DNA of 60,784 nt, from the NCBI GenBank assembly GCA_017829005.1, contig JAGAJF010000078.1, forward strand, positions 1 to 60,784, in the 5' to 3' direction. Below are positions 1 through 60,784 of the stretch, piece after piece; the stretch's first letter is position 1; each line of letters opens with the position of its first letter. The translations under genes and the position numbers were made by a program. The notes beneath the pieces were generated by a model. That model did not search any database and had not been told where the DNA came from. It worked only from the letters and a program-made list of their open reading frames with translations. This stretch comes from Oscillospiraceae bacterium (GTDB lineage Bacteria > Bacillota > Clostridia > Oscillospirales > Ruminococcaceae).

Positions 1-243
1 GTCATTAAAGCTTGCTTCGGGTGACGAGCCTCTTATCGGCATTATCACAAGATTTGTTTCCCACAAGGGCATTGACCTTATCAAGTATGTTTTCGAGGAA
101 ATGCTGCGCCCAGCACCGCAAACTTGCAGCCAAGGCTCAGCATTTCCTCGAAAACATACTTGATAAGGTCAATGCCCTTGTGGGAAACAAATCTTGTGAT
201 AATGCCGATAAGAGGCTCGTCACCCGAAGCAAGCTTTAATGAC
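1..243. repeat. Perfect 106-bp inverted repeat (foldback) at the window edge
   Basis: Bases 1-106 are the exact reverse complement of 138-243, with a 31-base loop at 107-137. Base i pairs with base 244-i throughout. On the minus strand, the glgA reading frame runs normally through the right arm and the loop, then enters the left arm, which is a backwards copy of glgA sequence it has just passed. The frame closes there on a meaningless stop at 81-83. Perfect arms inside a coding gene at the end of a sequence are typical of foldback chimeras from assembly or whole-genome amplification. A true inverted duplication is possible but less likely. Confidence 0.93.
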
Positions 244-1085
244 TTCATAAGCTCAGACTTGCACTTTGCCTTGCCCGAGATATCCTCGGCAGTGAAATGT
301 GCGGGGAGAAGGGGGTCATGCTCGGGGTCATAGAGATTGGTGTCAATGCCGTTGAGGAACCCGCAGAGCTTGTACTGCTTGTTGGTAAGCGCCCTGTCCA
401 GACCGTGGGAATACCAGGGGTCAAGTATCTCCCATGCATAGCTGGGAGAAACAGTGGTTATCTTGTCGGCGGTCTCGAAGGCAGCCTTCATAAGGTTCAC
501 CGCACCGTCATACTCAAGGAGCTTTGCGTGATACATAGGTATGCCCATGATATCGTTGATAACGTCCATACCGTACCGTCCCTGATACTGAATGTTGTGA
601 ATGGTGAAAACGGTCTTGATGTCCTCATAGCCGTACTGGAATTTGTAGTAGGTCTGGTAATAAACGGGAACAAGGGCAGTCTGCCAGTCGTTGCAGTTAA
701 TGATCTGAGGCTTCCAGTCGATCTGCTTAATAAGCTCAAGCACCGCACGTGAGAGGAAAACAAACCTCTCGCAGTCGTCATAAAAGCCGTAAAGACCGTC
801 TCTTGCGTAGTAATACTCGTTATCGAGAAGGTAGTAGGTAACGCCGTTTGCCTCGCCCTCAAATACGCCGCAGTACTGCTTTCTCCAGCCCACGTCAACG
901 GTGAAGTTTTTAACGAATTTAAGCTTTTCACGAAGCTCGGGCTTGATGCTTTTGTACATGGGCAGAACCACACGACAATCGTGTCCCGCCTTGCACAGAG
1001 CCGCAGGCAGGGAACCCGCAACGTCTGCAAGACCGCCCGAAGCAGCGTAGGGAAGCGCTTCGGAAGCTGTGTAAAGTATTCTCAT
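81..1085 (-). CDS. glgA: Glycogen synthase, 3' end missing
   Basis: This is ADP-glucose-type glycogen synthase (GT5), which extends alpha-1,4-glucan chains. The N-terminal Rossmann domain is clear: it opens MRILYTASEALPYAASGGL, with the SGGLADVAG nucleotide-binding loop at residues 16-24, and continues with family-typical HDCRVVLPMYK and FTIHNIQYQG segments. The start is an ATG at 1085 after a GAGAAAGG ribosome site. Only about 326 residues are genuine, against about 480 in the family. Real sequence ends near base 107, and the last residues come from the foldback repeat. Most of the C-terminal GT-B domain is therefore absent from the window, which does not mean it is absent from the genome. 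It is the last gene of the glg cluster, separated from glgD by a terminator-like hairpin. Confidence 0.9.
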   Translation of the reverse strand: MRILYTASEALPYAASGGLADVAGSLPAALCKAGHDCRVVLPMYKSIKPELREKLKFVKNFTVDVGWRKQYCGVFEGEANGVTYYLLDNEYYYARDGLYGFYDDCERFVFLSRAVLELIKQIDWKPQIINCNDWQTALVPVYYQTYYKFQYGYEDIKTVFTIHNIQYQGRYGMDVINDIMGIPMYHAKLLEYDGAVNLMKAAFETADKITTVSPSYAWEILDPWYSHGLDRALTNKQYKLCGFLNGIDTNLYDPEHDPLLPAHFTAEDISGKAKCKSELMKSLKLASGDEPLIGIITRFVSHKGIDLIKYVFEEMLSLGCKFAVLGAAFPRKHT

Positions 1086-1158
1086 ATATATTCAAATCCT
1101 TTCTCTCGGAAGGTATTATTGCCGTAAATCAGATGCTTTCAAAAAATCTTTCTCTCAG

Positions 1159-1194
1159 AAAAACCGAGCCTGCGGGAACTAAGCCGCAGGCTCG
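1159..1194 (-). terminator. Intrinsic terminator between glgD and glgA
   Basis: An 11-bp perfect GC-rich stem (1165-1175 with 1184-1194) has an 8-base loop and is followed on the minus strand by GG and a run of five T. It should stop or attenuate transcription coming from glgBCD before glgA, so glgA may be expressed at a lower level or from its own promoter. Confidence 0.75.
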
Positions 1195-1233
1195 ATGTCA
1201 TACTGTGATATCAAGCCTGTTTTGGCTTAACTG

Positions 1234-2358
1234 TCAAATCTCTGCACCCTTGCCGATGTAGATAGGATAATTTGCAGAGCCTGTAAGAATTTTCTGGTCG
1301 GAAATATTAACGACCTTGTCGGTGATAACGCAGCTTATGCTGCAGTTTTTGCCGATAATGCTGTCCTGCATAATGATGGAGTCCTTGACAACAGCGCCCT
1401 TTGCAACCTTTGCGCCTCTGAACAGAATGGAGTTCTCAACAGTACCCTCGATAATGCAGCCGTCAGCGATAAGGGAATTCTTTACCTTTGCACCGATAGC
1501 GAATTTAGCGGGAGGATTATCGCGTATCTTGGTGTAAACGGGAGCGTTGTCGGGGAAGAGTCCCTTTCTGTTTTCGGTGTTCAGGAGAGCCATATTTGCG
1601 TCATAGTAGCTCTTGATGGAGGTTATCTTGGAGAAATAGCCCTCATGCTTGTAGGTCATAATCTTGTAACGGCAGCACTGAGCCTGGAGAATGCTCTTGG
1701 CAAAGCTGTAGATACCCTTTGCGGCACCGTCGGTAATCATACTCATAAGCAGGGGCTTGGAGATGATATAGGTGTTGAGGGAGATATTGCACTCGCCGCT
1801 TATCTCGGGATTGATGAGGACGTTATTGATGCGTCCGTCAGCGTCAATGCCGAAAACATTGGTATGAGCCGCAGCGTCAAGGTCAAGATAGGACTTTGCG
1901 TAAACAGCGGTGATATCAGCGCCGCTCTTTACGTGAGCGTCATAAAGCTTGTTGTAGTCAAGGCTTGTTACAACGTCGCAGTCGGACATGATAACATAGT
2001 CTGCGTCGGAATGACGGATAAAATCGGTAATTCCGTAAAGAGCCTCAAGTCTGCCTCTGTACATACCGCTGGTGAGGTTTGAGAAAGGAGGCAGCAGATG
2101 AAGTCCGCCGTTCTTTCTTGACATATCCCACTCTCTGCCCGAGCCTAAGTGGTCAAGGAGAGACTGATAGTTGGACTTGGTGACAACGCCCACCTCGTCA
2201 ATGCCCGAATTTGCCATATTGGAGAGGGTGAAGTCGATAAGTCTGTATCTGCCGCCGAACATGACCGAGCCCATGGTTCTCTGACGTGTAAGCTCGGGAA
2301 CTACGTCCTCGTGCATATTGGCGAAAATTACGCCCAGTATCTTTTTATTTAAGCTCAT
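1234..2358 (-). CDS. glgD: GlgD, regulatory subunit of glucose-1-phosphate adenylyltransferase
   Basis: GlgD is a GlgC paralogue of 374 aa. In Firmicutes it partners GlgC to form ADP-glucose pyrophosphorylase. The nucleotidyltransferase fold is recognisable (RYRLIDFTLSNMANSGID near residues 37-54), but the glycine-rich GxGxRL loop of GlgC is replaced by ANMHEDVVPELTRQR, so it is probably catalytically weak or inactive. The C-terminal third is a left-handed beta-helix with hexapeptide-like repeats (SILFRGAKVAKGAVVKDSII). An ATG start follows GGAAGG, and the gene lies 30 bp after glgC in the same operon. Confidence 0.93.
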   Translation of the reverse strand: MSLNKKILGVIFANMHEDVVPELTRQRTMGSVMFGGRYRLIDFTLSNMANSGIDEVGVVTKSNYQSLLDHLGSGREWDMSRKNGGLHLLPPFSNLTSGMYRGRLEALYGITDFIRHSDADYVIMSDCDVVTSLDYNKLYDAHVKSGADITAVYAKSYLDLDAAAHTNVFGIDADGRINNVLINPEISGECNISLNTYIISKPLLMSMITDGAAKGIYSFAKSILQAQCCRYKIMTYKHEGYFSKITSIKSYYDANMALLNTENRKGLFPDNAPVYTKIRDNPPAKFAIGAKVKNSLIADGCIIEGTVENSILFRGAKVAKGAVVKDSIIMQDSIIGKNCSISCVITDKVVNISDQKILTGSANYPIYIGKGAEI

Positions 2359-2388
2359 TGTATATTAACCTTCCTTCCGTGAAAGCTC

Positions 2389-3597
2389 TTACTTTTTCTT
2401 GATATCGGGAACCATCTGCTTGGGACCAACGACCTGACCCTCGGAAATGGTTATCTTGTTTCCGATTACTGCAATGCCCCAGTCGTCGCGGTTTTCGACT
2501 GTTTCGGGACGTGCGCCCACATGTGCGCCCTTTTCGATGATGCTGTTCTCGCCCACGATAGCATACTCGACCACAGCGCCCTCCTTGATAACGGTGCCGG
2601 GCATAATTATGGAGTCGGTAACTGTAGCGCCCTTTTCAATTGTAACGCCCTCGTAGATAACGGAGAAGTCGATATTTCCGTCAATGTTGCAGCCCTCTGC
2701 AATCATAGAGTTCTCAACATTTGCATTGTCGCCTATGTACTGAGGAGGGAGAACGGGGTTTCTCGAATACATCTTCCAGTCGGGGTCGTAAAGGTCGATG
2801 GGGATATTGGGGTTAAGAAGGTCCATATTAGCTTCCCAGAGGGAGTCGAGAGTTCCGACGTCCTTCCAGTAGCCGTCGAATGTCCATGCAACAAGCTTCT
2901 CGCCTGCATTCATCATATTGGGAATGATAGCCTTTCCGAAATCCTTGTCCTCGTCGGGGTTGTTCTCATTGTCGATGAGGTACTGTCTCAGCTTGCTCCA
3001 TGTGAATATGTAGATACCCATTGAAGCAAGGGTGGAACGGGGATTCTTGGGCTTTTCCTCAAAGTCAACGATATTGCCCTCGTCGTCGGTTATCATAATG
3101 CCGAAGCGTGAAGCCTCCTCCATAGGAACATCAAGAACGGCGATAGTTGCGGCAGCGTTCTTCTCCTTGTGGTAGCTGAGCATTACGTTGTAATCCATCT
3201 TGTAGATGTGGTCGCCCGAGAGAACTACCACATAATCGGGATTGTAGCGGTCAACGAAAGCGATGTTCTGGTAAATGGCATTTGCAGTACCCTTGTACCA
3301 CTCTGCGCCCAGAGCGGTCTGATAGGGCGGCAGGCAATGTGCTCCGCCGTACTGCTTGTCGAGATCCCATGGCTGACCGTTGCCGATATAATCGTTAAGC
3401 ACCAGTGGCTGATACTGGGTGAGAACGCCCACTGTATCAATACCCGAGTTAACGCAGTTTGAGAGGGGGAAGTCGATTATCCTGTATTTTCCTCCGTAGG
3501 GAACGGCAGGCTTTGCCATATCCTGAGTGAGGGCATACAGACGGCTGCCCTGTCCGCCTGCCAAAAGCATTGCGACGCATTCTTTTTTCGTGTACAT
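2389..3597 (-). CDS. glgC: Glucose-1-phosphate adenylyltransferase (ADP-glucose pyrophosphorylase)
   Basis: GlgC makes ADP-glucose and pyrophosphate from ATP and glucose-1-phosphate, the committed step of bacterial glycogen synthesis. At 402 aa it has the full family length. Visible motifs are the catalytic loop [14 protein letters not shown] (residues 11-24), [20 protein letters not shown] just after it, the metal-binding [13 protein letters not shown] and the sugar-phosphate site [10 protein letters not shown]-terminal beta-helix carries hexapeptide repeats. An ATG start is preceded by AAAGGAAGG. It sits between glgB (33 bp upstream) and glgD (30 bp downstream), so the three genes are probably one transcript. 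Confidence 0.96.
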
Positions 3598-3630
3598 CTT
3601 GAAAATCCTTCCTTTCGGTAGTATACGGAA

Positions 3631-5766
3631 TTACTCCGCCGGTTTATCGTTCTTGGGTCTTCTGCCCCGCTTTTTGGGAGCCTCTTCGGGAGACTTTTCA
3701 GCAGCTTTTTTGGAGGAAACGGTCTTCTTTGCCGCCGAAGCCTTTGAGGTTGCTTTCTTCGGGGTCTTTGAAGCTGTTTTCTTTGTTTCCTTAACTGCGG
3801 CAGTCTCGGTAACGTCTATCTTCTCGCCTGTCTTTTTCCTGCGTGTCTTTGGAGGAACATACTTGAAGAACATTGCGGACAGTCCGGGGATTGTAAGGCT
3901 GATGGAATAATCGCAGCCGTGCATTGAATATTCCTTTGCCTTTATCTTGCCGTTGTCCACCTCTCCGCTGCCGCCGTATTTAACGTCGTCGGTGGAGAAT
4001 ATCTGCTCGTATGTGCCCTCGTAGGGAACGCCTATCCTGTAATCGCTCCTTTTGACGGGAACGAAGTTGCAGACAACAATTATCTCGGCAGGCTTTTCGG
4101 GGTCGGAATTGTCAATTCGCCTGAAGGATATAACGCTCTGAGTGTAATCGTCGGCACATATCCATTTGAAGCCGTCCCATGAATCGTCGTCGTGCCAGAA
4201 GGCGGGGGTATTCTTATAGAGATTGTTTAAATCTCTGTAGAAATCGTTCATCTTGCGGTGGGTCTCGAAGCCCAGAAGCATCCAGTCAAGCTCCTTCTCG
4301 TAATTCCACTCGATGACCTGTGCAAAATCGTTGCCCATAAAGTTGAGCTTTTTGCCGGGGTGAGCTATCATATATGATGCAAAGGCTCTCTGGCTTGCAA
4401 ATTTGCCCTCCATAGTGCCGCTGCTCATCTTTCCGTAAAGGGAAGCCTTTCCGTGGACCACCTCGTCGTGGGAGATGGGAAGAACAAAATTCTCGCTGAA
4501 TGCATAGAAGAAGGAGAAGGTGAGCTTGCCGTGGTCTCCCGCTCTGTAAATGGGGTCGGTGCGCATATAGGAAAGGGTGTCGTTCATCCAGCCCATATTC
4601 CACTTGAAGTTAAAGCCAAGTCCGCCCACATCAGCAGGCTTTGTGACCATAGGCCAAGCGGTAGACTCCTCGGCTATCATCAGCACATCGGGGTTTCTGG
4701 AGAATACTGTTGTATTCAGCTTCTGCAGGAATTCAATAGCCTCAAGGTTTTCGTGACCGCCGTTCTTGTTGGGTCTCCACTCCCGTCTGTCATAGTCAAG
4801 GTATAGCATAGAAGCAACAGCGTCAACTCTCAGACCGTCAACGTGGAATTTCTCTATCCAGTAAACGGCGTTTGAGATAAGGAAGCTTCTTACCTCCCCC
4901 TTGCCGTAGTCAAATACTCTTGTTCCCCATGCAGCGTGCTCCTTTTTGAGGGGGTCTGCGTACTCATAGCAGCAGTCTCCGTCAAACTCGAAAAGACCTG
5001 CAGCGTCCTTGGGGAAGTGGGCAGGCACCCAGTCAAGGATAACGCCTATGCCGTTCTGATGGAAGATGTCTATCATCTGCATAAACTGCTCGGGAGTGCC
5101 GTAGCGAGAGGTGGGGGCATAGTAGCCTATTACCTGATAGCCCCATGAGCCGTCATAGGGATACTCCGCAAGGGGCATAAGCTCCAGGTGAGTGTAGCCC
5201 ATATCCTTTAAGTATGCGGACATTTCGTGAGCGAATTTCACATAGTCGAAGGGGGAACCGTCCTCATACTGCTTCCATGAACCGAGATGCGCCTCGTAGA
5301 TGTTCATGGGGCTTTTGTAGATGTTGGTCTTTTTCTTGTACTCGTACCACTTTTGGTCGTGCCACTCATAGCTGTCAATATCGAAATATTTTGTGGCGGT
5401 GTTGGGGCGAAGCTCCATGTGTGTGCCATAGGGGTCTGCCTTGTCCACAATGCTCATATGAGAGGTCTCAACGCTGTATTTGTATGCAAAATACTGCTCC
5501 ACGCCCTCAATGAATATCTCCCACACCGTAGGGTCGTCCAGACGGTACATAGGATCTTTCCGTCTGTCCCAGTTGTTGAAGTCGCCCACCAGAGATACAG
5601 ACTTGGCATTGGGCGCCCAAACACGGAAATAAACGCCTTCCCTGCCGTCCTTCACGCCCTTGTGAGCGCCGAAGAAATTGAATGCCTCGCAGTTGCTGCC
5701 CTCGTGGAAAACAAAGAGCGGGAAATCATAATCTCCGATTGAGGAATTTTTCTTATTTTCACTCAT
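3631..5766 (-). CDS. glgB: 1,4-alpha-glucan branching enzyme with lysine-rich C-terminal tail
   Basis: GlgB cuts alpha-1,4 chains and rejoins them as alpha-1,6 branches. An N-terminal CBM48-like domain (VYFRVWAPNAKSVSLVGDFN) is followed by the GH13 barrel with the catalytic segments DGLRVDAVASMLYLDY, MIAEES and SHDE. I place the start at ATG 5766 (MSENKKN), behind AAAGGTGG; an in-frame GTG at 5784 overlaps that ribosome site and is unlikely. About 70 extra residues at the C-terminus are lysine/alanine-rich (KKTASKTPKKATSKASAAKK) and end in an AT-hook-like KKRGRRPK. This resembles histone H1 tails and is not a standard part of branching enzymes. It is the first gene of the glg operon. Confidence 0.95.
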   Translation of the reverse strand: MSENKKNSSIGDYDFPLFVFHEGSNCEAFNFFGAHKGVKDGREGVYFRVWAPNAKSVSLVGDFNNWDRRKDPMYRLDDPTVWEIFIEGVEQYFAYKYSVETSHMSIVDKADPYGTHMELRPNTATKYFDIDSYEWHDQKWYEYKKKTNIYKSPMNIYEAHLGSWKQYEDGSPFDYVKFAHEMSAYLKDMGYTHLELMPLAEYPYDGSWGYQVIGYYAPTSRYGTPEQFMQMIDIFHQNGIGVILDWVPAHFPKDAAGLFEFDGDCCYEYADPLKKEHAAWGTRVFDYGKGEVRSFLISNAVYWIEKFHVDGLRVDAVASMLYLDYDRREWRPNKNGGHENLEAIEFLQKLNTTVFSRNPDVLMIAEESTAWPMVTKPADVGGLGFNFKWNMGWMNDTLSYMRTDPIYRAGDHGKLTFSFFYAFSENFVLPISHDEVVHGKASLYGKMSSGTMEGKFASQRAFASYMIAHPGKKLNFMGNDFAQVIEWNYEKELDWMLLGFETHRKMNDFYRDLNNLYKNTPAFWHDDDSWDGFKWICADDYTQSVISFRRIDNSDPEKPAEIIVVCNFVPVKRSDYRIGVPYEGTYEQIFSTDDVKYGGSGEVDNGKIKAKEYSMHGCDYSISLTIPGLSAMFFKYVPPKTRRKKTGEKIDVTETAAVKETKKTASKTPKKATSKASAAKKTVSSKKAAEKSPEEAPKKRGRRPKNDKPAE

Positions 5767-5851
5767 AATAACAGATATATCCACCTTTCAGACTTTATAA
5801 AATACGGGCTGTTTTTCTGCTTTATCAGACAGCTCCGCTTATCTTACTAAT

Positions 5852-5880
5852 ATTTTAACAGATTATGCATTAGATTACAA
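5852..5880 (-). promoter_or_regulatory. Candidate sigma-A promoter of the glg operon
   Basis: On the minus strand a -35 TTGTAA (5875-5880) is separated by 17 bp from a -10 TAAAAT (5852-5857). It would start RNA about 80 bases upstream of glgB. Confidence 0.55.
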
Positions 5881-5886
5881 GAGGTA

Positions 5887-5903
5887 TTGTAAAAGTTTTA
5901 CAA
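5887..5903. promoter_or_regulatory. 17-bp perfect palindrome, candidate operator of the glg operon
   Basis: TTGTAAAA-G-TTTTACAA is a perfect 8+1+8 palindrome lying 7 bp upstream of the -35 box of the proposed glgB promoter. The size and position fit a dimeric regulator. It resembles neither a standard cre site (no central CG) nor the usual 18-bp Rex site, so the regulator is unknown. Confidence 0.5.
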
Positions 5904-6008
5904 ATCTCACTTATTTCTTACATACCCTTTGTGCAATACAACAACAGTTTTCCATTGCATAGGCAAGAAAAATGTAAATAATTGGTGAATAAAACGATTA
6001 AGAAGGAA

Positions 6009-8345
6009 TTATGCGGGGTATAACCTGAATACGGCGGCTGTTCTGTCATCGGGTCTGTCCCCCGAAGCTTCCTCCGCTGCCGCCATTATCCTGCCGCACA
6101 TCTGACCGCAGGTAAGCCCCTCGTTTTCAAGCACGGCGGCAACGGCAGCGCTTGTAATGTCAATGCCGTCGGTGGTCATAAGCACACGGGAGCTTTCGTT
6201 AAGCCGTATCCTCTCCTCAGTGACGGAAAGACCGTTTATTATGCCCACAGGAGCGGAGCTGTCGCTGTATACGCTCATAATGGGGCTTTCCCCCTCCTCA
6301 CGGGTAAATACGGCAGTGGGAGCCGCTCCCATTTTGATGAGCCTGCCCTCACCCGTATAAAGGTCGGCGGCGAATATATCAACGGTGGTGAAAATTTCTT
6401 CAGAGGAGGCGGCTGTCATTATGACATTGAGCATTTTAACGGCGTTTTTCCTGCCGATGCCCCCTGTTATCATACGGCGGAGAAGATTTACCGCCAGAGC
6501 GCTTCTGGAGCCTGCCCTGCCGCCCCTGCCCATACCGTCCGAAAGGATTATGTAGTAGTTTCCCAGACCGTCCTCGAAGCAGACGTGGCTGTCGCCGCAG
6601 GCAGAGCCTTCCGCCGCCTCTGCCTCTATCTCGCAGTCGGGAACATATCTGCCTTCCTGCCGCCATCTTATGCGGCACAGGCGGTCTTTTTCACCGCCGC
6701 AGAGCATTGTGACGGGTCTTGCAAGTCTTGACCCCAGAAGGGCGGCAAGACGCTCGGAAACGCCGCTAAGGTGAATATCACGAAAGCCATCGAGTGCGGC
6801 GATAAAGGCTTCACCGAAGGGGCGGCGCTCCCCGTCAAAGGCTATCTGAGCGGAGCGCACCTCAAAGCCCTCCTCCTCAAGAAGCCTTTTGAATACCTTT
6901 GAAAGCTCCTCATCGGGACGAAGCTCCTCCCCGCCGCTTCCCGAAAGCTCCCATATCATTCCGCAGGAGGCGGAAAGCTGCTCGGACGCCCCTTCTAAAA
7001 ATCTCCGCAGGTATGCCGAGCGGCGGCGGGATATTCTTTCCGCTCCCGCAGCTTTGCAGAAGCCGTCAGCGATCTGATCCTTTTTAGGGCAGCCCTCGAA
7101 GCCCGTCGGCAGCTCCTTTGCAGTAATTCTGCCCGTTTTTTCCGCAATGCTCTGAGCGGCTTTGAAGCAGCCTTCAAGACCGTCAGGCGAAATGCTGCCG
7201 CAAGCCGCACTGCACCTGCGCTGTGTGCAAATACCGCCGCAAACGTCCCTCTTGACCTTCTCATAAGGCTCACCGCCGCCCTCCTCCGAGCGGCGCATAA
7301 ACAGCTCCGCAGCCGTCTGAACATCTTCTCCCACCTCCTCAAGCACCTTTGCCGCAAACATAAGCTTGTCCGAACGTATATCCGACTTTTCCTCCGAGGC
7401 GAAAATGCCGTTTAGCTTCGGCAGATACAGCCCCTCGGGCACAAGGCAGTACAGTGCCGCCGCAATGCCCATATCCGCAATGAACCCGGGTGTTCCCGAG
7501 GGCATTCCCGCCGCAGCTGTTATGCCGAACGCCGAAAGGATAAATGCGGCGTTTACGGCGTATTTTCCCTTTGATGCATACATTCCCGTAACAAGTCCCG
7601 AAAAGGCAAGCATTGCTCCGCTGCGGCCGAGAGTCTGCTCCGAAAGCAGAAACGCTCCTGCGGAAAGTATGCCCACAGCCGCTCCCCCCGACCTGCCGAA
7701 TTTTCTTGCGGCAGCGGCGGTGCAGAAGCCTGCGGCTATCCTTCCGAGGTTAAGAAATTCGTTATGGGGTGTGCAGAGAGCGCATATGAGAAGCATATAT
7801 GTAATTCCCATCGCTGCCCCACGAAAGTCCGAACCGTCTTCGGAGTAAAAGCCGTTTTTTACCGTCCGAACAGTTTCGCAGAGACAGTATGCCCCTCCGA
7901 AGCACATCACCGCTCTGAAAAACACCGCCAAGAACATTACCCAGTCGCCGCCGTTTCCTGCACTGACAGCCGCAGAGCTTATAAAATACGCCGCTCCTGC
8001 CGCAAGAGAGCGCACTCCTGTACCGCATTTTTTTCCGAAGAGCTTCACGAACACAGCCGTCACCGCCGCTGCCGCCAGCTCTGCAATATGGTTCCACAGC
8101 GTCCCTGCCGCCGTCCATGCCCCGAACATTCCGAATACCGCCGCCGCCGCGCAGAGGGGGCTTCCCGCCGCCGCAAGAGAGGCTCCGAAGGGAGACGTTC
8201 CCCCGCCTATGCGCATATCCGCAGTGATAAAGCCCGCAAATGCCCATATAACGGCAAGAGCCGCCGCCCTGCCCTGTCTTGCAGAGATATTTTTTCCTGC
8301 GGAGCGAACAGCCCTCTCCCCCGTTTTTTCCGCTTTAGTTACCAT
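6009..8345 (-). CDS. spoIIE: Stage II sporulation protein E
   Basis: SpoIIE is the membrane-bound PP2C phosphatase that dephosphorylates SpoIIAA at the asymmetric septum and so activates sigma-F in the forespore. The 778-aa protein has a long run of hydrophobic helices (about residues 25-320), a central Cys-containing regulatory region, and a C-terminal PP2C domain with the metal-binding LSDGMGRGGRAG (near residue 600) and LMTTDGID (near 725). The start is ATG 8345 behind AAAGGAAG. The upstream gap holds a promoter-like sequence with an unusual 21-bp spacer. Its presence supports a spore-forming lineage. Confidence 0.94.
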   Translation of the reverse strand: MVTKAEKTGERAVRSAGKNISARQGRAAALAVIWAFAGFITADMRIGGGTSPFGASLAAAGSPLCAAAAVFGMFGAWTAAGTLWNHIAELAAAAVTAVFVKLFGKKCGTGVRSLAAGAAYFISSAAVSAGNGGDWVMFLAVFFRAVMCFGGAYCLCETVRTVKNGFYSEDGSDFRGAAMGITYMLLICALCTPHNEFLNLGRIAAGFCTAAAARKFGRSGGAAVGILSAGAFLLSEQTLGRSGAMLAFSGLVTGMYASKGKYAVNAAFILSAFGITAAAGMPSGTPGFIADMGIAAALYCLVPEGLYLPKLNGIFASEEKSDIRSDKLMFAAKVLEEVGEDVQTAAELFMRRSEEGGGEPYEKVKRDVCGGICTQRRCSAACGSISPDGLEGCFKAAQSIAEKTGRITAKELPTGFEGCPKKDQIADGFCKAAGAERISRRRSAYLRRFLEGASEQLSASCGMIWELSGSGGEELRPDEELSKVFKRLLEEEGFEVRSAQIAFDGERRPFGEAFIAALDGFRDIHLSGVSERLAALLGSRLARPVTMLCGGEKDRLCRIRWRQEGRYVPDCEIEAEAAEGSACGDSHVCFEDGLGNYYIILSDGMGRGGRAGSRSALAVNLLRRMITGGIGRKNAVKMLNVIMTAASSEEIFTTVDIFAADLYTGEGRLIKMGAAPTAVFTREEGESPIMSVYSDSSAPVGIINGLSVTEERIRLNESSRVLMTTDGIDITSAAVAAVLENEGLTCGQMCGRIMAAAEEASGDRPDDRTAAVFRLYPA

Positions 8346-8416
8346 ACCTTTTTTCTTCCTTTCTTTTGTTCATTATCTCTTTTTTCATTCCGTTCTTTTT
8401 CGGGATATATATTCCG

Positions 8417-8449
8417 ATTATACGCCGTCTGCGGTGCGAAAAAGGTCAT
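8417..8449 (-). promoter_or_regulatory. Candidate Spo0A-type spoIIE promoter (21-bp spacer)
   Basis: A perfect -10 TATAAT (minus strand, 8417-8422) lies 21 bp from ATGACC (8444-8449), a 4/6 match to TTGACA, and nothing -35-like occurs at 17 bp. In Bacillus, the Spo0A-activated sigma-A promoters spoIIG and spoIIE also have overlong spacers. No clear 0A box was found, so this is suggestive only. Confidence 0.4.
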
Positions 8450-8487
8450 AAGGGCGCAATAAATCTAATTTTCCATTTGGGGAAATT

Positions 8488-8533
8488 TCGGGATATCTCA
8501 CGAAAAAGCTTGTACGGGAAATACATATCCCGA
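8488..8533. repeat. Inverted repeat in the divergent spoIIE/8661 intergenic region
   Basis: The 9-bp arms TCGGGATAT (8488-8496) and ATATCCCGA (8525-8533) are perfect complements 28 bp apart. A third related word, CGGGATAT, begins at 8401. They lie in the 315-bp gap (8346-8660) between divergent genes, between the two promoters, where shared regulator sites would be expected. I see no gene in this gap. Confidence 0.4.
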
Positions 8534-8576
8534 AGTCCGTCGGCGCAGGTCGGGAAATTGTCAGCTCCATTTTTTC

Positions 8577-8605
8577 TTGACAAAAAAGGGAAATCGTATT
8601 ATAAT
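8577..8605 (+). promoter_or_regulatory. Consensus sigma-A promoter of the 8661 gene
   Basis: TTGACA (8577-8582), a 17-bp spacer and TATAAT (8600-8605) match the consensus perfectly, about 55 bases upstream of the 8661 start. Confidence 0.85.
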
Positions 8606-8660
8606 CAGATTAAAATGGGAGATAAATCGAATTTTTTAAAATTACGGGGGATTTTGAATT

Positions 8661-9641
8661 ATGCGTAACACACGATGGCTCAGTGCCGCAGTGATTTTTA
8701 TTGTAATGCTCTGCATGGGTGCCACAAGCATTCTGACCGCCTCGGAACAGCTGCAGCAGATAAAAAAGGGACTTGACGATTTCAATTACCTTTCGGACAG
8801 TGAGTTTTTCAAGGGAAAATTTGTTGAGGGCTATGTTTACGAGGTCTGGGGCGAGTTTGCCTATGAGGAAATGTACAATGAAACTCTGGGAATAAAGCGC
8901 AATTCCCGTGTGACCTCCCACTATTATCTCGTTCCCCTTTCGGGCAGCATTGACGCCCAAACGCCTAAGTTCATCGCTCTTGAGATAAGAACTGCGGAAG
9001 GTGTCAGAAACGCCGAGCTTCTTATGGAGCAGACCTGGAATTACCATGACACAGGCGAGGAACCCGATGTATGGAACGAATTTCTCATTCAGGGGAGTGT
9101 TTCAGGGCTTGACGGCGAGATAGAGGATCTCCTTTACGACTGGCTCACAAATGACGGCACGGACGGCACAAGGGCGGATTATGAGGATATGATATGCCCC
9201 TATTTGATATCGGAGTATGCGCCGGGTGCTGCGGAAAGAGGTATGTCCTTCGGAATTGTGCTGACCCTTATCGGTCTTGCGGGCATCGGCATTATGATAT
9301 TCATTTATATAAGAACACGCCAAAGTGAGACCGTTCGGTCAAGCCCCGAGCCATACACCGCATACACTCCCGTTAACGGCAATGTGCCTCAGTCGGGCAG
9401 CTTCGGCAACACCACAGCTTCGGGCACCGTTTCCTCTCCCGCCGACGGGGGCGAGTCCGCAAGACTTATGGAGGAAATGAGCAGGCTAAAACAGCCCACC
9501 GACGCCGATGAATTTTTCAGCAGCCCTGTTCGCCGAGAGGAGCCGAAAGCCCCGGAAAATCCTTCTCCCGAGCCGAAAAAGGATATGGACGGACTTGACA
9601 CCTCGGGACTGGGGATAGGCATTGCCGACGAGGATAAATAA
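8661..9641 (+). CDS. Membrane protein with two transmembrane segments, unknown function
   Basis: I do not recognise this 326-aa protein. An N-terminal hydrophobic helix (about residues 8-26) is followed by about 170 residues that are probably extracytoplasmic and mixed alpha/beta. A second helix near residues 196-218 (IVLTLIGLAGIGIMIFIYI) leads into an acidic, Pro/Ser-rich cytoplasmic tail of about 100 residues ending LDTSGLGIGIADEDK. It has its own consensus promoter, is divergent from spoIIE, and is followed by an independently promoted zapA. Its function cannot be inferred from the sequence. Confidence 0.8.
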   Translation: MRNTRWLSAAVIFIVMLCMGATSILTASEQLQQIKKGLDDFNYLSDSEFFKGKFVEGYVYEVWGEFAYEEMYNETLGIKRNSRVTSHYYLVPLSGSIDAQTPKFIALEIRTAEGVRNAELLMEQTWNYHDTGEEPDVWNEFLIQGSVSGLDGEIEDLLYDWLTNDGTDGTRADYEDMICPYLISEYAPGAAERGMSFGIVLTLIGLAGIGIMIFIYIRTRQSETVRSSPEPYTAYTPVNGNVPQSGSFGNTTASGTVSSPADGGESARLMEEMSRLKQPTDADEFFSSPVRREEPKAPENPSPEPKKDMDGLDTSGLGIGIADEDK

Positions 9642-9656
9642 ATCTTTTATACCATC

Positions 9657-9685
9657 TTGAACTTTATCCGCAAATGATGTATAAT
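9657..9685 (+). promoter_or_regulatory. Sigma-A promoter of zapA
   Basis: TTGAAC (9657-9662), a 17-bp spacer and TATAAT (9680-9685) lie 40 bp upstream of the zapA start. Confidence 0.75.
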
Positions 9686-9725
9686 ACATATAGATGTAAA
9701 AATAAATGCCGAAAGGAACGGACAA

Positions 9726-10505
9726 ATGAACATTGTAAACAAGGTAACGGTCACGATCTGCGGAAAGGAATATAACCTCCAGACGGACGAGACCCCCGAT
9801 TATCTCATTTCCCTTGCAAAGCGGGTGGACAAGGAAATTGGCGACTTGGTAAAGGCAAAGCCCAATTTCGGCGTGCAGAACGCTGCCGTATTCGTTGCCC
9901 TCACATCTCTTGACGAGGCGCAGAAGGCGGCGGACAGCATCGAAAACGTCCGCACACAGATCAAATCCTACGTGGAGGAGACCGCAAAAGCCCGCAAGGA
10001 AAAGGAAAAGCTTGCGGACAAGAACAAGGCTCTCGAGGAGAAAATAGCCGCTCTCGAGAAGGAGATAAAGGAGCTGAAAAAGCGCCCCAGCTATGAGTGC
10101 GAGCAGCTTGTTCTTGAAAACACCATCTCCCCTGCTGTGACGATTTATGCGGAGGAAAATGTTTCCGAGACGGTTTCCGAGCCTGCTTCGGAAGATAAGT
10201 CTTCCGAGGACAAGTCTGCACAGACCGCTCCCGAAAAGGAGGACGCTCAGCCCGAGGAAAAGACCGAAGAAGCTGTCAAGTCCTCTGAAGCTGTGAATCA
10301 GGAAGAAATATCAAAGGAAGCTCCCGCCCAGACTGCCGAATGCGGCTCGGACGCCAGTAAAGGCAGCGAAGCCAAAGATAGCGGCGAACACGGAGGGACT
10401 GACGGAGGAGCAAGCACAGAAGCTTCGAATGATGGCGGTAATACACAAAATGATAACCTGACCCCTCCCCCTCAGAACAGGAAAAGCAGAAAGAAAAGGC
10501 GTTAA
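9726..10505 (+). CDS. zapA: Cell division protein ZapA with long acidic tail
   Basis: ZapA binds FtsZ and bundles its filaments at the division ring. The N-terminal ~90 residues are a typical ZapA domain (VTVTICGKEYNLQTDE, then a long helix with AVFVALTSLDEAQKA), followed by a coiled coil (about residues 85-120, KEKEKLADKNKALEEKIAAL). The remaining ~130 residues are a low-complexity Glu/Ser/Ala tail ending in basic RKSRKKRR. The family is usually about 90-110 aa, so the tail is an extension, probably disordered. The ATG start follows AAAGGAA. The next gene begins 6 bp downstream, so the two are co-transcribed. Confidence 0.88.
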   Translation: MNIVNKVTVTICGKEYNLQTDETPDYLISLAKRVDKEIGDLVKAKPNFGVQNAAVFVALTSLDEAQKAADSIENVRTQIKSYVEETAKARKEKEKLADKNKALEEKIAALEKEIKELKKRPSYECEQLVLENTISPAVTIYAEENVSETVSEPASEDKSSEDKSAQTAPEKEDAQPEEKTEEAVKSSEAVNQEEISKEAPAQTAECGSDASKGSEAKDSGEHGGTDGGASTEASNDGGNTQNDNLTPPPQNRKSRKKRR

Positions 10506-10511
10506 AAACCT

Positions 10512-12575
10512 ATGAATAAAAAAGTAATGCCCGAGGTGCTTGCTCCCGCAGGCAGTCTCGAAAGCGTTTATTCTGCCGTAAGATGCGGTGCTGACGGAGT
10601 TTATGCGGGCGGAAAGCTTTTTTCCGCCAGAGCGAACGCCGTCAATTTTTCGGACGAGGAGCTTGAAGCAGCTGTTAAATATTGTCATTTGCACGGAGTG
10701 AAAATATATCGTGCCATGAATACGGTGATTTTTGACAGCGAGGCGGAAGAGTTCTGCAATGAGGTAAAAAAGAGCGCAGAAGCAGGCATTGACGGGCTTA
10801 TTATTCAGGATTTGGGCGGGGCATATCTTGCGGCTGCCACAGTTCCCGGTATGCCCCTTCACGGCTCCACTCAGATGACCGTCCACACTCCTCTGGGTGC
10901 AAAGGCGGCGGAAGGTGCAGGCTTTTGCAGGATAGTTCCCGCAAGAGAGCTGTCTCTTCCCGAGATAAAAAAGATATGCGATACGGGCGTTGAGACGGAG
11001 GTTTTCGTTCACGGGGCGCAGTGTATGTGCCTGTCGGGACAATGCTATATGAGCGCTCTTATCGGTTCAAGAAGCGCTAACAGGGGGCAGTGCGCCCAGG
11101 CGTGCAGGCTGCCCTTTTCCGCATTCGGGAAAGATGAATATTATGCGCTGTCCCTTAAAGATATGTCTCTGGTGAGCCATATCGGTGAGCTTACAGATGC
11201 GGGCTGCGCCTCCTTCAAGATAGAAGGACGAATGAAAAGACCCGAATATGTGGCGGCGGCAGTTACCGCTGTACGAAGAGCTGCCGACGGGGAAACCGAT
11301 ATTTCCGAGGACACCGCAAGGCTTGAAGCTGTTTTCTCCCGAAGCGGCTTTACGGACGGATATCTTACGGGGAAAACGGGAAAGGAAATGTTCGGTCACA
11401 GGCGGAAGGAGGACGTGGTTTCCGCCGATAAGGTGCTGCCCGAGCTTGCCGCTATGTATAAGGACGAGAGAAAAAGCGGACACATCAGCTTTGAGTTTGC
11501 CCTTGAAGCGGGAAAGCCCTCGTCTCTGCGCTTTTTCTCGGGTGATATACGGGGCGAGATATGCGGCATGGTTCCCGAAGCCGCAAGAAGCAGAAGTCTT
11601 TCACCCGATGACGTGACAAGGCAGCTTTCTAAGCTGGGCGGCACACGATACGTGCTTGATGGGATAAAATGCAGTATTGACGAGGGTATCACTCTTCCTG
11701 CATCGGAAATAAACAGGCTGAGAAGAGAGGCTGTCTCGGAGTTCGACAGGCTGACTGTTGAAAGGAACACGCCCCGTTATGATATCAGGGACTTTACACC
11801 CGAAACGGTGGTTTCACGAAATGATAAAGGCGAGCCTGCCATTCGTGTAATGTCAAGCAATGTTGATACTGTCCGAATGGCGGCAGAATATGCGGAAATG
11901 GTCATTGCACCCGTTAACATCTGCAAGGGGCTTTCAGATGATATATCTAAGGAAAAAATCGCTGTGTCCCTCCCCGATATCGTTACCGATGAGGAGGGGC
12001 TTCTGCGGGAGCTTTCCGAGCTTAAAGCAATGGGATTTTCGGACTTTGTTTGCGGGAATTTTACGCATCTGGGCGTTCTCAAAGGACTTGGCAATGTTCG
12101 CATTCACGGGGGAACGGGGCTTAATGTCACAAACTCCTATGCGATAAAGAGATTTGCGGAGCTTGGGCTGTGTGATATGACCGCTTCATTTGAGCTTAAA
12201 GCGGCACAGTTTTCCGCTCTCGGAAAAGCTATTCCCACGGGCTTTTACGCCTATGGCAGACTCCCTCTGATGATAACGCGGAATTGTCCCATTCGTGCGC
12301 AGGCGGGCTGCAAGGGCTGCACAGGTTCTGTTACGGACAGGACGGGCAGGAAATTTCCCGTTGAATGTGACAGCAAAAAATACGCCCGTATCAGAAACTG
12401 CGACATTCTGGAAACATCGGACAGGCTTTCCGAGTTCAGAGGTGCGGCTTTTGCTCTTCTCGATATGGGAGATATGCCGCCAAAGCAGGCGGAAGAGGTC
12501 ATAAAGCGGTATCTCAGAAGGGGCAGCCCCGAAGGAAAATTCACAAGAGGACTTTATTACAGGGGGATAGTCTGA
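10512..12575 (+). CDS. U32 family peptidase-like protein (RlhA-type, DUF3656)
   Basis: This is a U32-family protein of 687 aa. The family is named for collagenase-like peptidases, but several members (RlhA, TrhP, UbiU/V) act in RNA hydroxylation or related oxygen-free chemistry and carry Fe-S clusters. The opening PEVLAPAGSLESVYSAVRCGADGVY is characteristic, as is the cysteine set in HGAQCMCLSGQCYM and GQCAQACRLP (residues 165-200). The central insert and overall length match the DUF3656-containing RlhA subgroup, which forms 5-hydroxycytidine in 23S rRNA. A further C-terminal cysteine group (RNCPIRAQAGCKGC) is present. It lies 6 bp after zapA. The RlhA role is inferred from architecture. Confidence 0.85.
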   Translation: MNKKVMPEVLAPAGSLESVYSAVRCGADGVYAGGKLFSARANAVNFSDEELEAAVKYCHLHGVKIYRAMNTVIFDSEAEEFCNEVKKSAEAGIDGLIIQDLGGAYLAAATVPGMPLHGSTQMTVHTPLGAKAAEGAGFCRIVPARELSLPEIKKICDTGVETEVFVHGAQCMCLSGQCYMSALIGSRSANRGQCAQACRLPFSAFGKDEYYALSLKDMSLVSHIGELTDAGCASFKIEGRMKRPEYVAAAVTAVRRAADGETDISEDTARLEAVFSRSGFTDGYLTGKTGKEMFGHRRKEDVVSADKVLPELAAMYKDERKSGHISFEFALEAGKPSSLRFFSGDIRGEICGMVPEAARSRSLSPDDVTRQLSKLGGTRYVLDGIKCSIDEGITLPASEINRLRREAVSEFDRLTVERNTPRYDIRDFTPETVVSRNDKGEPAIRVMSSNVDTVRMAAEYAEMVIAPVNICKGLSDDISKEKIAVSLPDIVTDEEGLLRELSELKAMGFSDFVCGNFTHLGVLKGLGNVRIHGGTGLNVTNSYAIKRFAELGLCDMTASFELKAAQFSALGKAIPTGFYAYGRLPLMITRNCPIRAQAGCKGCTGSVTDRTGRKFPVECDSKKYARIRNCDILETSDRLSEFRGAAFALLDMGDMPPKQAEEVIKRYLRRGSPEGKFTRGLYYRGIV

Positions 12576-12605
12576 CCGCTCCCCCCGAAAGGATGTAGGG
12601 AACTG

Positions 12606-12881
12606 ATGAAGGAAAATTTCAAGCGGACTATCGCTTTTCTGTTTTTTCTGCTGGCAGGCATTGTTTTAGGCACGGTCATTGCAAGGGTGTGCAGCGGTGT
12701 GCCTTATCTGGGCTGGCTTGCCTATGATATGTCGGTGGGGATAGATACGGGTGCGCCTGTTATCCTTGACCTTATTGTTTTTAAGCTCGCCTTCGGCTTC
12801 ACCCTTTCGGTGAACGCCGCTCAGATAATCTGCGTCATTGCGGCGCTTATTGCTTATAATAAGACCTGTAAGGGGCTTTGA
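12606..12881 (+). CDS. DUF4321 small membrane protein
   Basis: A 91-aa protein with two or three hydrophobic helices (residues 8-28, about 48-70 and 70-86). The sequence pattern, including FFLLAGIVLGTVI and LKLAFG-like helices, matches the DUF4321 family of small Clostridia membrane proteins, which have no known function. It sits 30 bp after the U32 gene on the same strand and ends in an intrinsic terminator, so it closes the zapA-U32 operon. Confidence 0.8.
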   Translation: MKENFKRTIAFLFFLLAGIVLGTVIARVCSGVPYLGWLAYDMSVGIDTGAPVILDLIVFKLAFGFTLSVNAAQIICVIAALIAYNKTCKGL

Positions 12882-12892
12882 TACTGTTAATG

Positions 12893-12922
12893 ATACCGTC
12901 CTCACAAGGGCGGTATTATTTT
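12893..12922 (+). terminator. Intrinsic terminator after the DUF4321 gene
   Basis: A 9-bp stem (12893-12901 with 12908-12916, one G-T pair) has a 6-base loop and is followed by a T-rich tail (TATTATTTT). Confidence 0.8.
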
Positions 12923-12997
12923 ACGGGCATTCGTCAGAACAGGTCTGATAAATCTGTCCATTCAGAACAAATTTTCTGAAAGCACTCGACGAATAGA

Positions 12998-13014
12998 CAC
13001 AATTGTGCTATAAT
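12998..13014 (+). promoter_or_regulatory. Palindrome overlapping a -10 box upstream of the rnj leader
   Basis: A perfect 10-bp palindrome CACAATTGTG (12998-13007) runs directly into a TATAAT (13009-13014). The matching -35 (CTCGAC at 18 bp) is poor, so this would be a weak promoter or one needing an activator. Confidence 0.35.
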
Positions 13015-13083
13015 ATTTTTATGACCTCTATTTTTCCGAGAAAGATTTTTTTGAGTTGTCGCCATATGTTTACAGAATTCGTC

Positions 13084-13112
13084 TTGACAATATGCCGAAA
13101 ATGGGGTATAAT
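13084..13112 (+). promoter_or_regulatory. Perfect consensus sigma-A promoter
   Basis: TTGACA (13084-13089), a 17-bp spacer and TATAAT (13107-13112) match the consensus exactly. Transcription would start near 13119, over 500 bases before the rnj start codon. Confidence 0.88.
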
Positions 13113-13118
13113 AATTTT

Positions 13119-13630
13119 AATTATTGTGTTCGGACACGCACGGAGACTGTTTTTTCGGAGCCTCGGAACGTTGCTTAACTGTTTGAAAATTGCGCCGCAA
13201 AGGATATGCCGTCCCATTTGATCGGGACAATGTGAAAATTTTTATCTGCCGCTTTCGGAAAATTTTTTCGGCAGAAATTAAGCGGGCGCTTGTGTTTTGA
13301 AAGAGAACCCGGATATTTTTCGGCAGGCAGGGGACCTGCCACATACCATTTATGCTGTAATTCTTTTTTCACATTCCAAAATGAGCCGAAAACAGAAAAT
13401 GCCGCTTGACTTCCGCTCTGCTGCCAATATCGCTCAATGGGGTTTGCCGATAAAGGGCTGCGGAAAGGATATTTACAGACGCTTTTATTTTACGGAGGTT
13501 TTGCGGGCTTATGTAAAAATCAGTCTCCGAAGCGCTGGTGCCGCACAATAACTATAATCATTCAGCTCCCGAAGCAGAGGCTTTCGGGAAAACATTGCTA
13601 TTATATATTTGATGAAATGAGGTAAAAAAA
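13119..13630 (+). other. Structured noncoding region: rnj leader and/or small RNA
   Basis: About 510 bases follow the consensus promoter with no convincing ORF. The region contains hairpins with perfect arms: GTCCC/GGGAC (13211-13228), TCTGCCG/CGGCAGA near 13245-13275, GGCAGG/CCTGCC near 13324-13340, and TCCCGAA/TTCGGGA near 13567-13589. I looked for the conserved words of RNase P RNA, tmRNA and SRP RNA and found none. It could be a long 5' leader controlling RNase J (RNase E uses such a leader for autoregulation) or an unassigned small RNA. Confidence 0.5.
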
Positions 13631-15916
13631 TTGGCTGAAAACCGAAACAATGAAAATGAGCCTGCAGTAAACGAATACGGCGAAAAGATCGCTCCAAAGG
13701 CCGAAAAGAAGGAAGGCTCCGCTCCCACCGAGAACAGACGCTACAACTCCTATCAGAACAAGCGACCCTACAATCAGCGCAGACCCATGCTCCCTCCCAG
13801 AGGAGTTTCTCCCGAGAGCTTTGACAGACAGCAGAGCTCGGGCATTTCCCGAAATGTCTCTCAGGACGGCTCTCAGGGCGAGAACCGTCCCTATGAACAG
13901 CGCAGACCCTACAAAAGCTACAATAACAGCAAGCCCTATTACAACAATAACAGAAGCTATAATAACCGCTCCTATGACAACAGAAGCTATGACAGGCAGT
14001 ACAAGCCCTACAGGTCTCCCGAGCAGTCAGGAGACAAGCCTGCTCCCGATACCTCCGTTTTTGAAAAGACCTCCTTTGAAAGAAGCTACGAAAAGCCCTA
14101 TCAGAGAAACAACTACCGTGATGAAAGCAGATATCAGTCAAGCGGCAGATATCAGCGCAGAAGCTACAATCCCCCTGCCGTACCTTCGGAAAATGCTCCC
14201 GAGGTGCCTGCACAGGAGGACTTCGGCTGCTATCACTCCAATCACAGGGCTATAAAGCGCACTCCTCTGAAAATTATCCCCCTGGGCGGTCTTAACGAGA
14301 TAGGCAAGAATATGACCGTTTTTGAATGCGGCAATGATATGTTCATCGTGGACTGCGGTCTTGCCTTCCCCGACAGCGATATGCCCGGCGTTGACCTTGT
14401 TATCCCCGATTTTACCTATGTGGAGCAGAATATCTCCAAGGTAAGGGGTATCGTTATTACTCACGGTCACGAGGACCATATCGGTTCTCTGGCTTATCTT
14501 CTGAAAAAATGCAGCATTCCCGTTTATGCTACCCGTCTTACCATCGGTCTTATCGAGGGCAAGCTCAAGGAGCATAACCTTATGGGACAGGCTAAGCTTA
14601 ATGTTGTTACTCCCCGTCAGACCGTCAAGATGGGCTGTATGGCGGTAGAATTTATAAGAGTTAACCACTCAATTCCCGACGCTGTGGGTCTGGCTATCCA
14701 CACCCCTGCGGGCATTGTTATCCACACCGGCGACTTCAAGGTCGACTTTACCCCCATTGAGGGCGGCATTATCGACCTTGCAAGATTTGGTGAGCTGGGA
14801 AACAGAGGCGTTCTCGCTCTTATGTCCGACTCCACCAATGCGGAGAGGGCGGGTCACACCGCTTCCGAGCGCACGGTGGGCGAGTCCTTTGAAAAGCTCT
14901 TTGCTAAGGCGGAGGGCAAGAGGATAATCATTGCCACCTTTGCGTCCAACATTCACCGCATTCAGCAGATCATCAACAAGGCTGTGAGCAGCGACAGAAA
15001 GGTAGCTGTTTTCGGCAGAAGTATGCTGAATGTCATCTCAACCGCCATGGAGCTTGGCTATCTTTCTGTTCCCGAGGGCGTTATCATCGACCTTGAGACT
15101 ATGAACAAGTATCCACCCGAGAAAATTGTTCTCATCACCACGGGAAGTCAGGGCGAGCCTATGTCCGCTCTTACAAGAATGGCGATGAACGAACACAGAA
15201 GCGTTACCATTACCCCCATGGACTATATCATCATCAGCGCAAATCCCATTCCCGGCAACGAGAAGTACGTTACAAGAGTAGTCAACGAGCTTCTGAAGGC
15301 GGGGGCTGAGGTGATTTACGAGTCTATGTACGATGTTCACGTTTCGGGTCACGCTTGTCAGGAGGAGATAAAGCTTATTATGTCCCTGACACGTCCCCGC
15401 TTCTTCATTCCCGTTCACGGCGAGTACAAGCATCTCAAAAAGAGTGCGGCTCTGGCTTATGCTATGGGCATTCCCGAGAGCAACGTTATCATCGGCTCCA
15501 TCGGCGATGTTATCGAGACGGACGGCGTAAGCATTGGCGTTACGGGCAAGGTTCAGGCAGGCAGAGTGCTTGTGGACGGTCTGGGCGTGGGCGATGTTGG
15601 CTCCATAGTTCTCAGAGACAGAAAGCACCTTGCGGAGGACGGTCTTATCGTTGTGGTCGCCACCATTGAAAGCGAGAGCGGAACCATTCTTGCAGGTCCC
15701 GACATTCTCTCGAGAGGCTTCGTTTACGTGAGAGAAAACGAGGAGATGATGGAGGCTGCAAGGGATATCCTCAGAAAAACTCTCGAATCCTGCCTGTCGG
15801 GCGGCGTGAGAGACTGGAACAGCATAAAGTCGGGTCTCAGAGACTCCCTCAGCGACTATATCTATATGAAAACAAAGCGCAATCCTATGATACTTCCCAT
15901 CATTGAGGAGATCTGA
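13631..15916 (+). CDS. rnj: Ribonuclease J with long disordered N-terminus
   Basis: RNase J is a metallo-beta-lactamase/beta-CASP nuclease with 5'-3' exonuclease and endonuclease activity, central to mRNA turnover in Firmicutes. The catalytic core begins near residue 210 (LKIIPLGGLNEIGKNMTVFE), with the zinc motif HGHEDHIGS near 278-286 and VHVSGHA further on. The total of 761 aa compares with about 555 in the family; the excess is an N-terminal ~200-residue region rich in Arg, Tyr, Asn and Ser (RPYNQRRP, NRSYDNRSYDRQY), typical of an RNA-binding disordered segment. The start is TTG 13631 behind TGAGGT. gdpP follows 28 bp later. Confidence 0.95.
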   Translation: MAENRNNENEPAVNEYGEKIAPKAEKKEGSAPTENRRYNSYQNKRPYNQRRPMLPPRGVSPESFDRQQSSGISRNVSQDGSQGENRPYEQRRPYKSYNNSKPYYNNNRSYNNRSYDNRSYDRQYKPYRSPEQSGDKPAPDTSVFEKTSFERSYEKPYQRNNYRDESRYQSSGRYQRRSYNPPAVPSENAPEVPAQEDFGCYHSNHRAIKRTPLKIIPLGGLNEIGKNMTVFECGNDMFIVDCGLAFPDSDMPGVDLVIPDFTYVEQNISKVRGIVITHGHEDHIGSLAYLLKKCSIPVYATRLTIGLIEGKLKEHNLMGQAKLNVVTPRQTVKMGCMAVEFIRVNHSIPDAVGLAIHTPAGIVIHTGDFKVDFTPIEGGIIDLARFGELGNRGVLALMSDSTNAERAGHTASERTVGESFEKLFAKAEGKRIIIATFASNIHRIQQIINKAVSSDRKVAVFGRSMLNVISTAMELGYLSVPEGVIIDLETMNKYPPEKIVLITTGSQGEPMSALTRMAMNEHRSVTITPMDYIIISANPIPGNEKYVTRVVNELLKAGAEVIYESMYDVHVSGHACQEEIKLIMSLTRPRFFIPVHGEYKHLKKSAALAYAMGIPESNVIIGSIGDVIETDGVSIGVTGKVQAGRVLVDGLGVGDVGSIVLRDRKHLAEDGLIVVVATIESESGTILAGPDILSRGFVYVRENEEMMEAARDILRKTLESCLSGGVRDWNSIKSGLRDSLSDYIYMKTKRNPMILPIIEEI

Positions 15917-15944
15917 GAAAGATGTATAAAGGCGGGTGGATAAA

Positions 15945-18116
15945 TTGAAGGGCAGCAGCAGGAATTTGTTTATGCTGGTATCTATGCTTCTTGTGGCTTC
16001 TTCGCTTTACTGCGCTTTCGGCACACTGAGCGGCGGCGAGGTCAGGTTCTGGATATCTCTCTGCATTACCTCTCTTATCGGCATAGCGTTTCTGAAACTC
16101 TATATTCAGAACGAACAAGAGTTTGCAGATATTAAAAGGGAACTCGGGGAACACCTTGACGACAATTCCAAAGTCAGCCGTTATTTTCTGAAATTCTGCC
16201 CGATCCCTGCGATCATTGCAGACGAGACAGGAAAGGTGCTTGCCAAAACAAAGGTGGCAGGCGATATTCTCCCCGAGCTTAAAGACCTGAAAATGCTGGG
16301 TGTTCCCGTTGATTTTAACGGGCTTCCCGCCGACAGCAGCGGTGTAATGAGTTCATTTGACTGGGAGCATTACCGTGTGGACTACTTTACCGCCGCAAAC
16401 CCCGGAGAGACGGGCAAGCATTTTATCTTCCTCTTTTTCAACGATCTCAGCGAGGCTCATACCCTCAGAGAAGAAGCGGCGGAAAACAGAAATTTTGCCG
16501 CTCTCCTTCATATCCGGTTCGACGAGCGCTTCTTCTATGAGAAGGACTCAAGACAGCGTGAGCTTATCGTCAGGATAGAAAAGACTGCCGAGAAATTCTT
16601 TGAAAAGCACAACGGTCTTATGAAAAGGCTCTCCGACAGCAGTTATTTTGCTGTTCTGAGCGAAAAAGATCTGAGAAGTATGTCTGAAAAGGACTACCTT
16701 AATTTCCTTGAGGAGCTTCACAGGACACACAGCTCTGACCGTCCCCTGTTTTCTGTTTCTCTGGGTATCGGCAGAGGCGGAAGCAGTCTCAGAGAAAGCG
16801 AAGCCATCGCCCGTGACGCTGTACGAATCTCTCAGGATCAGGGCGGCGACCACGTTATCATCTCCGGCAGTATGCAGGATACAGGCTACATCTGCTACGG
16901 CTCTGGAAATGCTGATACTGTCCTGAATGATGTGGGCTATCAGTCAAAGATAAAACGGTTCAGCACCGAACTTTTAAAGCATATTGCGGACTCAGACAAT
17001 GTTATTATTATGGGTCACAGAAACAGCGATATGGACGCTGTGGGAGCTGCCGCAGGTCTGGGCGGTACCTTGAGAGATATGGGCTATTCCGCCAACGTGT
17101 ATATAAACCGCAACAATAATGTTTCCAAAGCTCTTCTGGAGCGTCTGGATAAGAATGAAAGCAAGGTGCAGGAGCTTTTTCTCGATGAAGAAGCCGCTCT
17201 TGAGGCTGTTAACGAGAATACTCTCCTGATAATCGTGGATACACGCAATGTAAATCTGGTGGACAGCAAAAGAATTTTTAACAAGGCAGAAAAGGTCATT
17301 TATATCGACCACCATAAAACAAAGCCCGATGAGGATATCAACAAGAGCGAAAAGCATATTGCAGATTACCAGAACATCGGCGCTTCCTCTGCCAGCGAGA
17401 TCGTTACCGATATTATCAGGTATTTAAATCCTCAAACACCTCTTTCACGCTATTATGCTGAGGCTCTGCTGGCAGGCATCAAGCTTGACACTGTTAAATT
17501 CAGTAAAAAAACAAGCAGCAACACCTTTAAAGCTGCCGCTTATCTTTCAGCACTGGGTGCCGATAACAGAGAGATCGACCGTCTCTTCGATAACTCTGAA
17601 TTTACCAACAGAATTATCGAGAAGTTCAAATCGGCTGTTGAAAACTATAATAACTATGCCATTGCCTGCCTCGATGATGAAAGCTTCCGCAGAAACACTT
17701 CTGTTTCAGATGAGGAGGTCAAAAAGGCTGTTCAGAAGCTTCTTGAGGCTCAGAACAGCGATTCGGATATGTCTGAAAAAGAGCTTAAAAAGTCCGCTTT
17801 TGACTCCATCGCTAAAGAGAAGCTTGAGAATATGTCTGTGGCTGCCGCTCAGGCTGCAAATGACCTGCTGAATACAAATGATATAAATGCAAGCTTTGCT
17901 GTATTCAGAATTGGGAAAAATGCGGTCAAGATATCTGCTCGCTCCGAAGGAACCGCAAGCGGCGGCGCTAACGTTGAGGATATCGTTAAACGGCTTGGCG
18001 GAGGCGGAAATATAAATCAGGCTGCCGCTGTCATAAATGACAAGTCTGTTGATGAGGTCTGCGGTATGCTGAAAAATGCTCTGGACGAGTATGACACAGC
18101 TATGAAGCCTATCTGA
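15945..18116 (+). CDS. gdpP: DHH-family cyclic-di-AMP phosphodiesterase, GdpP-like
   Basis: GdpP hydrolyses the essential second messenger c-di-AMP. Domain order: two N-terminal transmembrane helices (about residues 5-60), a PAS-like segment, a degenerate GGDEF domain (near 170-310, FSVSLGIGRGG), the DHH domain with MGHRNSDMDAVG and YIDHHK, and a C-terminal DHHA1 domain ending in RLGGGGNINQAA. The full 723-aa length supports an intact enzyme. I prefer TTG 15945 because AAAGGCGGGTGG then sits at normal spacing; GTG 15936 overlaps that ribosome site. It is transcribed with rnj upstream and the SUFU gene downstream. Confidence 0.92.
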   Translation: MKGSSRNLFMLVSMLLVASSLYCAFGTLSGGEVRFWISLCITSLIGIAFLKLYIQNEQEFADIKRELGEHLDDNSKVSRYFLKFCPIPAIIADETGKVLAKTKVAGDILPELKDLKMLGVPVDFNGLPADSSGVMSSFDWEHYRVDYFTAANPGETGKHFIFLFFNDLSEAHTLREEAAENRNFAALLHIRFDERFFYEKDSRQRELIVRIEKTAEKFFEKHNGLMKRLSDSSYFAVLSEKDLRSMSEKDYLNFLEELHRTHSSDRPLFSVSLGIGRGGSSLRESEAIARDAVRISQDQGGDHVIISGSMQDTGYICYGSGNADTVLNDVGYQSKIKRFSTELLKHIADSDNVIIMGHRNSDMDAVGAAAGLGGTLRDMGYSANVYINRNNNVSKALLERLDKNESKVQELFLDEEAALEAVNENTLLIIVDTRNVNLVDSKRIFNKAEKVIYIDHHKTKPDEDINKSEKHIADYQNIGASSASEIVTDIIRYLNPQTPLSRYYAEALLAGIKLDTVKFSKKTSSNTFKAAAYLSALGADNREIDRLFDNSEFTNRIIEKFKSAVENYNNYAIACLDDESFRRNTSVSDEEVKKAVQKLLEAQNSDSDMSEKELKKSAFDSIAKEKLENMSVAAAQAANDLLNTNDINASFAVFRIGKNAVKISARSEGTASGGANVEDIVKRLGGGGNINQAAAVINDKSVDEVCGMLKNALDEYDTAMKPI

Positions 18117-18157
18117 TGACGAGCCGTTTTTACAATAAATCCAAGGACTGATTTTCA

Positions 18158-18922
18158 ATGGGTATTTTATCTAAGCTTTTCTTCACTGCAGCAGGGGCTG
18201 TTAAACGGCTTACGGGCAAGGTGGCTCCAACGCTGTATATGGAGGAGATCGAAAACCATTTTGCAGAGGTGTTTGAATATAAGCCCGATGAGGCGAGAGT
18301 TTTTCACGAGCTGATGTCGGACTTTGTTCACATTGATGTGCATATAGTTCCCCCGGGCGAAAAGCGGAACTTTTTTCTGCTCTTCACCACGGGAATGAGC
18401 GACCTTCCTATGACCCTTCCCGAGGAATGCTCCTGGGACGAGAGGAAGATAAACGAGAGGGCTGAGCTTTACTGTCTGCTGCCCCCAGACTGGAAATTCG
18501 ACGGGTTCGCGGATAAGGCGGAGACAGAAAGATATATGTGGATAATAAGCGTCCTGAAACAGGCGGCGAGGTATCCTCATCAATGCAAAAGCTGTCTCGG
18601 AAGTATGCATTCTCTCCAGTTTACCGAGGAAAACACTCCCTTTGCGGACAACACGGGCTTCTGCGCTGCGGTATTCCTTCACTCGGACGAGAGGGATTTC
18701 GGCGGAAGGTACGGCGACAGGCTGAATAATTTCCGGACAAAGGACGGGGCATATATCAATCTCCTGTGCCTTATACCAATGTATGCGGACGAGATAAATT
18801 TCAAGATCGAAAAGGGCGGAAATGAACTGTTTCTGCGGCTTTTCGGGGAAACGGTCACCGACTTTTCGGGACTTATCATTGATATCAACAGAGAAAGCGT
18901 TTGTATGAACAAATGCATCTGA
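18158..18922 (+). CDS. Suppressor-of-fused (SUFU) domain protein
   Basis: A 254-aa cytoplasmic protein with the bacterial SUFU-like fold. The recognisable core is FVHIDVHIVPPGEKRNFFLL, TTGMSDLPMTLPE, a run of LPPDWKFDG, and SVLKQAARYPHQ. Animal Suppressor of Fused regulates Gli factors. Bacterial members have no established general role, and some are immunity proteins in polymorphic toxin systems. No toxin gene is adjacent here: it lies 41 bp after gdpP and 26 bp before rplI, inside a housekeeping operon. The last residues (MNKCI) are not informative. Confidence 0.82.
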   Translation: MGILSKLFFTAAGAVKRLTGKVAPTLYMEEIENHFAEVFEYKPDEARVFHELMSDFVHIDVHIVPPGEKRNFFLLFTTGMSDLPMTLPEECSWDERKINERAELYCLLPPDWKFDGFADKAETERYMWIISVLKQAARYPHQCKSCLGSMHSLQFTEENTPFADNTGFCAAVFLHSDERDFGGRYGDRLNNFRTKDGAYINLLCLIPMYADEINFKIEKGGNELFLRLFGETVTDFSGLIIDINRESVCMNKCI

Positions 18923-18948
18923 AACAATAATTTTTGGAGGTAATCACT

Positions 18949-19395
18949 ATGAAGGTAATTTTTTTACAGGACGTTAAGGGCTCGGGCAAAAAAGGCGAGG
19001 TAAAAGAGGTCTCCGACGGTTACGCAAGAAATTTCCTCATCGGAAAGGGTCTTGCTGTTGAGGCAAGTGCAAAAAATATGTCCGACCTTGCGGGAAAGAA
19101 GTCTTCCGAGCAGCACAAGGCTGATGTGGCACGTCAGGAGGCTCTTGACAATGCTGCAAAGCTCAAGGGCAAGAATGTTGTTATCAAGGCTAAGGCAGGT
19201 GCGGGCGGAAAGCTCTTCGGTGCTGTTACTGCTTCTCACGTGGCTGAGGCAGTTTCCGAACAGCTGGGCGTTACCGTTGAGAAGAAGAAGATTGCTCTCA
19301 GCTCCGAAATAAAGGCTTTCGGAGGTTATTCCGCCGAGGTGAAGCTTCACCCCGGCATATCCGAGAAGATAACCGTTAATGTGGTCGAGGAATAA
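18949..19395 (+). CDS. rplI: 50S ribosomal protein L9
   Basis: Ribosomal protein L9 binds 23S rRNA at the base of the L1 stalk. The 148-aa product has the classic N-domain [20 protein letters not shown], with [16 protein letters not shown], a long connecting helix, and the C-domain [17 protein letters not shown]. The start is ATG 18949 behind TTTGGAGGT at ideal spacing; an ATG 15 bases upstream would put the ribosome site inside the gene. The order gdpP-rplI-dnaB is conserved in Firmicutes; here only the SUFU gene intervenes. Confidence 0.97.
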
Positions 19396-19404
19396 GGTGT
19401 CCGT

Positions 19405-20760
19405 ATGGATCTTGAAGAGATAGCAGGGCGCGAAATGCCCCACAGCGTTGAGGCGGAACAGACCGTTCTCGGCGCTGTGCTTATGGATTCGGAGCTTTTA
19501 GGCACGGTCATGAACTATGTCAAGCCCGAAAGCTTCTATGTTTCAAAGCACAGGCAGCTTTTTTCAATTATCATAAGGCTTTTTACCCTTGGCGTCAACT
19601 CGGACATCATCACCGTTCTGGACGAGGCTGTGAGAGAGGGGGTTTTCGAGGATTCGGGCTCGGGCAAGGAATATCTTGCCGCCATTATGGAGGGCGTTCC
19701 CACCCTTGCCAACATCGAAAGCTACTGCAAAATTGTCGAGGAGAAGTATTATCTCCGCTCCCTTGTTGAGGCTGCAAAGAGCATTATCGAAAACTGCACG
19801 GAAGCTTCCGAGCCTGCTTCGGTGATACTTGATTCCGCCGAGCAGATGATATATGACATCAGGCAGGGCAAGGAGGTTGACGGTCTTACTAAGGTGGACG
19901 AGGTGCTGCTTGACACCTACGATCACCTTAACCGCATTTCGGGCGTTGACAAGGAGAAATATCAGGGCGCTAAGTCAGGATATTCCGATCTGGATAACGT
20001 TATAAGCGGTCTGAACAAGTCCGACCTGCTTATTCTTGCTGCCCGTCCCGGTATGGGAAAGACCTCATTTGCGCTGAACATTGCCGCAAATGTGTGCAGG
20101 AGAAGCGTTGACAAGGAAGTCGTTGTTTTCTCTCTGGAAATGTCAAAGGAGCAGCTTGTTACCCGTATGCTGTCGGCGGAGAGCCTTGTGGACAGCGACC
20201 ACCTTATCAAGGGAAACATTGACGAGAAGGACTGGGAAAAGCTGGCTCAGGGCGCTGACAGAATGGCAGGTATGAATCTGTATCTTGACGATACGGCGGG
20301 CATTACCGTTGTGCAGATGAAGGCTAAGCTCAGACGTCTAAAAAACGTGGGGCTTGTTATCATCGATTATTTGCAGCTTATGAACTCAAGCAAGCGCACC
20401 GAAAACCGTGTTAACGAAATTTCCGATATTACAAGACAGTTAAAGCTCATGGCAAAGGAGCTTAATGTTCCCGTTATCACCCTTTCACAGCTTTCACGTT
20501 CCGTTGAGTCCCGTCCCGACAAGAGACCCTTGCTCTCAGACCTGCGTGAATCGGGTTCTATCGAGCAGGACGCGGATATCGTTATGTTCCTCTACCGTGA
20601 CGGCTATTACAACAAGGACAAGGTGGAGGATGTTAATCTGGCGGAATGTATCGTGGCGAAAAACCGTCACGGTGAGACGGGTACGGTAAATCTCAGGTGG
20701 AACGGTCAGTACACACTGTTCCTCAGCGAGGACAGACGGTTTGCGCCGTCGGGAAGCTGA
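19405..20760 (+). CDS. dnaB: Replicative DNA helicase DnaB
   Basis: DnaB is the hexameric helicase that unwinds DNA at the replication fork. The 451-aa protein has the N-terminal primase-interaction domain (MPHSVEAEQTVLGAVLMDSE), a linker, and the RecA-like motor with Walker A ARPGMGKTSFAL near residue 214, LVIIDYLQLM, SQLSRSVESRPDKRP and DLRESGSIEQDADIV. ATG 19405 follows AAGGTG, 9 bp after rplI. No intein interrupts it. Confidence 0.97.
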   Translation: MDLEEIAGREMPHSVEAEQTVLGAVLMDSELLGTVMNYVKPESFYVSKHRQLFSIIIRLFTLGVNSDIITVLDEAVREGVFEDSGSGKEYLAAIMEGVPTLANIESYCKIVEEKYYLRSLVEAAKSIIENCTEASEPASVILDSAEQMIYDIRQGKEVDGLTKVDEVLLDTYDHLNRISGVDKEKYQGAKSGYSDLDNVISGLNKSDLLILAARPGMGKTSFALNIAANVCRRSVDKEVVVFSLEMSKEQLVTRMLSAESLVDSDHLIKGNIDEKDWEKLAQGADRMAGMNLYLDDTAGITVVQMKAKLRRLKNVGLVIIDYLQLMNSSKRTENRVNEISDITRQLKLMAKELNVPVITLSQLSRSVESRPDKRPLLSDLRESGSIEQDADIVMFLYRDGYYNKDKVEDVNLAECIVAKNRHGETGTVNLRWNGQYTLFLSEDRRFAPSGS

Positions 20761-20761
20761 T

Positions 20762-22159
20762 ATGGGCGTTTGCGAGACCGTTCGTGAGACTGTTTCACGA
20801 TATGATATGATACCGAGGGGAAGCAGGGTAATTGCCTGCCTTTCGGGCGGGGCGGACAGCGTTTGTCTGCTGAGAGTCCTTGAAATGCTCCGAAATGACC
20901 TTGGATTTTCCCTTTATGCAGTTCACGTAAACCATTGTCTCCGTGGGGAGGAAAGCGACAGGGATATGCATTTCTGTGAGGAGCTTTGCAAGGGACTTGA
21001 TATCCCTCTGTCCGTTTATCACGTTGATGTGAAGGGTTATTGCGCCGAAAAGGGCACGTCCACCGAGGAGGGCGCACGTATTCTTCGGTACGGGGCTTTT
21101 GATACAGAGTCACAAAAGCTTGGCGGCGCACTTATTGCCACCGCTCACAACAAGGGGGACAACAGCGAGACTGTTATTTTTAACCTTGCTCGCGGCACGG
21201 GCATTCGTGGGCTTCGGGGCATTCCTCCCAAAAGGGACAGCATTATCCGTCCGCTACTTGGGGTCACGAGGGCGGAGATAGAGGATCTTCTTGAGACCTT
21301 GGGGCAGGATTTTGTGACGGACAGCACAAATCTTACCGAAGAGTATTCCCGAAATGTCATAAGGCACAGGGTGGTTCCCGTTCTTGAGGGAATAAACGGA
21401 AATTTTACCGAGGCTGTTTCCCGATTATCCGAAAGCGCCGCCGAGGACGAGGAGTATTTTGAAAAGCTTCTTGAAACTATTCCCCATAACGAGATTTGCG
21501 GATATCCCCCGTCGGTGCGGAAAAGATATATCAGAAAACTGCTGTCGGAGGCAAATGTCGAATGTTCCTATGAGCGGCTTTCAATCCTTGACGGTAAGAT
21601 GGTATCGGAAAAAAATGCAAAATACCAGCTTAAAGGAGATATATTTGCCGTATTTACGGGAGGCGTTATGGAGATAAAGCTGCTCCCGTCATATGACAAA
21701 ATTTCTTTTGAAAAACAGATAGATTTGTTGCATAATGACGAGATAGTCATTCCCGAATTTGATAAAACAGTGATAATTCGGAGATTTTGCAATGATATTT
21801 TGCAAAGGGGCGGCAATGTTCAAAGAAAATTAACAAATCACCTCGTAAGTTGTGATAAAATACAAGGTGTTGTTACTTTGCGAAACAAGCGTGACGGCGA
21901 CAGGATATGCTTTCATAACAGGGGAGTTACCACTAAGCTCAAAAAACACTTTAATGCCCTGAAGCTTTCCGAAAGAGAGCGAAATTCCGCTCTTGTGATG
22001 GAGGACGAGATGGGGATATTCTGGTGCGAATACGGCGGTGCGGCGGAAAGAGTTTTCCCCGAAAGTATTGCTTTCTCCCAAAGCACATCATGCTCCGAAA
22101 ATATATTTGAAATTTCAGTGAGAAAGACGGCGGATAATGATTACCGAGACTATAAATAA
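20762..22159 (+). CDS. tilS: tRNA(Ile)-lysidine synthase
   Basis: TilS attaches lysine to C34 of tRNA-Ile(CAU) using ATP, which switches the codon read from AUG to AUA. The PP-loop CLSGGADSVCLL is near residues 24-35, followed by HVNHCLRGEESDRD and TAHNKGDNSETV, then a mostly helical middle and a C-terminal TilS domain. Length 465 aa is typical. I start it at ATG 20762, one base after the dnaB stop; an in-frame TTG at 20741 would overlap dnaB. It overlaps hpt by 23 bp, the conserved tilS-hpt-ftsH arrangement. Confidence 0.93.
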   Translation: MGVCETVRETVSRYDMIPRGSRVIACLSGGADSVCLLRVLEMLRNDLGFSLYAVHVNHCLRGEESDRDMHFCEELCKGLDIPLSVYHVDVKGYCAEKGTSTEEGARILRYGAFDTESQKLGGALIATAHNKGDNSETVIFNLARGTGIRGLRGIPPKRDSIIRPLLGVTRAEIEDLLETLGQDFVTDSTNLTEEYSRNVIRHRVVPVLEGINGNFTEAVSRLSESAAEDEEYFEKLLETIPHNEICGYPPSVRKRYIRKLLSEANVECSYERLSILDGKMVSEKNAKYQLKGDIFAVFTGGVMEIKLLPSYDKISFEKQIDLLHNDEIVIPEFDKTVIIRRFCNDILQRGGNVQRKLTNHLVSCDKIQGVVTLRNKRDGDRICFHNRGVTTKLKKHFNALKLSERERNSALVMEDEMGIFWCEYGGAAERVFPESIAFSQSTSCSENIFEISVRKTADNDYRDYK

Positions 22160-22688
22160 CTACGGCTACAGCGGAATTAAGCGGGAGCTTTTTTCCGCCG
22201 CCGAAATTAAGGAAAAAATTGCCATTGCGGGCAGAAAAATTTCCGACGACTACAGAGGCAAGCCACTTTTGCTCATCAGCGTTCTCAAGGGTTCCTTCCT
22301 GTTCCTTGCAGACCTGTGCAGAGCGGTGGAGATACCCTGTGAGATAGGATTTATGTCCGCTTCAAGCTATGGAAACGGCACTGTTTCCTCGGGAAATGTG
22401 AAAATCACTCTCGACCTTGACAGGGATATTTCAAAATATCACGTGGTCATCGCCGAGGATATTATAGATACGGGCAGAACTCTCGCAAGCATCTGCGAGC
22501 TGCTTCGTGAGCGGCACCCCCTTTCCCTCAGCGTTTACACTCTTTTAGACAAGCCCTCTCGCCGTGAAGTGGATTTTTCGGCGGACTACAGCCTGTTTAC
22601 CGTTCCCGACCTGTTTGTGGTGGGCTACGGGCTGGACTGCGGGGAGAGGTTCAGAAACCTTCCCTATATTGCGGAGGCAGAGTTATAA
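22137..22688 (+). CDS. hpt: Hypoxanthine phosphoribosyltransferase
   Basis: Hpt salvages hypoxanthine and guanine to IMP and GMP using PRPP. The 183-aa protein carries the PRPP loop VVIAEDIIDTGRTL (about residues 103-116), the flexible-loop SASSYGNGTVSSG, and the substrate-binding VVGYGLDCGERFRNLPYI near the C-terminus. It starts inside the end of tilS (23-bp overlap), which implies translational coupling, and is followed by ftsH after 66 bp. Confidence 0.95.
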   Translation: MITETINNYGYSGIKRELFSAAEIKEKIAIAGRKISDDYRGKPLLLISVLKGSFLFLADLCRAVEIPCEIGFMSASSYGNGTVSSGNVKITLDLDRDISKYHVVIAEDIIDTGRTLASICELLRERHPLSLSVYTLLDKPSRREVDFSADYSLFTVPDLFVVGYGLDCGERFRNLPYIAEAEL

Positions 22689-22754
22689 TCTCAAAGGCGC
22701 ATTATTTTTACACACGGTGCGGTATCTCCCGTATCAAGAAAGGAAAATCAGCAG

Positions 22755-24737
22755 ATGAAAAAAGGCAGCGGTTTATTTATTTACATTATAATAGCCATTG
22801 TTCTCATGTTTTCAATGGTCTATTTCCTGAGACAGTCGTCTCAGCCAAAATCGGAATACACATATTCCCAGATAATGGAATATTTTGATAATTACGAGGT
22901 ATCAAAATACACCTTCGACCTGGGTACGGGCGAACTGGAAATGACAGTCAACACCGATGAGGGCAGCAAGGACATCAAGTACACTGTTCCCAATGTAAGC
23001 ATTTTCATTGACGAGATACAGTACGCTGACGGCGGCGAGGACAATTACCGTGAGGCTTACAACAAGCTCCACCCCGACGCTCCTCTCAGTCAGGAATACT
23101 ATAAGATACAGGACAACACCTGGCTTTACAACGTTCTCCCCTCTCTCGTTCTCATTATCCTTATGGTGGCGCTTTTCATCTTTATGATGAGACAGGCTGG
23201 GGGCGGCTCCAAGCTCAACAACTTCGGCAAGGCGAATATCAAAAATCAGTCCAAGAAGAAAAACACCTTCAAGGACGTGGCAGGCGCTGACGAGGAAAAG
23301 CAGGAGCTTGCCGAGATAGTCGATTTCCTTAAAAATCCCAAGAAATACAATGACATTGGCGCAAGAATACCCAAGGGCGTTCTTCTGATGGGACCTCCGG
23401 GTACAGGTAAGACCCTTCTTGCAAAGGCTGTTGCAGGCGAGGCAGGCGTTCCCTTCTTCTCAATTTCCGGTTCGGACTTCGTTGAGATGTTCGTGGGCGT
23501 GGGTGCAAGCCGAGTAAGAGACCTTTTTGAGACAGCTAAGAAGAATGCTCCCGCTATAGTTTTCATCGACGAGATCGACGCTGTTGGCCGTCAGAGAGGT
23601 GCAGGACTGGGCGGCGGTCACGATGAACGTGAGCAGACCCTTAACCAGCTTCTTGTTGAGATGGACGGCTTTGAGGGCAACGAGGGCGTTATCGTTATCG
23701 CTGCCACAAACAGACGTGATATCCTCGACCCCGCACTGCTTCGTCCCGGACGCTTTGACAGAGAGGTTATGGTGGGTTATCCCGATGTTAAGGGCAGAGA
23801 GGAAATTCTTAAGGTTCACGCAAAGAACAAGCCTCTTGCTCCCGATGTTGACCTCAAGGTCATTGCCAAGACTACTCAGCAGTTTACCGGTGCAGATCTT
23901 GAAAACCTTCTTAATGAGGCGGCTCTCCTTGCTGCTCGTCACGACAGACGGGCTATCACCGAGGAGGATATTGAGGAGGCTACTGTTAAGGTGGTTTCGG
24001 GTCCCGAGAAGAAGTCTCATCTTGTTACCGAAAGAGACAGAAGGATCACTGCTTACCACGAAGCAGGTCATGCTGTTGCGGCATATCACCTTAATGACGC
24101 CGAAAAGGTTCATATGGTAACTATCATTCCCAGAGGTGACGCAGGCGGATTTACAATGGTTCGTCCCGAAACCGATGACCAGTTCAAGACAAAAAATCAG
24201 CTTTTTGACAGGATCGTTCACGCAATGGGCGGACGGGTTGCCGAATCTCTTGTATTTGACGATATTACCTGGGGAGCTTCGGGAGACATCCAGCAGGCTA
24301 CAAGAACGGCTAAAATGATGGTCACCAGATGCGGATTCTCCGAAAAACTCGGTCCAATTGAATACGGCGGCAGCAATAATGAAGTATTTTTGGGCAGGGA
24401 TTACGGTCACACTCAAAATTTCAGCGAAGCTACAGCTGCTCTTATTGACGAGGAAGTTAAGAACATTATCAACAGCGCTTATAAAAAGTGCGAAGAGATC
24501 CTCAAGGCAAATATGAACCAGCTTAATGAGCTTTCCGAATATCTTCTTGAATACGAGAAGATCAACGGTGATGATTTCGACAAGCTTATGAAGGGCGAGC
24601 TCAAGTGGGAAAAGAACGAGAAGAAGCCCGATGATAAGGCTGACGAGACAGAAGAAAAGACAGAAGAGACTAAGGCTGAAGCTGAGGTTAAGGTTGAAGA
24701 AAAGTCCGAGGATAAGCCTGAGGATAACAAGGAATAA
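22755..24737 (+). CDS. ftsH: ATP-dependent zinc metalloprotease FtsH
   Basis: FtsH is a membrane-anchored AAA+ protease that degrades damaged membrane proteins and short-lived regulators. Two N-terminal membrane helices (about 7-24 and 123-143) flank an external domain. The AAA module has [14 protein letters not shown] near 213 and [11 protein letters not shown] near 268, and the SRH region [19 protein letters not shown]. The zinc site [11 protein letters not shown] begins near 435. About 50 acidic/lysine residues are appended at the C-terminus ([18 protein letters not shown]), probably disordered. An ATG start follows AGAAAGGAAA. Confidence 0.97.
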
Positions 24738-24741
24738 TTTC

Positions 24742-24774
24742 AAAGCTCTGAGCCGATTGGTTCGGAGCTTTTTT
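24742..24774 (+). terminator. Intrinsic terminator after ftsH
   Basis: A stem of about 13 bp (AAAGCTC with GAGCTTT, extended inwards with two G-T pairs) closes a GATT loop and is followed by a T-run. Confidence 0.85.
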
Positions 24775-24781
24775 ATGGCAG

Positions 24782-24819
24782 AAAAATGCCGCACATCACA
24801 AAATAATGATGTGCGGCAT
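24782..24819 (-). terminator. Intrinsic terminator after pflA
   Basis: A perfect 13-bp stem (24786-24798 with 24807-24819) has an 8-base loop; on the minus strand it is followed by ATTTTTC. It separates the convergent ftsH and pflA units. Confidence 0.85.
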
Positions 24820-24822
24820 AAA

Positions 24823-25590
24823 TTATTTGCTGTTTCGTTCAGCTATAAGTCCGTCCTTGATACCCTGCATTATAATATCCCTTGCCTTGACTGCTTCTTC
24901 CTTGGGAAGCGGTTCAACGTCTGCAAGAGCATAGTCAATACCGAGATTTTTGTACTTCACCTTGCCCATATCGTGATAGGGAAGGACATCAAGGGCTTTG
25001 ACGGATTTCAGTCCCGAGATAAACACGCCCAGCTCGTGGAGATATTTGTCGTTCTGAGTAAAGCCCGGAACGACCACGTGACGTATCCAAAGCTCCTTTT
25101 TCTTTGCGCTTGCGTATTTTGCAAAGGCAAGGATATTTTTGTTGCTCTGACCTGTGAGCTTCTTATGCTCCTCGTCGTCGATGTGCTTGATATCAAGCAT
25201 TATAACGTCGGTAACGTCCATAAGTCTGTCCACAGCTGCGGTATTTTCGGGATTAAAGGTGATGCCCGAGGTGTCGAGGCAGGTGTGTATGCCACGTGCC
25301 TTTGCCTTTTCAAAAAGCTCTGTAAGGAAGGGCAGCTGCGCCATTGGCTCGCCGCCTGTGCAGGTAATTCCGCCGCCTTTCAGAAACTCCTTCACGCCGT
25401 CGTACATATCAAGTATTTCCTCGGCGGTAACTGCCTTGCCCACCTCGTTTTTATCGGTGTGGAACTCCCATGTGTCGGGATTGTGGCAGTAAAGGCACCT
25501 CATTGGACATCCTTGGAAAAAGACGACGAACCTGATACCGGGTCCGTCGACTGTTCCGAACGATTCAGTTGAATGAATGAAGCCGTTCAT
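24823..25590 (-). CDS. pflA: Pyruvate formate-lyase activating enzyme
   Basis: PflA is the radical SAM enzyme that abstracts a hydrogen from the conserved glycine of pyruvate formate-lyase to make the glycyl radical. The 255-aa protein opens with HSTESFGTVDGPGIRFVVF and the cluster-binding CPMRCLYCHNPDTWEF (CxxxCxxC), followed by GGGITCTGGEPMAQ and DVLPYHDMGKVKY. It lies 12 bp downstream of the separate glycyl-radical domain gene. Activase and radical domain are thus made from the same message, and the catalytic body is encoded just upstream. Confidence 0.96.
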   Translation of the reverse strand: MNGFIHSTESFGTVDGPGIRFVVFFQGCPMRCLYCHNPDTWEFHTDKNEVGKAVTAEEILDMYDGVKEFLKGGGITCTGGEPMAQLPFLTELFEKAKARGIHTCLDTSGITFNPENTAAVDRLMDVTDVIMLDIKHIDDEEHKKLTGQSNKNILAFAKYASAKKKELWIRHVVVPGFTQNDKYLHELGVFISGLKSVKALDVLPYHDMGKVKYKNLGIDYALADVEPLPKEEAVKARDIIMQGIKDGLIAERNSK

Positions 25591-25602
25591 AAGCTGCAGG
25601 GA

Positions 25603-25845
25603 TTACAGGGAAGCGTGGAATGTTCTGGAGATAACGTCGTCCTGCTGCTCCTTGGTGAGCTTGATGAAGTTTACAGCGTATCCGGATACACGGATAGTGA
25701 GCTGGGGATAGTTCTCGGGGTGCTTCTGAGCATCCAGGAGAGTATCTCTTGTGAACACGTTAACGTTGAGGTGGTGGCCGCCCTTGACTGCATAACCGTC
25801 AAGAAGACCTACGAGGTTGTTTATCTGCTGTGCATTTGCTGCCAT
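25603..25845 (-). CDS. Stand-alone glycyl-radical domain of pyruvate formate-lyase (GrcA-like)
   Basis: This 80-aa protein is the C-terminal domain of pyruvate formate-lyase as its own gene. [10 protein letters not shown] carries the radical glycine (G55), with 25 residues after it, the same distance as after G734 of E. coli Pfl[11 protein letters not shown] and [18 protein letters not shown] match the region just before it in full-length PFL. It resembles E. coli GrcA (YfiD), which rescues oxygen-cleaved PFL, but here the neighbouring PFL gene lacks this domain altogether, so it is probably an obligate subunit. The start is ATG 25845 behind AAAGGAG. pflA follows. Confidence 0.9.
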
Positions 25846-25907
25846 AGTAAAAACTCCTTTCAAAACAGGTTAAATTATACTCGGTTAGTGTACTTTCTAT
25901 ACGCTAA

Positions 25908-25923
25908 ATATAACACAGAAATG
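25908..25923. promoter_or_regulatory. Inverted repeat upstream of the radical-domain gene
   Basis: The 6-bp arms AACACA and TGTGTT are separated by GAAA. The repeat lies upstream of a minus-strand TATAAT near 25873-25878, where an operator for a second promoter could act. It is not a recognisable Rex site. Confidence 0.35.
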
Positions 25924-25937
25924 TGTTCTTTTTATGC

Positions 25938-25973
25938 CGACAGTCTTAATATTTTGTAAAGACTGTCGGCTAA
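25938..25973 (-). other. Strong hairpin between the two PFL genes
   Basis: A perfect 12-bp stem (GCCGACAGTCTT with AAGACTGTCGGC, plus an extra A-T region in the loop) lies between the catalytic-body gene and the radical-domain gene. The bases after it on the minus strand are A-rich, not T-rich, so it does not look like a standard terminator. It may protect or process the upstream message and set different levels of the two subunits. Confidence 0.55.
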
Positions 25974-26004
25974 AAGCTTATGTTAGGATAGAGCAGTATG
26001 TCAA

Positions 26005-28056
26005 TTACTTAGCAAGAGCGTCGATATCGAGGTCGCCAACGAATACGCCGCCGTCCTTACCGAGTGCGTCGGGAATGATGGAGAAGGTATTGGAGATACC
26101 GTCCTGTGCGTTGGAGAACTGGAGCTTGGATACAGAAGAGAGAGATGCGGAAGCACCGTGAGTATCTCTGCCGTGCATGGGGTTAGCACCGGGAGCAAGA
26201 GGCACACCGAGCTTACGTCCGTCGGGTGTGGAGCCTGTCTTCTTACCGTATACAACGTTGGAAGTGATTGTAAGGATAGAAGTTGTAGGCAGACCGTTTC
26301 TGTATGTGTGCTGCTGACGGATCTTGTTCATAAATCTGTTGAGGATATCCTCAGCGATCTCGTCAACACGGTCATCATCGTTGCCGTACTTGGGGAAGTC
26401 ACCCTCGATCTCGTAATCAACAACAATACCCTGCTCGTTTCTGATGGTCTTGACCTTAGCATACTTGATAGCGGAGAGGGAGTCTGCTACAACGGAGATG
26501 CCTGCGATACCTGTTGCGAAGTATCTCTTTACCTCTCTGTCGTGAAGAGCCATCTGGAGGCTCTCGTAGCAGTACTTGTCGTGCATATAGTGAATGATGT
26601 TGAGGGTGTTTACATAGAGCTCTGCGAGCCATGTCATCATATCATCATACTTCTCCATAACCTCATCATAATCAAGGTACTCGGAGGTGATGGGTCTGAA
26701 CTTGGTAGCAACCTGAACGCCGCTGATCTCGTCTACGCCGCCGTTGATAGCGTAAAGGAGGCACTTAGCAAGGTTTGCTCTTGCGCCGAAGAACTGCATT
26801 TCCTTGCCGACTCTCATGGAGGATACGCAGCAAGCGATAGCATAGTCATCGCCGTGAGTTACTCTCATAAGGTCATCGTTCTCGTACTGAATGGAAGATG
26901 TGTTGATGGAGATCTTTGCGCAATATGCCTTCCAGCCGGCGGGAAGTCTTGTGGACCAGAGAACGGTCATATTAGGCTCGGGAGATGTGCCCAGATTCTC
27001 GAGAGTATGGAGGTAACGGAAGCTGGTCTTAGTAACCATATGTCTGCCGTCAATGCCCATACCGCCAAGAGACTCTGTTACCCACTGGGGGTCGCCGGAG
27101 AAGAGTGCGTTATACTCGGGTGTTCTTGCAAATCTTACAAGACGGAGCTTCATAATGAAGTGGTCGATAAGTTCCTGAGCCTGCTCCTCAGTAATTCTGC
27201 CCAGCTTGAAGTCTCTCTCGAAGTAGATATCGAGGAATGTGGATGTACGTCCCAGGGACATTGCTGCGCCGTTCTGATCCTTAACTGCGCCCAGGTAGCC
27301 GAAGTATACAGCCTGAACTGCTTCCTTTGCTGTGGTTGCGGGCTTGGATATGTCGCAGCCGTAGATCTCTGCCATCTTCTTGAGGTTCTCGAGCGCTCTG
27401 ATCTGCTCTGCGATCTCCTCTCTTGCGCGGATCTTTTCCTCGGTCATGGGGCAGGTGTAGAAAGCCTTCTGCTCCTTCTTGTCCTCGATAAGTCTGTCAA
27501 CGCCGTACAGAGCAACACGTCTGTAGTCGCCGATGATTCTTCCTCTTCCGTATGCGTCGGGAAGACCTGTGAGGATATGAGCGGTTCTTGCAGCTCTCAT
27601 TTCGGGTGTATATACATCGAATACGCCTGCGTTATGAGTCTTGCGGTATTCGGTGAAGATGTGCTTGATCTCGGGGTCGATGGTGTAGCCGTTGTCGGAG
27701 CAAGCCTTTTCAGCCATTCTCAGACCGCCGTAGGGCATAAGTGCTCTCTTGAAGGGCTTATCTGTCTGGAGACCAACGATCTGCTCCAGATCCTTTTCAA
27801 TATAGCCTGCGCCGTGGGATACGAGAGAGGATACTACCTTGGTATCCATATCGAGAACGCCGCCTGCTTCTCTTTCCTTCTTTGCAAGCTCCATTACGTC
27901 AGCCCAGAGCTTTTTGGTAGCCTCTGTGGGGTCTGCAAGGAAGCTTTCGTCGCCGTCATAGGGAGTGTAGTTTCTCTGGATAAAGTCACGGACATTGATC
28001 TCCTTTGTCCACTGACCGCCCTTGAAGCCTTCCCATTCCTGTGGCATCTGATTCAT
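26005..28056 (-). CDS. pflB: Pyruvate formate-lyase catalytic body, lacking the glycyl-radical domain
   Basis: Pyruvate formate-lyase converts pyruvate and CoA to acetyl-CoA and formate. The 683-aa protein contains the substrate-binding barrel and the active-site Cys pair C409-C410 in [20 protein letters not shown]. It ends after [17 protein letters not shown] and [16 protein letters not shown] with a short new tail ([13 protein letters not shown]) and a stop, about 75 residues before a normal PFL would end. The missing glycine domain is the separate 80-aa gene 159 bp downstream; together they give 763 residues against about 760 in E. coli. I place the start at ATG 28056 ([11 protein letters not shown]) behind AAGGAGGA; the upstream in-frame extension is leader. 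Confidence 0.95.
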
Positions 28057-28168
28057 AATTGTTTTTCCTCCTTCAATCTTTCGCACCGCCCTTATGAGGC
28101 TGTGCGAAGCTATCTTCTGTGCTGTCCTTATGGGACGCACAAAGCTAAAAAGTATGTAGAATATGCCG

Positions 28169-28192
28169 TTATGTGCAAATAAATGCACATAA
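28169..28192. promoter_or_regulatory. Perfect 9-bp inverted repeat in the pfl upstream region
   Basis: TTATGTGCA (28169-28177) and TGCACATAA (28184-28192) are separated by 6 bases. The form TGTG-N10-CACA recalls Crp/Fnr-family operators, though the spacing is 2 bases longer than the E. coli CRP site. It may regulate an inner pfl promoter or act in RNA as a hairpin. Confidence 0.45.
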
Positions 28193-28278
28193 AATTTTAT
28201 AGCAGACCTCAGAAAATTATGCTTTTAACATAAATGAGATCCGATAAACTATACTCAATCGGTATCATTTTAATACCC

Positions 28279-28319
28279 AAAAAAACAGACCTTTTTGCCT
28301 TTCGGCAGAGGATTCTGTC
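28279..28319 (-). terminator. Early terminator in the pfl leader
   Basis: On the minus strand, ACAGA and TCTGT close a hairpin that contains an inner CCT/AGG pairing and a TGCC-GAAA-GGCA stem, followed by seven T. It lies only about 50 bases after the predicted transcription start, so it either attenuates the pfl transcript or ends a small RNA. Confidence 0.65.
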
Positions 28320-28341
28320 CACTCTATTCAGCTTCATTATT

Positions 28342-28370
28342 ATAATACAACATATGCACACATTTGTCAA
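28342..28370 (-). promoter_or_regulatory. Sigma-A promoter upstream of pfl
   Basis: On the minus strand TTGACA (28365-28370), a 17-bp spacer and TATTAT (28342-28347) form a strong promoter with a predicted start near 28335. Confidence 0.8.
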
Positions 28371-28424
28371 GTGGTTTTTATGGTATTTTGGCAATTTTCA
28401 TAAAAAATTGACCTGTATTTCACC

Positions 28425-28457
28425 GAAAACAACAGCCGCCGATACGAGATCGGCGGC
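28425..28457 (-). terminator. Terminator after the giant repeat-protein gene
   Basis: A perfect 9-bp GC-rich stem (28435-28443 with 28449-28457) has a 5-base loop; the minus-strand tail is TGTTGTTTTC. Confidence 0.8.
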
Positions 28458-28481
28458 ATTTGGTTTATTTACGCATAAACT

Positions 28482-31400
28482 TTAGTGAACCAGCTTGTTT
28501 CCGCACTCTGCGCAGAACTTTGCAGTTTCGCTGGTGATCTTAGCTCCGCACTGGTCGCAGAACTTGATCTTGGGCTTTGCAGGCTCGGCAGGTTTTACGG
28601 GTGCTGCAGGCTGTACGGGCTTTGCAGGCTCAAAAGGCTTAACAGGTGCAGCGGGCTGTACGGGCTTTGCAGGCTCGGCAGGCTTAACGGGTGCAGCAGA
28701 CTGTACGGGCTTTGCAGGCTCAGAAGGCTTTACAGGTGCAGCGGGCTGTACGGGCTTTGCAGGCTCGACAGGCTTTGCGGGTGCAGCGGGCTGTACAGGC
28801 TTTGCAGGCTCGGCGGGCTTTGCGCTCTCGATAGGCTTGATGGGCTTGACCTCGGGAATTGGCGAGACTACGACCTCAATAGGCTTGATGGGCTTGATAG
28901 GCTCGGGCTTCTTCTCGGGAACAGGCTCCTTCTTTTCGGGAACAGCCTCCTTCTTCTCATGATTGGGAGCTGCGGCAGCCTTTTCAGCTTCCTCGGCTCT
29001 CTTTCTTGCCTCTTCGATGTCCTTGCGCTCCTGCTCAAGCTCCAGAAGTTTTGCTTCCTCGGCAGCCTTGATCTCCTCGGCTTCCTTGAGCTTTGCGTCG
29101 GTCTTGGATTTCTGGATAGCGGCAAGAACGCCGTTTAATACCTTTGCAGTGGCTTCAAAAAGCTTCTTTTCGATATTGGCTGGAAGCTCTGTTGCTTTTC
29201 CGCCTCTTTCGATGACCTTGAGCGATGCACCGAACAGACCTCCCTTGCCCTCAAATCTCTCGATCTGATCAACAGGGATATGGAGCAGACCGCTGGTCTT
29301 GCCCATTCCGTAAAGGAAGTTTGTGGTGAGCAGGTAGGAGTCCTCGGGATGACCCGGAGTAAATTCGTGTGCCACAACAGGCAGCTCGAACTGCTCTGTT
29401 CTTGCATATGTGTTCTGTATCTTCACATAAATGCTCTCAAAGGACTTGGAAATTCCGGGGATATAGAACTGAGACTCTCTGATGTTGTTCTCGTCCATAA
29501 GCTTTTTGAGAAGCTGTACGTAGCCGTCTCTCTCCATAGTCTTGAGATTTGTGATATGAAGCTCGACCTGAGTGATAAAGCGCTTTCTGTTATCCTCGTC
29601 GATATCCATTTCATTGATATCCTTAATAAGCTCGAAGCTGCGGTGTTCCCCTGCATTGCCGAGATTTTTGCACTTTTCCGCAAGGATATTGGCTTCTGCC
29701 TCGCGTATCTTGGATCTCACTCTGCCGATGTATCTCTGGAGCATATCATCGGAAGCGTGATTTTCATTCTTAGTGATTTTCTCAAGGAGAACGATAAGGT
29801 CTGCACGGCTCATAGAATTGATATTCTCGGTGAGCTTTGAATAATACTGGACCTGAAGATTTGTGACAGCATCGTCGATCTTCTTGATGTAGGGGAAGGT
29901 CACCTCGGGTATGAAATCGCCCTCGGATATCTTCTCCTTGATCTCGGAAAGCTTCTTGATATCATGCTTTGAAATATCGCCGCATAGCTTGTCAAGCTCT
30001 TCCTTCTGGAGGAATTCTCTGCGCTCCTTGAGCTTTGCTGCGGAAGCCTCGTAAAGCTTTGGGTCAAGGGCAGGCTTGCGCTTATCAAGCTCGTCCTCGA
30101 ATTTATCAAGCTCCTCTGCAGTCAGCTTCTCGATAGATGCCATCTGCTTGTCAAACTCAGCCTTGTCGATCTGCTTGAGACGGCTCTCGATCTGCTCGGC
30201 ATATGCCTTGCCCGGCTCCTTGTATTCGGGAGTTTCGCTGATAGCTATCTTCATGCTCATCAGCTTATCCTTGGGAGCGCTCTGGATATTCTTGCACAGG
30301 TCTGCAAGCTCCTGCTTGATAAGGGTCTCGGTGCGCTCGTCTATCTGCTTGATGTACTTAGCGGAAAGCTCCTTGTCGAATTCTCCGCTTGAAAGAGCCT
30401 CTCTGAGCTTGGAAAGCTCCTTTCTGGGTGTGGTGGCGATATTCTTGCAGAGACTCTCCATTTCGGACTTCATAAGAGCAATTTCCTTGCTTCTGATCTT
30501 TTCCAGATAAGAAGCGGTGTTCTCCTTCTTGAAGCCCAGAGCGGCGATATCTGCGGAAAGCTTTTCAAGCTCGGGCTTTTTAAGCTTTTCAATGTCCTTA
30601 CACATTGCGTCAAGCTTGTCGGTCTCGATCTTGTTGAAGCGCTTTTCGATGTCGTCAAAATATTTCTTAACATATGCAGGGTCGAACTTCTCGTCTTTGA
30701 GCTTTTCGGTAAGAGAAGCAAGCTCGGGCTTCTGCATATTTGCGATATTCTTGCACAGGTCGTCGGCTTCCTTGTTGTAAAGAGCCTTTCTGCGTGCCTT
30801 GATGGTGTCGAAATAGCCCGATGTAAGCTCCTCGGGGTACTTGTCGTCCTTAAGGGCTTTCTCAAGAGCGTCAAGCTTTGCAAAGTCCATAGAGGGGATA
30901 TCCTTGCACAGCTCGGAAAGCTCTGCCTTGAGGAGAGCTTTTGCCCTTTCCTCGGTCATGGGAAGATACTTCTTTGCAATATCCTCGGGGCACTTTTCAG
31001 CCTTGAGTTCTTCTATTATCTTGTCAAGGTCAGCCTTGTTCATCTGAGGAATGGTGTCGCACTTCTTGATGAATTCGGCATTCTTTATCTCGGTCTCACG
31101 CTCGTCAAGCTGAGACTTGTACTTGTCGGTAAGAGCGGCAGGATATTTTGCGGAGGCGATAACGGCTCTGAGACTGTCTATCTTTGCCTTGTCCGCAGTC
31201 TTTATGCCTGCAAAAATGCCCTCCACTTCCTTGGCAAGTATCTCCTGCTTTCTTGCGGCGATGTCCTTTTTGTAGGGAGCCTTGAGAGCCTCGCGGCACT
31301 TTACGGCATCAAGCTTTGAAAGCATATCATCGAGAGCCTTGTTGTCGGCTTCGGAAATGCCCTTGCACATTGCGGTAAGCTCTTCTCTTGCAAAGCTGTC

Positions 31401-33191
31401 TCTTGCTCCTGCTATCTTTGCGGTAAAGTGACGGGTGAACATCTTGTCATACTTGCCCGATGCAAGCACCTTTTCAAGCTCGTCAGCCTTTGCCTTGTCG
31501 GGGATAGACTTGAACATTTCCGAAAGTGCTTTCAGCTGAGCGGTGAGGACAGCGTCCTTTACCTGAGCGATATAAGGAGCGGCAACCACCTCGTCAAAGG
31601 AAGAATCGGAAATTTTGCCCAGAATAACGTCAAGCTCTTCCTGTGTTTTGAGAGTAAGGCCCGTGCAGAGGAGCTTCAGCTGATTTTCCTCGCAGTTATT
31701 CATTGCAAGCTTTATTTTCAGCAGATATTTGCCCGTTGTTTTCTTATCGAGCTTCATATCATAGATGTATTTGCGAAGCTGCTTGAGCTCATCTGCATCA
31801 AGTGCCGAAAGGTCGGAGCATTTATCTGCAAGCTCAGCCTCGTTCTTCACAGCCTTTTCCATATCGGCAACGGTGTCGAATACTGTACCGTTATAGGTGC
31901 GTGCGGCGATCTCGTATTCCTTGCAGTATGTATCAAGCTCCTCAAAAACGGGAGCGTTTTTCAGCTTGTATTTTGCAGCGGCAGCCTTGATATCCTCGGA
32001 GATAAGAGCGGCTCTTGCGCCTGCGCAGTTAAGCTTGCCCTCTGCGTCACGGCAGTCGGCAGGGATATAGGACTCAGCCAGATATTTGCCAAGCTCTGCA
32101 GGTGTGAGAGCAGAGCTGTTCCAGAACAGGGAGATGTTCTCAACAGCCTCGGCGTCGGCAGGAGAAGCGGCTCTTGCCATATTGAACACCGCAGGATATG
32201 CGGGACGCACTCTGAGCAGAGCGGCAATGTCCTTTTTAAGCTCCTCGGGAGAAGCTGTGGAAAGCTCAGCTGCCTTTAAGCCGTCGGCAAATTTCTCCTT
32301 GTCGGGAGCGCTGTACTTAAAGCCATAGCTGTTCTTTTCGGAAACAAGCTTTCTGAATTTCTCCTTGAGAGCGGCAGTATCGTCGGAAGTGTATTCCTTT
32401 TCGTCAACAGAAACACCGCACTTCTTGCCAAGCTTAACAAAAAGCTTTGCGGTATATGCCTTTAAATCGAAATCTATATCTGCGGACTTGAATGCAGCTG
32501 CATGAGGCTCCATATCCTTTACGAGCCTGTCGCAGAGCTGTACGCCTCTGTCAAGCTCCTTGCAGCGGGATTCGTTCTTGTCACAGGAAATTTTCGTGCC
32601 GAATATCTCAAACTCGGTCTCGCCGATTATCTCGGGAGAAACCACCTCGGATATAAGCTCGTCAAGATAGCCCTCGGTCTTTTCCGCAACGTCCTTGTCG
32701 GAAAGCACCGCAGGCTCCTCGGGAGTACCTTTTTTATAAAGGAAATGGTTTGTAAGCTTCTTAAAGGGCTGGATAACGTTTGTAAGAGGGGTAACGGGAG
32801 CGTAGGGCTTTCCCTCTTTCTTCATATGCTCCTCGCTGATGATGAGGGTGTCGTGCTTGCCGTCGATCATCCAGTCCTCGGCTTCAAATGCGCCGTCAAA
32901 AAGGAGAGTGGCAATGTAAACCTTGCCGTTCTGAGCGGCTATATTTCTTGCCTCGGCTATTTTAAAAGGCTCAAAGCTGTCCCCGTCGGCGGACATAAGG
33001 AGCATATCGGACATACGGCATATGTCAACGCTGTTGCTCTTAGCCTCCTCCTGAGAGCAGGGAACGTAGATGACCCCATCAAGAAAAGGGTGACAGAAAA
33101 GCCGTCCGGCAGTGAAATACTTGTCGGTAAATTCGGCTCTGAACTCTGTGCAGGCAGCTTTGAAGCGGCTGTAATCCCTAAAAATTTCCAC
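28482..33191 (-). CDS. Giant helical-repeat protein with PH-like region and C-terminal zinc ribbon
   Basis: I do not recognise this 1569-aa protein as a named family. Order: a globular N-terminal region (about 1-400); about fifteen degenerate units of ~50 residues (about 450-1200) built on ELxxLCKxI...L..L...L........Y...I..R, for example AELSELCKDIPSMDFAKLDA; a beta-rich segment that could be a bacterial PH-like domain (SYLLTTNFLYGMGK, GLFGASLKVIERGG); a charged coiled coil; a Pro/Lys/Ala linker with five 15-residue KPxEPAKPVQPAAPV repeats; and a zinc ribbon (FCDQCG and FCAECG). No signal peptide or membrane helix is visible, so it is probably cytoplasmic. The start is GTG 33191 behind GGGAGG. 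It is a single-gene unit with its own promoter and terminator. Confidence 0.85.
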   Translation of the reverse strand: MEIFRDYSRFKAACTEFRAEFTDKYFTAGRLFCHPFLDGVIYVPCSQEEAKSNSVDICRMSDMLLMSADGDSFEPFKIAEARNIAAQNGKVYIATLLFDGAFEAEDWMIDGKHDTLIISEEHMKKEGKPYAPVTPLTNVIQPFKKLTNHFLYKKGTPEEPAVLSDKDVAEKTEGYLDELISEVVSPEIIGETEFEIFGTKISCDKNESRCKELDRGVQLCDRLVKDMEPHAAAFKSADIDFDLKAYTAKLFVKLGKKCGVSVDEKEYTSDDTAALKEKFRKLVSEKNSYGFKYSAPDKEKFADGLKAAELSTASPEELKKDIAALLRVRPAYPAVFNMARAASPADAEAVENISLFWNSSALTPAELGKYLAESYIPADCRDAEGKLNCAGARAALISEDIKAAAAKYKLKNAPVFEELDTYCKEYEIAARTYNGTVFDTVADMEKAVKNEAELADKCSDLSALDADELKQLRKYIYDMKLDKKTTGKYLLKIKLAMNNCEENQLKLLCTGLTLKTQEELDVILGKISDSSFDEVVAAPYIAQVKDAVLTAQLKALSEMFKSIPDKAKADELEKVLASGKYDKMFTRHFTAKIAGARDSFAREELTAMCKGISEADNKALDDMLSKLDAVKCREALKAPYKKDIAARKQEILAKEVEGIFAGIKTADKAKIDSLRAVIASAKYPAALTDKYKSQLDERETEIKNAEFIKKCDTIPQMNKADLDKIIEELKAEKCPEDIAKKYLPMTEERAKALLKAELSELCKDIPSMDFAKLDALEKALKDDKYPEELTSGYFDTIKARRKALYNKEADDLCKNIANMQKPELASLTEKLKDEKFDPAYVKKYFDDIEKRFNKIETDKLDAMCKDIEKLKKPELEKLSADIAALGFKKENTASYLEKIRSKEIALMKSEMESLCKNIATTPRKELSKLREALSSGEFDKELSAKYIKQIDERTETLIKQELADLCKNIQSAPKDKLMSMKIAISETPEYKEPGKAYAEQIESRLKQIDKAEFDKQMASIEKLTAEELDKFEDELDKRKPALDPKLYEASAAKLKERREFLQKEELDKLCGDISKHDIKKLSEIKEKISEGDFIPEVTFPYIKKIDDAVTNLQVQYYSKLTENINSMSRADLIVLLEKITKNENHASDDMLQRYIGRVRSKIREAEANILAEKCKNLGNAGEHRSFELIKDINEMDIDEDNRKRFITQVELHITNLKTMERDGYVQLLKKLMDENNIRESQFYIPGISKSFESIYVKIQNTYARTEQFELPVVAHEFTPGHPEDSYLLTTNFLYGMGKTSGLLHIPVDQIERFEGKGGLFGASLKVIERGGKATELPANIEKKLFEATAKVLNGVLAAIQKSKTDAKLKEAEEIKAAEEAKLLELEQERKDIEEARKRAEEAEKAAAAPNHEKKEAVPEKKEPVPEKKPEPIKPIKPIEVVVSPIPEVKPIKPIESAKPAEPAKPVQPAAPAKPVEPAKPVQPAAPVKPSEPAKPVQSAAPVKPAEPAKPVQPAAPVKPFEPAKPVQPAAPVKPAEPAKPKIKFCDQCGAKITSETAKFCAECGNKLVH
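28570..28830. repeat. Direct repeats of 45 bp encoding the Pro/Lys-rich linker
   Basis: About five tandem 45-bp units sit inside the giant-protein gene, each encoding a 15-residue KPxEPAKPVQPAAPV block with single changes (S, F, A or V at the variable site). Copy number of such repeats commonly varies between strains. Confidence 0.8.
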
Positions 33192-33314
33192 AGTTGATTC
33201 CTCCCGTTTGTAAACTTCCGTCCCGTTTTGACGGGGACGGAGCTTATTTTTCTTCTCAGCGTTATTAGCCCCATAAACCGTTAAAAAGGGCTTTTACCGC
33301 ATCATATTATTAAC

Positions 33315-33343
33315 ATTATAACAAAAAAAAGGAAGTATGTCAA
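33315..33343 (-). promoter_or_regulatory. Perfect consensus promoter of the giant repeat-protein gene
   Basis: On the minus strand TTGACA (33338-33343), a 17-bp spacer and TATAAT (33315-33320) lie about 125 bases upstream of the GTG start. The leader contains a GC-rich hairpin near 33218-33245. The rest of 33344-33475 is AT-rich with no gene seen. Confidence 0.88.
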
Positions 33344-33475
33344 CGTGAAGTTAGAGTATTTTATACAAAAATATTTTCAATTCATTTTGGTGGTTTTGCA
33401 TAATGGGGTTTTATTCAAGACAAAAGTTCGAATAACCAAATGTAATTCAGAAGTAATATTGTAACCGAATTGTAA

Positions 33476-33504
33476 TTGACATTTTTTGCAGAAATAGGTA
33501 TAAT
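33476..33504 (+). promoter_or_regulatory. Perfect consensus promoter of the type I toxin gene
   Basis: TTGACA (33476-33481), 17 bp, TATAAT (33499-33504). The predicted start near 33511 would begin the RNA with a small hairpin, GGTAC-ATA-GTACC. Confidence 0.88.
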
Positions 33505-33555
33505 AAATGCGGTACATAGTACCGAAGCAGCCTAACGGCAGGCGGCGTGTCTCTT

Positions 33556-33586
33556 CTTTCCCTTACAAATCCATATGGGAAGGAGG
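33556..33586 (+). promoter_or_regulatory. Hairpin sequestering the toxin ribosome-binding site
   Basis: CTTTCCC (33556-33562) can pair with GGGAAGG (33577-33583, one G-T pair), which hides most of the strong ribosome site AAGGAGG (33580-33586). Such translation-blocking leaders are common in type I toxin mRNAs. Confidence 0.6.
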
Positions 33587-33595
33587 TGCATATGT

Positions 33596-33694
33596 ATGTC
33601 AATACTCGAAATCTGTGCGTTGTCAGCACTTATTGTTGACATAATACGCCTTATCATAGATGTACTTGAATACAGACGCAATAAAAAAGACTGA
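33596..33694 (+). CDS. Small hydrophobic peptide, probable type I toxin (holin-like/TxpA-Fst type)
   Basis: A 32-residue peptide MSILEICALSALIVDIIRLI followed by IDVLEYRRNKKD: a single membrane helix (about residues 5-25) followed by a short charged, basic tail, the layout of Fst/TxpA and the so-called putative holin-like toxins of Firmicutes. These insert in the membrane and are silenced by an antisense RNA. The start ATG 33596 has AAGGAGGTG at 7-base spacing; an ATG at 33592 is in another frame. Supporting context: its own consensus promoter, a leader that hides the ribosome site, overlapping terminator hairpins, and a convergent consensus promoter for an antisense RNA. Confidence 0.75.
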   Translation: MSILEICALSALIVDIIRLIIDVLEYRRNKKD

Positions 33695-33720
33695 CCGCCC
33701 AAGTCGCACCTTGAGCGGTC
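33693..33720. terminator. Bidirectional terminator hairpin shared by toxin and antitoxin RNAs
   Basis: GACCGC (33693-33698) pairs with GCGGTC (33715-33720), extended inwards by CAAG/CTTG. On the minus strand it is followed by AGTCTTTTTT, a good terminator; on the plus strand the tail is weaker (GTTTCC). Confidence 0.75.
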
Positions 33721-33756
33721 GTTTCCTAACATCACGTTAGTGACATAATCTCGTAC

Positions 33757-33788
33757 AAGGAGCACGCCGTATGCAAGGCTGCTTCCTT
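33757..33788 (+). terminator. Second 3' hairpin of the toxin mRNA
   Basis: AAGGA/TCCTT, GCA/TGC and GCC/GGC form a stem with two small bulges, followed by TTATTTTC. Its GGCTGCTTC (33777-33785) is the exact complement of GAAGCAGCC in the toxin leader (33524-33532), which could allow a 5'-3' closed, inactive mRNA. Confidence 0.6.
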
Positions 33789-33795
33789 TATTTTC

Positions 33796-33824
33796 AGTAT
33801 AACATATCACTGCTGATTTGTCAA
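33796..33824 (-). promoter_or_regulatory. Promoter of the antisense antitoxin RNA
   Basis: On the minus strand TTGACA (33819-33824), a 17-bp spacer and TATACT (33796-33801) face the toxin gene. Confidence 0.8.
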
Positions 33825-33853
33825 GTTGTTCACAGCTTATTATTTATAATTTT

Positions 33854-33877
33854 AGCCTTCTTCGCAAGAAGAAGGCT
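33854..33877. terminator. Hairpin between the toxin locus and the tRNA genes
   Basis: A perfect 10-bp stem (33854-33863 with 33868-33877) with a GCAA loop. It lies just downstream of tRNA-His on the minus strand; tails on both strands are only moderately T-rich, so it may act as a weak terminator or a 3' stabilising stem. Confidence 0.55.
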
Positions 33878-33883
33878 ATTTTG

Positions 33884-33961
33884 TGGGGTGGGAGATGGGA
33901 TTCGAACCCACGATCTTCGGGACCACAATCCGACGCTTTAACCAGCTAAGCTACACCCACC
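33884..33961 (-). tRNA. tRNA-His (anticodon GTG)
   Basis: A full cloverleaf: D-arm TAGCTTAGCTGG, anticodon loop TTGTGGT, T-arm GGGTTCGAATCCC, encoded CCA, and the extra G at -1 typical of tRNA-His pairing with C73. One acceptor pair (6-67) reads T-T. It is the last of three tRNAs on this strand. Confidence 0.93.
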
Positions 33962-34079
33962 ATATAAAATGTAACATCGTTTTGGATGTTACATAAAATA
34001 CGTTCCCATATGCAGAAGCCCGGGAACTACCGGAAAATGAAACAGTACAGCAAAGCTGCTGTACGGCTTCGGAAGAAAT

Positions 34080-34156
34080 TGGCGCGTCTTACTGGATTCG
34101 AACCAGTGGCTTACTGCTTAGAAGGCAGTTACTCTATCCAGCTGAGTTAAAGACGC
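34080..34156 (-). tRNA. tRNA-Arg (anticodon TCT)
   Basis: Acceptor stem GCGTCTT with AAGACGC, anticodon stem-loop CTGCCTTCTAAGCAG, T-loop GGTTCGAATCC and encoded CCA. It reads AGA/AGG codons, which are well used in this genome. Confidence 0.94.
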
Positions 34157-34185
34157 ATATATATAACCCCGATAACCGGGGATTG

Positions 34186-34259
34186 TGGAGCGGGTGATGG
34201 GAATCGAACCCACGCGACCAGCTTGGAAGGCTGGAGTTCTACCATTGAACTACACCCGC
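34186..34259 (-). tRNA. tRNA-Gly (anticodon TCC)
   Basis: Acceptor stem GCGGGTG with CACCCGC, anticodon stem-loop CAGCCTTCCAAGCTG, T-loop GGTTCGATTCC and encoded CCA. It is the promoter-proximal tRNA of the three-gene cluster. Confidence 0.94.
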
Positions 34260-34316
34260 AGATGAGGGGGTGTCACAAAAGGTGCATTTCGGTACTCACC
34301 TCAAGTGACGTTTTAT

Positions 34317-34345
34317 ATTATATCATACAAAATCCCCTATGTCAA
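34317..34345 (-). promoter_or_regulatory. Perfect consensus promoter of the tRNA cluster
   Basis: On the minus strand TTGACA (34340-34345), 17 bp, TATAAT (34317-34322), about 55 bp upstream of tRNA-Gly. The 34260-34589 gap otherwise holds only this and the aconitase promoter and leader. Confidence 0.88.
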
Positions 34346-34450
34346 GTGTTTTTTGAGAAAAAATATTCGCAAGGGAGATTATTTTTTTGTGCAATATAAG
34401 CAACTTTTCCCCAAAACCGCTTTATTCCGACACTTAGCTAAAAATATTCA

Positions 34451-34479
34451 TTGACAAAGCCGCAGAAAAAAGATATAAT
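34451..34479 (+). promoter_or_regulatory. Perfect consensus promoter of the aconitase operon
   Basis: TTGACA (34451-34456), 17 bp, TATAAT (34474-34479). The ~105-base leader contains a hairpin (GCAAGG with CCTTGC plus TGC with GCA, near 34496-34528) and a small GCGC/GCGC stem. Confidence 0.85.
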
Positions 34480-34589
34480 AATAAGTATAAAAAAGCAAGG
34501 GTGCTGCATCTCCGTCGGGCACCTTGCGCTGACAGCGCCAATGCGGACGGCGAGATAAGCCCCGCACTTTCGAAAGGATTGATTTTAAA

Positions 34590-36527
34590 ATGGGACTCAC
34601 ACTTACCGAAAAGATCCTCAAGGCTCACGTTGTTGACGGCGAGTTCGTCAAGGGCAGCGAGATCGGCATCAGGATCGACCAGACACTGACACAGGACGCT
34701 ACGGGCACTATGGCATATCTCGAGTTTGAGGCTATGGGCGTTCCCAGAGTTAAAACCGAGAGATCTGTTGCTTACATCGACCACAACACCCTCCAGTCGG
34801 GCTTCGAAAACGCCGACGACCACCGCTTCATCGGCTCTGTTGCCAAGAAGCACGGCATATATTTCTCCCGTCCCGGCAACGGTATCTGCCACCAGGTTCA
34901 CCTTGAGCGTTTCGGCGCTCCCGGAAAGACACTTATCGGTTCGGACAGCCACACCCCCACAGGCGGCGGTATCGGTATGATAGCTATCGGCGCAGGCGGT
35001 CTCGATGTTGCTGTTGCAATGGGCGGCGGCGCATACTATATTACATACCCCAAGATCGTTAAGGTTGAGCTTACAGGCAAGCTTTCTCCCTGGGTATCCG
35101 CAAAGGACGTTATCCTTGAAGTTCTCAGACGTCTCTCCGTTAAGGGCGGCGTGGGCAAGGTGATCGAGTACTGCGGCGAGGGCGTAAAGACCCTTTCCGT
35201 GCCCGAAAGAGCTACCATTACAAATATGGGTGCTGAGCTTGGCGCTACCACATCTATATTCCCCTCCGACGAGACTACAAGGGAATTCCTCAAGGCTCAG
35301 AAGCGCGAGGACGTTTACGTCCCCTTGTCTGCTGACCCCGACGCTGTTTATGACGAGGTAGTTGAGATAAACCTTTCCGAGCTGGTTCCCCTTGCAGCTT
35401 GTCCTCATTCTCCCGACAATGTCAAGACCGTTGAGGAGATAGGCGAGCTGAAGATAGATCAGGTCTGCATAGGCTCCTGCACAAACAGCTCCCTTATGGA
35501 TATGATGAAGGTGGCTCACATCTTAAAGGGCAAGACCGTTCATCCCGACGTTTCCCTTTCCATCGCTCCCGGCTCCAAGCAGGTCCTCAATATGCTGGCT
35601 CAGAACGGCGCTCTTGCTGTAATGATAGACGCAGGCGCAAGAATTCTGGAGTCTGCCTGCGGTCCTTGTATCGGAATGGGTCAGTCCCCCAACTCAAAGG
35701 GCGTTTCTCTCAGAACCTTCAACCGTAACTTTGAAGGCAGAAGCGGCACAAAGGACGGTCAGATATATCTTGTATCTCCCGAAATGGCTGCAGCTTCCGC
35801 TCTCACAGGCTATCTTACAGACCCCAGAACTCTTGAGGGTACATTTGAATTCACAATGCCTAAGGAGTTCGTTATCAATGACAATATGGTGGTTCCTCCC
35901 GCAACTGAGGCAGAGATGGACTCCGTTCAGATTCTCAGAGGTCCCAACATAAAGCCCTTCCCCGAGACCGCTCCTCTCTCCGAGACTATCGAGTGCGGCT
36001 GCTCTCTCAAGGTTGGCGACAACATCACCACCGACCACATTATGCCCGCAGGCGCAAAGATACTTCCCCTGCGCTCCAATATCCCTGCTATCTCAAATTA
36101 CTGCTTCACCGTTTGCGACGAGGCATTCCCCGAGAGAGCGAAGTCTATGGGCAAGAGCATTATCGTAGGCGGCTCAAACTACGGTCAGGGCTCATCCCGT
36201 GAGCACGCCGCTCTCGCTCCTCTCTATCTCGGCGTAAAGGCCGTTCTTGTAAAGAGCTTTGCAAGAATCCACAGAGCAAACCTCATCAACGCAGGAATCC
36301 TGCCCCTTACCTTTGTAAACGAGGCTGACTACGAGAACATCGCTCAGGGCGACGAGCTTGTTATCGCTGACGTAAGAAAGGCTGTTACAGAGGGCAGAAC
36401 AGAGCTTACAGTTGTAAACAAGACAAACGGCAGGGAAATACCCGTTCTCTGCGAGCTTACAGGCAGAACAAAGGATATCGTTCTCGCAGGCGGTCTGCTT
36501 GACTACACAAGAGAAAGCCTTAAATGA
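34590..36527 (+). CDS. acn: Aconitate hydratase
   Basis: Aconitase interconverts citrate and isocitrate using a [4Fe-4S] cluster. The 645-aa protein has the cluster cysteines in CIGSCTNSS (near 297) and ACGPCIGMG (near 357 and 360), SDSHTPTGGG, and the C-terminal swivel domain with GSNYGQGSSREHAA. Its length fits the shorter monomeric bacterial/mitochondrial-like type. It begins with ATG 34590 behind GAAAGGATTG, has its own promoter, and heads a run that ends in isocitrate dehydrogenase, which together supply 2-oxoglutarate for glutamate synthesis. No citrate synthase is in the window. Confidence 0.95.
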   Translation: MGLTLTEKILKAHVVDGEFVKGSEIGIRIDQTLTQDATGTMAYLEFEAMGVPRVKTERSVAYIDHNTLQSGFENADDHRFIGSVAKKHGIYFSRPGNGICHQVHLERFGAPGKTLIGSDSHTPTGGGIGMIAIGAGGLDVAVAMGGGAYYITYPKIVKVELTGKLSPWVSAKDVILEVLRRLSVKGGVGKVIEYCGEGVKTLSVPERATITNMGAELGATTSIFPSDETTREFLKAQKREDVYVPLSADPDAVYDEVVEINLSELVPLAACPHSPDNVKTVEEIGELKIDQVCIGSCTNSSLMDMMKVAHILKGKTVHPDVSLSIAPGSKQVLNMLAQNGALAVMIDAGARILESACGPCIGMGQSPNSKGVSLRTFNRNFEGRSGTKDGQIYLVSPEMAAASALTGYLTDPRTLEGTFEFTMPKEFVINDNMVVPPATEAEMDSVQILRGPNIKPFPETAPLSETIECGCSLKVGDNITTDHIMPAGAKILPLRSNIPAISNYCFTVCDEAFPERAKSMGKSIIVGGSNYGQGSSREHAALAPLYLGVKAVLVKSFARIHRANLINAGILPLTFVNEADYENIAQGDELVIADVRKAVTEGRTELTVVNKTNGREIPVLCELTGRTKDIVLAGGLLDYTRESLK

Positions 36528-36754
36528 TTGACACAACACATACGTTCAGTTTAAGAGGCAGACATAATATTGACCCTGAGGATTTCAAAGTCCTTATGGT
36601 GATGTTAATAATCTTCTGTATTCTTTACGGCGTTATGCATAAACTCTTTCCCGATATGGATAAGAAGAATCGTGATACTATCCTGCAAATTGCAGGCGCA
36701 GTGCTTATCGCAATAGGATTATGTATATCATGGAAAATGAAAGAAGCTCTCTGA
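36524..36754 (+). CDS. Small two-helix membrane protein, unknown function
   Basis: A 76-aa protein whose ATG overlaps the aconitase stop by 4 bp (ATGA), suggesting coupled translation. Two hydrophobic segments (about 23-40 and 54-70) are separated by a short charged loop (HKLFPDMDKKNRD). It overlaps the following DUF3795 gene. I do not recognise the family. Confidence 0.65.
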   Translation: MIDTTHTFSLRGRHNIDPEDFKVLMVMLIIFCILYGVMHKLFPDMDKKNRDTILQIAGAVLIAIGLCISWKMKEAL

Positions 36755-37224
36755 GCACAAACAATATCACAACGGCACGGTGCGGTATGGACTGCACCGA
36801 ATGCCGCTTTGCGGTTGAAAACGACTGCCCCGGCTGTCCCTATTCCCAAAGCCCCTCGGAGCGGAAAATGCTTTTCGAGGACGAGGAATGTGAGGTAGGC
36901 ATATGCTGCTGCGAAAAGGGGTATGACCACTGCGGAAAATGCCCCGATTTTCCCTGTGACACACTTAAAGCTGTCAGCCTTGACACCGAAACGGGAGACG
37001 GCGGCGCACGGCTTATGCGGCTTAAAGAGATAAGGGACAGAGAATACCGCATAAAGCGGTCAAGGATCTCATTTCCACTGACAGGCTTCTGTCTGGGTAT
37101 CAGTCTGGGTATCATCATCGGCTGTATCACGGGAGATGTTGTCTTGATGACTGCGGCAGGCATTATCTCGGGCACGGGGCTGGGCGTTATGATAAGCGTT
37201 TTCAAAGGAGACAAGCGAAAATGA
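36721..37224 (+). CDS. DUF3795 cysteine-rich protein with membrane anchor
   Basis: A 167-aa protein. The N-terminal half is a DUF3795-type metal-binding region with many cysteines: ARCGMDCTECRFAVE, CPGCPY, GICCCEKGYDHCGKCPDFPC. The C-terminal half has two hydrophobic helices (LTGFCLGISLGIIIGCITG and MTAAGIISGTGLGVMI). DUF3795 proteins are common in anaerobes and have no defined activity. It overlaps both neighbours by a few bases, so it is part of one tightly packed message. A second ATG at 36730 is an alternative start. Confidence 0.8.
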   Translation: MYIMENERSSLSTNNITTARCGMDCTECRFAVENDCPGCPYSQSPSERKMLFEDEECEVGICCCEKGYDHCGKCPDFPCDTLKAVSLDTETGDGGARLMRLKEIRDREYRIKRSRISFPLTGFCLGISLGIIIGCITGDVVLMTAAGIISGTGLGVMISVFKGDKRK

Positions 37225-37910
37225 ATTACCTGAAAATAAAAGCGGACAACGACAGGATATTTGCCGAGGGCGGTTTTGAAATGCGCTCCGAGTATTTTGA
37301 AAATGTCCCCATAACCGAAAATCCACGGGCGGCAAGGTACAATATTTCCGAAAATCTTCTCCCCCTTACAACTACCGAATGTATTCTGCAAAATAAGGGA
37401 CGGAAAATCCTTGCCCTTAATTTTGCAAATGCCAACTTCCCCGGCGGTGCTTACACCATGGGAGGAAATGCACAGGAGGAAGCCCTCTGCCGCTGTTCTA
37501 TGCTTTACTACACCATAAAGAAATGCGGCGAATATTACAATAAAAACAGGCTTCATGTCCTGCCCGATTACACCGACGGTATCATCATTTCCGAGAACGT
37601 TCCCGTAATACGGGACGACAGCGGACAGCTTCTCGATGAGCCTGTGATGTGCGGCTTTATAACCTGTCCTGCGGTCAACAGGCGGCTTGCATTGCCTATG
37701 TTCGGCGACAGGAAAATCACGGAGACTATGAAAAGGCGGATAGAAAAAATCATCTGTCTTGCGGCTTCAAAAAAGCCCGACATCGTTATCCTCGGCGCAT
37801 TCGGCTGCGGCGTTTTCGGCAACAAGCGAGAAATGGTCTTTCCCCTGTTTGAACAGGCAATAACCGACTTCGGCGGCGAATGTGAATTTGTATTCGCAAT
37901 TCCCGATTGA
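37221..37910 (+). CDS. PARG-like macrodomain protein (TIGR02452 family)
   Basis: A 229-aa protein of the TIGR02452 family, related to bacterial-type poly(ADP-ribose) glycohydrolases. It has the signature segment NFPGGAYTMGGNAQEEALCR, including the QEE catalytic glutamates, and the macrodomain hallmark VILGAFGCGVFGN near the C-terminus. Proteins of this type remove ADP-ribose from proteins or nucleic acids. No ADP-ribosyltransferase is adjacent. It overlaps the DUF3795 gene by 4 bp and precedes icd by 33 bp. Confidence 0.85.
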   Translation: MNYLKIKADNDRIFAEGGFEMRSEYFENVPITENPRAARYNISENLLPLTTTECILQNKGRKILALNFANANFPGGAYTMGGNAQEEALCRCSMLYYTIKKCGEYYNKNRLHVLPDYTDGIIISENVPVIRDDSGQLLDEPVMCGFITCPAVNRRLALPMFGDRKITETMKRRIEKIICLAASKKPDIVILGAFGCGVFGNKREMVFPLFEQAITDFGGECEFVFAIPD

Positions 37911-37943
37911 CAAAATCATTAAATTTACGGAGGTACACCAGAA

Positions 37944-39158
37944 ATGGCAGATAAAATCAAAATGTCCACTCCTCTCGTTGAGATGGACGGAGACGAAATG
38001 ACCAGGATCATCTGGAAAATGATAAAGGATATTCTTATCACACCTTATGTTGAGCTCAACACCGAATACTACGATCTGGGTCTTGTTCACAGAAATGAGA
38101 CAAACGATCAGGTAACTGTTGACTCTGCTGAGGCTACAAAGAAGTACGGCGTTGCTGTAAAGTGCGCAACTATCACCCCCAACGCTCAGAGAATGACCGA
38201 GTATGACCTGAAGGAGATGTGGAAGTCCCCCAACGGCACTATCAGAGCTATCCTTGACGGAACAGTTTTCAGAGCGCCTATCATCGTAAAGGGCATCACT
38301 CCCCTGCTCCCCACCTGGACAAAGCCCATTACCATTGCCCGTCACGCTTACGGCGATGTTTACAAGAACACCGAAATGCAGGTTGCAGAGGGTTCAAAGT
38401 GCGAGCTGGTATGCACAGATGCAGAGGGCAACGAGACACGCTCCCTTATCTATGATTTCAAGGACAGCGCAGGCGTTATCCAGGGTCTTCATAACAAGGA
38501 CAACTCCATAAGAAGCTTTGCAAAGGCTTGCTTCAACTTCGCTCTCGATACAAAGCAGGATCTGTGGTTCGCTACCAAGGACACCATTTCCAAGAAGTAC
38601 GACCACCGTTTCAAGGACATCTTTGCCGAGATATACGAGGCAAAGTACAAGGAGAAGTTCGAGGCTGCGGGCATTGAATATTTCTACACCCTCATTGACG
38701 ACGCCGTTGCAAGAGTTGTTCGTTCAAACGGCGGTTACATCTGGGCTTGCAAGAACTATGACGGCGATGTTATGTCCGATATGGTGGCTACCGCATTCGG
38801 CAGTCTGGGCATGATGACCTCCGTTCTTGTATCTCCCGACGGAGTTTACGAGTACGAGGCAGCTCACGGAACCGTTACACGTCACTACTACAAGCACTTA
38901 AAGGGTGAGGAGACCTCCACAAACTCCGTTGCTACCATCTTTGCATGGTCGGGCGCTCTCAAGAAGAGGGGCGAGCTGGACGGCAACAAGGAGCTTTCCG
39001 ATTATGCCGAGAAGCTTGAGAAGGCTACTGTTCAGACCATTGAAGAGGGCGTTATGACAGGTGACCTGTACGTACTCTCTCATCTCGAGGATAAGAAGAA
39101 GGTCAACACCGAGGACTTCCTTCTTGAGATAAACAAGCGTCTGGCTGCTATGATGTAA
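37944..39158 (+). CDS. icd: Isocitrate dehydrogenase (NADP-dependent, eukaryote-like type)
   Basis: It oxidatively decarboxylates isocitrate to 2-oxoglutarate. The 404-aa protein has [18 protein letters not shown], the substrate motif [16 protein letters not shown], and metal-binding [20 protein letters not shown] followed by [11 protein letters not shown]. This pattern belongs to the homodimeric type II family shared with eukaryotes, distinct from E. coli Icd. The ATG start follows TTACGGAGGT. Downstream are terminator-like hairpins. Confidence 0.94.
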
Positions 39159-39211
39159 TAACAGCGGCTCGGTAACGGCAGAAATTTATTTTAGATTTAA
39201 CAGATCTTGTT

Positions 39212-39277
39212 GGGACGGGTTTTTCCCGTCCCGCATTATCTGCATTTGTGAAACGGGACGGGAGACCTGTCCCCTAC
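39212..39277. repeat. GGGACGGG-type palindromic intergenic repeats
   Basis: Two adjacent palindromic units: GGGACGGG-TTTTT-CCCGTCCC (39212-39232) and a related GGGACGGG...CCTGTCCCCTACAAAGC (39254-39282). A third, in the opposite orientation, lies at 50384-50426 and shares the flanking CTACAAAGC. These look like a small REP-type family. The first also works as a hairpin after icd. Confidence 0.55.
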
Positions 39278-39294
39278 AAAGCTGCAATGAATAT

Positions 39295-39331
39295 GCCCGA
39301 TATGATCCAATTTGGTTTATCGGGCTGTTTT
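39295..39331 (+). terminator. Terminator downstream of icd
   Basis: GCCCGATA (39295-39302) pairs with TATCGGGC (39318-39325), followed by TGTTTTTAG. Confidence 0.75.
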
Positions 39332-39420
39332 TAGTGCTTGAATGTACTTGATCGTATAAGCGGATATTGCCAAGGGACAGCACGGGCGGTTTTTAGAGTC
39401 GACCTTTAAAGGAGAATGAA

Positions 39421-40584
39421 ATGAAAAGATCAAAATATATTGCAGTAATTTTTTCTGCACTTATGCTGAGTGCTTGCGGTGAAAGCAGCGAGCCTGCAGC
39501 TTCCGAAACAACTTTTTCCGAAACAACCGAAGCCGCTGATGAAGTTACCTCTGAATCTGAGATGACAGCATCTGATGAAACTACCGCTCAGACAGCAGAA
39601 CTGACTTCAATCACCGAAGAAAGCTCCTCTGCTGTTACCGAAAACGTATCCGATACAGCTGTTGATCTCATAAGTGACAGACCCTTCGGAATATATGAGG
39701 TCGAAATAAAAGATGGCGCTCCCGAGATATGCGATCTTGATGCAGTCAAGGCAAGGCGCAGAACGGATATGGCTGAGCATTATACAACATGGCAGGAAAG
39801 TAATAGCGTTAACAATTGGAATTTTGACGAATATTCAGATGCGGCAGATCTTATCGAAAAGGAGTTTGGATATTCTTTTGAAAATTCTGCTCCGGTAACC
39901 ACTTATGTTGAGGACGATTTTGACCTTGACGGTAATCAGGAGTATTATCTTTGCATGGCGGAGTATGTTGTGAAACCATATTTAAATGGGTCAAACGCCT
40001 ATGAGGCGGCAATCGTGACTTCAGTCTATTATATAGACGATGATGGGACCGTTATGAATACTTTCAGTAAGCTGGTGCAGATGTGTACTCCCGAACCACT
40101 TTATGGCGATTCGGCGGAAGATGCACTGAACAATTATCTGAATCCCTATTCAGATGAAAACAATCTGAAATTTCAGATCGAACGCGGTTACGGTGATTTT
40201 CTTGCTCCCCTTGTCATTGACAACGGCGACAGCAAACATCTTCTATGGAAAAACGGAAATGATTATCCATCCGATTGGGGTGCTTATATTTTCTCGGGTG
40301 ATAAAAGTATCCGTGTTGAAATATCTTCCCCCTCTGCGTCGCTTGGCGGATTTTATGAATGGGGCAGTGCGCCCGAAGATGTGTTCTTTACCGAAAGAGA
40401 AAAGTTCGGTGAGGATTTCTGGGCTACCGAGATAAATCTCGCAACAAAGCTTGACCTTTATACATATCCCGAGATCAACGGCAAGGTAAACACGCTGAAA
40501 TGGGACGGTCAGAATTATGTTTATAACATAGTAGAGCGAAATAATAATTCATCTCTTGAGAGCGGACCTATCGAATGGAAATGA
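39421..40584 (+). CDS. Predicted lipoprotein, unknown function
   Basis: A 387-aa protein with a lipoprotein signal: basic MKRSK, a hydrophobic core and the lipobox LMLSACGE, with the modified Cys at residue 19. A Thr/Ser/Glu-rich spacer (about 20-80) like a surface stalk precedes a globular domain (about 85-387) that I do not recognise. DDFDLDGNQEYYLCMAEYV is an acidic, dockerin- or Ca-loop-like stretch often seen in gut Firmicutes surface proteins. ATG 39421 follows AAAGGAG. It appears to be an independent unit. Confidence 0.82.
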   Translation: MKRSKYIAVIFSALMLSACGESSEPAASETTFSETTEAADEVTSESEMTASDETTAQTAELTSITEESSSAVTENVSDTAVDLISDRPFGIYEVEIKDGAPEICDLDAVKARRRTDMAEHYTTWQESNSVNNWNFDEYSDAADLIEKEFGYSFENSAPVTTYVEDDFDLDGNQEYYLCMAEYVVKPYLNGSNAYEAAIVTSVYYIDDDGTVMNTFSKLVQMCTPEPLYGDSAEDALNNYLNPYSDENNLKFQIERGYGDFLAPLVIDNGDSKHLLWKNGNDYPSDWGAYIFSGDKSIRVEISSPSASLGGFYEWGSAPEDVFFTEREKFGEDFWATEINLATKLDLYTYPEINGKVNTLKWDGQNYVYNIVERNNNSSLESGPIEWK

Positions 40585-40718
40585 GTTTTTCATGATGCCG
40601 GTAATCGGACGAGCTGCGAGTATATTCAGAACGCAGAATATATGATGCGGGGGGTCGGCGGCAATGCTGCGGACTGCCCGCTGCTTATTCGGAATGTTTT
40701 TTTCAAAGGAATGGTCAT

Positions 40719-41363
40719 ATGGCAAAAAAAGAGGAAATATCCTCCTCGGTAATAAAACGGCTTCCCAGATATTACCGCTTCATCGGGGAGCTTATAAATC
40801 AGGGACGGACAAGGATATCCTCCGCCGACCTTGCGGAGCAGATGTCACTTACAGCTTCTCAGATAAGGCAGGACCTTAACTGCTTCGGCGGCTTCGGACA
40901 GCCGGGGTGCGGCTACTCCCTCCCCGAGCTTTATTCGGAGATAGGTCATATCTTAGGGCTTGACCGCCGCAGAAAAGCGGTGCTTATCGGAGCGGGAAAC
41001 CTGGGACGTGCCATTGCCATTCATATGAATTTCGAAAGCTTCGGAATGGAGCTTCGGGGCATTTTCGACGCAGACGAAAACAAGACAGGTCTTACAGTTG
41101 CGGGTATGAAGATACTCCCCATGAGTGAAATGGGGGAATTTATAATCAGGGAGCGCCCCGAGGCTGCCATTTTATGCATTCCCAAGGAGTCGGCGGAGGA
41201 ATGTGCCGATATGCTGGTGGGCTGCGGCATAAAGGCTTTCTGGAATTTTTCCCACTTTGACCTTGCCGCAAAGCACAAGGATATTGTGGTGGAAAATGTC
41301 CATCTGGGTGACAGCCTTATGCTTTTATCATACGGACTGACCAATTCCGAAAATGATTTTTAG
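40719..41363 (+). CDS. rex: Redox-sensing transcriptional repressor Rex
   Basis: Rex is a dimeric repressor that senses the NADH/NAD+ ratio and controls fermentation genes. The 214-aa protein has the N-terminal winged helix (VIKRLPRYYRFIGELINQG, SASQIRQDLN-like TASQIRQDLNCFG) and a Rossmann domain with AVLIGAGNLGRAIA, ending in a domain-swap helix. It is an obvious candidate regulator of the split pyruvate formate-lyase 12 kb away, but I found no good TTGTTAA-N4-TTAACAA site in that region. ATG 40719 follows AAAGGA. Confidence 0.96.
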   Translation: MAKKEEISSSVIKRLPRYYRFIGELINQGRTRISSADLAEQMSLTASQIRQDLNCFGGFGQPGCGYSLPELYSEIGHILGLDRRRKAVLIGAGNLGRAIAIHMNFESFGMELRGIFDADENKTGLTVAGMKILPMSEMGEFIIRERPEAAILCIPKESAEECADMLVGCGIKAFWNFSHFDLAAKHKDIVVENVHLGDSLMLLSYGLTNSENDF

Positions 41364-41393
41364 TGCAAAATATAGTATTTTTTACTAAAAGCA

Positions 41394-41422
41394 TTGATTT
41401 TTTGTTGAATGTGTGATATACT
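41394..41422 (+). promoter_or_regulatory. Sigma-A promoter of the 41509 gene
   Basis: TTGATT (41394-41399), 17 bp, TATACT (41417-41422). Confidence 0.65.
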
Positions 41423-41508
41423 TATAAGGACATACCGATTTTGAGACATTTTTATTTTAACTTTGAAATTAACCGTACCCTTATGTGGTTCGGACTGGAG
41501 GAAATATA

Positions 41509-42495
41509 ATGCCATATCCTATTATTACACCGTCTTATTTTCAGGAGCTTGCCGAGGACAAAACGCTTGAGGAAAAGATCCATTACAACATTCTGACCTC
41601 TCCCAGCGCTATCGAATATGTCTTCCCCATCTATCAGAAGCCGCTTCTCAAAAAGCTTATGGATACCCCGAATATCCTCAGCTTCAAGATGACAAACCTC
41701 AAGCCCGAACACGAAGAAGAGTTTGCCAAGCAGGGTGCCGAGCTTGTGGAAAGATTTCCTCTGCTCGTTCATTATTGGGATTTCAAGGTTCTCACTATGC
41801 AGATCCTTCAGAACAGAAATTTCGTTTTCGAAAAGCGTATGCTGCTCCTTAACTACGCCTACAAGACCCTTCAGGGTATGCTTGACAAAACAAGCGGCGA
41901 GGAACAGGACAAATATATCGCCACATTCCTTCGTGATATGAACGTTCCCAAAAATCAGGACGCTGTTATGAAATATTTCGAGTCCATCACTCCCAACTTT
42001 GCATACAGCCTCTGCGACGGTCTTTCTCTGCTCAGAGCGCTGCCCACATCGGAGGAATACGACAAGCTGCTCGATACCGTATTTGCTTCCGTAAACTGCG
42101 ACAGGGCAATGAAGGAGTTCAAGTTCGACAAGGACGTTTATATGCCTATGAAGAAGGCTTACTATGAAGACTTCCTTAAAAACGGCAGAGAGCATTACAT
42201 CGAGCAGGTTATGGTAAACTATGTATGGACATACTGTATGCCCTATGCGGACTCCACCTCCAGCCTGTGGGATAATTTCATATTCTTCAATACTCTGTTC
42301 AATACCATCAAGGTGCTTCTCACCTGCGCTACTTACAAGGCTGAGGACAAGGACGAGGCATTCATCAACGCTGTCACCGAATTTGACAAGGCTCTCAGAA
42401 GGACCAAGGGCAGCATCGTAAAGCTCATTGCCGCTGCCAATGTCAAGGAAGGTCTTGCCACAAACGGCGATATGGCTATCCTCTCTATGAGCTGA
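41509..42495 (+). CDS. Helical cytoplasmic protein, unknown function
   Basis: I do not recognise this 328-aa protein. It is predicted to be mostly alpha-helical, with no signal peptide, membrane segment or obvious catalytic motif; aromatic and acidic residues are frequent (PLLVHYWDFKVLTMQ, IEQVMVNYVWTYCMPYAD). The start is ATG 41509 behind CTGGAGGAAA; upstream in-frame codons lack a ribosome site. It is a single-gene unit with its own promoter and a terminator, between rex and the moxR cluster. Confidence 0.8.
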   Translation: MPYPIITPSYFQELAEDKTLEEKIHYNILTSPSAIEYVFPIYQKPLLKKLMDTPNILSFKMTNLKPEHEEEFAKQGAELVERFPLLVHYWDFKVLTMQILQNRNFVFEKRMLLLNYAYKTLQGMLDKTSGEEQDKYIATFLRDMNVPKNQDAVMKYFESITPNFAYSLCDGLSLLRALPTSEEYDKLLDTVFASVNCDRAMKEFKFDKDVYMPMKKAYYEDFLKNGREHYIEQVMVNYVWTYCMPYADSTSSLWDNFIFFNTLFNTIKVLLTCATYKAEDKDEAFINAVTEFDKALRRTKGSIVKLIAAANVKEGLATNGDMAILSMS

Positions 42496-42520
42496 TAAGA
42501 ACCTCATATATACACATATC

Positions 42521-42553
42521 CGGCGGCGGGAGCTTTACTCTTGCCGCTTTGTT
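42521..42553 (+). terminator. Terminator after the 41509 gene
   Basis: A 10-bp stem (42521-42530 with 42536-42545, two G-T pairs) with loop CTTTA, then TTTGTTGT. Confidence 0.7.
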
Positions 42554-42596
42554 GTCTGCATAAGAATTACACTAAAATAAGGTTGGTATAATAGGA

Positions 42597-43550
42597 ATGG
42601 ACATTGACAAGAAGCTTATCTCTCTGCTGAAAAATGCCGCTGACGAGATAAGGAGATCCGTTATCGGCAAGGATCAGATAATCATAAAGATACTGATGAC
42701 CGCCTGCGCAGGGGGACACATTCTCCTTGAGGATATCCCCGGGGTGGGAAAGACCACTATGGCGGTAGCTTTTTCAAAGGCTCTGAGCCTTAAATACAAT
42801 CGTATGCAGTTCACTTCTGACGTTATGCCTGCGGACGTTACGGGCTTTAATATCCCCAACCGCTCTACGGGCGAATTTGAGTGGCGCCCCGGTGCGGTGT
42901 TCTGCAATCTCTTTCTGGCTGACGAGATAAACCGTACCTCAAGCAAGACCCAGTCGGCGCTCCTTGAAGCTATGGAAGAGCGGTCTGTTACCGTTGACAG
43001 CGTTACAAGGGCGCTCCCAGACCCATTTATCGTTCTTGCAACGCAAAATCCCTGCGGCTCGGCAGGCACTCAGATGCTCCCCGAAAGCCAGCTTGACAGA
43101 TTTATGATTCGCCTTACTATGGGATATCCCGAGGAGGCAGATGAGGCGGCTATTCTAAAGGCGAAGTCCCAAAAAAGCAGCATTCCCGAGGTAAGTGCGG
43201 TGATGACTGCCGATGACCTTATAAAGCTCAGAAATGCCGCTGACGAAGTTTTTGTCAGCGATGAGATATTCGACTACATCGCAAGGCTTTCGGCGGCTAC
43301 GAGAAAGGACAGCCGCCTTGAGCTGGGCGTAAGTCCCAGAGGCTCTCTTGCGGCGGCGGCTATGGCAAAATCCGCTGCCATGTTCAGCGGCAGAAGCTAT
43401 GTTATCCCCTCGGACGTGACCTATGTTTACGCCGATGTATGCGCCCACCGCGTCATTCCCGCAAGAGTGAAGGGCAGGCTTCCGGGCGACGGCGAAGTGC
43501 GGCAGATACTTGAAAATATCTGCGGCGGAGTTTCCGCTCCAAAGCTGTAA
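42597..43550 (+). CDS. MoxR-family AAA+ ATPase
   Basis: MoxR ATPases act as chaperones for the assembly or activation of protein complexes, often with VWA or DUF58 partners. The 317-aa protein has Walker A EDIPGVGKTTMAVA near 45, Walker B LFLADEINRTSSKTQSALLE, sensor FIVLATQNPCGSAGTQMLPE, and the C-terminal lid (LGVSPRGSLAAAAMAKS). It is the first gene of the conserved trio moxR-DUF58-transglutaminase, 12 bp before the next. Confidence 0.93.
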   Translation: MDIDKKLISLLKNAADEIRRSVIGKDQIIIKILMTACAGGHILLEDIPGVGKTTMAVAFSKALSLKYNRMQFTSDVMPADVTGFNIPNRSTGEFEWRPGAVFCNLFLADEINRTSSKTQSALLEAMEERSVTVDSVTRALPDPFIVLATQNPCGSAGTQMLPESQLDRFMIRLTMGYPEEADEAAILKAKSQKSSIPEVSAVMTADDLIKLRNAADEVFVSDEIFDYIARLSAATRKDSRLELGVSPRGSLAAAAMAKSAAMFSGRSYVIPSDVTYVYADVCAHRVIPARVKGRLPGDGEVRQILENICGGVSAPKL

Positions 43551-43562
43551 AAGGAATTTTTT

Positions 43563-44588
43563 ATGACAAGATTTCTGTATATTCTCATTCTTATCGGCGG
43601 AGCGGCTTTTTACCTGCTTTTCGCCGATACACTTTCCTTTGTGCTGCTCATATCCCTTATCATTTTGCCTGTGATACTTCTGGTGGAGCTTATGATAAGC
43701 TCGGCATTTCTCAAATGCTCGGTCAAGACGGAAAGGGTCACTGCCTTTCGGGGAGAAGCCTGCGAGGCGGCATTTCGCATTTCAAACAATTCCGTATTCC
43801 CACTGCCCAACACAAGGCTTCGGATAAAGACCGTCTGCTATCCCGGGAGAGAGGTTAGTTTTTCCACTGTTAATATCCCCCTTCCCGCTTTGCGGACGGA
43901 GACTGTCACCATTACCCTCGGCTCGGAGCATTGCTGCAGGGCGGAGATAACGGTGGAGAGCGTTAAGATATACGACCTGTTAAGAATATTCTCCGCAAAA
44001 CGCTTTAAAAGGAAAATGAAATGCACCGCTTATATAATTCCAAAGCTGAGAGAGCATTACGCCGAGGAGGCAAATGCGCTTCTGAACCGCTTCGAAACAG
44101 AGCCTTCCGAGGACTCGGAGACTGTGAGGGAACAGGGAAACGGCACTCCCGGAGATGTATGCGGCTTCAGGGAATTTCTCCCCGGAGACAGGCTGAGCCT
44201 TATGCACTACAAGCTGAGTGCAAGGTTTGACAAGGATATCGTGAAGATACTGAGCGTCAGCGGCGAGACAAGGTTTCTCCTTACCGCAGACCTTTCCTCC
44301 GACGATCACGACAAGCGTGACAATGCTCTCGAGCGGCTTATGAGCGTGGCGTATTACCTTGCTTTGCGGGGTGCGGAGGTATACACCGCTGTGCCCTCTC
44401 ACATTGACCCCTTTTCCCACAGCTCCGAGGGGCTTGATGTTCTGACGGGGGAAAACGGCTTCTATGCTGTGAGGATAAAGGACGGCTCGGATTATTTTGC
44501 CGCCGCAAGGCTTTTCTGCGGCGAAAGCTTTCCTGCCGCTGAGGGAATAAGAGGATTTATTTATCACGATCTGTCCTGTGAAAAATGA
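43563..44588 (+). CDS. DUF58 domain protein
   Basis: A 341-aa protein with two N-terminal membrane helices (about 3-40) and a C-terminal DUF58 domain carrying the family core GTPGDVCGFREFLPGDRLSL then MHYKLSARFD. DUF58 resembles VWA domains and is the usual partner of MoxR; the function of the complex is not settled but is often linked to the cell envelope. It follows moxR by 12 bp and precedes the transglutaminase gene by 20 bp. Confidence 0.9.
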   Translation: MTRFLYILILIGGAAFYLLFADTLSFVLLISLIILPVILLVELMISSAFLKCSVKTERVTAFRGEACEAAFRISNNSVFPLPNTRLRIKTVCYPGREVSFSTVNIPLPALRTETVTITLGSEHCCRAEITVESVKIYDLLRIFSAKRFKRKMKCTAYIIPKLREHYAEEANALLNRFETEPSEDSETVREQGNGTPGDVCGFREFLPGDRLSLMHYKLSARFDKDIVKILSVSGETRFLLTADLSSDDHDKRDNALERLMSVAYYLALRGAEVYTAVPSHIDPFSHSSEGLDVLTGENGFYAVRIKDGSDYFAAARLFCGESFPAAEGIRGFIYHDLSCEK

Positions 44589-44608
44589 TTTATTAAGGAG
44601 GCGGAGCT

Positions 44609-47242
44609 TTGAATAAAAAAACCGAAAAAATGCTCCGTCCCGAAAACGGAGATTTCCCCGTTACAGTCACTCCGGGAATGCACGTGGGTGCGGGCAGGGT
44701 AAGGGTCATTTACCTTATTATGCAGGGAATTATCCCTTTGTGCGGTCTGTTCGGCTCGGTGTTTACTTTTCTCACCGCCTGCGAGGGCAAGGGGCAGTTT
44801 GTTTTGTCTAAAGGCTTTGCCGCTGTAACCATTTTATGCTTTTACGCAGTATTTGCACTGCTCTTTGCTCTGAGGGAACGGTTTCCCAAGGCATCACGGG
44901 GCATTTCCGCTTTTATCATCGGCGGTCTGGGAATTTTTGCCGCATCTAAATTTCGGTTTATCGTCAGGGGCTTTCAGTTTATCATAAACGGCTTTATGGG
45001 CGCTGCTTTCAGCAGATATGAAGATACGCCCTATTTCTTTTTGTCGGAATATTTCTTTGTTGACGGAAAATATTACGGGAACGAATACTGCGCGCGTATG
45101 GCTGCGGTATGCATTATCGGTATTATGGCATTTGCCGCCTGCAGCTTTATTTTAAGACCGAACGTTCTTATTTTTGTATGCGCCACCTTTCCTCTGCCCG
45201 AGCTGTGCCTTTATTTCGGTATGGTTCCCCACAGCTTCTTTTTCGGGCTGCTGGCGGCAAGCTGGTGCGGCGCGGCGGCGGCGGATATCTCAAGGCTGGG
45301 GCTTTTTTCCGACAAGGGCGCAGAAAAAATTTTTACCAAGATAAGCGCTCAGAGCGGCTTTGCGGCAGTGCTTGTAATGCTTGCAAGCTTTATCGGCGCA
45401 TCTTTATATGCAAGCGCAATTGATTTCAAGCGTCCCGACTCGGTGAAGGAGTTCAGAAACAGCGTTGTGCTTTATATGCGTGACTTTTCATGGGACAAGT
45501 TCTGCCGTGACATAAAGGAGACTGTATTCCCCGAGGATAAAGGCAAGCTTACTCATGACGGAAAGCTTGGCAACACCGAGAGCGTTGAATTTTCGGGAAA
45601 AAATATGCTGGAGGTCACTCTCCCCTCCGACTGCAGCGGGCTTTATCTCAAGGGCTTTACGGGGGTAGATTACACAGGCTCACGGTGGGAAAAGGGAAAT
45701 GAGCTTCCGAGGCTTGAGACAAACCTCACATCTCCCGAGTTTTTCAGCGCAAGAGTCTTAAAGCGTATTGACGATTTTTCCGCTCTCAGGTCAAAAAATG
45801 TTATCATCAGAAACACGGGAATAAGCAGCAGTGTGAAATATTATCCCGTTAATGCGGCAGGTCTGCTGGAGACTGACGGTGTTAGACGGCGATATGGAGT
45901 TTACTTCCCCGAAGGTGACTGGCGGAGCGTTATCATATCCCGTGCGGGAGACATTCCCCTTGATGAGGATATGGCGGCGGACGAGCTGAGAATGCGTGAG
46001 TATGCTTACAAGTACTGCCTTGACGTTCCCGAGACATTTACCGCTCATGAGGAGTTTTTTGAGGGCTTTGAGGGCGGCTCGGAGGCTGAGGTGCTGAGAT
46101 ATATCCGAAAGGGGCTGGCGGACAGGTGCGAATATGTGCTTGAGTCGGGAAAGAAGCCCTTCGGCGCTGATTTTGCACAGTGGTTTTTAACGGATAACAA
46201 GAAGGGCAGCTGCACCCATTTCGCTTCGGCGGCGGCTTTGCTGTGCAGGAGCATGGGAATTCCTGCAAGATACTGCGAGGGCTTTGTTATCAAGGAGGAG
46301 GACATTAAAAGTTTTCCCGAAGCGGAGGGCTACACCACCCTCAGCGTTCCCGACAGCAGGGCTCATGCCTGGGCAGAGGTTTATATTGACGGCTACGGCT
46401 GGCTTTCCTTTGAGGCAACTCCCGGCTACGGCAATATGATTCTTGAGCTTAATGGCTCGGAGGACAGCTTTGAGGACGCTCCCGTTTCGGAAATAACCTC
46501 AGTTTCCACCGAGGCTCCATTGTTTTCGGAAAATCCCGCCGTTACAAAGGCGGAGGGGGACATTGAGACGGAGATAACGGTCACGGAGACAGCCCATGAG
46601 ACTACTGTTTCTGTGTCAGAAGGAAATGAGGCTTCGGTGCTTACCGACAGTCCCGAAACGGCTTACGGCGAGGAGGGGACAGAGACCGTTTTCGGAAATG
46701 GAGAAGTGGGCACATCGGTCTCCTATGTGGATAACGGACAGTCGGGGGGAGCTTCGGAAAGCGGTGAAACGGGCGGCTCCGAAGCTTCCGTGACCGAGGA
46801 AAGCGGCTCTGCCGAGCTTGCCCCGAGGAAGGAAGCTCCCAAGGCGCTTTTGGGTACGCTTGCAGTCATTCTTTCGGCGGCGGCTGTTGTTTTGATAATG
46901 CTGTTATCAAGAAAGCTTGTGTTCGGCGCAAGGCGAAAGAGACTTACAAATGCTCCCTGCAAGGCGGCGGCGCATATGTACAAAATGCTGCTGAGTGTTT
47001 CGGGTGAGGAAAATATTCCCGAGGTGCTGGCTGACAGGCTTGAGGCTGTGGGAGTTTCCAAGGAGCTTACTGAGGCGGTGGTGAACGCCGCCTTGAAGGC
47101 ACGTTTCGGCGGCGGCATTGATATTTCCGAAGCGAAAGAGGCATATGCTGCTCTGAGTTCGGCAATGGAGATCATAAACAAGGACAAGGGTGCATTTAAT
47201 TCTGCACTTTTATGGATAACGGCGAGGGACAGGTATATGTAA
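44609..47242 (+). CDS. Membrane-anchored transglutaminase-like protein
   Basis: An 877-aa protein with about seven membrane helices (residues 30-265), an external region, and a transglutaminase-like core whose catalytic triad is visible: Cys in KKGSCTHFASAAALLCRSMG (near 535), His in SRAHAWAEVYIDGYGWLSF, and Asp in the same turn. A Thr/Ser/Glu-rich linker (about 630-750), a further membrane helix (LGTLAVILSAAAVVLIMLL) and a cytoplasmic tail follow. Such proteins accompany MoxR and DUF58 and probably act as peptidases or crosslinkers at the cell surface. The start is TTG 44609 behind AAGGAGG. Confidence 0.9.
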   Translation: MNKKTEKMLRPENGDFPVTVTPGMHVGAGRVRVIYLIMQGIIPLCGLFGSVFTFLTACEGKGQFVLSKGFAAVTILCFYAVFALLFALRERFPKASRGISAFIIGGLGIFAASKFRFIVRGFQFIINGFMGAAFSRYEDTPYFFLSEYFFVDGKYYGNEYCARMAAVCIIGIMAFAACSFILRPNVLIFVCATFPLPELCLYFGMVPHSFFFGLLAASWCGAAAADISRLGLFSDKGAEKIFTKISAQSGFAAVLVMLASFIGASLYASAIDFKRPDSVKEFRNSVVLYMRDFSWDKFCRDIKETVFPEDKGKLTHDGKLGNTESVEFSGKNMLEVTLPSDCSGLYLKGFTGVDYTGSRWEKGNELPRLETNLTSPEFFSARVLKRIDDFSALRSKNVIIRNTGISSSVKYYPVNAAGLLETDGVRRRYGVYFPEGDWRSVIISRAGDIPLDEDMAADELRMREYAYKYCLDVPETFTAHEEFFEGFEGGSEAEVLRYIRKGLADRCEYVLESGKKPFGADFAQWFLTDNKKGSCTHFASAAALLCRSMGIPARYCEGFVIKEEDIKSFPEAEGYTTLSVPDSRAHAWAEVYIDGYGWLSFEATPGYGNMILELNGSEDSFEDAPVSEITSVSTEAPLFSENPAVTKAEGDIETEITVTETAHETTVSVSEGNEASVLTDSPETAYGEEGTETVFGNGEVGTSVSYVDNGQSGGASESGETGGSEASVTEESGSAELAPRKEAPKALLGTLAVILSAAAVVLIMLLSRKLVFGARRKRLTNAPCKAAAHMYKMLLSVSGEENIPEVLADRLEAVGVSKELTEAVVNAALKARFGGGIDISEAKEAYAALSSAMEIINKDKGAFNSALLWITARDRYM

Positions 47243-47247
47243 ATCAC

Positions 47248-47264
47248 GGGAGGTTTTTTTTCTG
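47248..47264 (+). promoter_or_regulatory. Ribosome site and CTG start of the pseudouridine synthase
   Basis: GGGAGG (47248-47253) is followed 8 bases later by CTG (47262). No ATG, GTG or TTG exists in frame between this ribosome site and ATG 47355. Confidence 0.55.
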
Positions 47265-48116
47265 GAACGTATTCTTGAGCTTATATGCGGTGAGGACGGT
47301 ATCACCCTTGAAAGGCTTCTGCGGCAAAAGGGTATTTCACGGCGCACCCTGGTTATGCTAAAGCGCACTCCCTTGGGCATTACCCGAAACGGGGAGCTTT
47401 GCAGGTCGGTGGATATCCTGCAAAAAGGCGACAGGGTGCTGCTTCGTATCCCCGAAAAGGAGGGCTGCAGGCTTGAGCCTAACCCTCATATTCAAGTCCC
47501 CGTGGTCTACGAGGACGAGGATATCATTGTTTACGACAAGCCCCCCGGTATGCCCGTGCATCAGTCCCCCGGGCATTACGGGGACTGCCTGGCTAATGTT
47601 TTTGCGGCAGAGTTTCCAAATTCTGCCTTTCGTGCGGTGAACAGGCTCGACAAGGACACCTCGGGGCTGTGTCTGGCGGCTAAAAGCAGGCTGGGGGCGA
47701 ATATCCCTGCGGAGAACATCTCAAAGGTGTACTTTGCAGTCTGCTGCGGCGTTATCACCGAGCCCATGCGGATAGACAAGCCCATCGGGAGAATGGACGG
47801 CTCGGCTTTAATGCGCACTGTGAGATGCGACGGGAAACGGGCTGTTACAAATGTATACCCCGTTTCGGGAAACGATAAGTATACATTACTGAAAATTATT
47901 CTTGAGACGGGGCGCACTCATCAGATACGGGTGCATTTGAGCCATTCGGGCTTTCCTCTGGCGGGGGACGGTCTTTACGGCGGAGATATGTCCCATATCA
48001 ACAGGCAGGCGCTTCACTGCGGTGAAATGAATATTATCCACCCTGTGAGCGGCAGGGAGATCTGTCTTTCTTCGACCTTGCCCGAGGATATGTCAGAAAT
48101 TGTAAATGGTTTATAG
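47262..48116 (+). CDS. RluA-family 23S rRNA pseudouridine synthase
   Basis: It isomerises uridines in large-subunit rRNA (or tRNA) to pseudouridine. The catalytic core has AVNRLDKDTSGLCLAAKS with the active Asp, YEDEDIIVYDKPPGMPVHQS and ILETGRTHQIRVHLSHSGF. The first ATG in frame (47355) would cut off half of the N-terminal S4-like domain. Reading back, LERILELICGEDGITLERLL and RQKGISRRTLVMLKRTPLGI are in frame and family-like, starting at CTG 47262 behind GGGAGG. This gives 284 aa, normal for RluD-type enzymes. The start lies 20 bp after the transglutaminase gene. Confidence 0.9.
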   Translation: MERILELICGEDGITLERLLRQKGISRRTLVMLKRTPLGITRNGELCRSVDILQKGDRVLLRIPEKEGCRLEPNPHIQVPVVYEDEDIIVYDKPPGMPVHQSPGHYGDCLANVFAAEFPNSAFRAVNRLDKDTSGLCLAAKSRLGANIPAENISKVYFAVCCGVITEPMRIDKPIGRMDGSALMRTVRCDGKRAVTNVYPVSGNDKYTLLKIILETGRTHQIRVHLSHSGFPLAGDGLYGGDMSHINRQALHCGEMNIIHPVSGREICLSSTLPEDMSEIVNGL

Positions 48117-48184
48117 AATTTGTACGGCATATACAATAATTACAAGTATAAATTAACGCTTTTGGAGAAATTATTAAGTCAGTA

Positions 48185-48213
48185 TTGTAAAAATTGCAAG
48201 TATATGATATAAT
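48185..48213 (+). promoter_or_regulatory. Promoter of the chemoreceptor gene
   Basis: TTGTAA (48185-48190), 17 bp, TATAAT (48208-48213). Confidence 0.65.
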
Positions 48214-48256
48214 TACCATATACATAATCACTTTTTTAAAAGAGGGTTGAAAGGAA

Positions 48257-50236
48257 ATGAAAATAAGATCTATCAAGAATCATATCATCATCGTTACGCT
48301 GATGATAGTTTTGATACCCCTTGTGATACTGGGAGTCTTCTGCTGCTCGTCAAATCAGTATTCCGCTACTAATCTTGCTACAAACAGCGTGGAACAGTCT
48401 GCTGCCCTTGCTTCACACCGTGTACAATGGGAGTTGGAAAGCTTTATTATCGTTACCGAGGAAGCAGGCTGCAACGCTGAGCTTGCAAATGCAAATACCT
48501 CAGACAAGCGCAAGCAGGAGATCGTTGATATGAAGGTGCTGCAGTACGGTATGGACAGAGGCTGCGCCATTAACAGTGACGGCATGGGCACCAACGGTAT
48601 CGACTACAGCGACAGAGATTATTTCAAGAACGCTATGAACGGCAAGACCACCGTTACCGAGCCTATGCTTGCTAAATCAACAGGCAAAATGGCTATTATC
48701 ATCGCCGCTCCTATCTGGGATAACGGCGTTGCGGGCAAAAAGGCTGTAGGCTGTGTTTACTTTGTTCCCCACGAGGAGTTCCTTAACGATATCGTGAGAG
48801 ACCTGAAGGTCAGCGAGAACAGCACCGCTTTTGTTCTGGGTAAAACCGGCACCGTAATTGCCGATGTTGACAGCGAGGTGGTTGCTGCTCAGCAGAACCT
48901 TATTGCTGTTGCTGAGGAACAAAAGGAATATGCCGAGCTTGCAGGTGTTCATCAGAAGATGATCGCAGGGGAGCAGGGTGTACAGAACGTTAAAATGAAC
49001 GGGCAGTCCTCTTTTATCGGATATGCTCCGATTGAAGAGACAGACGGTTGGTCTATCGGCGTTTGCGCTCCCTCTATGGACTTCCTCAGACCGACTCTCA
49101 TCTGTATTGTTATCACCCTTGTTCTTGTTGTGATCGCGGCTGTTATCTCTGCTTTCAACTCCGCAAATATGGGCAAAAAGGTAGGCGGTCCAATTGCACT
49201 TTGCACCGACAGACTGAAGCTTCTTGCCGAGGGCGATCTTTCAAGCCCTGTTCCCCATATTGATACGGCTGACGAGACAAGAGTTCTTGCGGACGCTACG
49301 GAGCAGCTTGTGGGCGATTTTAACAGCATTATCGGTGACATCGGAAGAATGCTGGGCTCTATGGCTAACGGCGATTTCAACGTAAGCTCTGCCTGCGGCG
49401 ACGGCGTTTACAAGGGCGATTTCCACGTGCTCATCGAGTCTGTCAGCGAGATTAACAGAAAGCTCAGTCACACCCTTTCTCAGATAAATACTTCTGCCGA
49501 TCAGGTCTCCAACGGCTCCGATCAGGTTTCGGGCGGCGCTCAGAGCCTTTCTCAGGGCGCTACGGAGCAGGCTTCCTCCATTGAAGAGCTTACCTCCACC
49601 ATTCACACAATTTCCGACAAGGTTGCCGACACCACCGACCACTGCATCAACGGCAAACGGCTTACCGAAGAGTCCGCTGAGTACATTGATGAGGCTTCTC
49701 AGTGCATGGGCAAGCTTACCGAGGCTATGCAGGACATCACCGAGGCTTCAAACGAGATAAGCAGGATAATCAAGGCTATCGAGGATATTGCTTTCCAGAC
49801 TAATATCCTGGCGCTCAATGCGGCTGTTGAGGCGGCAAGAGCAGGCGACGCAGGCAAGGGATTTGCTGTTGTTGCGGACGAAGTAAGAAACCTTGCTTCC
49901 AAATCCTCCGATGCTGCTCAGGAGACGACTGTTCTCATTGAACGTGCCATCAATGCGGTGCAAAACGGCACGGGCATCACCGAGCAGACTGCAAGAGCCG
50001 TTTCCGATGTGGCACAGCGTTCCGAGGCTGTCAAAAATATTGTTGCCGAGATCGCTGAGGCAAGCACTGTTCAGGCTAATATGATCGCTCAGGTCACTCA
50101 GGGTATGGAGCAGATCTCCGGCGTTGTTCAGACAAACTCCGCTACTGCCGAGGAAAGCGCTGCCGCTTCCGAAGAGCTTTCCGGTCAGGCTCTTATCCTC
50201 AAAAAGCTGGTGGGCGGATTTAAGCTCAGAAAATAA
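48257..50236 (+). CDS. Methyl-accepting chemotaxis protein
   Basis: A 659-aa transmembrane chemoreceptor that signals to CheA/CheW. An N-terminal helix (about 8-28), an extracellular Cache-type sensor (30-275, containing [20 protein letters not shown] and [16 protein letters not shown]), a second membrane helix (about 280-302), a HAMP region, then the long coiled-coil signalling domain with the conserved hairpin tip [19 protein letters not shown] and [24 protein letters not shown]-type small-molecule ligands are usual for this sensor class, but the ligand is unknown here. ATG 48257 follows GAAAGGAA. No che or flagellar genes are in the window. Confidence 0.95.
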
Positions 50237-50252
50237 TATCGTATTTTTACAT

Positions 50253-50284
50253 AATCCCGTGGGGCTTACCTGCGGGATTTTTTT
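50253..50284 (+). terminator. Terminator after the chemoreceptor gene
   Basis: AATCCCG (50253-50259) pairs with CGGGATT (50273-50279), followed by TTTTTT. Confidence 0.85.
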
Positions 50285-50383
50285 GTCCGTATGGCGATGC
50301 TGTGCGGATTTTTTCTTTATTCTTTATTATTTATTATTTATTCTTTAAAGAAACGGCTTACGGCATTTTTTAATCATAATGTA

Positions 50384-50426
50384 AACGGGGCGGGGCACCC
50401 GTCCCCATACATTTTGCTTTGTAGGA
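50384..50426. repeat. Palindromic intergenic repeat, copy near the phage cassette
   Basis: ACGGGGCGGGGCACCCGTCC followed by CCATAC...GCTTTGTAG is the reverse-orientation relative of the unit at 39254-39282. It marks the border between the chemoreceptor terminator and the phage promoters. Confidence 0.45.
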
Positions 50427-50556
50427 TATTATAAATTATGCACAACACGAAACAGATGTTTTTTATATAATAGAACAAACTTTCGTAAATTTGCAGAAAA
50501 GGCTTGACATTTCGGTACAGATGTGCTATTATATGATTATAACAAACAGATGTTCT
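50425..50556 (+). promoter_or_regulatory. SOS-type promoter, copy 1 (LexA boxes around a sigma-A promoter)
   Basis: Promoter TTGACA (50504-50509), 17 bp, TATTAT (50527-50532). Three LexA-like sites surround it: GAAACAGATGTTTT (50449-50462), AGAACAAACTTTCG (50472-50485) and CAAACAGATGTTCT (50543-50556), the last matching the Firmicutes consensus CGAACRNRYGTTYG at 12 of 14 positions. A near-identical copy lies exactly 228 bp downstream. Confidence 0.7.
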
Positions 50557-50599
50557 GAATTTGCCAAGCAAATTTGTGTTTTTCGAACAGGCGGGATCT

Positions 50600-50701
50600 A
50601 TGCTCCGTTACCATTATTTCCATTGGGTCATATCTTCTGAATTCGTTTGGAAGATATTATATTTTTTGCATAAGACAGAACTAATGTTTTTATGCGAATG
50701 A
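50600..50701 (+). CDS. Possible 33-aa peptide between the two SOS promoters
   Basis: ATG 50600 opens a 33-codon frame (MLRYHYFHWVISSEFVWKIL then YFLHKTELMFLCE) ending at TGA 50699-50701, with a moderate AGGCGGG upstream. It is hydrophobic and aromatic and would be transcribed from promoter copy 1. Part of it overlaps the second promoter repeat. It may be chance. Confidence 0.2.
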   Translation: MLRYHYFHWVISSEFVWKILYFLHKTELMFLCE

Positions 50702-50784
50702 AACAAACTTTCGAAATTTTGCAAAAAAGGCTTGACAATTCGGCACAAATGTGCTATTATATGGTTACAACGAACGGATGTTTT
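50653..50784 (+). promoter_or_regulatory. SOS-type promoter, copy 2
   Basis: A direct repeat of copy 1, offset by exactly 228 bp with no gaps over about 130 bp. Promoter TTGACA (50732-50737), 17 bp, TATTAT (50755-50760). LexA-like sites: AGAACTAATGTTTT (50677-50690), AAACAAACTTTCGA (50701-50714) and CGAACGGATGTTTT (50771-50784), the last a 13/14 match to CGAACRNRYGTTYG. It lies 18 bp before the first cassette gene. Confidence 0.75.
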
Positions 50785-50802
50785 AGAAATGGAGGTTTTT
50801 GA

Positions 50803-51000
50803 TTGGTTAGACGTGAAAAATGCTTCTGCCCTGTCTGCGGTGACGAGGTTTCCTCGGAGGAGGTCGAGAGATTTGAAATGTGTCTCGACTGTTTCGCCGA
50901 TAATATTGCGGGGAATGTTTCCGAGGGTATTCTCTTCGATTTTCTCAGAGAGTACGGCAGGGAATTCAGGGATTTTATTTTCGATAATTACGAATACTGA
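50803..51000 (+). CDS. Small zinc-finger-like protein, first gene of the phage cassette
   Basis: A 65-aa acidic protein with two CxxC pairs (CFCPVCGDE and MCLDCFAD) likely to bind zinc, followed by a helix (GILFDFLREYGREFRDFIFD). The start is TTG 50803 behind ATGGAGG. Its place directly behind the LexA-controlled promoter and before terminase suggests a regulator or a small packaging accessory; I do not recognise a family. Confidence 0.75.
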   Translation: MVRREKCFCPVCGDEVSSEEVERFEMCLDCFADNIAGNVSEGILFDFLREYGREFRDFIFDNYEY

Positions 51001-51038
51001 AATGTACTCGTAAGATAAAAAAGGGGTGGTTACATTTT

Positions 51039-51389
51039 ATGAGAAAGATCACGAGAAAGGCGGTGCTTGGTGAGCTGGCGGCTATTGCGTTTTCCGATTT
51101 TTCTAAGTTTGCGGAAATTGCTGAGGGTGAAAACGGGGAACAGGTCATTATCCTTACCGACACAAAAAAGCTTTCCCCCGATTGCAGAAGGGCGCTGGCT
51201 TCGGTGAAGGCAGGCACCAAGGGCATTGAGATAAAGCTTTACGACAAGCTGAGGGCTCTAGAGCTGCTCTGCCGCATTTACGGAATTTACGGCGGCGAGG
51301 ATATGGCTGAGAAGGACGCTGTTTCCGAGCTGAGGGGATTATTTGAAAGGAGTGATGTGTTTGGTCCGGGAATTGTCTCTGACACCTAA
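51039..51389 (+). CDS. Phage terminase small subunit (probable)
   Basis: A 116-aa protein directly upstream of, and overlapping, the large terminase. It has the C-terminal helix KLYDKLRALELLCRIYGIYG seen in small terminases of PBSX/SPP1-type phages, which recognise DNA and recruit the motor. The N-terminal part lacks an obvious helix-turn-helix. The assignment rests on position, size and this helix. Confidence 0.7.
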   Translation: MRKITRKAVLGELAAIAFSDFSKFAEIAEGENGEQVIILTDTKKLSPDCRRALASVKAGTKGIEIKLYDKLRALELLCRIYGIYGGEDMAEKDAVSELRGLFERSDVFGPGIVSDT

Positions 51390-52611
51390 GCAGGAAGAAG
51401 TTATGCGCATTTCAACCTATGAGCCGAAAAGATGGAACATCTCGGTGGGGGCGGTGCGGTCGGGCAAAACTTTTCTTGACTTTTACCGCATTCCCAACCG
51501 CATTCTTGCCGCTGACGAGTCGGGGGCTATTGCTCTGGTGGGAAACACCGAGGGCAGCGTTTCACGAAACATAATTGACCCTATGCGGCAGATGTTCGGG
51601 GAAAAGCTGGTGGGGAGGGTAAAAAGCGGCGGTGTGGTAAGGCTTTTCGGGCGTGACTGCTTCATCTTCGGGGCGTTTCGCAGCGGCTGTGCGGACAAGC
51701 TTCAGGGTCTGAGCCTTTCCTACTGCTACGGGGACGAGATCACCACCTGGAGCGAGGACGTTTTCAGAATGATAATGTCGAGGCTTGACCGTCCCAATTC
51801 CATTTTCGACGGCAGCTGCAATCCCGCTTCTCCCGGTCACTGGTTGAAAAAATTCATTGACGAGGGGGTGAAAAACGGTTCGGTGCGGGCTTCTCAGTTT
51901 ACCATTGACGATAATCCAAAGCTTCCCGTGAAATTCGTTGAAGGGTTAAAGAGGGATTATGCGGGGTCGGTCTATTACGACAGGTTTATCCTCGGGAAGT
52001 GGAAGAGTGCCGAGGGGGTCATTTACAGGGATTTTGCGGACGCTCCCGAGAAGTTCATTATCAAAAGGGTAACGGCGTCGGACATCATTATGGCGGACGT
52101 GGGGGTGGATTTCGGCGGGAATGGCTCTGCTACGGCGTTTAATCTGACGGGGTACACGGCGGGGTACAAGAGGATAATCACTCTTGATGAGTATTACAGG
52201 CAGGGGATAATTTCTCCTGCGGAGCTGGAGAGGGATTTTGTGAGGTTCATAAAAAAATGTCTCAGGAGTTATCCCGGTCTCAGAGACGTTTACTGCGACA
52301 GCGCTGAGCAGGTACTTATCAGGGGGCTTGAGAATGCGGCAAGGCGTGAACGTCTCCCTGTGGAGATTCACAATGCGAGAAAGGGGGACATCGGGCAGCG
52401 AATAAGGTTTTACTCATCGGTGATGAGCGGCGGCAGATACCGCATTGCTGCCAAATGCGTTAACACCATCAAGGCATTCTCCGAGGCGGTTTGGGAGTCG
52501 GGTGGGACGGACAGGCGGCTTGACGACGGTTCCGTTAATGTGGACAGTCTGGACGCCCAGGAGTATTCCACCGAGAGGAGAATGAGGGAAATTCTTGCGG
52601 CGGCAAGGTAA
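51361..52611 (+). CDS. Phage terminase large subunit, PBSX family
   Basis: The ATPase/nuclease motor that packages DNA into the capsid. The ATPase domain has Walker A SVGAVRSGKTFLDF, a Walker B-like YCYGDEITTWSEDVF, and GSCNPASPGHWLKKF; the nuclease domain has VGVDFGGNGSATAF, with metal-binding Asp, and VYCDSAEQVLI. I choose TTG 51361 because AAAGGAG (51346-51352) is then 8 bases away; earlier in-frame starts overlap that site. It gives 416 aa and overlaps the small-subunit gene by 29 bp. Confidence 0.92.
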   Translation: MVRELSLTPKQEEVMRISTYEPKRWNISVGAVRSGKTFLDFYRIPNRILAADESGAIALVGNTEGSVSRNIIDPMRQMFGEKLVGRVKSGGVVRLFGRDCFIFGAFRSGCADKLQGLSLSYCYGDEITTWSEDVFRMIMSRLDRPNSIFDGSCNPASPGHWLKKFIDEGVKNGSVRASQFTIDDNPKLPVKFVEGLKRDYAGSVYYDRFILGKWKSAEGVIYRDFADAPEKFIIKRVTASDIIMADVGVDFGGNGSATAFNLTGYTAGYKRIITLDEYYRQGIISPAELERDFVRFIKKCLRSYPGLRDVYCDSAEQVLIRGLENAARRERLPVEIHNARKGDIGQRIRFYSSVMSGGRYRIAAKCVNTIKAFSEAVWESGGTDRRLDDGSVNVDSLDAQEYSTERRMREILAAAR

Positions 52612-52627
52612 GTTAACAGGAGGTTTT

Positions 52628-54025
52628 ATGGGCAATATCTTAATTGGGGCGGCGAGGGCCTTCCCCGATACTAAAATTCCCCTTGAAGAGGAATTTTTCA
52701 GAAATGTTATTGAGGTTTGTTCGGGTATTTACCGCGGCGAGCCGCCCTGGGCTTATGTGAAAAGGTCGGGGCTTTACGGTAAGGGGGAAAGGAGAATTTC
52801 TCAGCTTGGGTGCGCTAAAGTCCTTTGCGACAGTCTTGCTTCTCTTACCTTTTCAAGTCAGGCGGATATTTTCTGCAAAAGTCCCCTTCAGCAGGAATAT
52901 GCTTTGCGCATTTTGCAGGAAAACGGCTTCTGGGAAAAGGCTCCCGCTTTTTTCAGCAGGGCTTATGCCCTTGGCGGCGGCGCTATGAAAATTTACATTG
53001 ACGGGGGCAGGGTTTCCATAGATTACATCTCTGCCGAGGATTTTATCCCTGTGGGAAGCGGCAGGGGCGGTATCTGCGAGGGAATTTTCGGAAGCAGATT
53101 TCTTAGGGGCGGAAGGGAATTTGCCTTATTCGAGAGGCACGGAATGAAGAACGGTCACGCTGTTATTGACCGTAAGCTTTTTGAAATGAAGGGCGGTTCT
53201 CTTTCAGGCGAGGTCCCTGTTGATGCGGTCTTTGAGGGACTTTCGGAAAGGTCGGAATATCCTGCCATGGACGTACCCATGTTTGCCTATTTTCGCCCTG
53301 CGGGGGACAACAATCTGTCGGAAGGGTCTCTTTTGGGGCTTAGCTGCTTTGCTAACTGCACCGACACGTTAAAGGCGCTTGACATCGCTTTTGACAGCTT
53401 TTCACGGGAATTCGTGCTGGGTCGAAAGAGGATAATCGTGCCGAGCTCCTGCATTCGGACGGTGGTTGACCCCGACACGGGCAGGATAAGCAGGTATTTT
53501 GATGCTGACGACGAGGTGTATCAGGCGCTTAAATGCGACGAGGAACAGGACCTCAAGATCACCGACAATACCTGCGAGCTTAGAGTTTCGGAACACGTGG
53601 AGGCTATAAATGCGCTGCTGGACATTTTATGCTTTCAGGTGGGGCTGTCCTCGGGCACGCTGTCCTTTAACAGCTCCGCAGGGCTGCGGACGGCTGCGGA
53701 GGTCAAAAGTATGGAGACCCGAACCGAAATTACTATGCAGACTAACCGATGTCTGGCGGCGGAGCTTATCGAAAATGCTGTTAAGTGCATTATCCGCTGC
53801 GGTCAGATGTGCGGCGCGCTCCCCCTCGAGGAGGTGAATGTGAGGGTTTCCTTCTCGGACAAGCAGACCGTTGACAGGGACGAGATAATCGACAGGAACA
53901 TTAAGCTTGTTGAAGCAGGGCTTATAAGTCGGGTCTCCGCTGTTATGGCGGCTCTGGAATGCTCCGAGGAGGACGCTGTGAGGGAGCTTGAGAAAATTGA
54001 AAAGGAAAGGGGTTTACTTAAATGA
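52628..54025 (+). CDS. Phage portal protein (SPP1 gp6-like)
   Basis: Portal forms the dodecameric DNA gateway at one capsid vertex. The 465-aa protein begins MGNILIGAARAFPDTKIPLE behind ACAGGAGG, has the wing/stem region with DKLKALDIAFDSF-like TDTLKALDIAFDSF and a basic-acidic C-terminal crown. Position between terminase and scaffold, and the segment SAGLRTAAEVKSMETRTE, fit the SPP1/gp6 portal family. It overlaps the next gene by 4 bp (ATGA). Confidence 0.88.
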   Translation: MGNILIGAARAFPDTKIPLEEEFFRNVIEVCSGIYRGEPPWAYVKRSGLYGKGERRISQLGCAKVLCDSLASLTFSSQADIFCKSPLQQEYALRILQENGFWEKAPAFFSRAYALGGGAMKIYIDGGRVSIDYISAEDFIPVGSGRGGICEGIFGSRFLRGGREFALFERHGMKNGHAVIDRKLFEMKGGSLSGEVPVDAVFEGLSERSEYPAMDVPMFAYFRPAGDNNLSEGSLLGLSCFANCTDTLKALDIAFDSFSREFVLGRKRIIVPSSCIRTVVDPDTGRISRYFDADDEVYQALKCDEEQDLKITDNTCELRVSEHVEAINALLDILCFQVGLSSGTLSFNSSAGLRTAAEVKSMETRTEITMQTNRCLAAELIENAVKCIIRCGQMCGALPLEEVNVRVSFSDKQTVDRDEIIDRNIKLVEAGLISRVSAVMAALECSEEDAVRELEKIEKERGLLK

Positions 54026-54399
54026 ATGAGGAAATTTTAAAGGAAGAGGTCGTTTCTGAGGTTTCGGAGGAAGAGACTTCGGAAGAAGAGGTTTCCGAGG
54101 AAACCAATTCACGTGAGGAGGAGCTTATGGCTGCTCTTGCGGCGGCGGAAAGGGAAAATGCTTATCTCAGGGCGAAATGCGTTTGCGCCGAGCTGGGTGT
54201 GCCCGGGGCTATGACGGAGGACGTTATTTGTCTGGGCAGATTTTACGCAGAGAGAGACGGGGTGGAATTTGAGGAGGCGGCAAGAGCTGCATTCGGAAGA
54301 ATTTCCGCTTCGGGGGGCGGTATCACCACGGGGGTCGCTGCCGAAAGATCAAAGGGTGAGAGCTTCGCTCTGAGAAGGGCTTTCGGGCTGAAAGGGTAA
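54022..54399 (+). CDS. Phage scaffolding-type protein (probable)
   Basis: A 125-aa, strongly acidic protein: an N-terminal Glu/Ser-rich stretch (EEVSEEETSEEEVSEE), a coiled coil (about 35-55) and a small C-terminal region. Size, charge and its place between portal and capsid fit a capsid scaffold. It is a positional assignment. Translation is coupled to portal by the overlapping ATGA. Confidence 0.6.
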   Translation: MNEEILKEEVVSEVSEEETSEEEVSEETNSREEELMAALAAAERENAYLRAKCVCAELGVPGAMTEDVICLGRFYAERDGVEFEEAARAAFGRISASGGGITTGVAAERSKGESFALRRAFGLKG

Positions 54400-54466
54400 G
54401 CCCGAAGTATTCCAATAATCACACATCAATCAATTTTATTTTTAAATTTACGGAGGTATTTGATCT

Positions 54467-55336
54467 ATGAACACTATTACACTTGCTAAGAAGTACGCAT
54501 CTCTCCTTGACGAGACCTACAGAGAAAACGCTAAGACTGCTGTGCTTGAGTCCGACGCTGCTCTTGCGAGAGAGGGGGCTAACGCCAATGAGATAGTTAT
54601 CCCCAAGCTCTCTATGGACGGGCTGGCGGATTATTCCAGAAACAGCGGTTATGTGGACGGCAATGTGAGCCTTACATGGCAGACTGTTAAGTACAGCTAC
54701 GAGAGAGGCAGAATGTTCTCCGTGGACGCTATGGACAACGAGGAGAGTCAGAGCATTGCTTTCGGCGCTCTGGCAGGAGAATTTGTGAGAACCAAGGCTG
54801 TTCCCGAGCTGGACGCTTTCAGATTTGCTTCCATTGCGGGCACAAGCGGCATTTCCACGGAGTCGGGCGATCTTGCGACAGGCGAGGAGGCTGCGGCGGC
54901 TGTGAGAACGGCTGTCAGCGCTATGGACGCTGCGGAGGTTCCTTCCGAGGACAGGATCCTCTTTATCACCCCTGTTCTCAAGGGTATGATCGACGATATG
55001 GACACTACAAAGTCAAGAGCTGTTATGGCGGGCTTTGACCAGATCATAGTGGTTCCTCAGTCAAGATTTTACTCGGCTGTTAAGCTGAACGACGGCGTTT
55101 CAAGCGGCGAAGAGGGCGGCGGCTATTCTAAGGCGACAGGCGGCAAGAACATCAATTTTATGATAGTTCACAAGCCTGCGGTAATTCAGTTTACCAAGCA
55201 CGCTCTCCCCAAGATAATCAGCCCTGCCAATAATCCCGATGCTGATTCCTGGAAGTACGGCTACAGAAGCTACGGTCTCTGCTCCGTTTATGCCAACAAG
55301 GCGGCAGGCATTTACTGCCACACTGCTACTGTCTGA
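54467..55336 (+). CDS. Phage major capsid protein (probable)
   Basis: A 289-aa protein with its own strong ribosome site (TTACGGAGG), as expected for an abundant capsid. Sequence features such as NEIVIPKLSMDGLADYSRNS, LTWQTVKYSYERGRMFSVDA and a C-terminal VHKPAVIQFTKHALPKIISP are like the capsid proteins of N4 gp56-like/HK97-fold Firmicutes phages. No prohead protease gene lies nearby, so maturation is probably without cleavage or the protease is elsewhere. Confidence 0.8.
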   Translation: MNTITLAKKYASLLDETYRENAKTAVLESDAALAREGANANEIVIPKLSMDGLADYSRNSGYVDGNVSLTWQTVKYSYERGRMFSVDAMDNEESQSIAFGALAGEFVRTKAVPELDAFRFASIAGTSGISTESGDLATGEEAAAAVRTAVSAMDAAEVPSEDRILFITPVLKGMIDDMDTTKSRAVMAGFDQIIVVPQSRFYSAVKLNDGVSSGEEGGGYSKATGGKNINFMIVHKPAVIQFTKHALPKIISPANNPDADSWKYGYRSYGLCSVYANKAAGIYCHTATV

Positions 55337-55368
55337 TTTATTCTTCGGGGGAAAGGGGGTGGTGCTGT

Positions 55369-55695
55369 TTGATTTTTCCCGATTATGATTTTTACAGGAC
55401 GGTTTTCGGCGGCGGGGAGGAGGAAGAGGTCATTATGCCCTTTATCCGCTGTGCTACCGATATCCTCGGCGGAGTCGTTCAAAACTGCTATTTTTCCAAA
55501 GAGGAACAGACTGAGCTTTTCAGGGCGGTTTGCGCTCAGGCTGAGTTTATGTCCGAAAATGAGGGCTTTTCTTCGGTGAAGATAGGAGAGTTTTCGGCTG
55601 AATATGCAGAGAGCGGTACAATTTGCCAAAGAGCTTTTGCTATTCTTGAAAAGTCGGGGCTTTTATTCAGAGGTGATGTGGAGGTGAGGGTCTGA
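55369..55695 (+). CDS. Phage head-tail connector (probable)
   Basis: A 108-aa helical protein immediately after the capsid gene, the standard location for a gp6/gp15-type adaptor that joins portal to tail. It starts MIFPDYDFYRTVFGGGEEEE at TTG 55369 behind AAAGGGGGTGG. The assignment is by position and helical content. Confidence 0.6.
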   Translation: MIFPDYDFYRTVFGGGEEEEVIMPFIRCATDILGGVVQNCYFSKEEQTELFRAVCAQAEFMSENEGFSSVKIGEFSAEYAESGTICQRAFAILEKSGLLFRGDVEVRV

Positions 55696-56033
55696 TGCAT
55701 ATGCCGTACAGGCTCCTTGACGGGAGCTGCATCTTAAGGATCTATGGCAGCGGTGATATTTTCGGGGACAGAGAGGTAATTTCCGAAAGGCGGCTCGAGA
55801 GAGTCCGCATTGAGATATACCGTCAGAAAAATGCGGACAAAAACGGTGAGGCTGTTTTCTCCTGCGGCAGGGTATTTTATGACTGCGGCAGAAGTGTTCC
55901 CGAGGATATTGTTTTCTCGCAAGGCGGGGAATGCTCGGTGATAATCAGGGGTGAGGAATTTCGGGTCACGGAGATGAAATATCATTACGGCGGCGGAAGG
56001 CTCAGGTTTATTGTGATGGAACTTGCAGGCTGA
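55695..56033 (+). CDS. Phage minor capsid or head-completion protein (probable)
   Basis: A 112-aa mainly beta protein whose ATG overlaps the previous stop by one base. Residues such as RIEIYRQKNADKNGEAVF and KYHYGGGRLRFIVMELAG suggest a small beta-barrel head-completion (stopper) protein. Its last codons run straight into the tandem-repeat region; the stop TGA at 56031-56033 lies in the first copy of a 10-bp GCAGGCTGAG repeat. Confidence 0.6.
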   Translation: MHMPYRLLDGSCILRIYGSGDIFGDREVISERRLERVRIEIYRQKNADKNGEAVFSCGRVFYDCGRSVPEDIVFSQGGECSVIIRGEEFRVTEMKYHYGGGRLRFIVMELAG

Positions 56034-56445
56034 GGCAGGCTGAGGCAGGCTGAGCCTGCTGCCGTTCGTTCTGTAATTTATTCGGGCAGCAGGCAGGCGG
56101 CTCGGTAACGGCAGGCTGAGCCTGCAGCTGTTCGTTCTGTAATTTATTCGGGCGGCAGGCAGACGGCTCGGTAACGGCAGGCTGAGCCTGCTGCCGTTCG
56201 TTCTGTAATTTATTCGGGCGGCAGGCAAACGGCTCGGTAACGGCAGGCTGAGCCTGCCGTCGTTCGTTCTGTAATTTATTCGGGCCGCAGGTAGGCGGCT
56301 CGGTAACGGCAGGCTGAGCCTGCAGCCGTTCGTTCTGAAATCTTTTTGGGCGGCAGGCAGACGGCTCGGTAACGGCAGGCTGAGCCTGCAGCCGTTCGTT
56401 CTGTAATTTATTCGGGCGGCAGGCAGGCGGCCCGGTAACGATACA
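56024..56445. repeat. 66-bp tandem repeat array inside the phage head-tail genes
   Basis: Three copies of a 10-mer, GCAGGCTGAG (56024-56053), lead into about six copies of a 66-bp unit. The anchor word GGCTCGGTAAC (GGCCCGGTAAC in the last) recurs at exactly 66-bp intervals: 56099, 56165, 56231, 56297, 56363 and 56429. Each unit holds the palindrome GCAGGCTGAGCCTGC and TTCGTTCTGTAATTTATTCG with a few substitutions. All plus-strand frames carry stops. Since 66 is divisible by 3, long minus-strand frames stay open but look artefactual. It is not a CRISPR, as there are no unique spacers. Confidence 0.9.
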
Positions 56446-56501
56446 ATAAATGCCAAAATATCCAAATTTAAAGAATAAAGTTCGTTTGAAAGGAGGACGA
56501 A

Positions 56502-56846
56502 ATGAAAATAGAAAGCAGTGAAAAGCTTTTGGAGGTGCTTTGCGGGGCAGCGGGAGTCGGGGCATACGGTTCGGGGGAGATCACTATTCTTCCCAAGGGG
56601 ACCGGCGGCTTTGTTAAGCTGTATGACGGGGGCATTGTGAGGACTAAGGCGGTCATTTCCGCTTCTGGCTTCGGCGGCAGGAGAGATCTGCTCAGACTGG
56701 CGGACGGTGTTGCCGAAAAGCTTGCCGCTTTTTCGGGGGAAGGCATTATTAAGGTGATCTCCCCATTTCCTGCAGTAATTGCGGTGGCTGAGGAAAACGG
56801 GTTTATCCGCATTGAAAAGGAAATTGAGATAATTTACAGGGGGTGA
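56502..56846 (+). CDS. Small phage head-tail protein (probable)
   Basis: A 114-aa alpha/beta protein beginning MKIESSEKLLEVLCGAAGVG behind GAAAGGAGG. It has the size and position of the tail-completion or tail-terminator proteins that follow head-completion genes. No firm family match. It is separated from its upstream neighbour by the 66-bp array. Confidence 0.55.
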   Translation: MKIESSEKLLEVLCGAAGVGAYGSGEITILPKGTGGFVKLYDGGIVRTKAVISASGFGGRRDLLRLADGVAEKLAAFSGEGIIKVISPFPAVIAVAEENGFIRIEKEIEIIYRG

Positions 56847-56850
56847 CTTT

Positions 56851-57279
56851 GTGACGGTGAGTGAGGCTTTGAACAGCTTTGGCGAGGGTGAATTCCTTGA
56901 CCGGTTCGGTTATATCCTGGGAATTGATTTGTCCGAAAAGGGTGACAGCTCCCCTGAACTGTTTACGGCGGTGACTGAGGGGGTATGCGGCATTTCGGCA
57001 GATATGTCCCCGAGAGTCATCATCAGAGATTTTGTGGACGGTGACAGGGCGGTGCCTGTTTCAAAGAGGGCTGAGATAAGGCTTGAGTTTCTGCTTATTG
57101 CCGGTGACGGGGTGCAGGAGATGATACTAAATTCGGCTGAGAATGGCGTTCCTCTCAGGTGCGTTTATATGGGCGGAGACGGTGTGGCTTTCCTTGGGAA
57201 TATGCTTGTTTCCGAGGCTCCCTCCGCTCCCTCGGAGGTTTACGGTATAAGGATAAAGGCGGTTTTTTCCGCTTGCTAA
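56851..57279 (+). CDS. Phage structural protein, possibly tail completion or tail tube
   Basis: A 142-aa protein starting at GTG 56851, 4 bp after the previous gene. The middle is beta-rich (VPVSKRAEIRLEFLLIAGDG) and the C-terminus ends GIRIKAVFSAC. Position suggests a tail terminator or tail tube, but I cannot place it in a family. Confidence 0.5.
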   Translation: MTVSEALNSFGEGEFLDRFGYILGIDLSEKGDSSPELFTAVTEGVCGISADMSPRVIIRDFVDGDRAVPVSKRAEIRLEFLLIAGDGVQEMILNSAENGVPLRCVYMGGDGVAFLGNMLVSEAPSAPSEVYGIRIKAVFSAC

Positions 57280-57293
57280 AAGGGGGTTATTTT

Positions 57294-57674
57294 TTGGGCG
57301 TTTATCTTAAAATAGGCAGCTTTGATGTGAGCAGGTTTATTACGGCTAACAGATACTCTGCGGTGACTTCTCCCGTTTATGACGAGGAAAGCGCATTTGT
57401 GAACATTTACGGAGAGAAAATTTGCACCAGAACGGGTCATGAGGTGACGGTCAAGGCGGTCCTTTCCGATGTGGACGATAATACGGCGGCAGGGCTTTCT
57501 GCAGCTTTTGAAAGCGAAAGCATAAGAGTAAAATATTCCGCTCCCGAGGAGAAAGAAGCGGATTTTTACGGGGTAAGGCTTTCACTTTCTCTGGATAGGG
57601 TATTTGGCGGAAAACAGTTCTGGACGGCGGAGATTGAGCTTCACGCTGCCTTTGTCCCAGAGGACTGTCTTTAG
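57294..57674 (+). CDS. Phage structural protein, possibly tail tube
   Basis: A 126-aa protein. The start is TTG 57294 (MGVYLKIGSFDVSRFITANR) behind AAAGGGGG; the longer in-frame extension overlaps the previous gene and is arginine-rich shadow sequence. FVNIYGEKICTRTGHEVTVK and FWTAEIELHAAFVPE are beta strands like those of tail-tube or Dit-type proteins. It overlaps the next gene by about 70 bp. Confidence 0.5.
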   Translation: MGVYLKIGSFDVSRFITANRYSAVTSPVYDEESAFVNIYGEKICTRTGHEVTVKAVLSDVDDNTAAGLSAAFESESIRVKYSAPEEKEADFYGVRLSLSLDRVFGGKQFWTAEIELHAAFVPEDCL

Positions 57675-58929
57675 CTTAAACGAATATGACATTAAGATCG
57701 GCGGTATTCCCGTTGACGGCAGGGATATTGCTTCAATTCGGCTCATACGGCAGAGTGAAAATATGCCCATTAAGGGTATCGTCAGCTCCGAGCTTATTCT
57801 GAAGGTTAGGACGGCTGAAAGCTTTTCGCCCAATGCGGCGGTCTCCCTTACGGTATCGGGGGCGGCGGATATGAGCTTTTGTCCCCATTTTATTAGCAGC
57901 ATAAAAAGGCGAGGGGGGCTTGTTACGATCCGTGCCTTTGACAGAATGAGAATGACCGAAAATGATTTCAGGGACAGCGCTTACAAGGAAGAAAATGAGC
58001 CTTATATCACTTCCCAGGTACTGGGGGATATTGCAGACCAGTGCGGCTTCAAGCCCTGTTCGCTGAGCTTTTCGGCAGTTCCCCGTCTTTATTACAAGGA
58101 TATTCACGGGAAAAAGATAAGGGAAATTTTAAATCATCTTTCGGAAAACGGGGTGGGGGTATGGTACTGTTCCGATGACGAAGAGCTTAAATTCACCCCC
58201 TTCTTAGCTGCTTCGGGCAGCGTGGGTATTGACGAAGCAAAAAGCGCTCCCTTGTTCATTCACTCGGAAAAGGGTCCATTTACGGCTGTATATGCAAAAA
58301 ACACAGCCACAGGAGAGGTCTTTTCCGCCGGGGACGGCACAGATTTCAGACACATTCTGAAGCTGTCAGGAAAGCTTTTTGACAGCAGCCTGACAGGAGC
58401 GGCAATGTCACGTATAGCACAAATGGTATGGCGCTCATTTTACTGCGCTCATGCTCATATTTCCGCTGCTCCCTGCGGTCTGACGGAGTTTATTTTCGGG
58501 GATACCTTCGGGCTTATTTCCGTAAGGACGGAGGTTTGCTTCGGGGCAGGTATGGTCTTTGCAAAGGCTGAAACTGCCGATATCTGCGAGGACGAGTCGG
58601 ATTACACCGATCTTGTGGGGTATGAGCTTCGCAAGCGCATTGAGGCTGATCGGAAATACGGCAGCACGGTGCTTACCGACAAGGGCGTGGGCTTTACAAG
58701 TCACACGGGGAGCGACCTTGGAGAGGGGGATATCTCCTTCTTTTCGGCAGTTGGCGACAGGGTGACGGAATTTGAGGGGGCTATGCTGGACGGGGTTATG
58801 CCCGACAGCATTACGGCTCTTTCTGACACCATTACCAGATTTGTTTACGGAAATACGGCTTATATTTTAAGCTATGATGTGAGCGATGACGGTTCAAAAA
58901 GCAATATCAGGCTCGCAAGGGAGGAATGA
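57604..58929 (+). CDS. Phage tail/baseplate hub protein (probable, gpD/gp27-like)
   Basis: A protein of up to 441 aa. The region GGLVTIRAFDRMRMTENDFR followed by ILNHLSENGVGVWYCSDDEE and the later beta domain resemble late-control gene D/XkdQ-type hub proteins that form the trimeric base of a tail. The start is uncertain: TTG 57604 overlaps the previous gene by 71 bp, and TTG 57634 is the next in-frame option. In most phages the tape-measure gene lies just before the hub; here there is no room for one. Confidence 0.55.
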   Translation: MAENSSGRRRLSFTLPLSQRTVFSLNEYDIKIGGIPVDGRDIASIRLIRQSENMPIKGIVSSELILKVRTAESFSPNAAVSLTVSGAADMSFCPHFISSIKRRGGLVTIRAFDRMRMTENDFRDSAYKEENEPYITSQVLGDIADQCGFKPCSLSFSAVPRLYYKDIHGKKIREILNHLSENGVGVWYCSDDEELKFTPFLAASGSVGIDEAKSAPLFIHSEKGPFTAVYAKNTATGEVFSAGDGTDFRHILKLSGKLFDSSLTGAAMSRIAQMVWRSFYCAHAHISAAPCGLTEFIFGDTFGLISVRTEVCFGAGMVFAKAETADICEDESDYTDLVGYELRKRIEADRKYGSTVLTDKGVGFTSHTGSDLGEGDISFFSAVGDRVTEFEGAMLDGVMPDSITALSDTITRFVYGNTAYILSYDVSDDGSKSNIRLAREE

Positions 58930-59570
58930 GTATGAGTTTTATTGCGGGGTATATTCTGGGCAGCGGCACCAATCAGGAGATCGACCCGAGAGTGAAAAAG
59001 CTTGACGAAGCTCCCACCCTTTGGAAATTCGATATTGCAGACGGCTGGGACGTTCGTGTGAAGATAGCTTCCGATGTGGATAATATGCAGTATTTTCAGT
59101 TTGGAAACACTCACGGCGGAATTGTAAATTACATCACAGAGTGGTCCATCTACTACTGCGTTTATCTGAACAATAAGTTCAGATATGCAAGCTGCTTTAC
59201 CAATTTCTGGACAAAAAGACAGGAAAATTATCAGAATGCGGATGTTGCAAACAGACTGTACGGCGTTTACGAATATTCGGGATTTCAAATTTCTTCGGGG
59301 GAAATGACCGTTTACAGAGGAGGGTCAAATTTTCTGAATCTGGAAGTGGCTGGCACTTATGTTAAAAGCGAAACGCCTTACAGCTGGACTCTTGAGGAGG
59401 AAAGGATAAAGGGTGAAACCTCCACTTCTATGGGAAGCTTTTCCCATTCGAAAAATGATTTCGGCGGAAGTCAGTACGGCGGAAGCTATATCGTAAACGG
59501 CGGCGCCGACGATTTTCTGCAGGCTGTTTACGGGCTGTATGCCGTATGCAGAAGCCTTGCAGATCAATAA
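58926..59570 (+). CDS. Phage tail-region protein, unknown
   Basis: A 214-aa protein whose ATG overlaps the previous stop by 4 bp. It is aromatic-rich (WSIYYCVYLNNKFRYASCF) with no domain I recognise. By position it is a baseplate or tail-tip component. Confidence 0.6.
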   Translation: MSMSFIAGYILGSGTNQEIDPRVKKLDEAPTLWKFDIADGWDVRVKIASDVDNMQYFQFGNTHGGIVNYITEWSIYYCVYLNNKFRYASCFTNFWTKRQENYQNADVANRLYGVYEYSGFQISSGEMTVYRGGSNFLNLEVAGTYVKSETPYSWTLEEERIKGETSTSMGSFSHSKNDFGGSQYGGSYIVNGGADDFLQAVYGLYAVCRSLADQ

Positions 59571-59582
59571 AGGAGATTTTTT

Positions 59583-59930
59583 ATGGAAGAAATTGTTATG
59601 GTCAGAGGAGATACTCTGAAGCTCCGTATCGAAAGCATCATATCTTCCGATGGTGATGAGTACATTCTTTCGGACACGGACGTGATATATATCGATCTGA
59701 GAAAAGAAAATGACCCAGGAACAGCGGTGATAAGCAAACAAATTACCGCTGCCGATCACTCGGAGGACGGACTGCCCATTGTTCTTTATCCCGGTGAAAC
59801 GGCGGATATTCCCTTTGGCAATTACGTTTTTGATGTTCGTCTTGTGATCGATCCGGATAATATCTTTACTATTGTTCCGGCGACAAGACTGAAAATCGTC
59901 CGCAATATTACCGGGATCCCCAGGGGGTGA
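59583..59930 (+). CDS. BppU-like baseplate N-terminal domain protein (probable)
   Basis: A 115-aa beta protein. VMVRGDTLKLRIES followed by SDTDVIYIDLRKEND and FGNYVFDVRLVIDPDN follow the pattern of the N-terminal domain of phage baseplate upper proteins, which attaches receptor-binding proteins to the baseplate. ATG 59583 follows AAAGGAG. Confidence 0.6.
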   Translation: MEEIVMVRGDTLKLRIESIISSDGDEYILSDTDVIYIDLRKENDPGTAVISKQITAADHSEDGLPIVLYPGETADIPFGNYVFDVRLVIDPDNIFTIVPATRLKIVRNITGIPRG

Positions 59931-59934
59931 TGAT

Positions 59935-60189
59935 ATGGCTGTGGTGGAAAAAGCTCTGACGGGCAATATTTCAAGGGTCTCACTCACAGGAGTGATAAAT
60001 GCTTCGGCAGGACTTACGGGTAATCTGGATATGGGGAAAAAGTCTTCCGCTAATGATTACAATACTCTTGTGAACAAGCCGAAGATCAACGGTGTTGTCC
60101 TTAACTCGGACAGGTCGTTTGAAGAGCTGGGAGTTCACACTCTGACAAATGATGAGATACTTGAGATCTTAACAGAGGCGGGATTATAA
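59935..60189 (+). CDS. Small phage tail-fibre-associated protein
   Basis: An 84-aa protein. The segment DYNTLVNKPKINGVVLNSDR is a short collagen-fibre-like module common in tail-fibre gene regions of gut Firmicutes phages. It starts 4 bp after the previous gene. Confidence 0.6.
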   Translation: MAVVEKALTGNISRVSLTGVINASAGLTGNLDMGKKSSANDYNTLVNKPKINGVVLNSDRSFEELGVHTLTNDEILEILTEAGL

Positions 60190-60202
60190 AAAGGGGGTTT
60201 CT

Positions 60203-60454
60203 ATGAAGAAATACACAAGACTTGACAGCAGCGGTCTGCTTTTCTTATCGGAACAGTTAATTGATCGCATTGACAATTCAAAGGTCAAAGTTGACAGTAT
60301 CATTTCCGCTGAAAGCACTAATGACAAAGCTGCCGCAAGCAAGGCGGTTTATGATCTTGTGGCTGAAGCGATTTCGGATTGTGTTAAGGTCGAAGATATG
60401 CACGCTGTCACAAGCGCGGAAGTTGCAGAGATAGCCGGACAGGTATGGGGGTGA
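60203..60454 (+). CDS. Small phage tail-fibre region protein
   Basis: An 83-aa protein, MKKYTRLDSSGLLFLSEQLI followed by a helical stretch with AESTNDKAAASKAVYDLVAE, typical of the short coiled-coil connectors in tail-fibre clusters. AGGGGG precedes the ATG. It overlaps the next gene by one base. Confidence 0.6.
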   Translation: MKKYTRLDSSGLLFLSEQLIDRIDNSKVKVDSIISAESTNDKAAASKAVYDLVAEAISDCVKVEDMHAVTSAEVAEIAGQVWG

Positions 60455-60784
60455 TGAATACGGGCAGAAATAATTATCCCGATATGGCAGGAATACGTGC
60501 CATATTTGAAGAGGTAAAGAAAAGGACTGCAAATCCCAATCTGCTGATAAACCCCGATTTCAGGATAAATCAGCGCGGAATTTCGGGGACGTTTTCCGAT
60601 ACAGGGAAATATTTTGTTGACAGGTGGCGATTGGTGTCGGGAGCTGTCACGGTAAATTCGGACGGTACACTGACGCTGAACGGTTCTATTTGTCAGCCGC
60701 TGGAAAATGCAGTCGGGGCAAATGTCACCGCAAGCGTTTCGGCAGGAACGGCGGTTTATGACAATACCACACAAACATTTACAA
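60454..60784 (+). CDS. Phage tail fibre / receptor-binding protein, 5' part only
   Basis: The frame starts at ATG 60454 and runs off the window (110 residues seen). NLLINPDFRINQRGISGTFS followed by YFVDRWRLVSG is the usual beginning of carbohydrate-binding domains in phage tail fibres and tail spikes. The receptor and true length cannot be determined here. Confidence 0.75.
   Translation, partial: MNTGRNNYPDMAGIRAIFEEVKKRTANPNLLINPDFRINQRGISGTFSDTGKYFVDRWRLVSGAVTVNSDGTLTLNGSICQPLENAVGANVTASVSAGTAVYDNTTQTFT

What the first reader, a model, noticed from the sequence alone, without database searches (positions are those of the whole stretch)
25603..28056. Pyruvate formate-lyase encoded as two separate subunits
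The 683-residue gene contains the active-site Cys pair (409-410) but stops just where the glycyl-radical domain should begin. That domain is a separate 80-residue gene 159 bp downstream, with the radical glycine in RVSGYAV and exactly the family number of residues after it. In E. coli, GrcA is a spare part for oxygen-damaged full-length PFL; here no full-length PFL is visible, so the radical domain looks obligatory. This would make a two-chain glycyl-radical enzyme whose oxygen-sensitive part can be replaced cheaply, and pflA follows in the same transcript. The junction sequences are new tails rather than a frameshift scar: a 13-residue extension and MAANAQQ.
Basis: partly seen in the sequence, partly recalled or inferred. 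Interest (0 to 1): 0.8.

Follow-up and report, generated by a model that had tools for sequence, protein, structure and literature searches.

The report
Pyruvate formate-lyase split into subunits
Many gut bacteria appear to build a key fermentation enzyme from a large body and a separate small chain that carries its oxygen-sensitive radical, usually with a third, undescribed cysteine-bearing small protein encoded between them.

Summary
A 683-aa PFL body (Cys409-Cys410) is followed by an 80-aa gene with the radical glycine (Gly55) and then pflA. Stops and a Shine-Dalgarno-like site separate the two. No full-length PFL was found in the genome (93.7% complete); its other glycyl-radical gene is nrdD.

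It is not a one-off. Of 119 genomes of the GTDB family, 18 have the split form, 51 the full-length form, none both. Forty split bodies fall on one side of a branch, 33 full-length PFLs on the other. All 80 named loci kept from a small-gene search carry it as a separate gene.

Two things go beyond the finding. Most split operons hold a third gene (58 of 79): its start resembles the radical subunit's docking segment, its end has a C-x(3-6)-AC-xx-P motif. It was found only in split genomes; where it is absent the body's tail usually has cysteines. Solitary extra radical genes often lie near Crp/FNR-type regulators. The window's genome shows neither.

NCBI already names the small protein GrcA3. 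No paper was found. Enzymology is untested.

The parts
28342..28370 (-). sigma-70-like promoter TTGACA-17-TATTAT upstream of the operon
   Evidence: 11 of 12 consensus matches; but only 3 such sites found in the region against 4.7 expected, so a pattern match only; a similar TTGACAAAT...TTGTATTATA stretch lies upstream in L055
26005..28056 (-). PFL body subunit, 683 aa, without the glycyl-radical loop
   Evidence: TIGR01255 1-667/744, 1113.8 bits; PF02901 748.7 bits
26827..26832 (-). codons of the catalytic Cys409-Cys410 pair
26008..26055 (-). new C-terminal tail [16 protein letters not shown] after ALGK667; VFxGDLDI core recurs in many split bodies
25936..25970 (-). 12-bp stem-loop in the body-small gap; gaps of the same branch (L016, L032, L055) also fold into strong stem-loops of different sequence
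   Evidence: no clear T run after it
25854..25860 (-). Shine-Dalgarno-like AAAGGAG before the small gene
25603..25845 (-). glycyl-radical subunit, 80 aa (NCBIfam NF038360 'GrcA3')
   Evidence: 163.3 bits, cut-off 158
25681..25683 (-). codon of the radical glycine, Gly55 in RVSGYAV
   Evidence: aligned to E. coli PFL and YfiD
24823..25590 (-). pflA, PFL-activating radical SAM enzyme, 255 aa
   Evidence: TIGR02493 289.5 bits, cut-off 231.75
24786..24819 (-). terminator-like stem-loop after pflA
   Evidence: 14 pairs, then TTTTCTGCCA; 12 terminator-like sites found against 3.1 expected

Best explanation
It is a pyruvate formate-lyase made of two obligatory chains. The 683-aa body supplies the barrel, the substrate site and the Cys409-Cys410 pair; the 80-aa chain supplies the glycyl-radical loop. 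PflA puts the radical on Gly55 of the small chain, whose helix-plus-strand segment docks on the body so that Gly55 sits next to Cys410; catalysis is then ordinary PFL chemistry. When oxygen breaks the small chain at the glycine, the broken chain can leave and a new one bind, with no damaged stub of the body in the way. Shown by sequence: the gene layout, the motifs, no full-length PFL found, one origin of the sampled split forms, mutual exclusion with full-length PFL. Inferred: assembly, activation, activity and exchange of the small chain.
For: Body and small gene together cover the whole PFL model. No full-length PFL found in the genome. 18 of 119 family genomes split, 51 full-length, 0 both. 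Of 37 further genomes with the small gene none has a full-length match over the cut-off; 28 have a body over it, 7 have body fragments, 2 (G538, G547) show no body. All 18 small genes compared have an ATG behind a purine-rich SD-like stretch, gaps 22-303 bp; body and small gene share a frame in only 4 of 18. 46 of 80 residues are invariant in 18 small proteins, RVSGYAV wholly. Small genes: median dN/dS 0.05 and 0.06 (131 of 153 and 40 of 91 pairs usable). 40 split bodies on one side of a branch, SH-aLRT 99, against 33 full-length. For E. coli, a passage of PMC8683613 ([quoted passage not shown]
Against: No expression, EPR or enzyme data. The genome is 93.69% complete. In E. coli the same kind of truncation is harmful: the abstract of PMC8683613 says that truncation of residues 696-733 prevents YfiD rescue, and the text reports weaker binding and lower activation; two-chain assembly is therefore not automatic, and the split proteins must differ in some way. 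pflA was found within 600 bp after the small gene in only 46 of 79 loci (a motif regex), so one body-small-pflA transcript is not universal.
Confidence: 0.87

Rival explanations
1. The small protein is a GrcA/YfiD-type spare part that rescues an oxygen-cleaved full-length PFL, as its NCBI name GrcA3 suggests.
For: NF038360 over its cut-off; resembles YfiD residues 66-127. Some genomes have an extra solitary copy near Crp/FNR-type regulators, which may be a true spare, but for a split PFL.
Against: No full-length PFL found in this genome; of 51 family genomes with full-length PFL none has a free small gene, apart from a 33-residue remnant in G112. No N-terminal extension of about 60 residues as in YfiD: 9 residues precede NLVGLLDGY.
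Confidence: 0.06
2. Frameshift, assembly error or decaying pseudogene.
For: Body and small gene lie in the same frame in the window.
Against: Five stops between them, an SD-like site before the small gene, a separate small gene in 80 of 80 named loci with a body on the same strand found in 61 of them, including R. bicirculans 80/3 chromosome II and R. albus KH2T6; purifying selection on small genes.
Confidence: 0.01
3. The two parts are joined by stop-codon read-through into one chain.
For: Same frame here and in L020, L025, L030.
Against: Only 4 of 18 loci share the frame, about what chance gives; several stops of different kinds lie in the window's gap.
Confidence: 0.01
4. The enzyme of most relatives is three-part: the Cys-bearing third protein (or the Cys tail of the body) is needed as well, and the window's genome keeps it on a missing contig or has replaced it.
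For: Third gene in 13 and Cys tail in 4 of 18 split genomes of the family; G111 keeps its third gene on another contig. Third gene in 0 of 101 other family genomes; in the phylum draw of 398 only G340, itself split, has it.
Against: No such gene was found in the window's genome (only the radical gene's own start, E 0.008), and its body has no Cys tail; L032 also lacks both in the operon.
Confidence: 0.35

Closest known systems
Pyruvate formate-lyase PflB with PflA (E. coli; TIGR01255, PDB 1h16)
   Same: Same body family and Cys pair, same RVSGYAV loop and distance to the C-terminus, PflA encoded next to it.
   Different: In E. coli one 759-residue chain; here cut between K667 and the next helix into two genes, each with a new tail; no duplicated segment was seen.
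GrcA/YfiD and phage T4 Y06I spare parts (TIGR04365, PDB 6owr)
   Same: Free-standing glycyl-radical domain of similar sequence (97.5 bits to TIGR04365, below its cut-off 170).
   Different: No long N-terminus; carries about 10 more residues of the docking helix, which do not align to YfiD; no full-length PFL found to repair; operonic with the body.
NCBIfam NF038360 'autonomous glycyl radical cofactor GrcA3'
   Same: The small protein is a member by score (163.3 vs cut-off 158).
   Different: The name implies a spare part; the genomic evidence says obligatory subunit. The third gene is not covered: 10 of 29 members match it at E <= 0.01, the best E being 2.5e-5, and the five matches whose positions were shown lie at the model's start (2-32, one 4-49).
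PDB 38la and 38lb 'Formate acetyltransferase' (2026 copy)
   Same: Closest solved chains to the body (1128 and 1144 bits vs 991 for E. coli); 38la (687 residues) ends at or one residue after ...LGKE, 38lb continues ALGKSGNVMFGECDM... like split bodies; neither appears in the small-chain search.
   Different: Titles, organisms and partner chains could not be seen; 38la may be a native body or an engineered truncation. They suggest that others hold structures of such bodies.

Membership tests
Pyruvate formate-lyase (TIGR01255) | PFL body over the curated cut-off with catalytic Cys-Cys pair | tested here: met
   1113.8 bits vs 994.2; Cys409-410
Pyruvate formate-lyase (TIGR01255) | Glycyl-radical motif RVSGYAV about 25 residues from the C-terminus | tested here: met
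   Gly55 of 80 in the small chain; aligned to E. coli
Pyruvate formate-lyase (TIGR01255) | Both parts in one polypeptide | tested here: not met
   two genes, five in-frame stops between; hence 'split variant'
Pyruvate formate-lyase (TIGR01255) | Dedicated activase PflA | tested here: met
   TIGR02493 289.5 bits, 12 bp downstream
Pyruvate formate-lyase (TIGR01255) | Pyruvate + CoA to formate + acetyl-CoA via a glycyl radical | not testable with these tools
   needs enzyme assay and EPR
GrcA/YfiD spare part | Free-standing glycyl-radical domain | tested here: met
   80-aa ORF, PF01228 50-106
GrcA/YfiD spare part | Coexists with a full-length PFL that it repairs | tested here: not met
   none found in G000; 0 of 18 split family genomes; 0 of 37 genomes have a full-length match over the cut-off
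GrcA/YfiD spare part | Long disordered N-terminal half (YfiD 1-60) | tested here: not met
   9 residues before NLVGLLDGY in 80 aa; the YfiD fact is from PMC8683613 passages
NF038360 GrcA3 | Score over the curated cut-off of 158 bits | tested here: met
   163.3 bits

The most novel reading that the evidence does not exclude
The split enzyme is a three-part machine. The undescribed third protein copies the radical subunit's docking segment (helix and strand) and carries a two-cysteine tail where the radical loop would be. It docks at the radical subunit's place on the body when that subunit is away (being activated by PflA, or destroyed by oxygen), so that it caps the open barrel and meets the active-site cysteines, as a redox-sensitive placeholder. 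Where the body's own tail carries the cysteines, that tail does the same job. The window's branch has shed it.
Probability: 0.3. Interest if true: 0.85.

Novelty: new variant of a known kind. Interest (0 to 1): 0.72.

Why it matters
PFL makes formate and acetyl-CoA from pyruvate in many anaerobic gut and rumen bacteria (established knowledge). If its radical chain is a separate, exchangeable subunit, oxygen damage costs the cell an 80-residue chain instead of a large enzyme. It would also give a natural system in which radical installation, docking and radical transfer can be studied with separate chains, which in the E. coli work seen here was done with engineered truncations (PMC8683613). 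The third protein would be a new accessory of a textbook enzyme. Annotation should call GrcA3 a subunit, not a spare part, in these genomes.

Tried and rejected
Frameshift or assembly error: rejected. Spare part for a full-length PFL: not supported for this genome and the sampled split genomes. Read-through: rejected. Second PFL: the C114 hit is NrdD/NrdG. Rfam on 20000-35000: only three tRNAs.

Literature: ten searches showed nothing on a split PFL or GrcA3. Limits: the library holds open-licence PMC papers only, no preprints; two queries were far too broad (358 papers, 20 seen, mostly split GFP; 8,693 papers, 15 seen). No search used words for the third gene, which has no name. Passages only were read of PMC8683613, PMC12338860, PMC9403272, PMC4034769 and PMC7478625; all other papers were seen as listings.

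Rows dropped or odd: the first fold alignment A2 was misaligned and replaced by A4/A5. The strict third-gene regex (50 third, 16 tail, 13 neither of 79) missed eight third genes visible (L021, L023, L076, L081, L083, L093, L110, L114) and one Cys tail (L077); added by eye, the counts are 58, 17, 0 both, 4 neither. Of the four, L095 is unresolved (its gap was mis-measured) and L097 has pflA in the gap; window and L032 remain. The tail regex asks only for two cysteines close together: L018, L096 and L113 pass it but lack the following proline. L107 was not among the 79 (regex) and was scored as tail by hand. One search lists the longest ORF per gap, in L059, L073 and L088 a wrong-frame one; one search gives the right one. 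For one search only 40 of 77 split bodies were used. In one search the short open frames of G316 and G145 are fused PFLs cut by an N run or a contig end; G320 was not resolved. In one search the three query regulators come from three of the thirteen solitary loci, which therefore match by construction.

Full report
What is in the window. On the minus strand lie a 683-aa PFL body (26005-28056), an 80-aa glycyl-radical gene (25603-25845) and pflA (24823-25590), between a promoter-like site at 28370 and a terminator-like stem-loop at 24819 (promoter-like sites are no more frequent here than in shuffles). The body matches TIGR01255 positions 1-667 and the small protein 664-744 of 744. The catalytic pair is Cys409-Cys410; the radical glycine is residue 55 of 80, followed by 25 residues as in E. 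coli. The cut lies inside Pfam PF01228: positions 2-49 are in the body, 50-106 in the small chain. Body and small gene share a reading frame, but five stops (the body's own included) lie between them and the small gene has AAAGGAG before its ATG.

No other PFL found. In the window's genome (2.88 Mb, 93.69% complete) PF02901 hits only this body, and PF01228 hits only these two genes and one more locus, which is anaerobic ribonucleotide reductase NrdD beside NrdG.

Survey of the family. TIGR01255 was searched in 119 genomes of the GTDB family, of 118 genera. 69 have a match over the cut-off: 18 end at model position 663-677 and have a separate match for the rest nearby; 51 run to the end of the model (one of them, G046, begins at 57, near a contig end). 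No genome has both. G067, G024, G076 and G049 hold fragments below the cut-off; other weak matches are mostly other glycyl-radical enzymes. G112 has a full-length PFL and a 33-residue remnant copy of its C-terminus. All 18 split pairs have the small gene downstream of the body on the same strand with an ATG behind an SD-like stretch, gaps 22-303 bp, and only 4 of 18 share the frame.

Beyond the family. In all 80 the match lies in a short separate frame; a body on the same strand was found in 61, the other 19 are either cut by a contig end or solitary. By record title they include Ruminococcus bicirculans 80/3 (chromosome II), R. albus KH2T6, a R. flavefaciens MAG, many Lachnospiraceae, and MAGs labelled Gastranaerophilales, Spirochaetales and Erysipelotrichaceae; MAG labels may be mis-binned. 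These 80 were chosen by the small gene, so they say nothing about how common the split is. In an even draw of 398 genomes of the phylum, 2 passed the GrcA3 cut-off, G000 and G340, so in that draw the split is rare. In 37 genomes searched whole (36 from named loci, plus G340), none has a full-length match over the cut-off; 28 have a body over it, 7 only body fragments, 2 no body seen; several also hold other, lower-scoring glycyl-radical enzymes.

One origin. A maximum-likelihood tree of the body region (40 split, 33 full-length, 652 columns, quick method) puts all split bodies on one side of a branch with SH-aLRT 99; the nearest full-length rows are G512 and G337 of other families. No re-fusion was seen, but the split rows from outside the family were picked by their small gene. 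The wide taxonomic spread suggests horizontal transfer; this was not tested.

A third gene. In most split operons the gap between body and small gene holds another ORF of 60-88 aa. Its alignment (29 sequences, A3) has a helix-like DDLVxMLD, a strand-like GHxNV and a tail TDC-x(3-6)-AC-xx-P[TN]; invariant are one Gly, two Cys and one Pro. Its start matches the start of the radical subunit over 31 columns in profile comparison (95.2% probability, E 2.7e-8), and 10 of 29 members match GrcA3 at E <= 0.01. No Pfam family matches any of 29 at E <= 0.01, and no PDB chain matches the one member searched. It looks coding: median dN/dS 0.12 (45 of 153 Lachnospiraceae-type pairs usable) and 0.24 (47 of 91 Ruminococcus-type pairs usable; the other pairs were left out, mostly for saturation), with 61% and 50% of differences at third codon positions.

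Third gene or Cys tail. Of 79 loci with body and small gene adjacent, 50 have the third gene by strict regex and 16 have two close cysteines in the body's own tail (such as CENGACFSPT, CPSCANIPN, CACCVPN; three of them without the proline), none both, 13 neither; with loci read by eye the counts are 58, 17, 0 and 4 neither (window, L032, L095 unresolved, L097 with pflA in the gap). On the tree, third-versus-tail needs at least 9 changes among 37 rows (some states set by hand), so one state has replaced the other many times, as expected of equivalent parts. In the 119 family genomes the third gene (match past model position 50) occurs in 13, all split; 4 other split genomes have the tail; only the window's genome shows neither. 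None of 101 non-split genomes has it. In G111 (L032) it sits on a different contig. In the phylum draw only G340, itself split, has it at E <= 1e-6. Of the 37 genomes, 25 have a full third-gene match, each on the same contig as a small gene and close to it; the 12 without include six labelled Gastranaerophilales.

Spare copies. 18 of the 37 genomes have a second small gene on another contig; the set was picked partly for solitary copies, and in G550 both copies sit behind body fragments. Thirteen solitary loci with enough flank were examined: 10 have a Crp/FNR-type regulator ORF within the locus, in 8 of them directly beside the small gene, against 0 of the other 67 named loci. Three of the ten supplied the query; the other 67 lie elsewhere in the genome and some are cut short, so this is an association, not a matched control. 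Five regulators were checked with Pfam. L058 also has desulfoferrodoxin, rubrerythrin and thioredoxin genes. In 12 genomes where two small proteins were compared they are 88-99% identical, and in ten pairs solitary and operonic copies do not form two classes, so the extra copy should fit the same body. This supports, without proving, a regulated stock of radical chains in those genomes. The window's genome has a single copy.

How it most likely works. From E. coli work (PMC8683613, abstract and passages): oxygen cleaves PFL at Gly734; YfiD replaces the radical domain; [quoted passage not shown] residues 696-733 are seen as a recognition element; activation of YfiD needs the PFL partner. PMC12338860 (passages) has the radical pass from GrcA to Cys419 of PflB. 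The split enzyme would make the two-chain state the normal one, so it must have solved the assembly problem of the E. coli truncation. The third protein or Cys tail may be part of that: a recognition or placeholder element at the docking groove. Docking, capping and redox roles are inference; no structure could be predicted.

What is known. NCBI's NF038360 names the small protein 'autonomous glycyl radical cofactor GrcA3'. PDB chains 38la and 38lb, both 'Formate acetyltransferase', are the nearest solved chains to the body and look like bodies without radical loop; their titles were not visible, so a group may already be on this. Ten paper searches showed no description of a split PFL or of GrcA3, in a library of open-licence papers only and with two of the queries too broad to be read through.

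Verdict. The finding is real and its interpretation is supported. The split alone is a widespread variant of PFL, apparently of one origin, that annotators have half noticed. The third gene and the solitary copies near regulators make it more interesting than the finding claimed, though the window's own genome shows neither.

Noticed in passing
L017, L019, L070, L117 and others, gap between body and small gene (e.g. L070:4270-4476 +): Undescribed 60-88-aa gene with a radical-subunit-like start and a two-cysteine tail, found only in split-PFL genomes among those searched.
   Followed up: yes
L058:4501-4740, L084:4489-4731, L098:4501-4740, L125:4501-4737, L080:4495-4731: Second, solitary glycyl-radical genes near Crp/FNR-type regulators; L058 also near desulfoferrodoxin, rubrerythrin and thioredoxin genes.
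   Followed up: partly
L179:3095-3298 (-): In G111 the third gene lies on another contig than the pfl operon.
   Followed up: partly
L097, gap between body and small gene: A pflA-like gene lies between body and radical gene instead of after them.
   Followed up: no
L033:4274-4372 (+): Remnant copy of the last 33 or so residues of PFL downstream of an intact full-length PFL (G112).
   Followed up: no
window 28057-28160 (-): Leader of the body gene holds two similar tandem stem-loops (GTGCGTCCCATAAGGACAGCAC and GCACAGCCTCATAAGGGCGGTGC); no Rfam match at gathering score.
   Followed up: partly
window 25936-25970 (-): Strong stem-loop in the body-small gap; L016, L032 and L055 have different strong stem-loops there; may set the ratio of body to small-chain mRNA.
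   Followed up: partly
L193:1866-2087, L194:1613-1999, L197:1815-2072, L198:1793-2062: Another small protein (IDEVIKMLDxxTxxxVSRIKVE...YHHGRCDVGSPFA) in four genomes that hits the third-gene profile weakly, in other neighbourhoods.
   Followed up: no
window 28482-33191 (-): 1569-aa ORF with a proline-rich PAKPVQPAAPVKP repeat array ending in a zinc-ribbon-like CDQCGAKI...CAECG.
   Followed up: no
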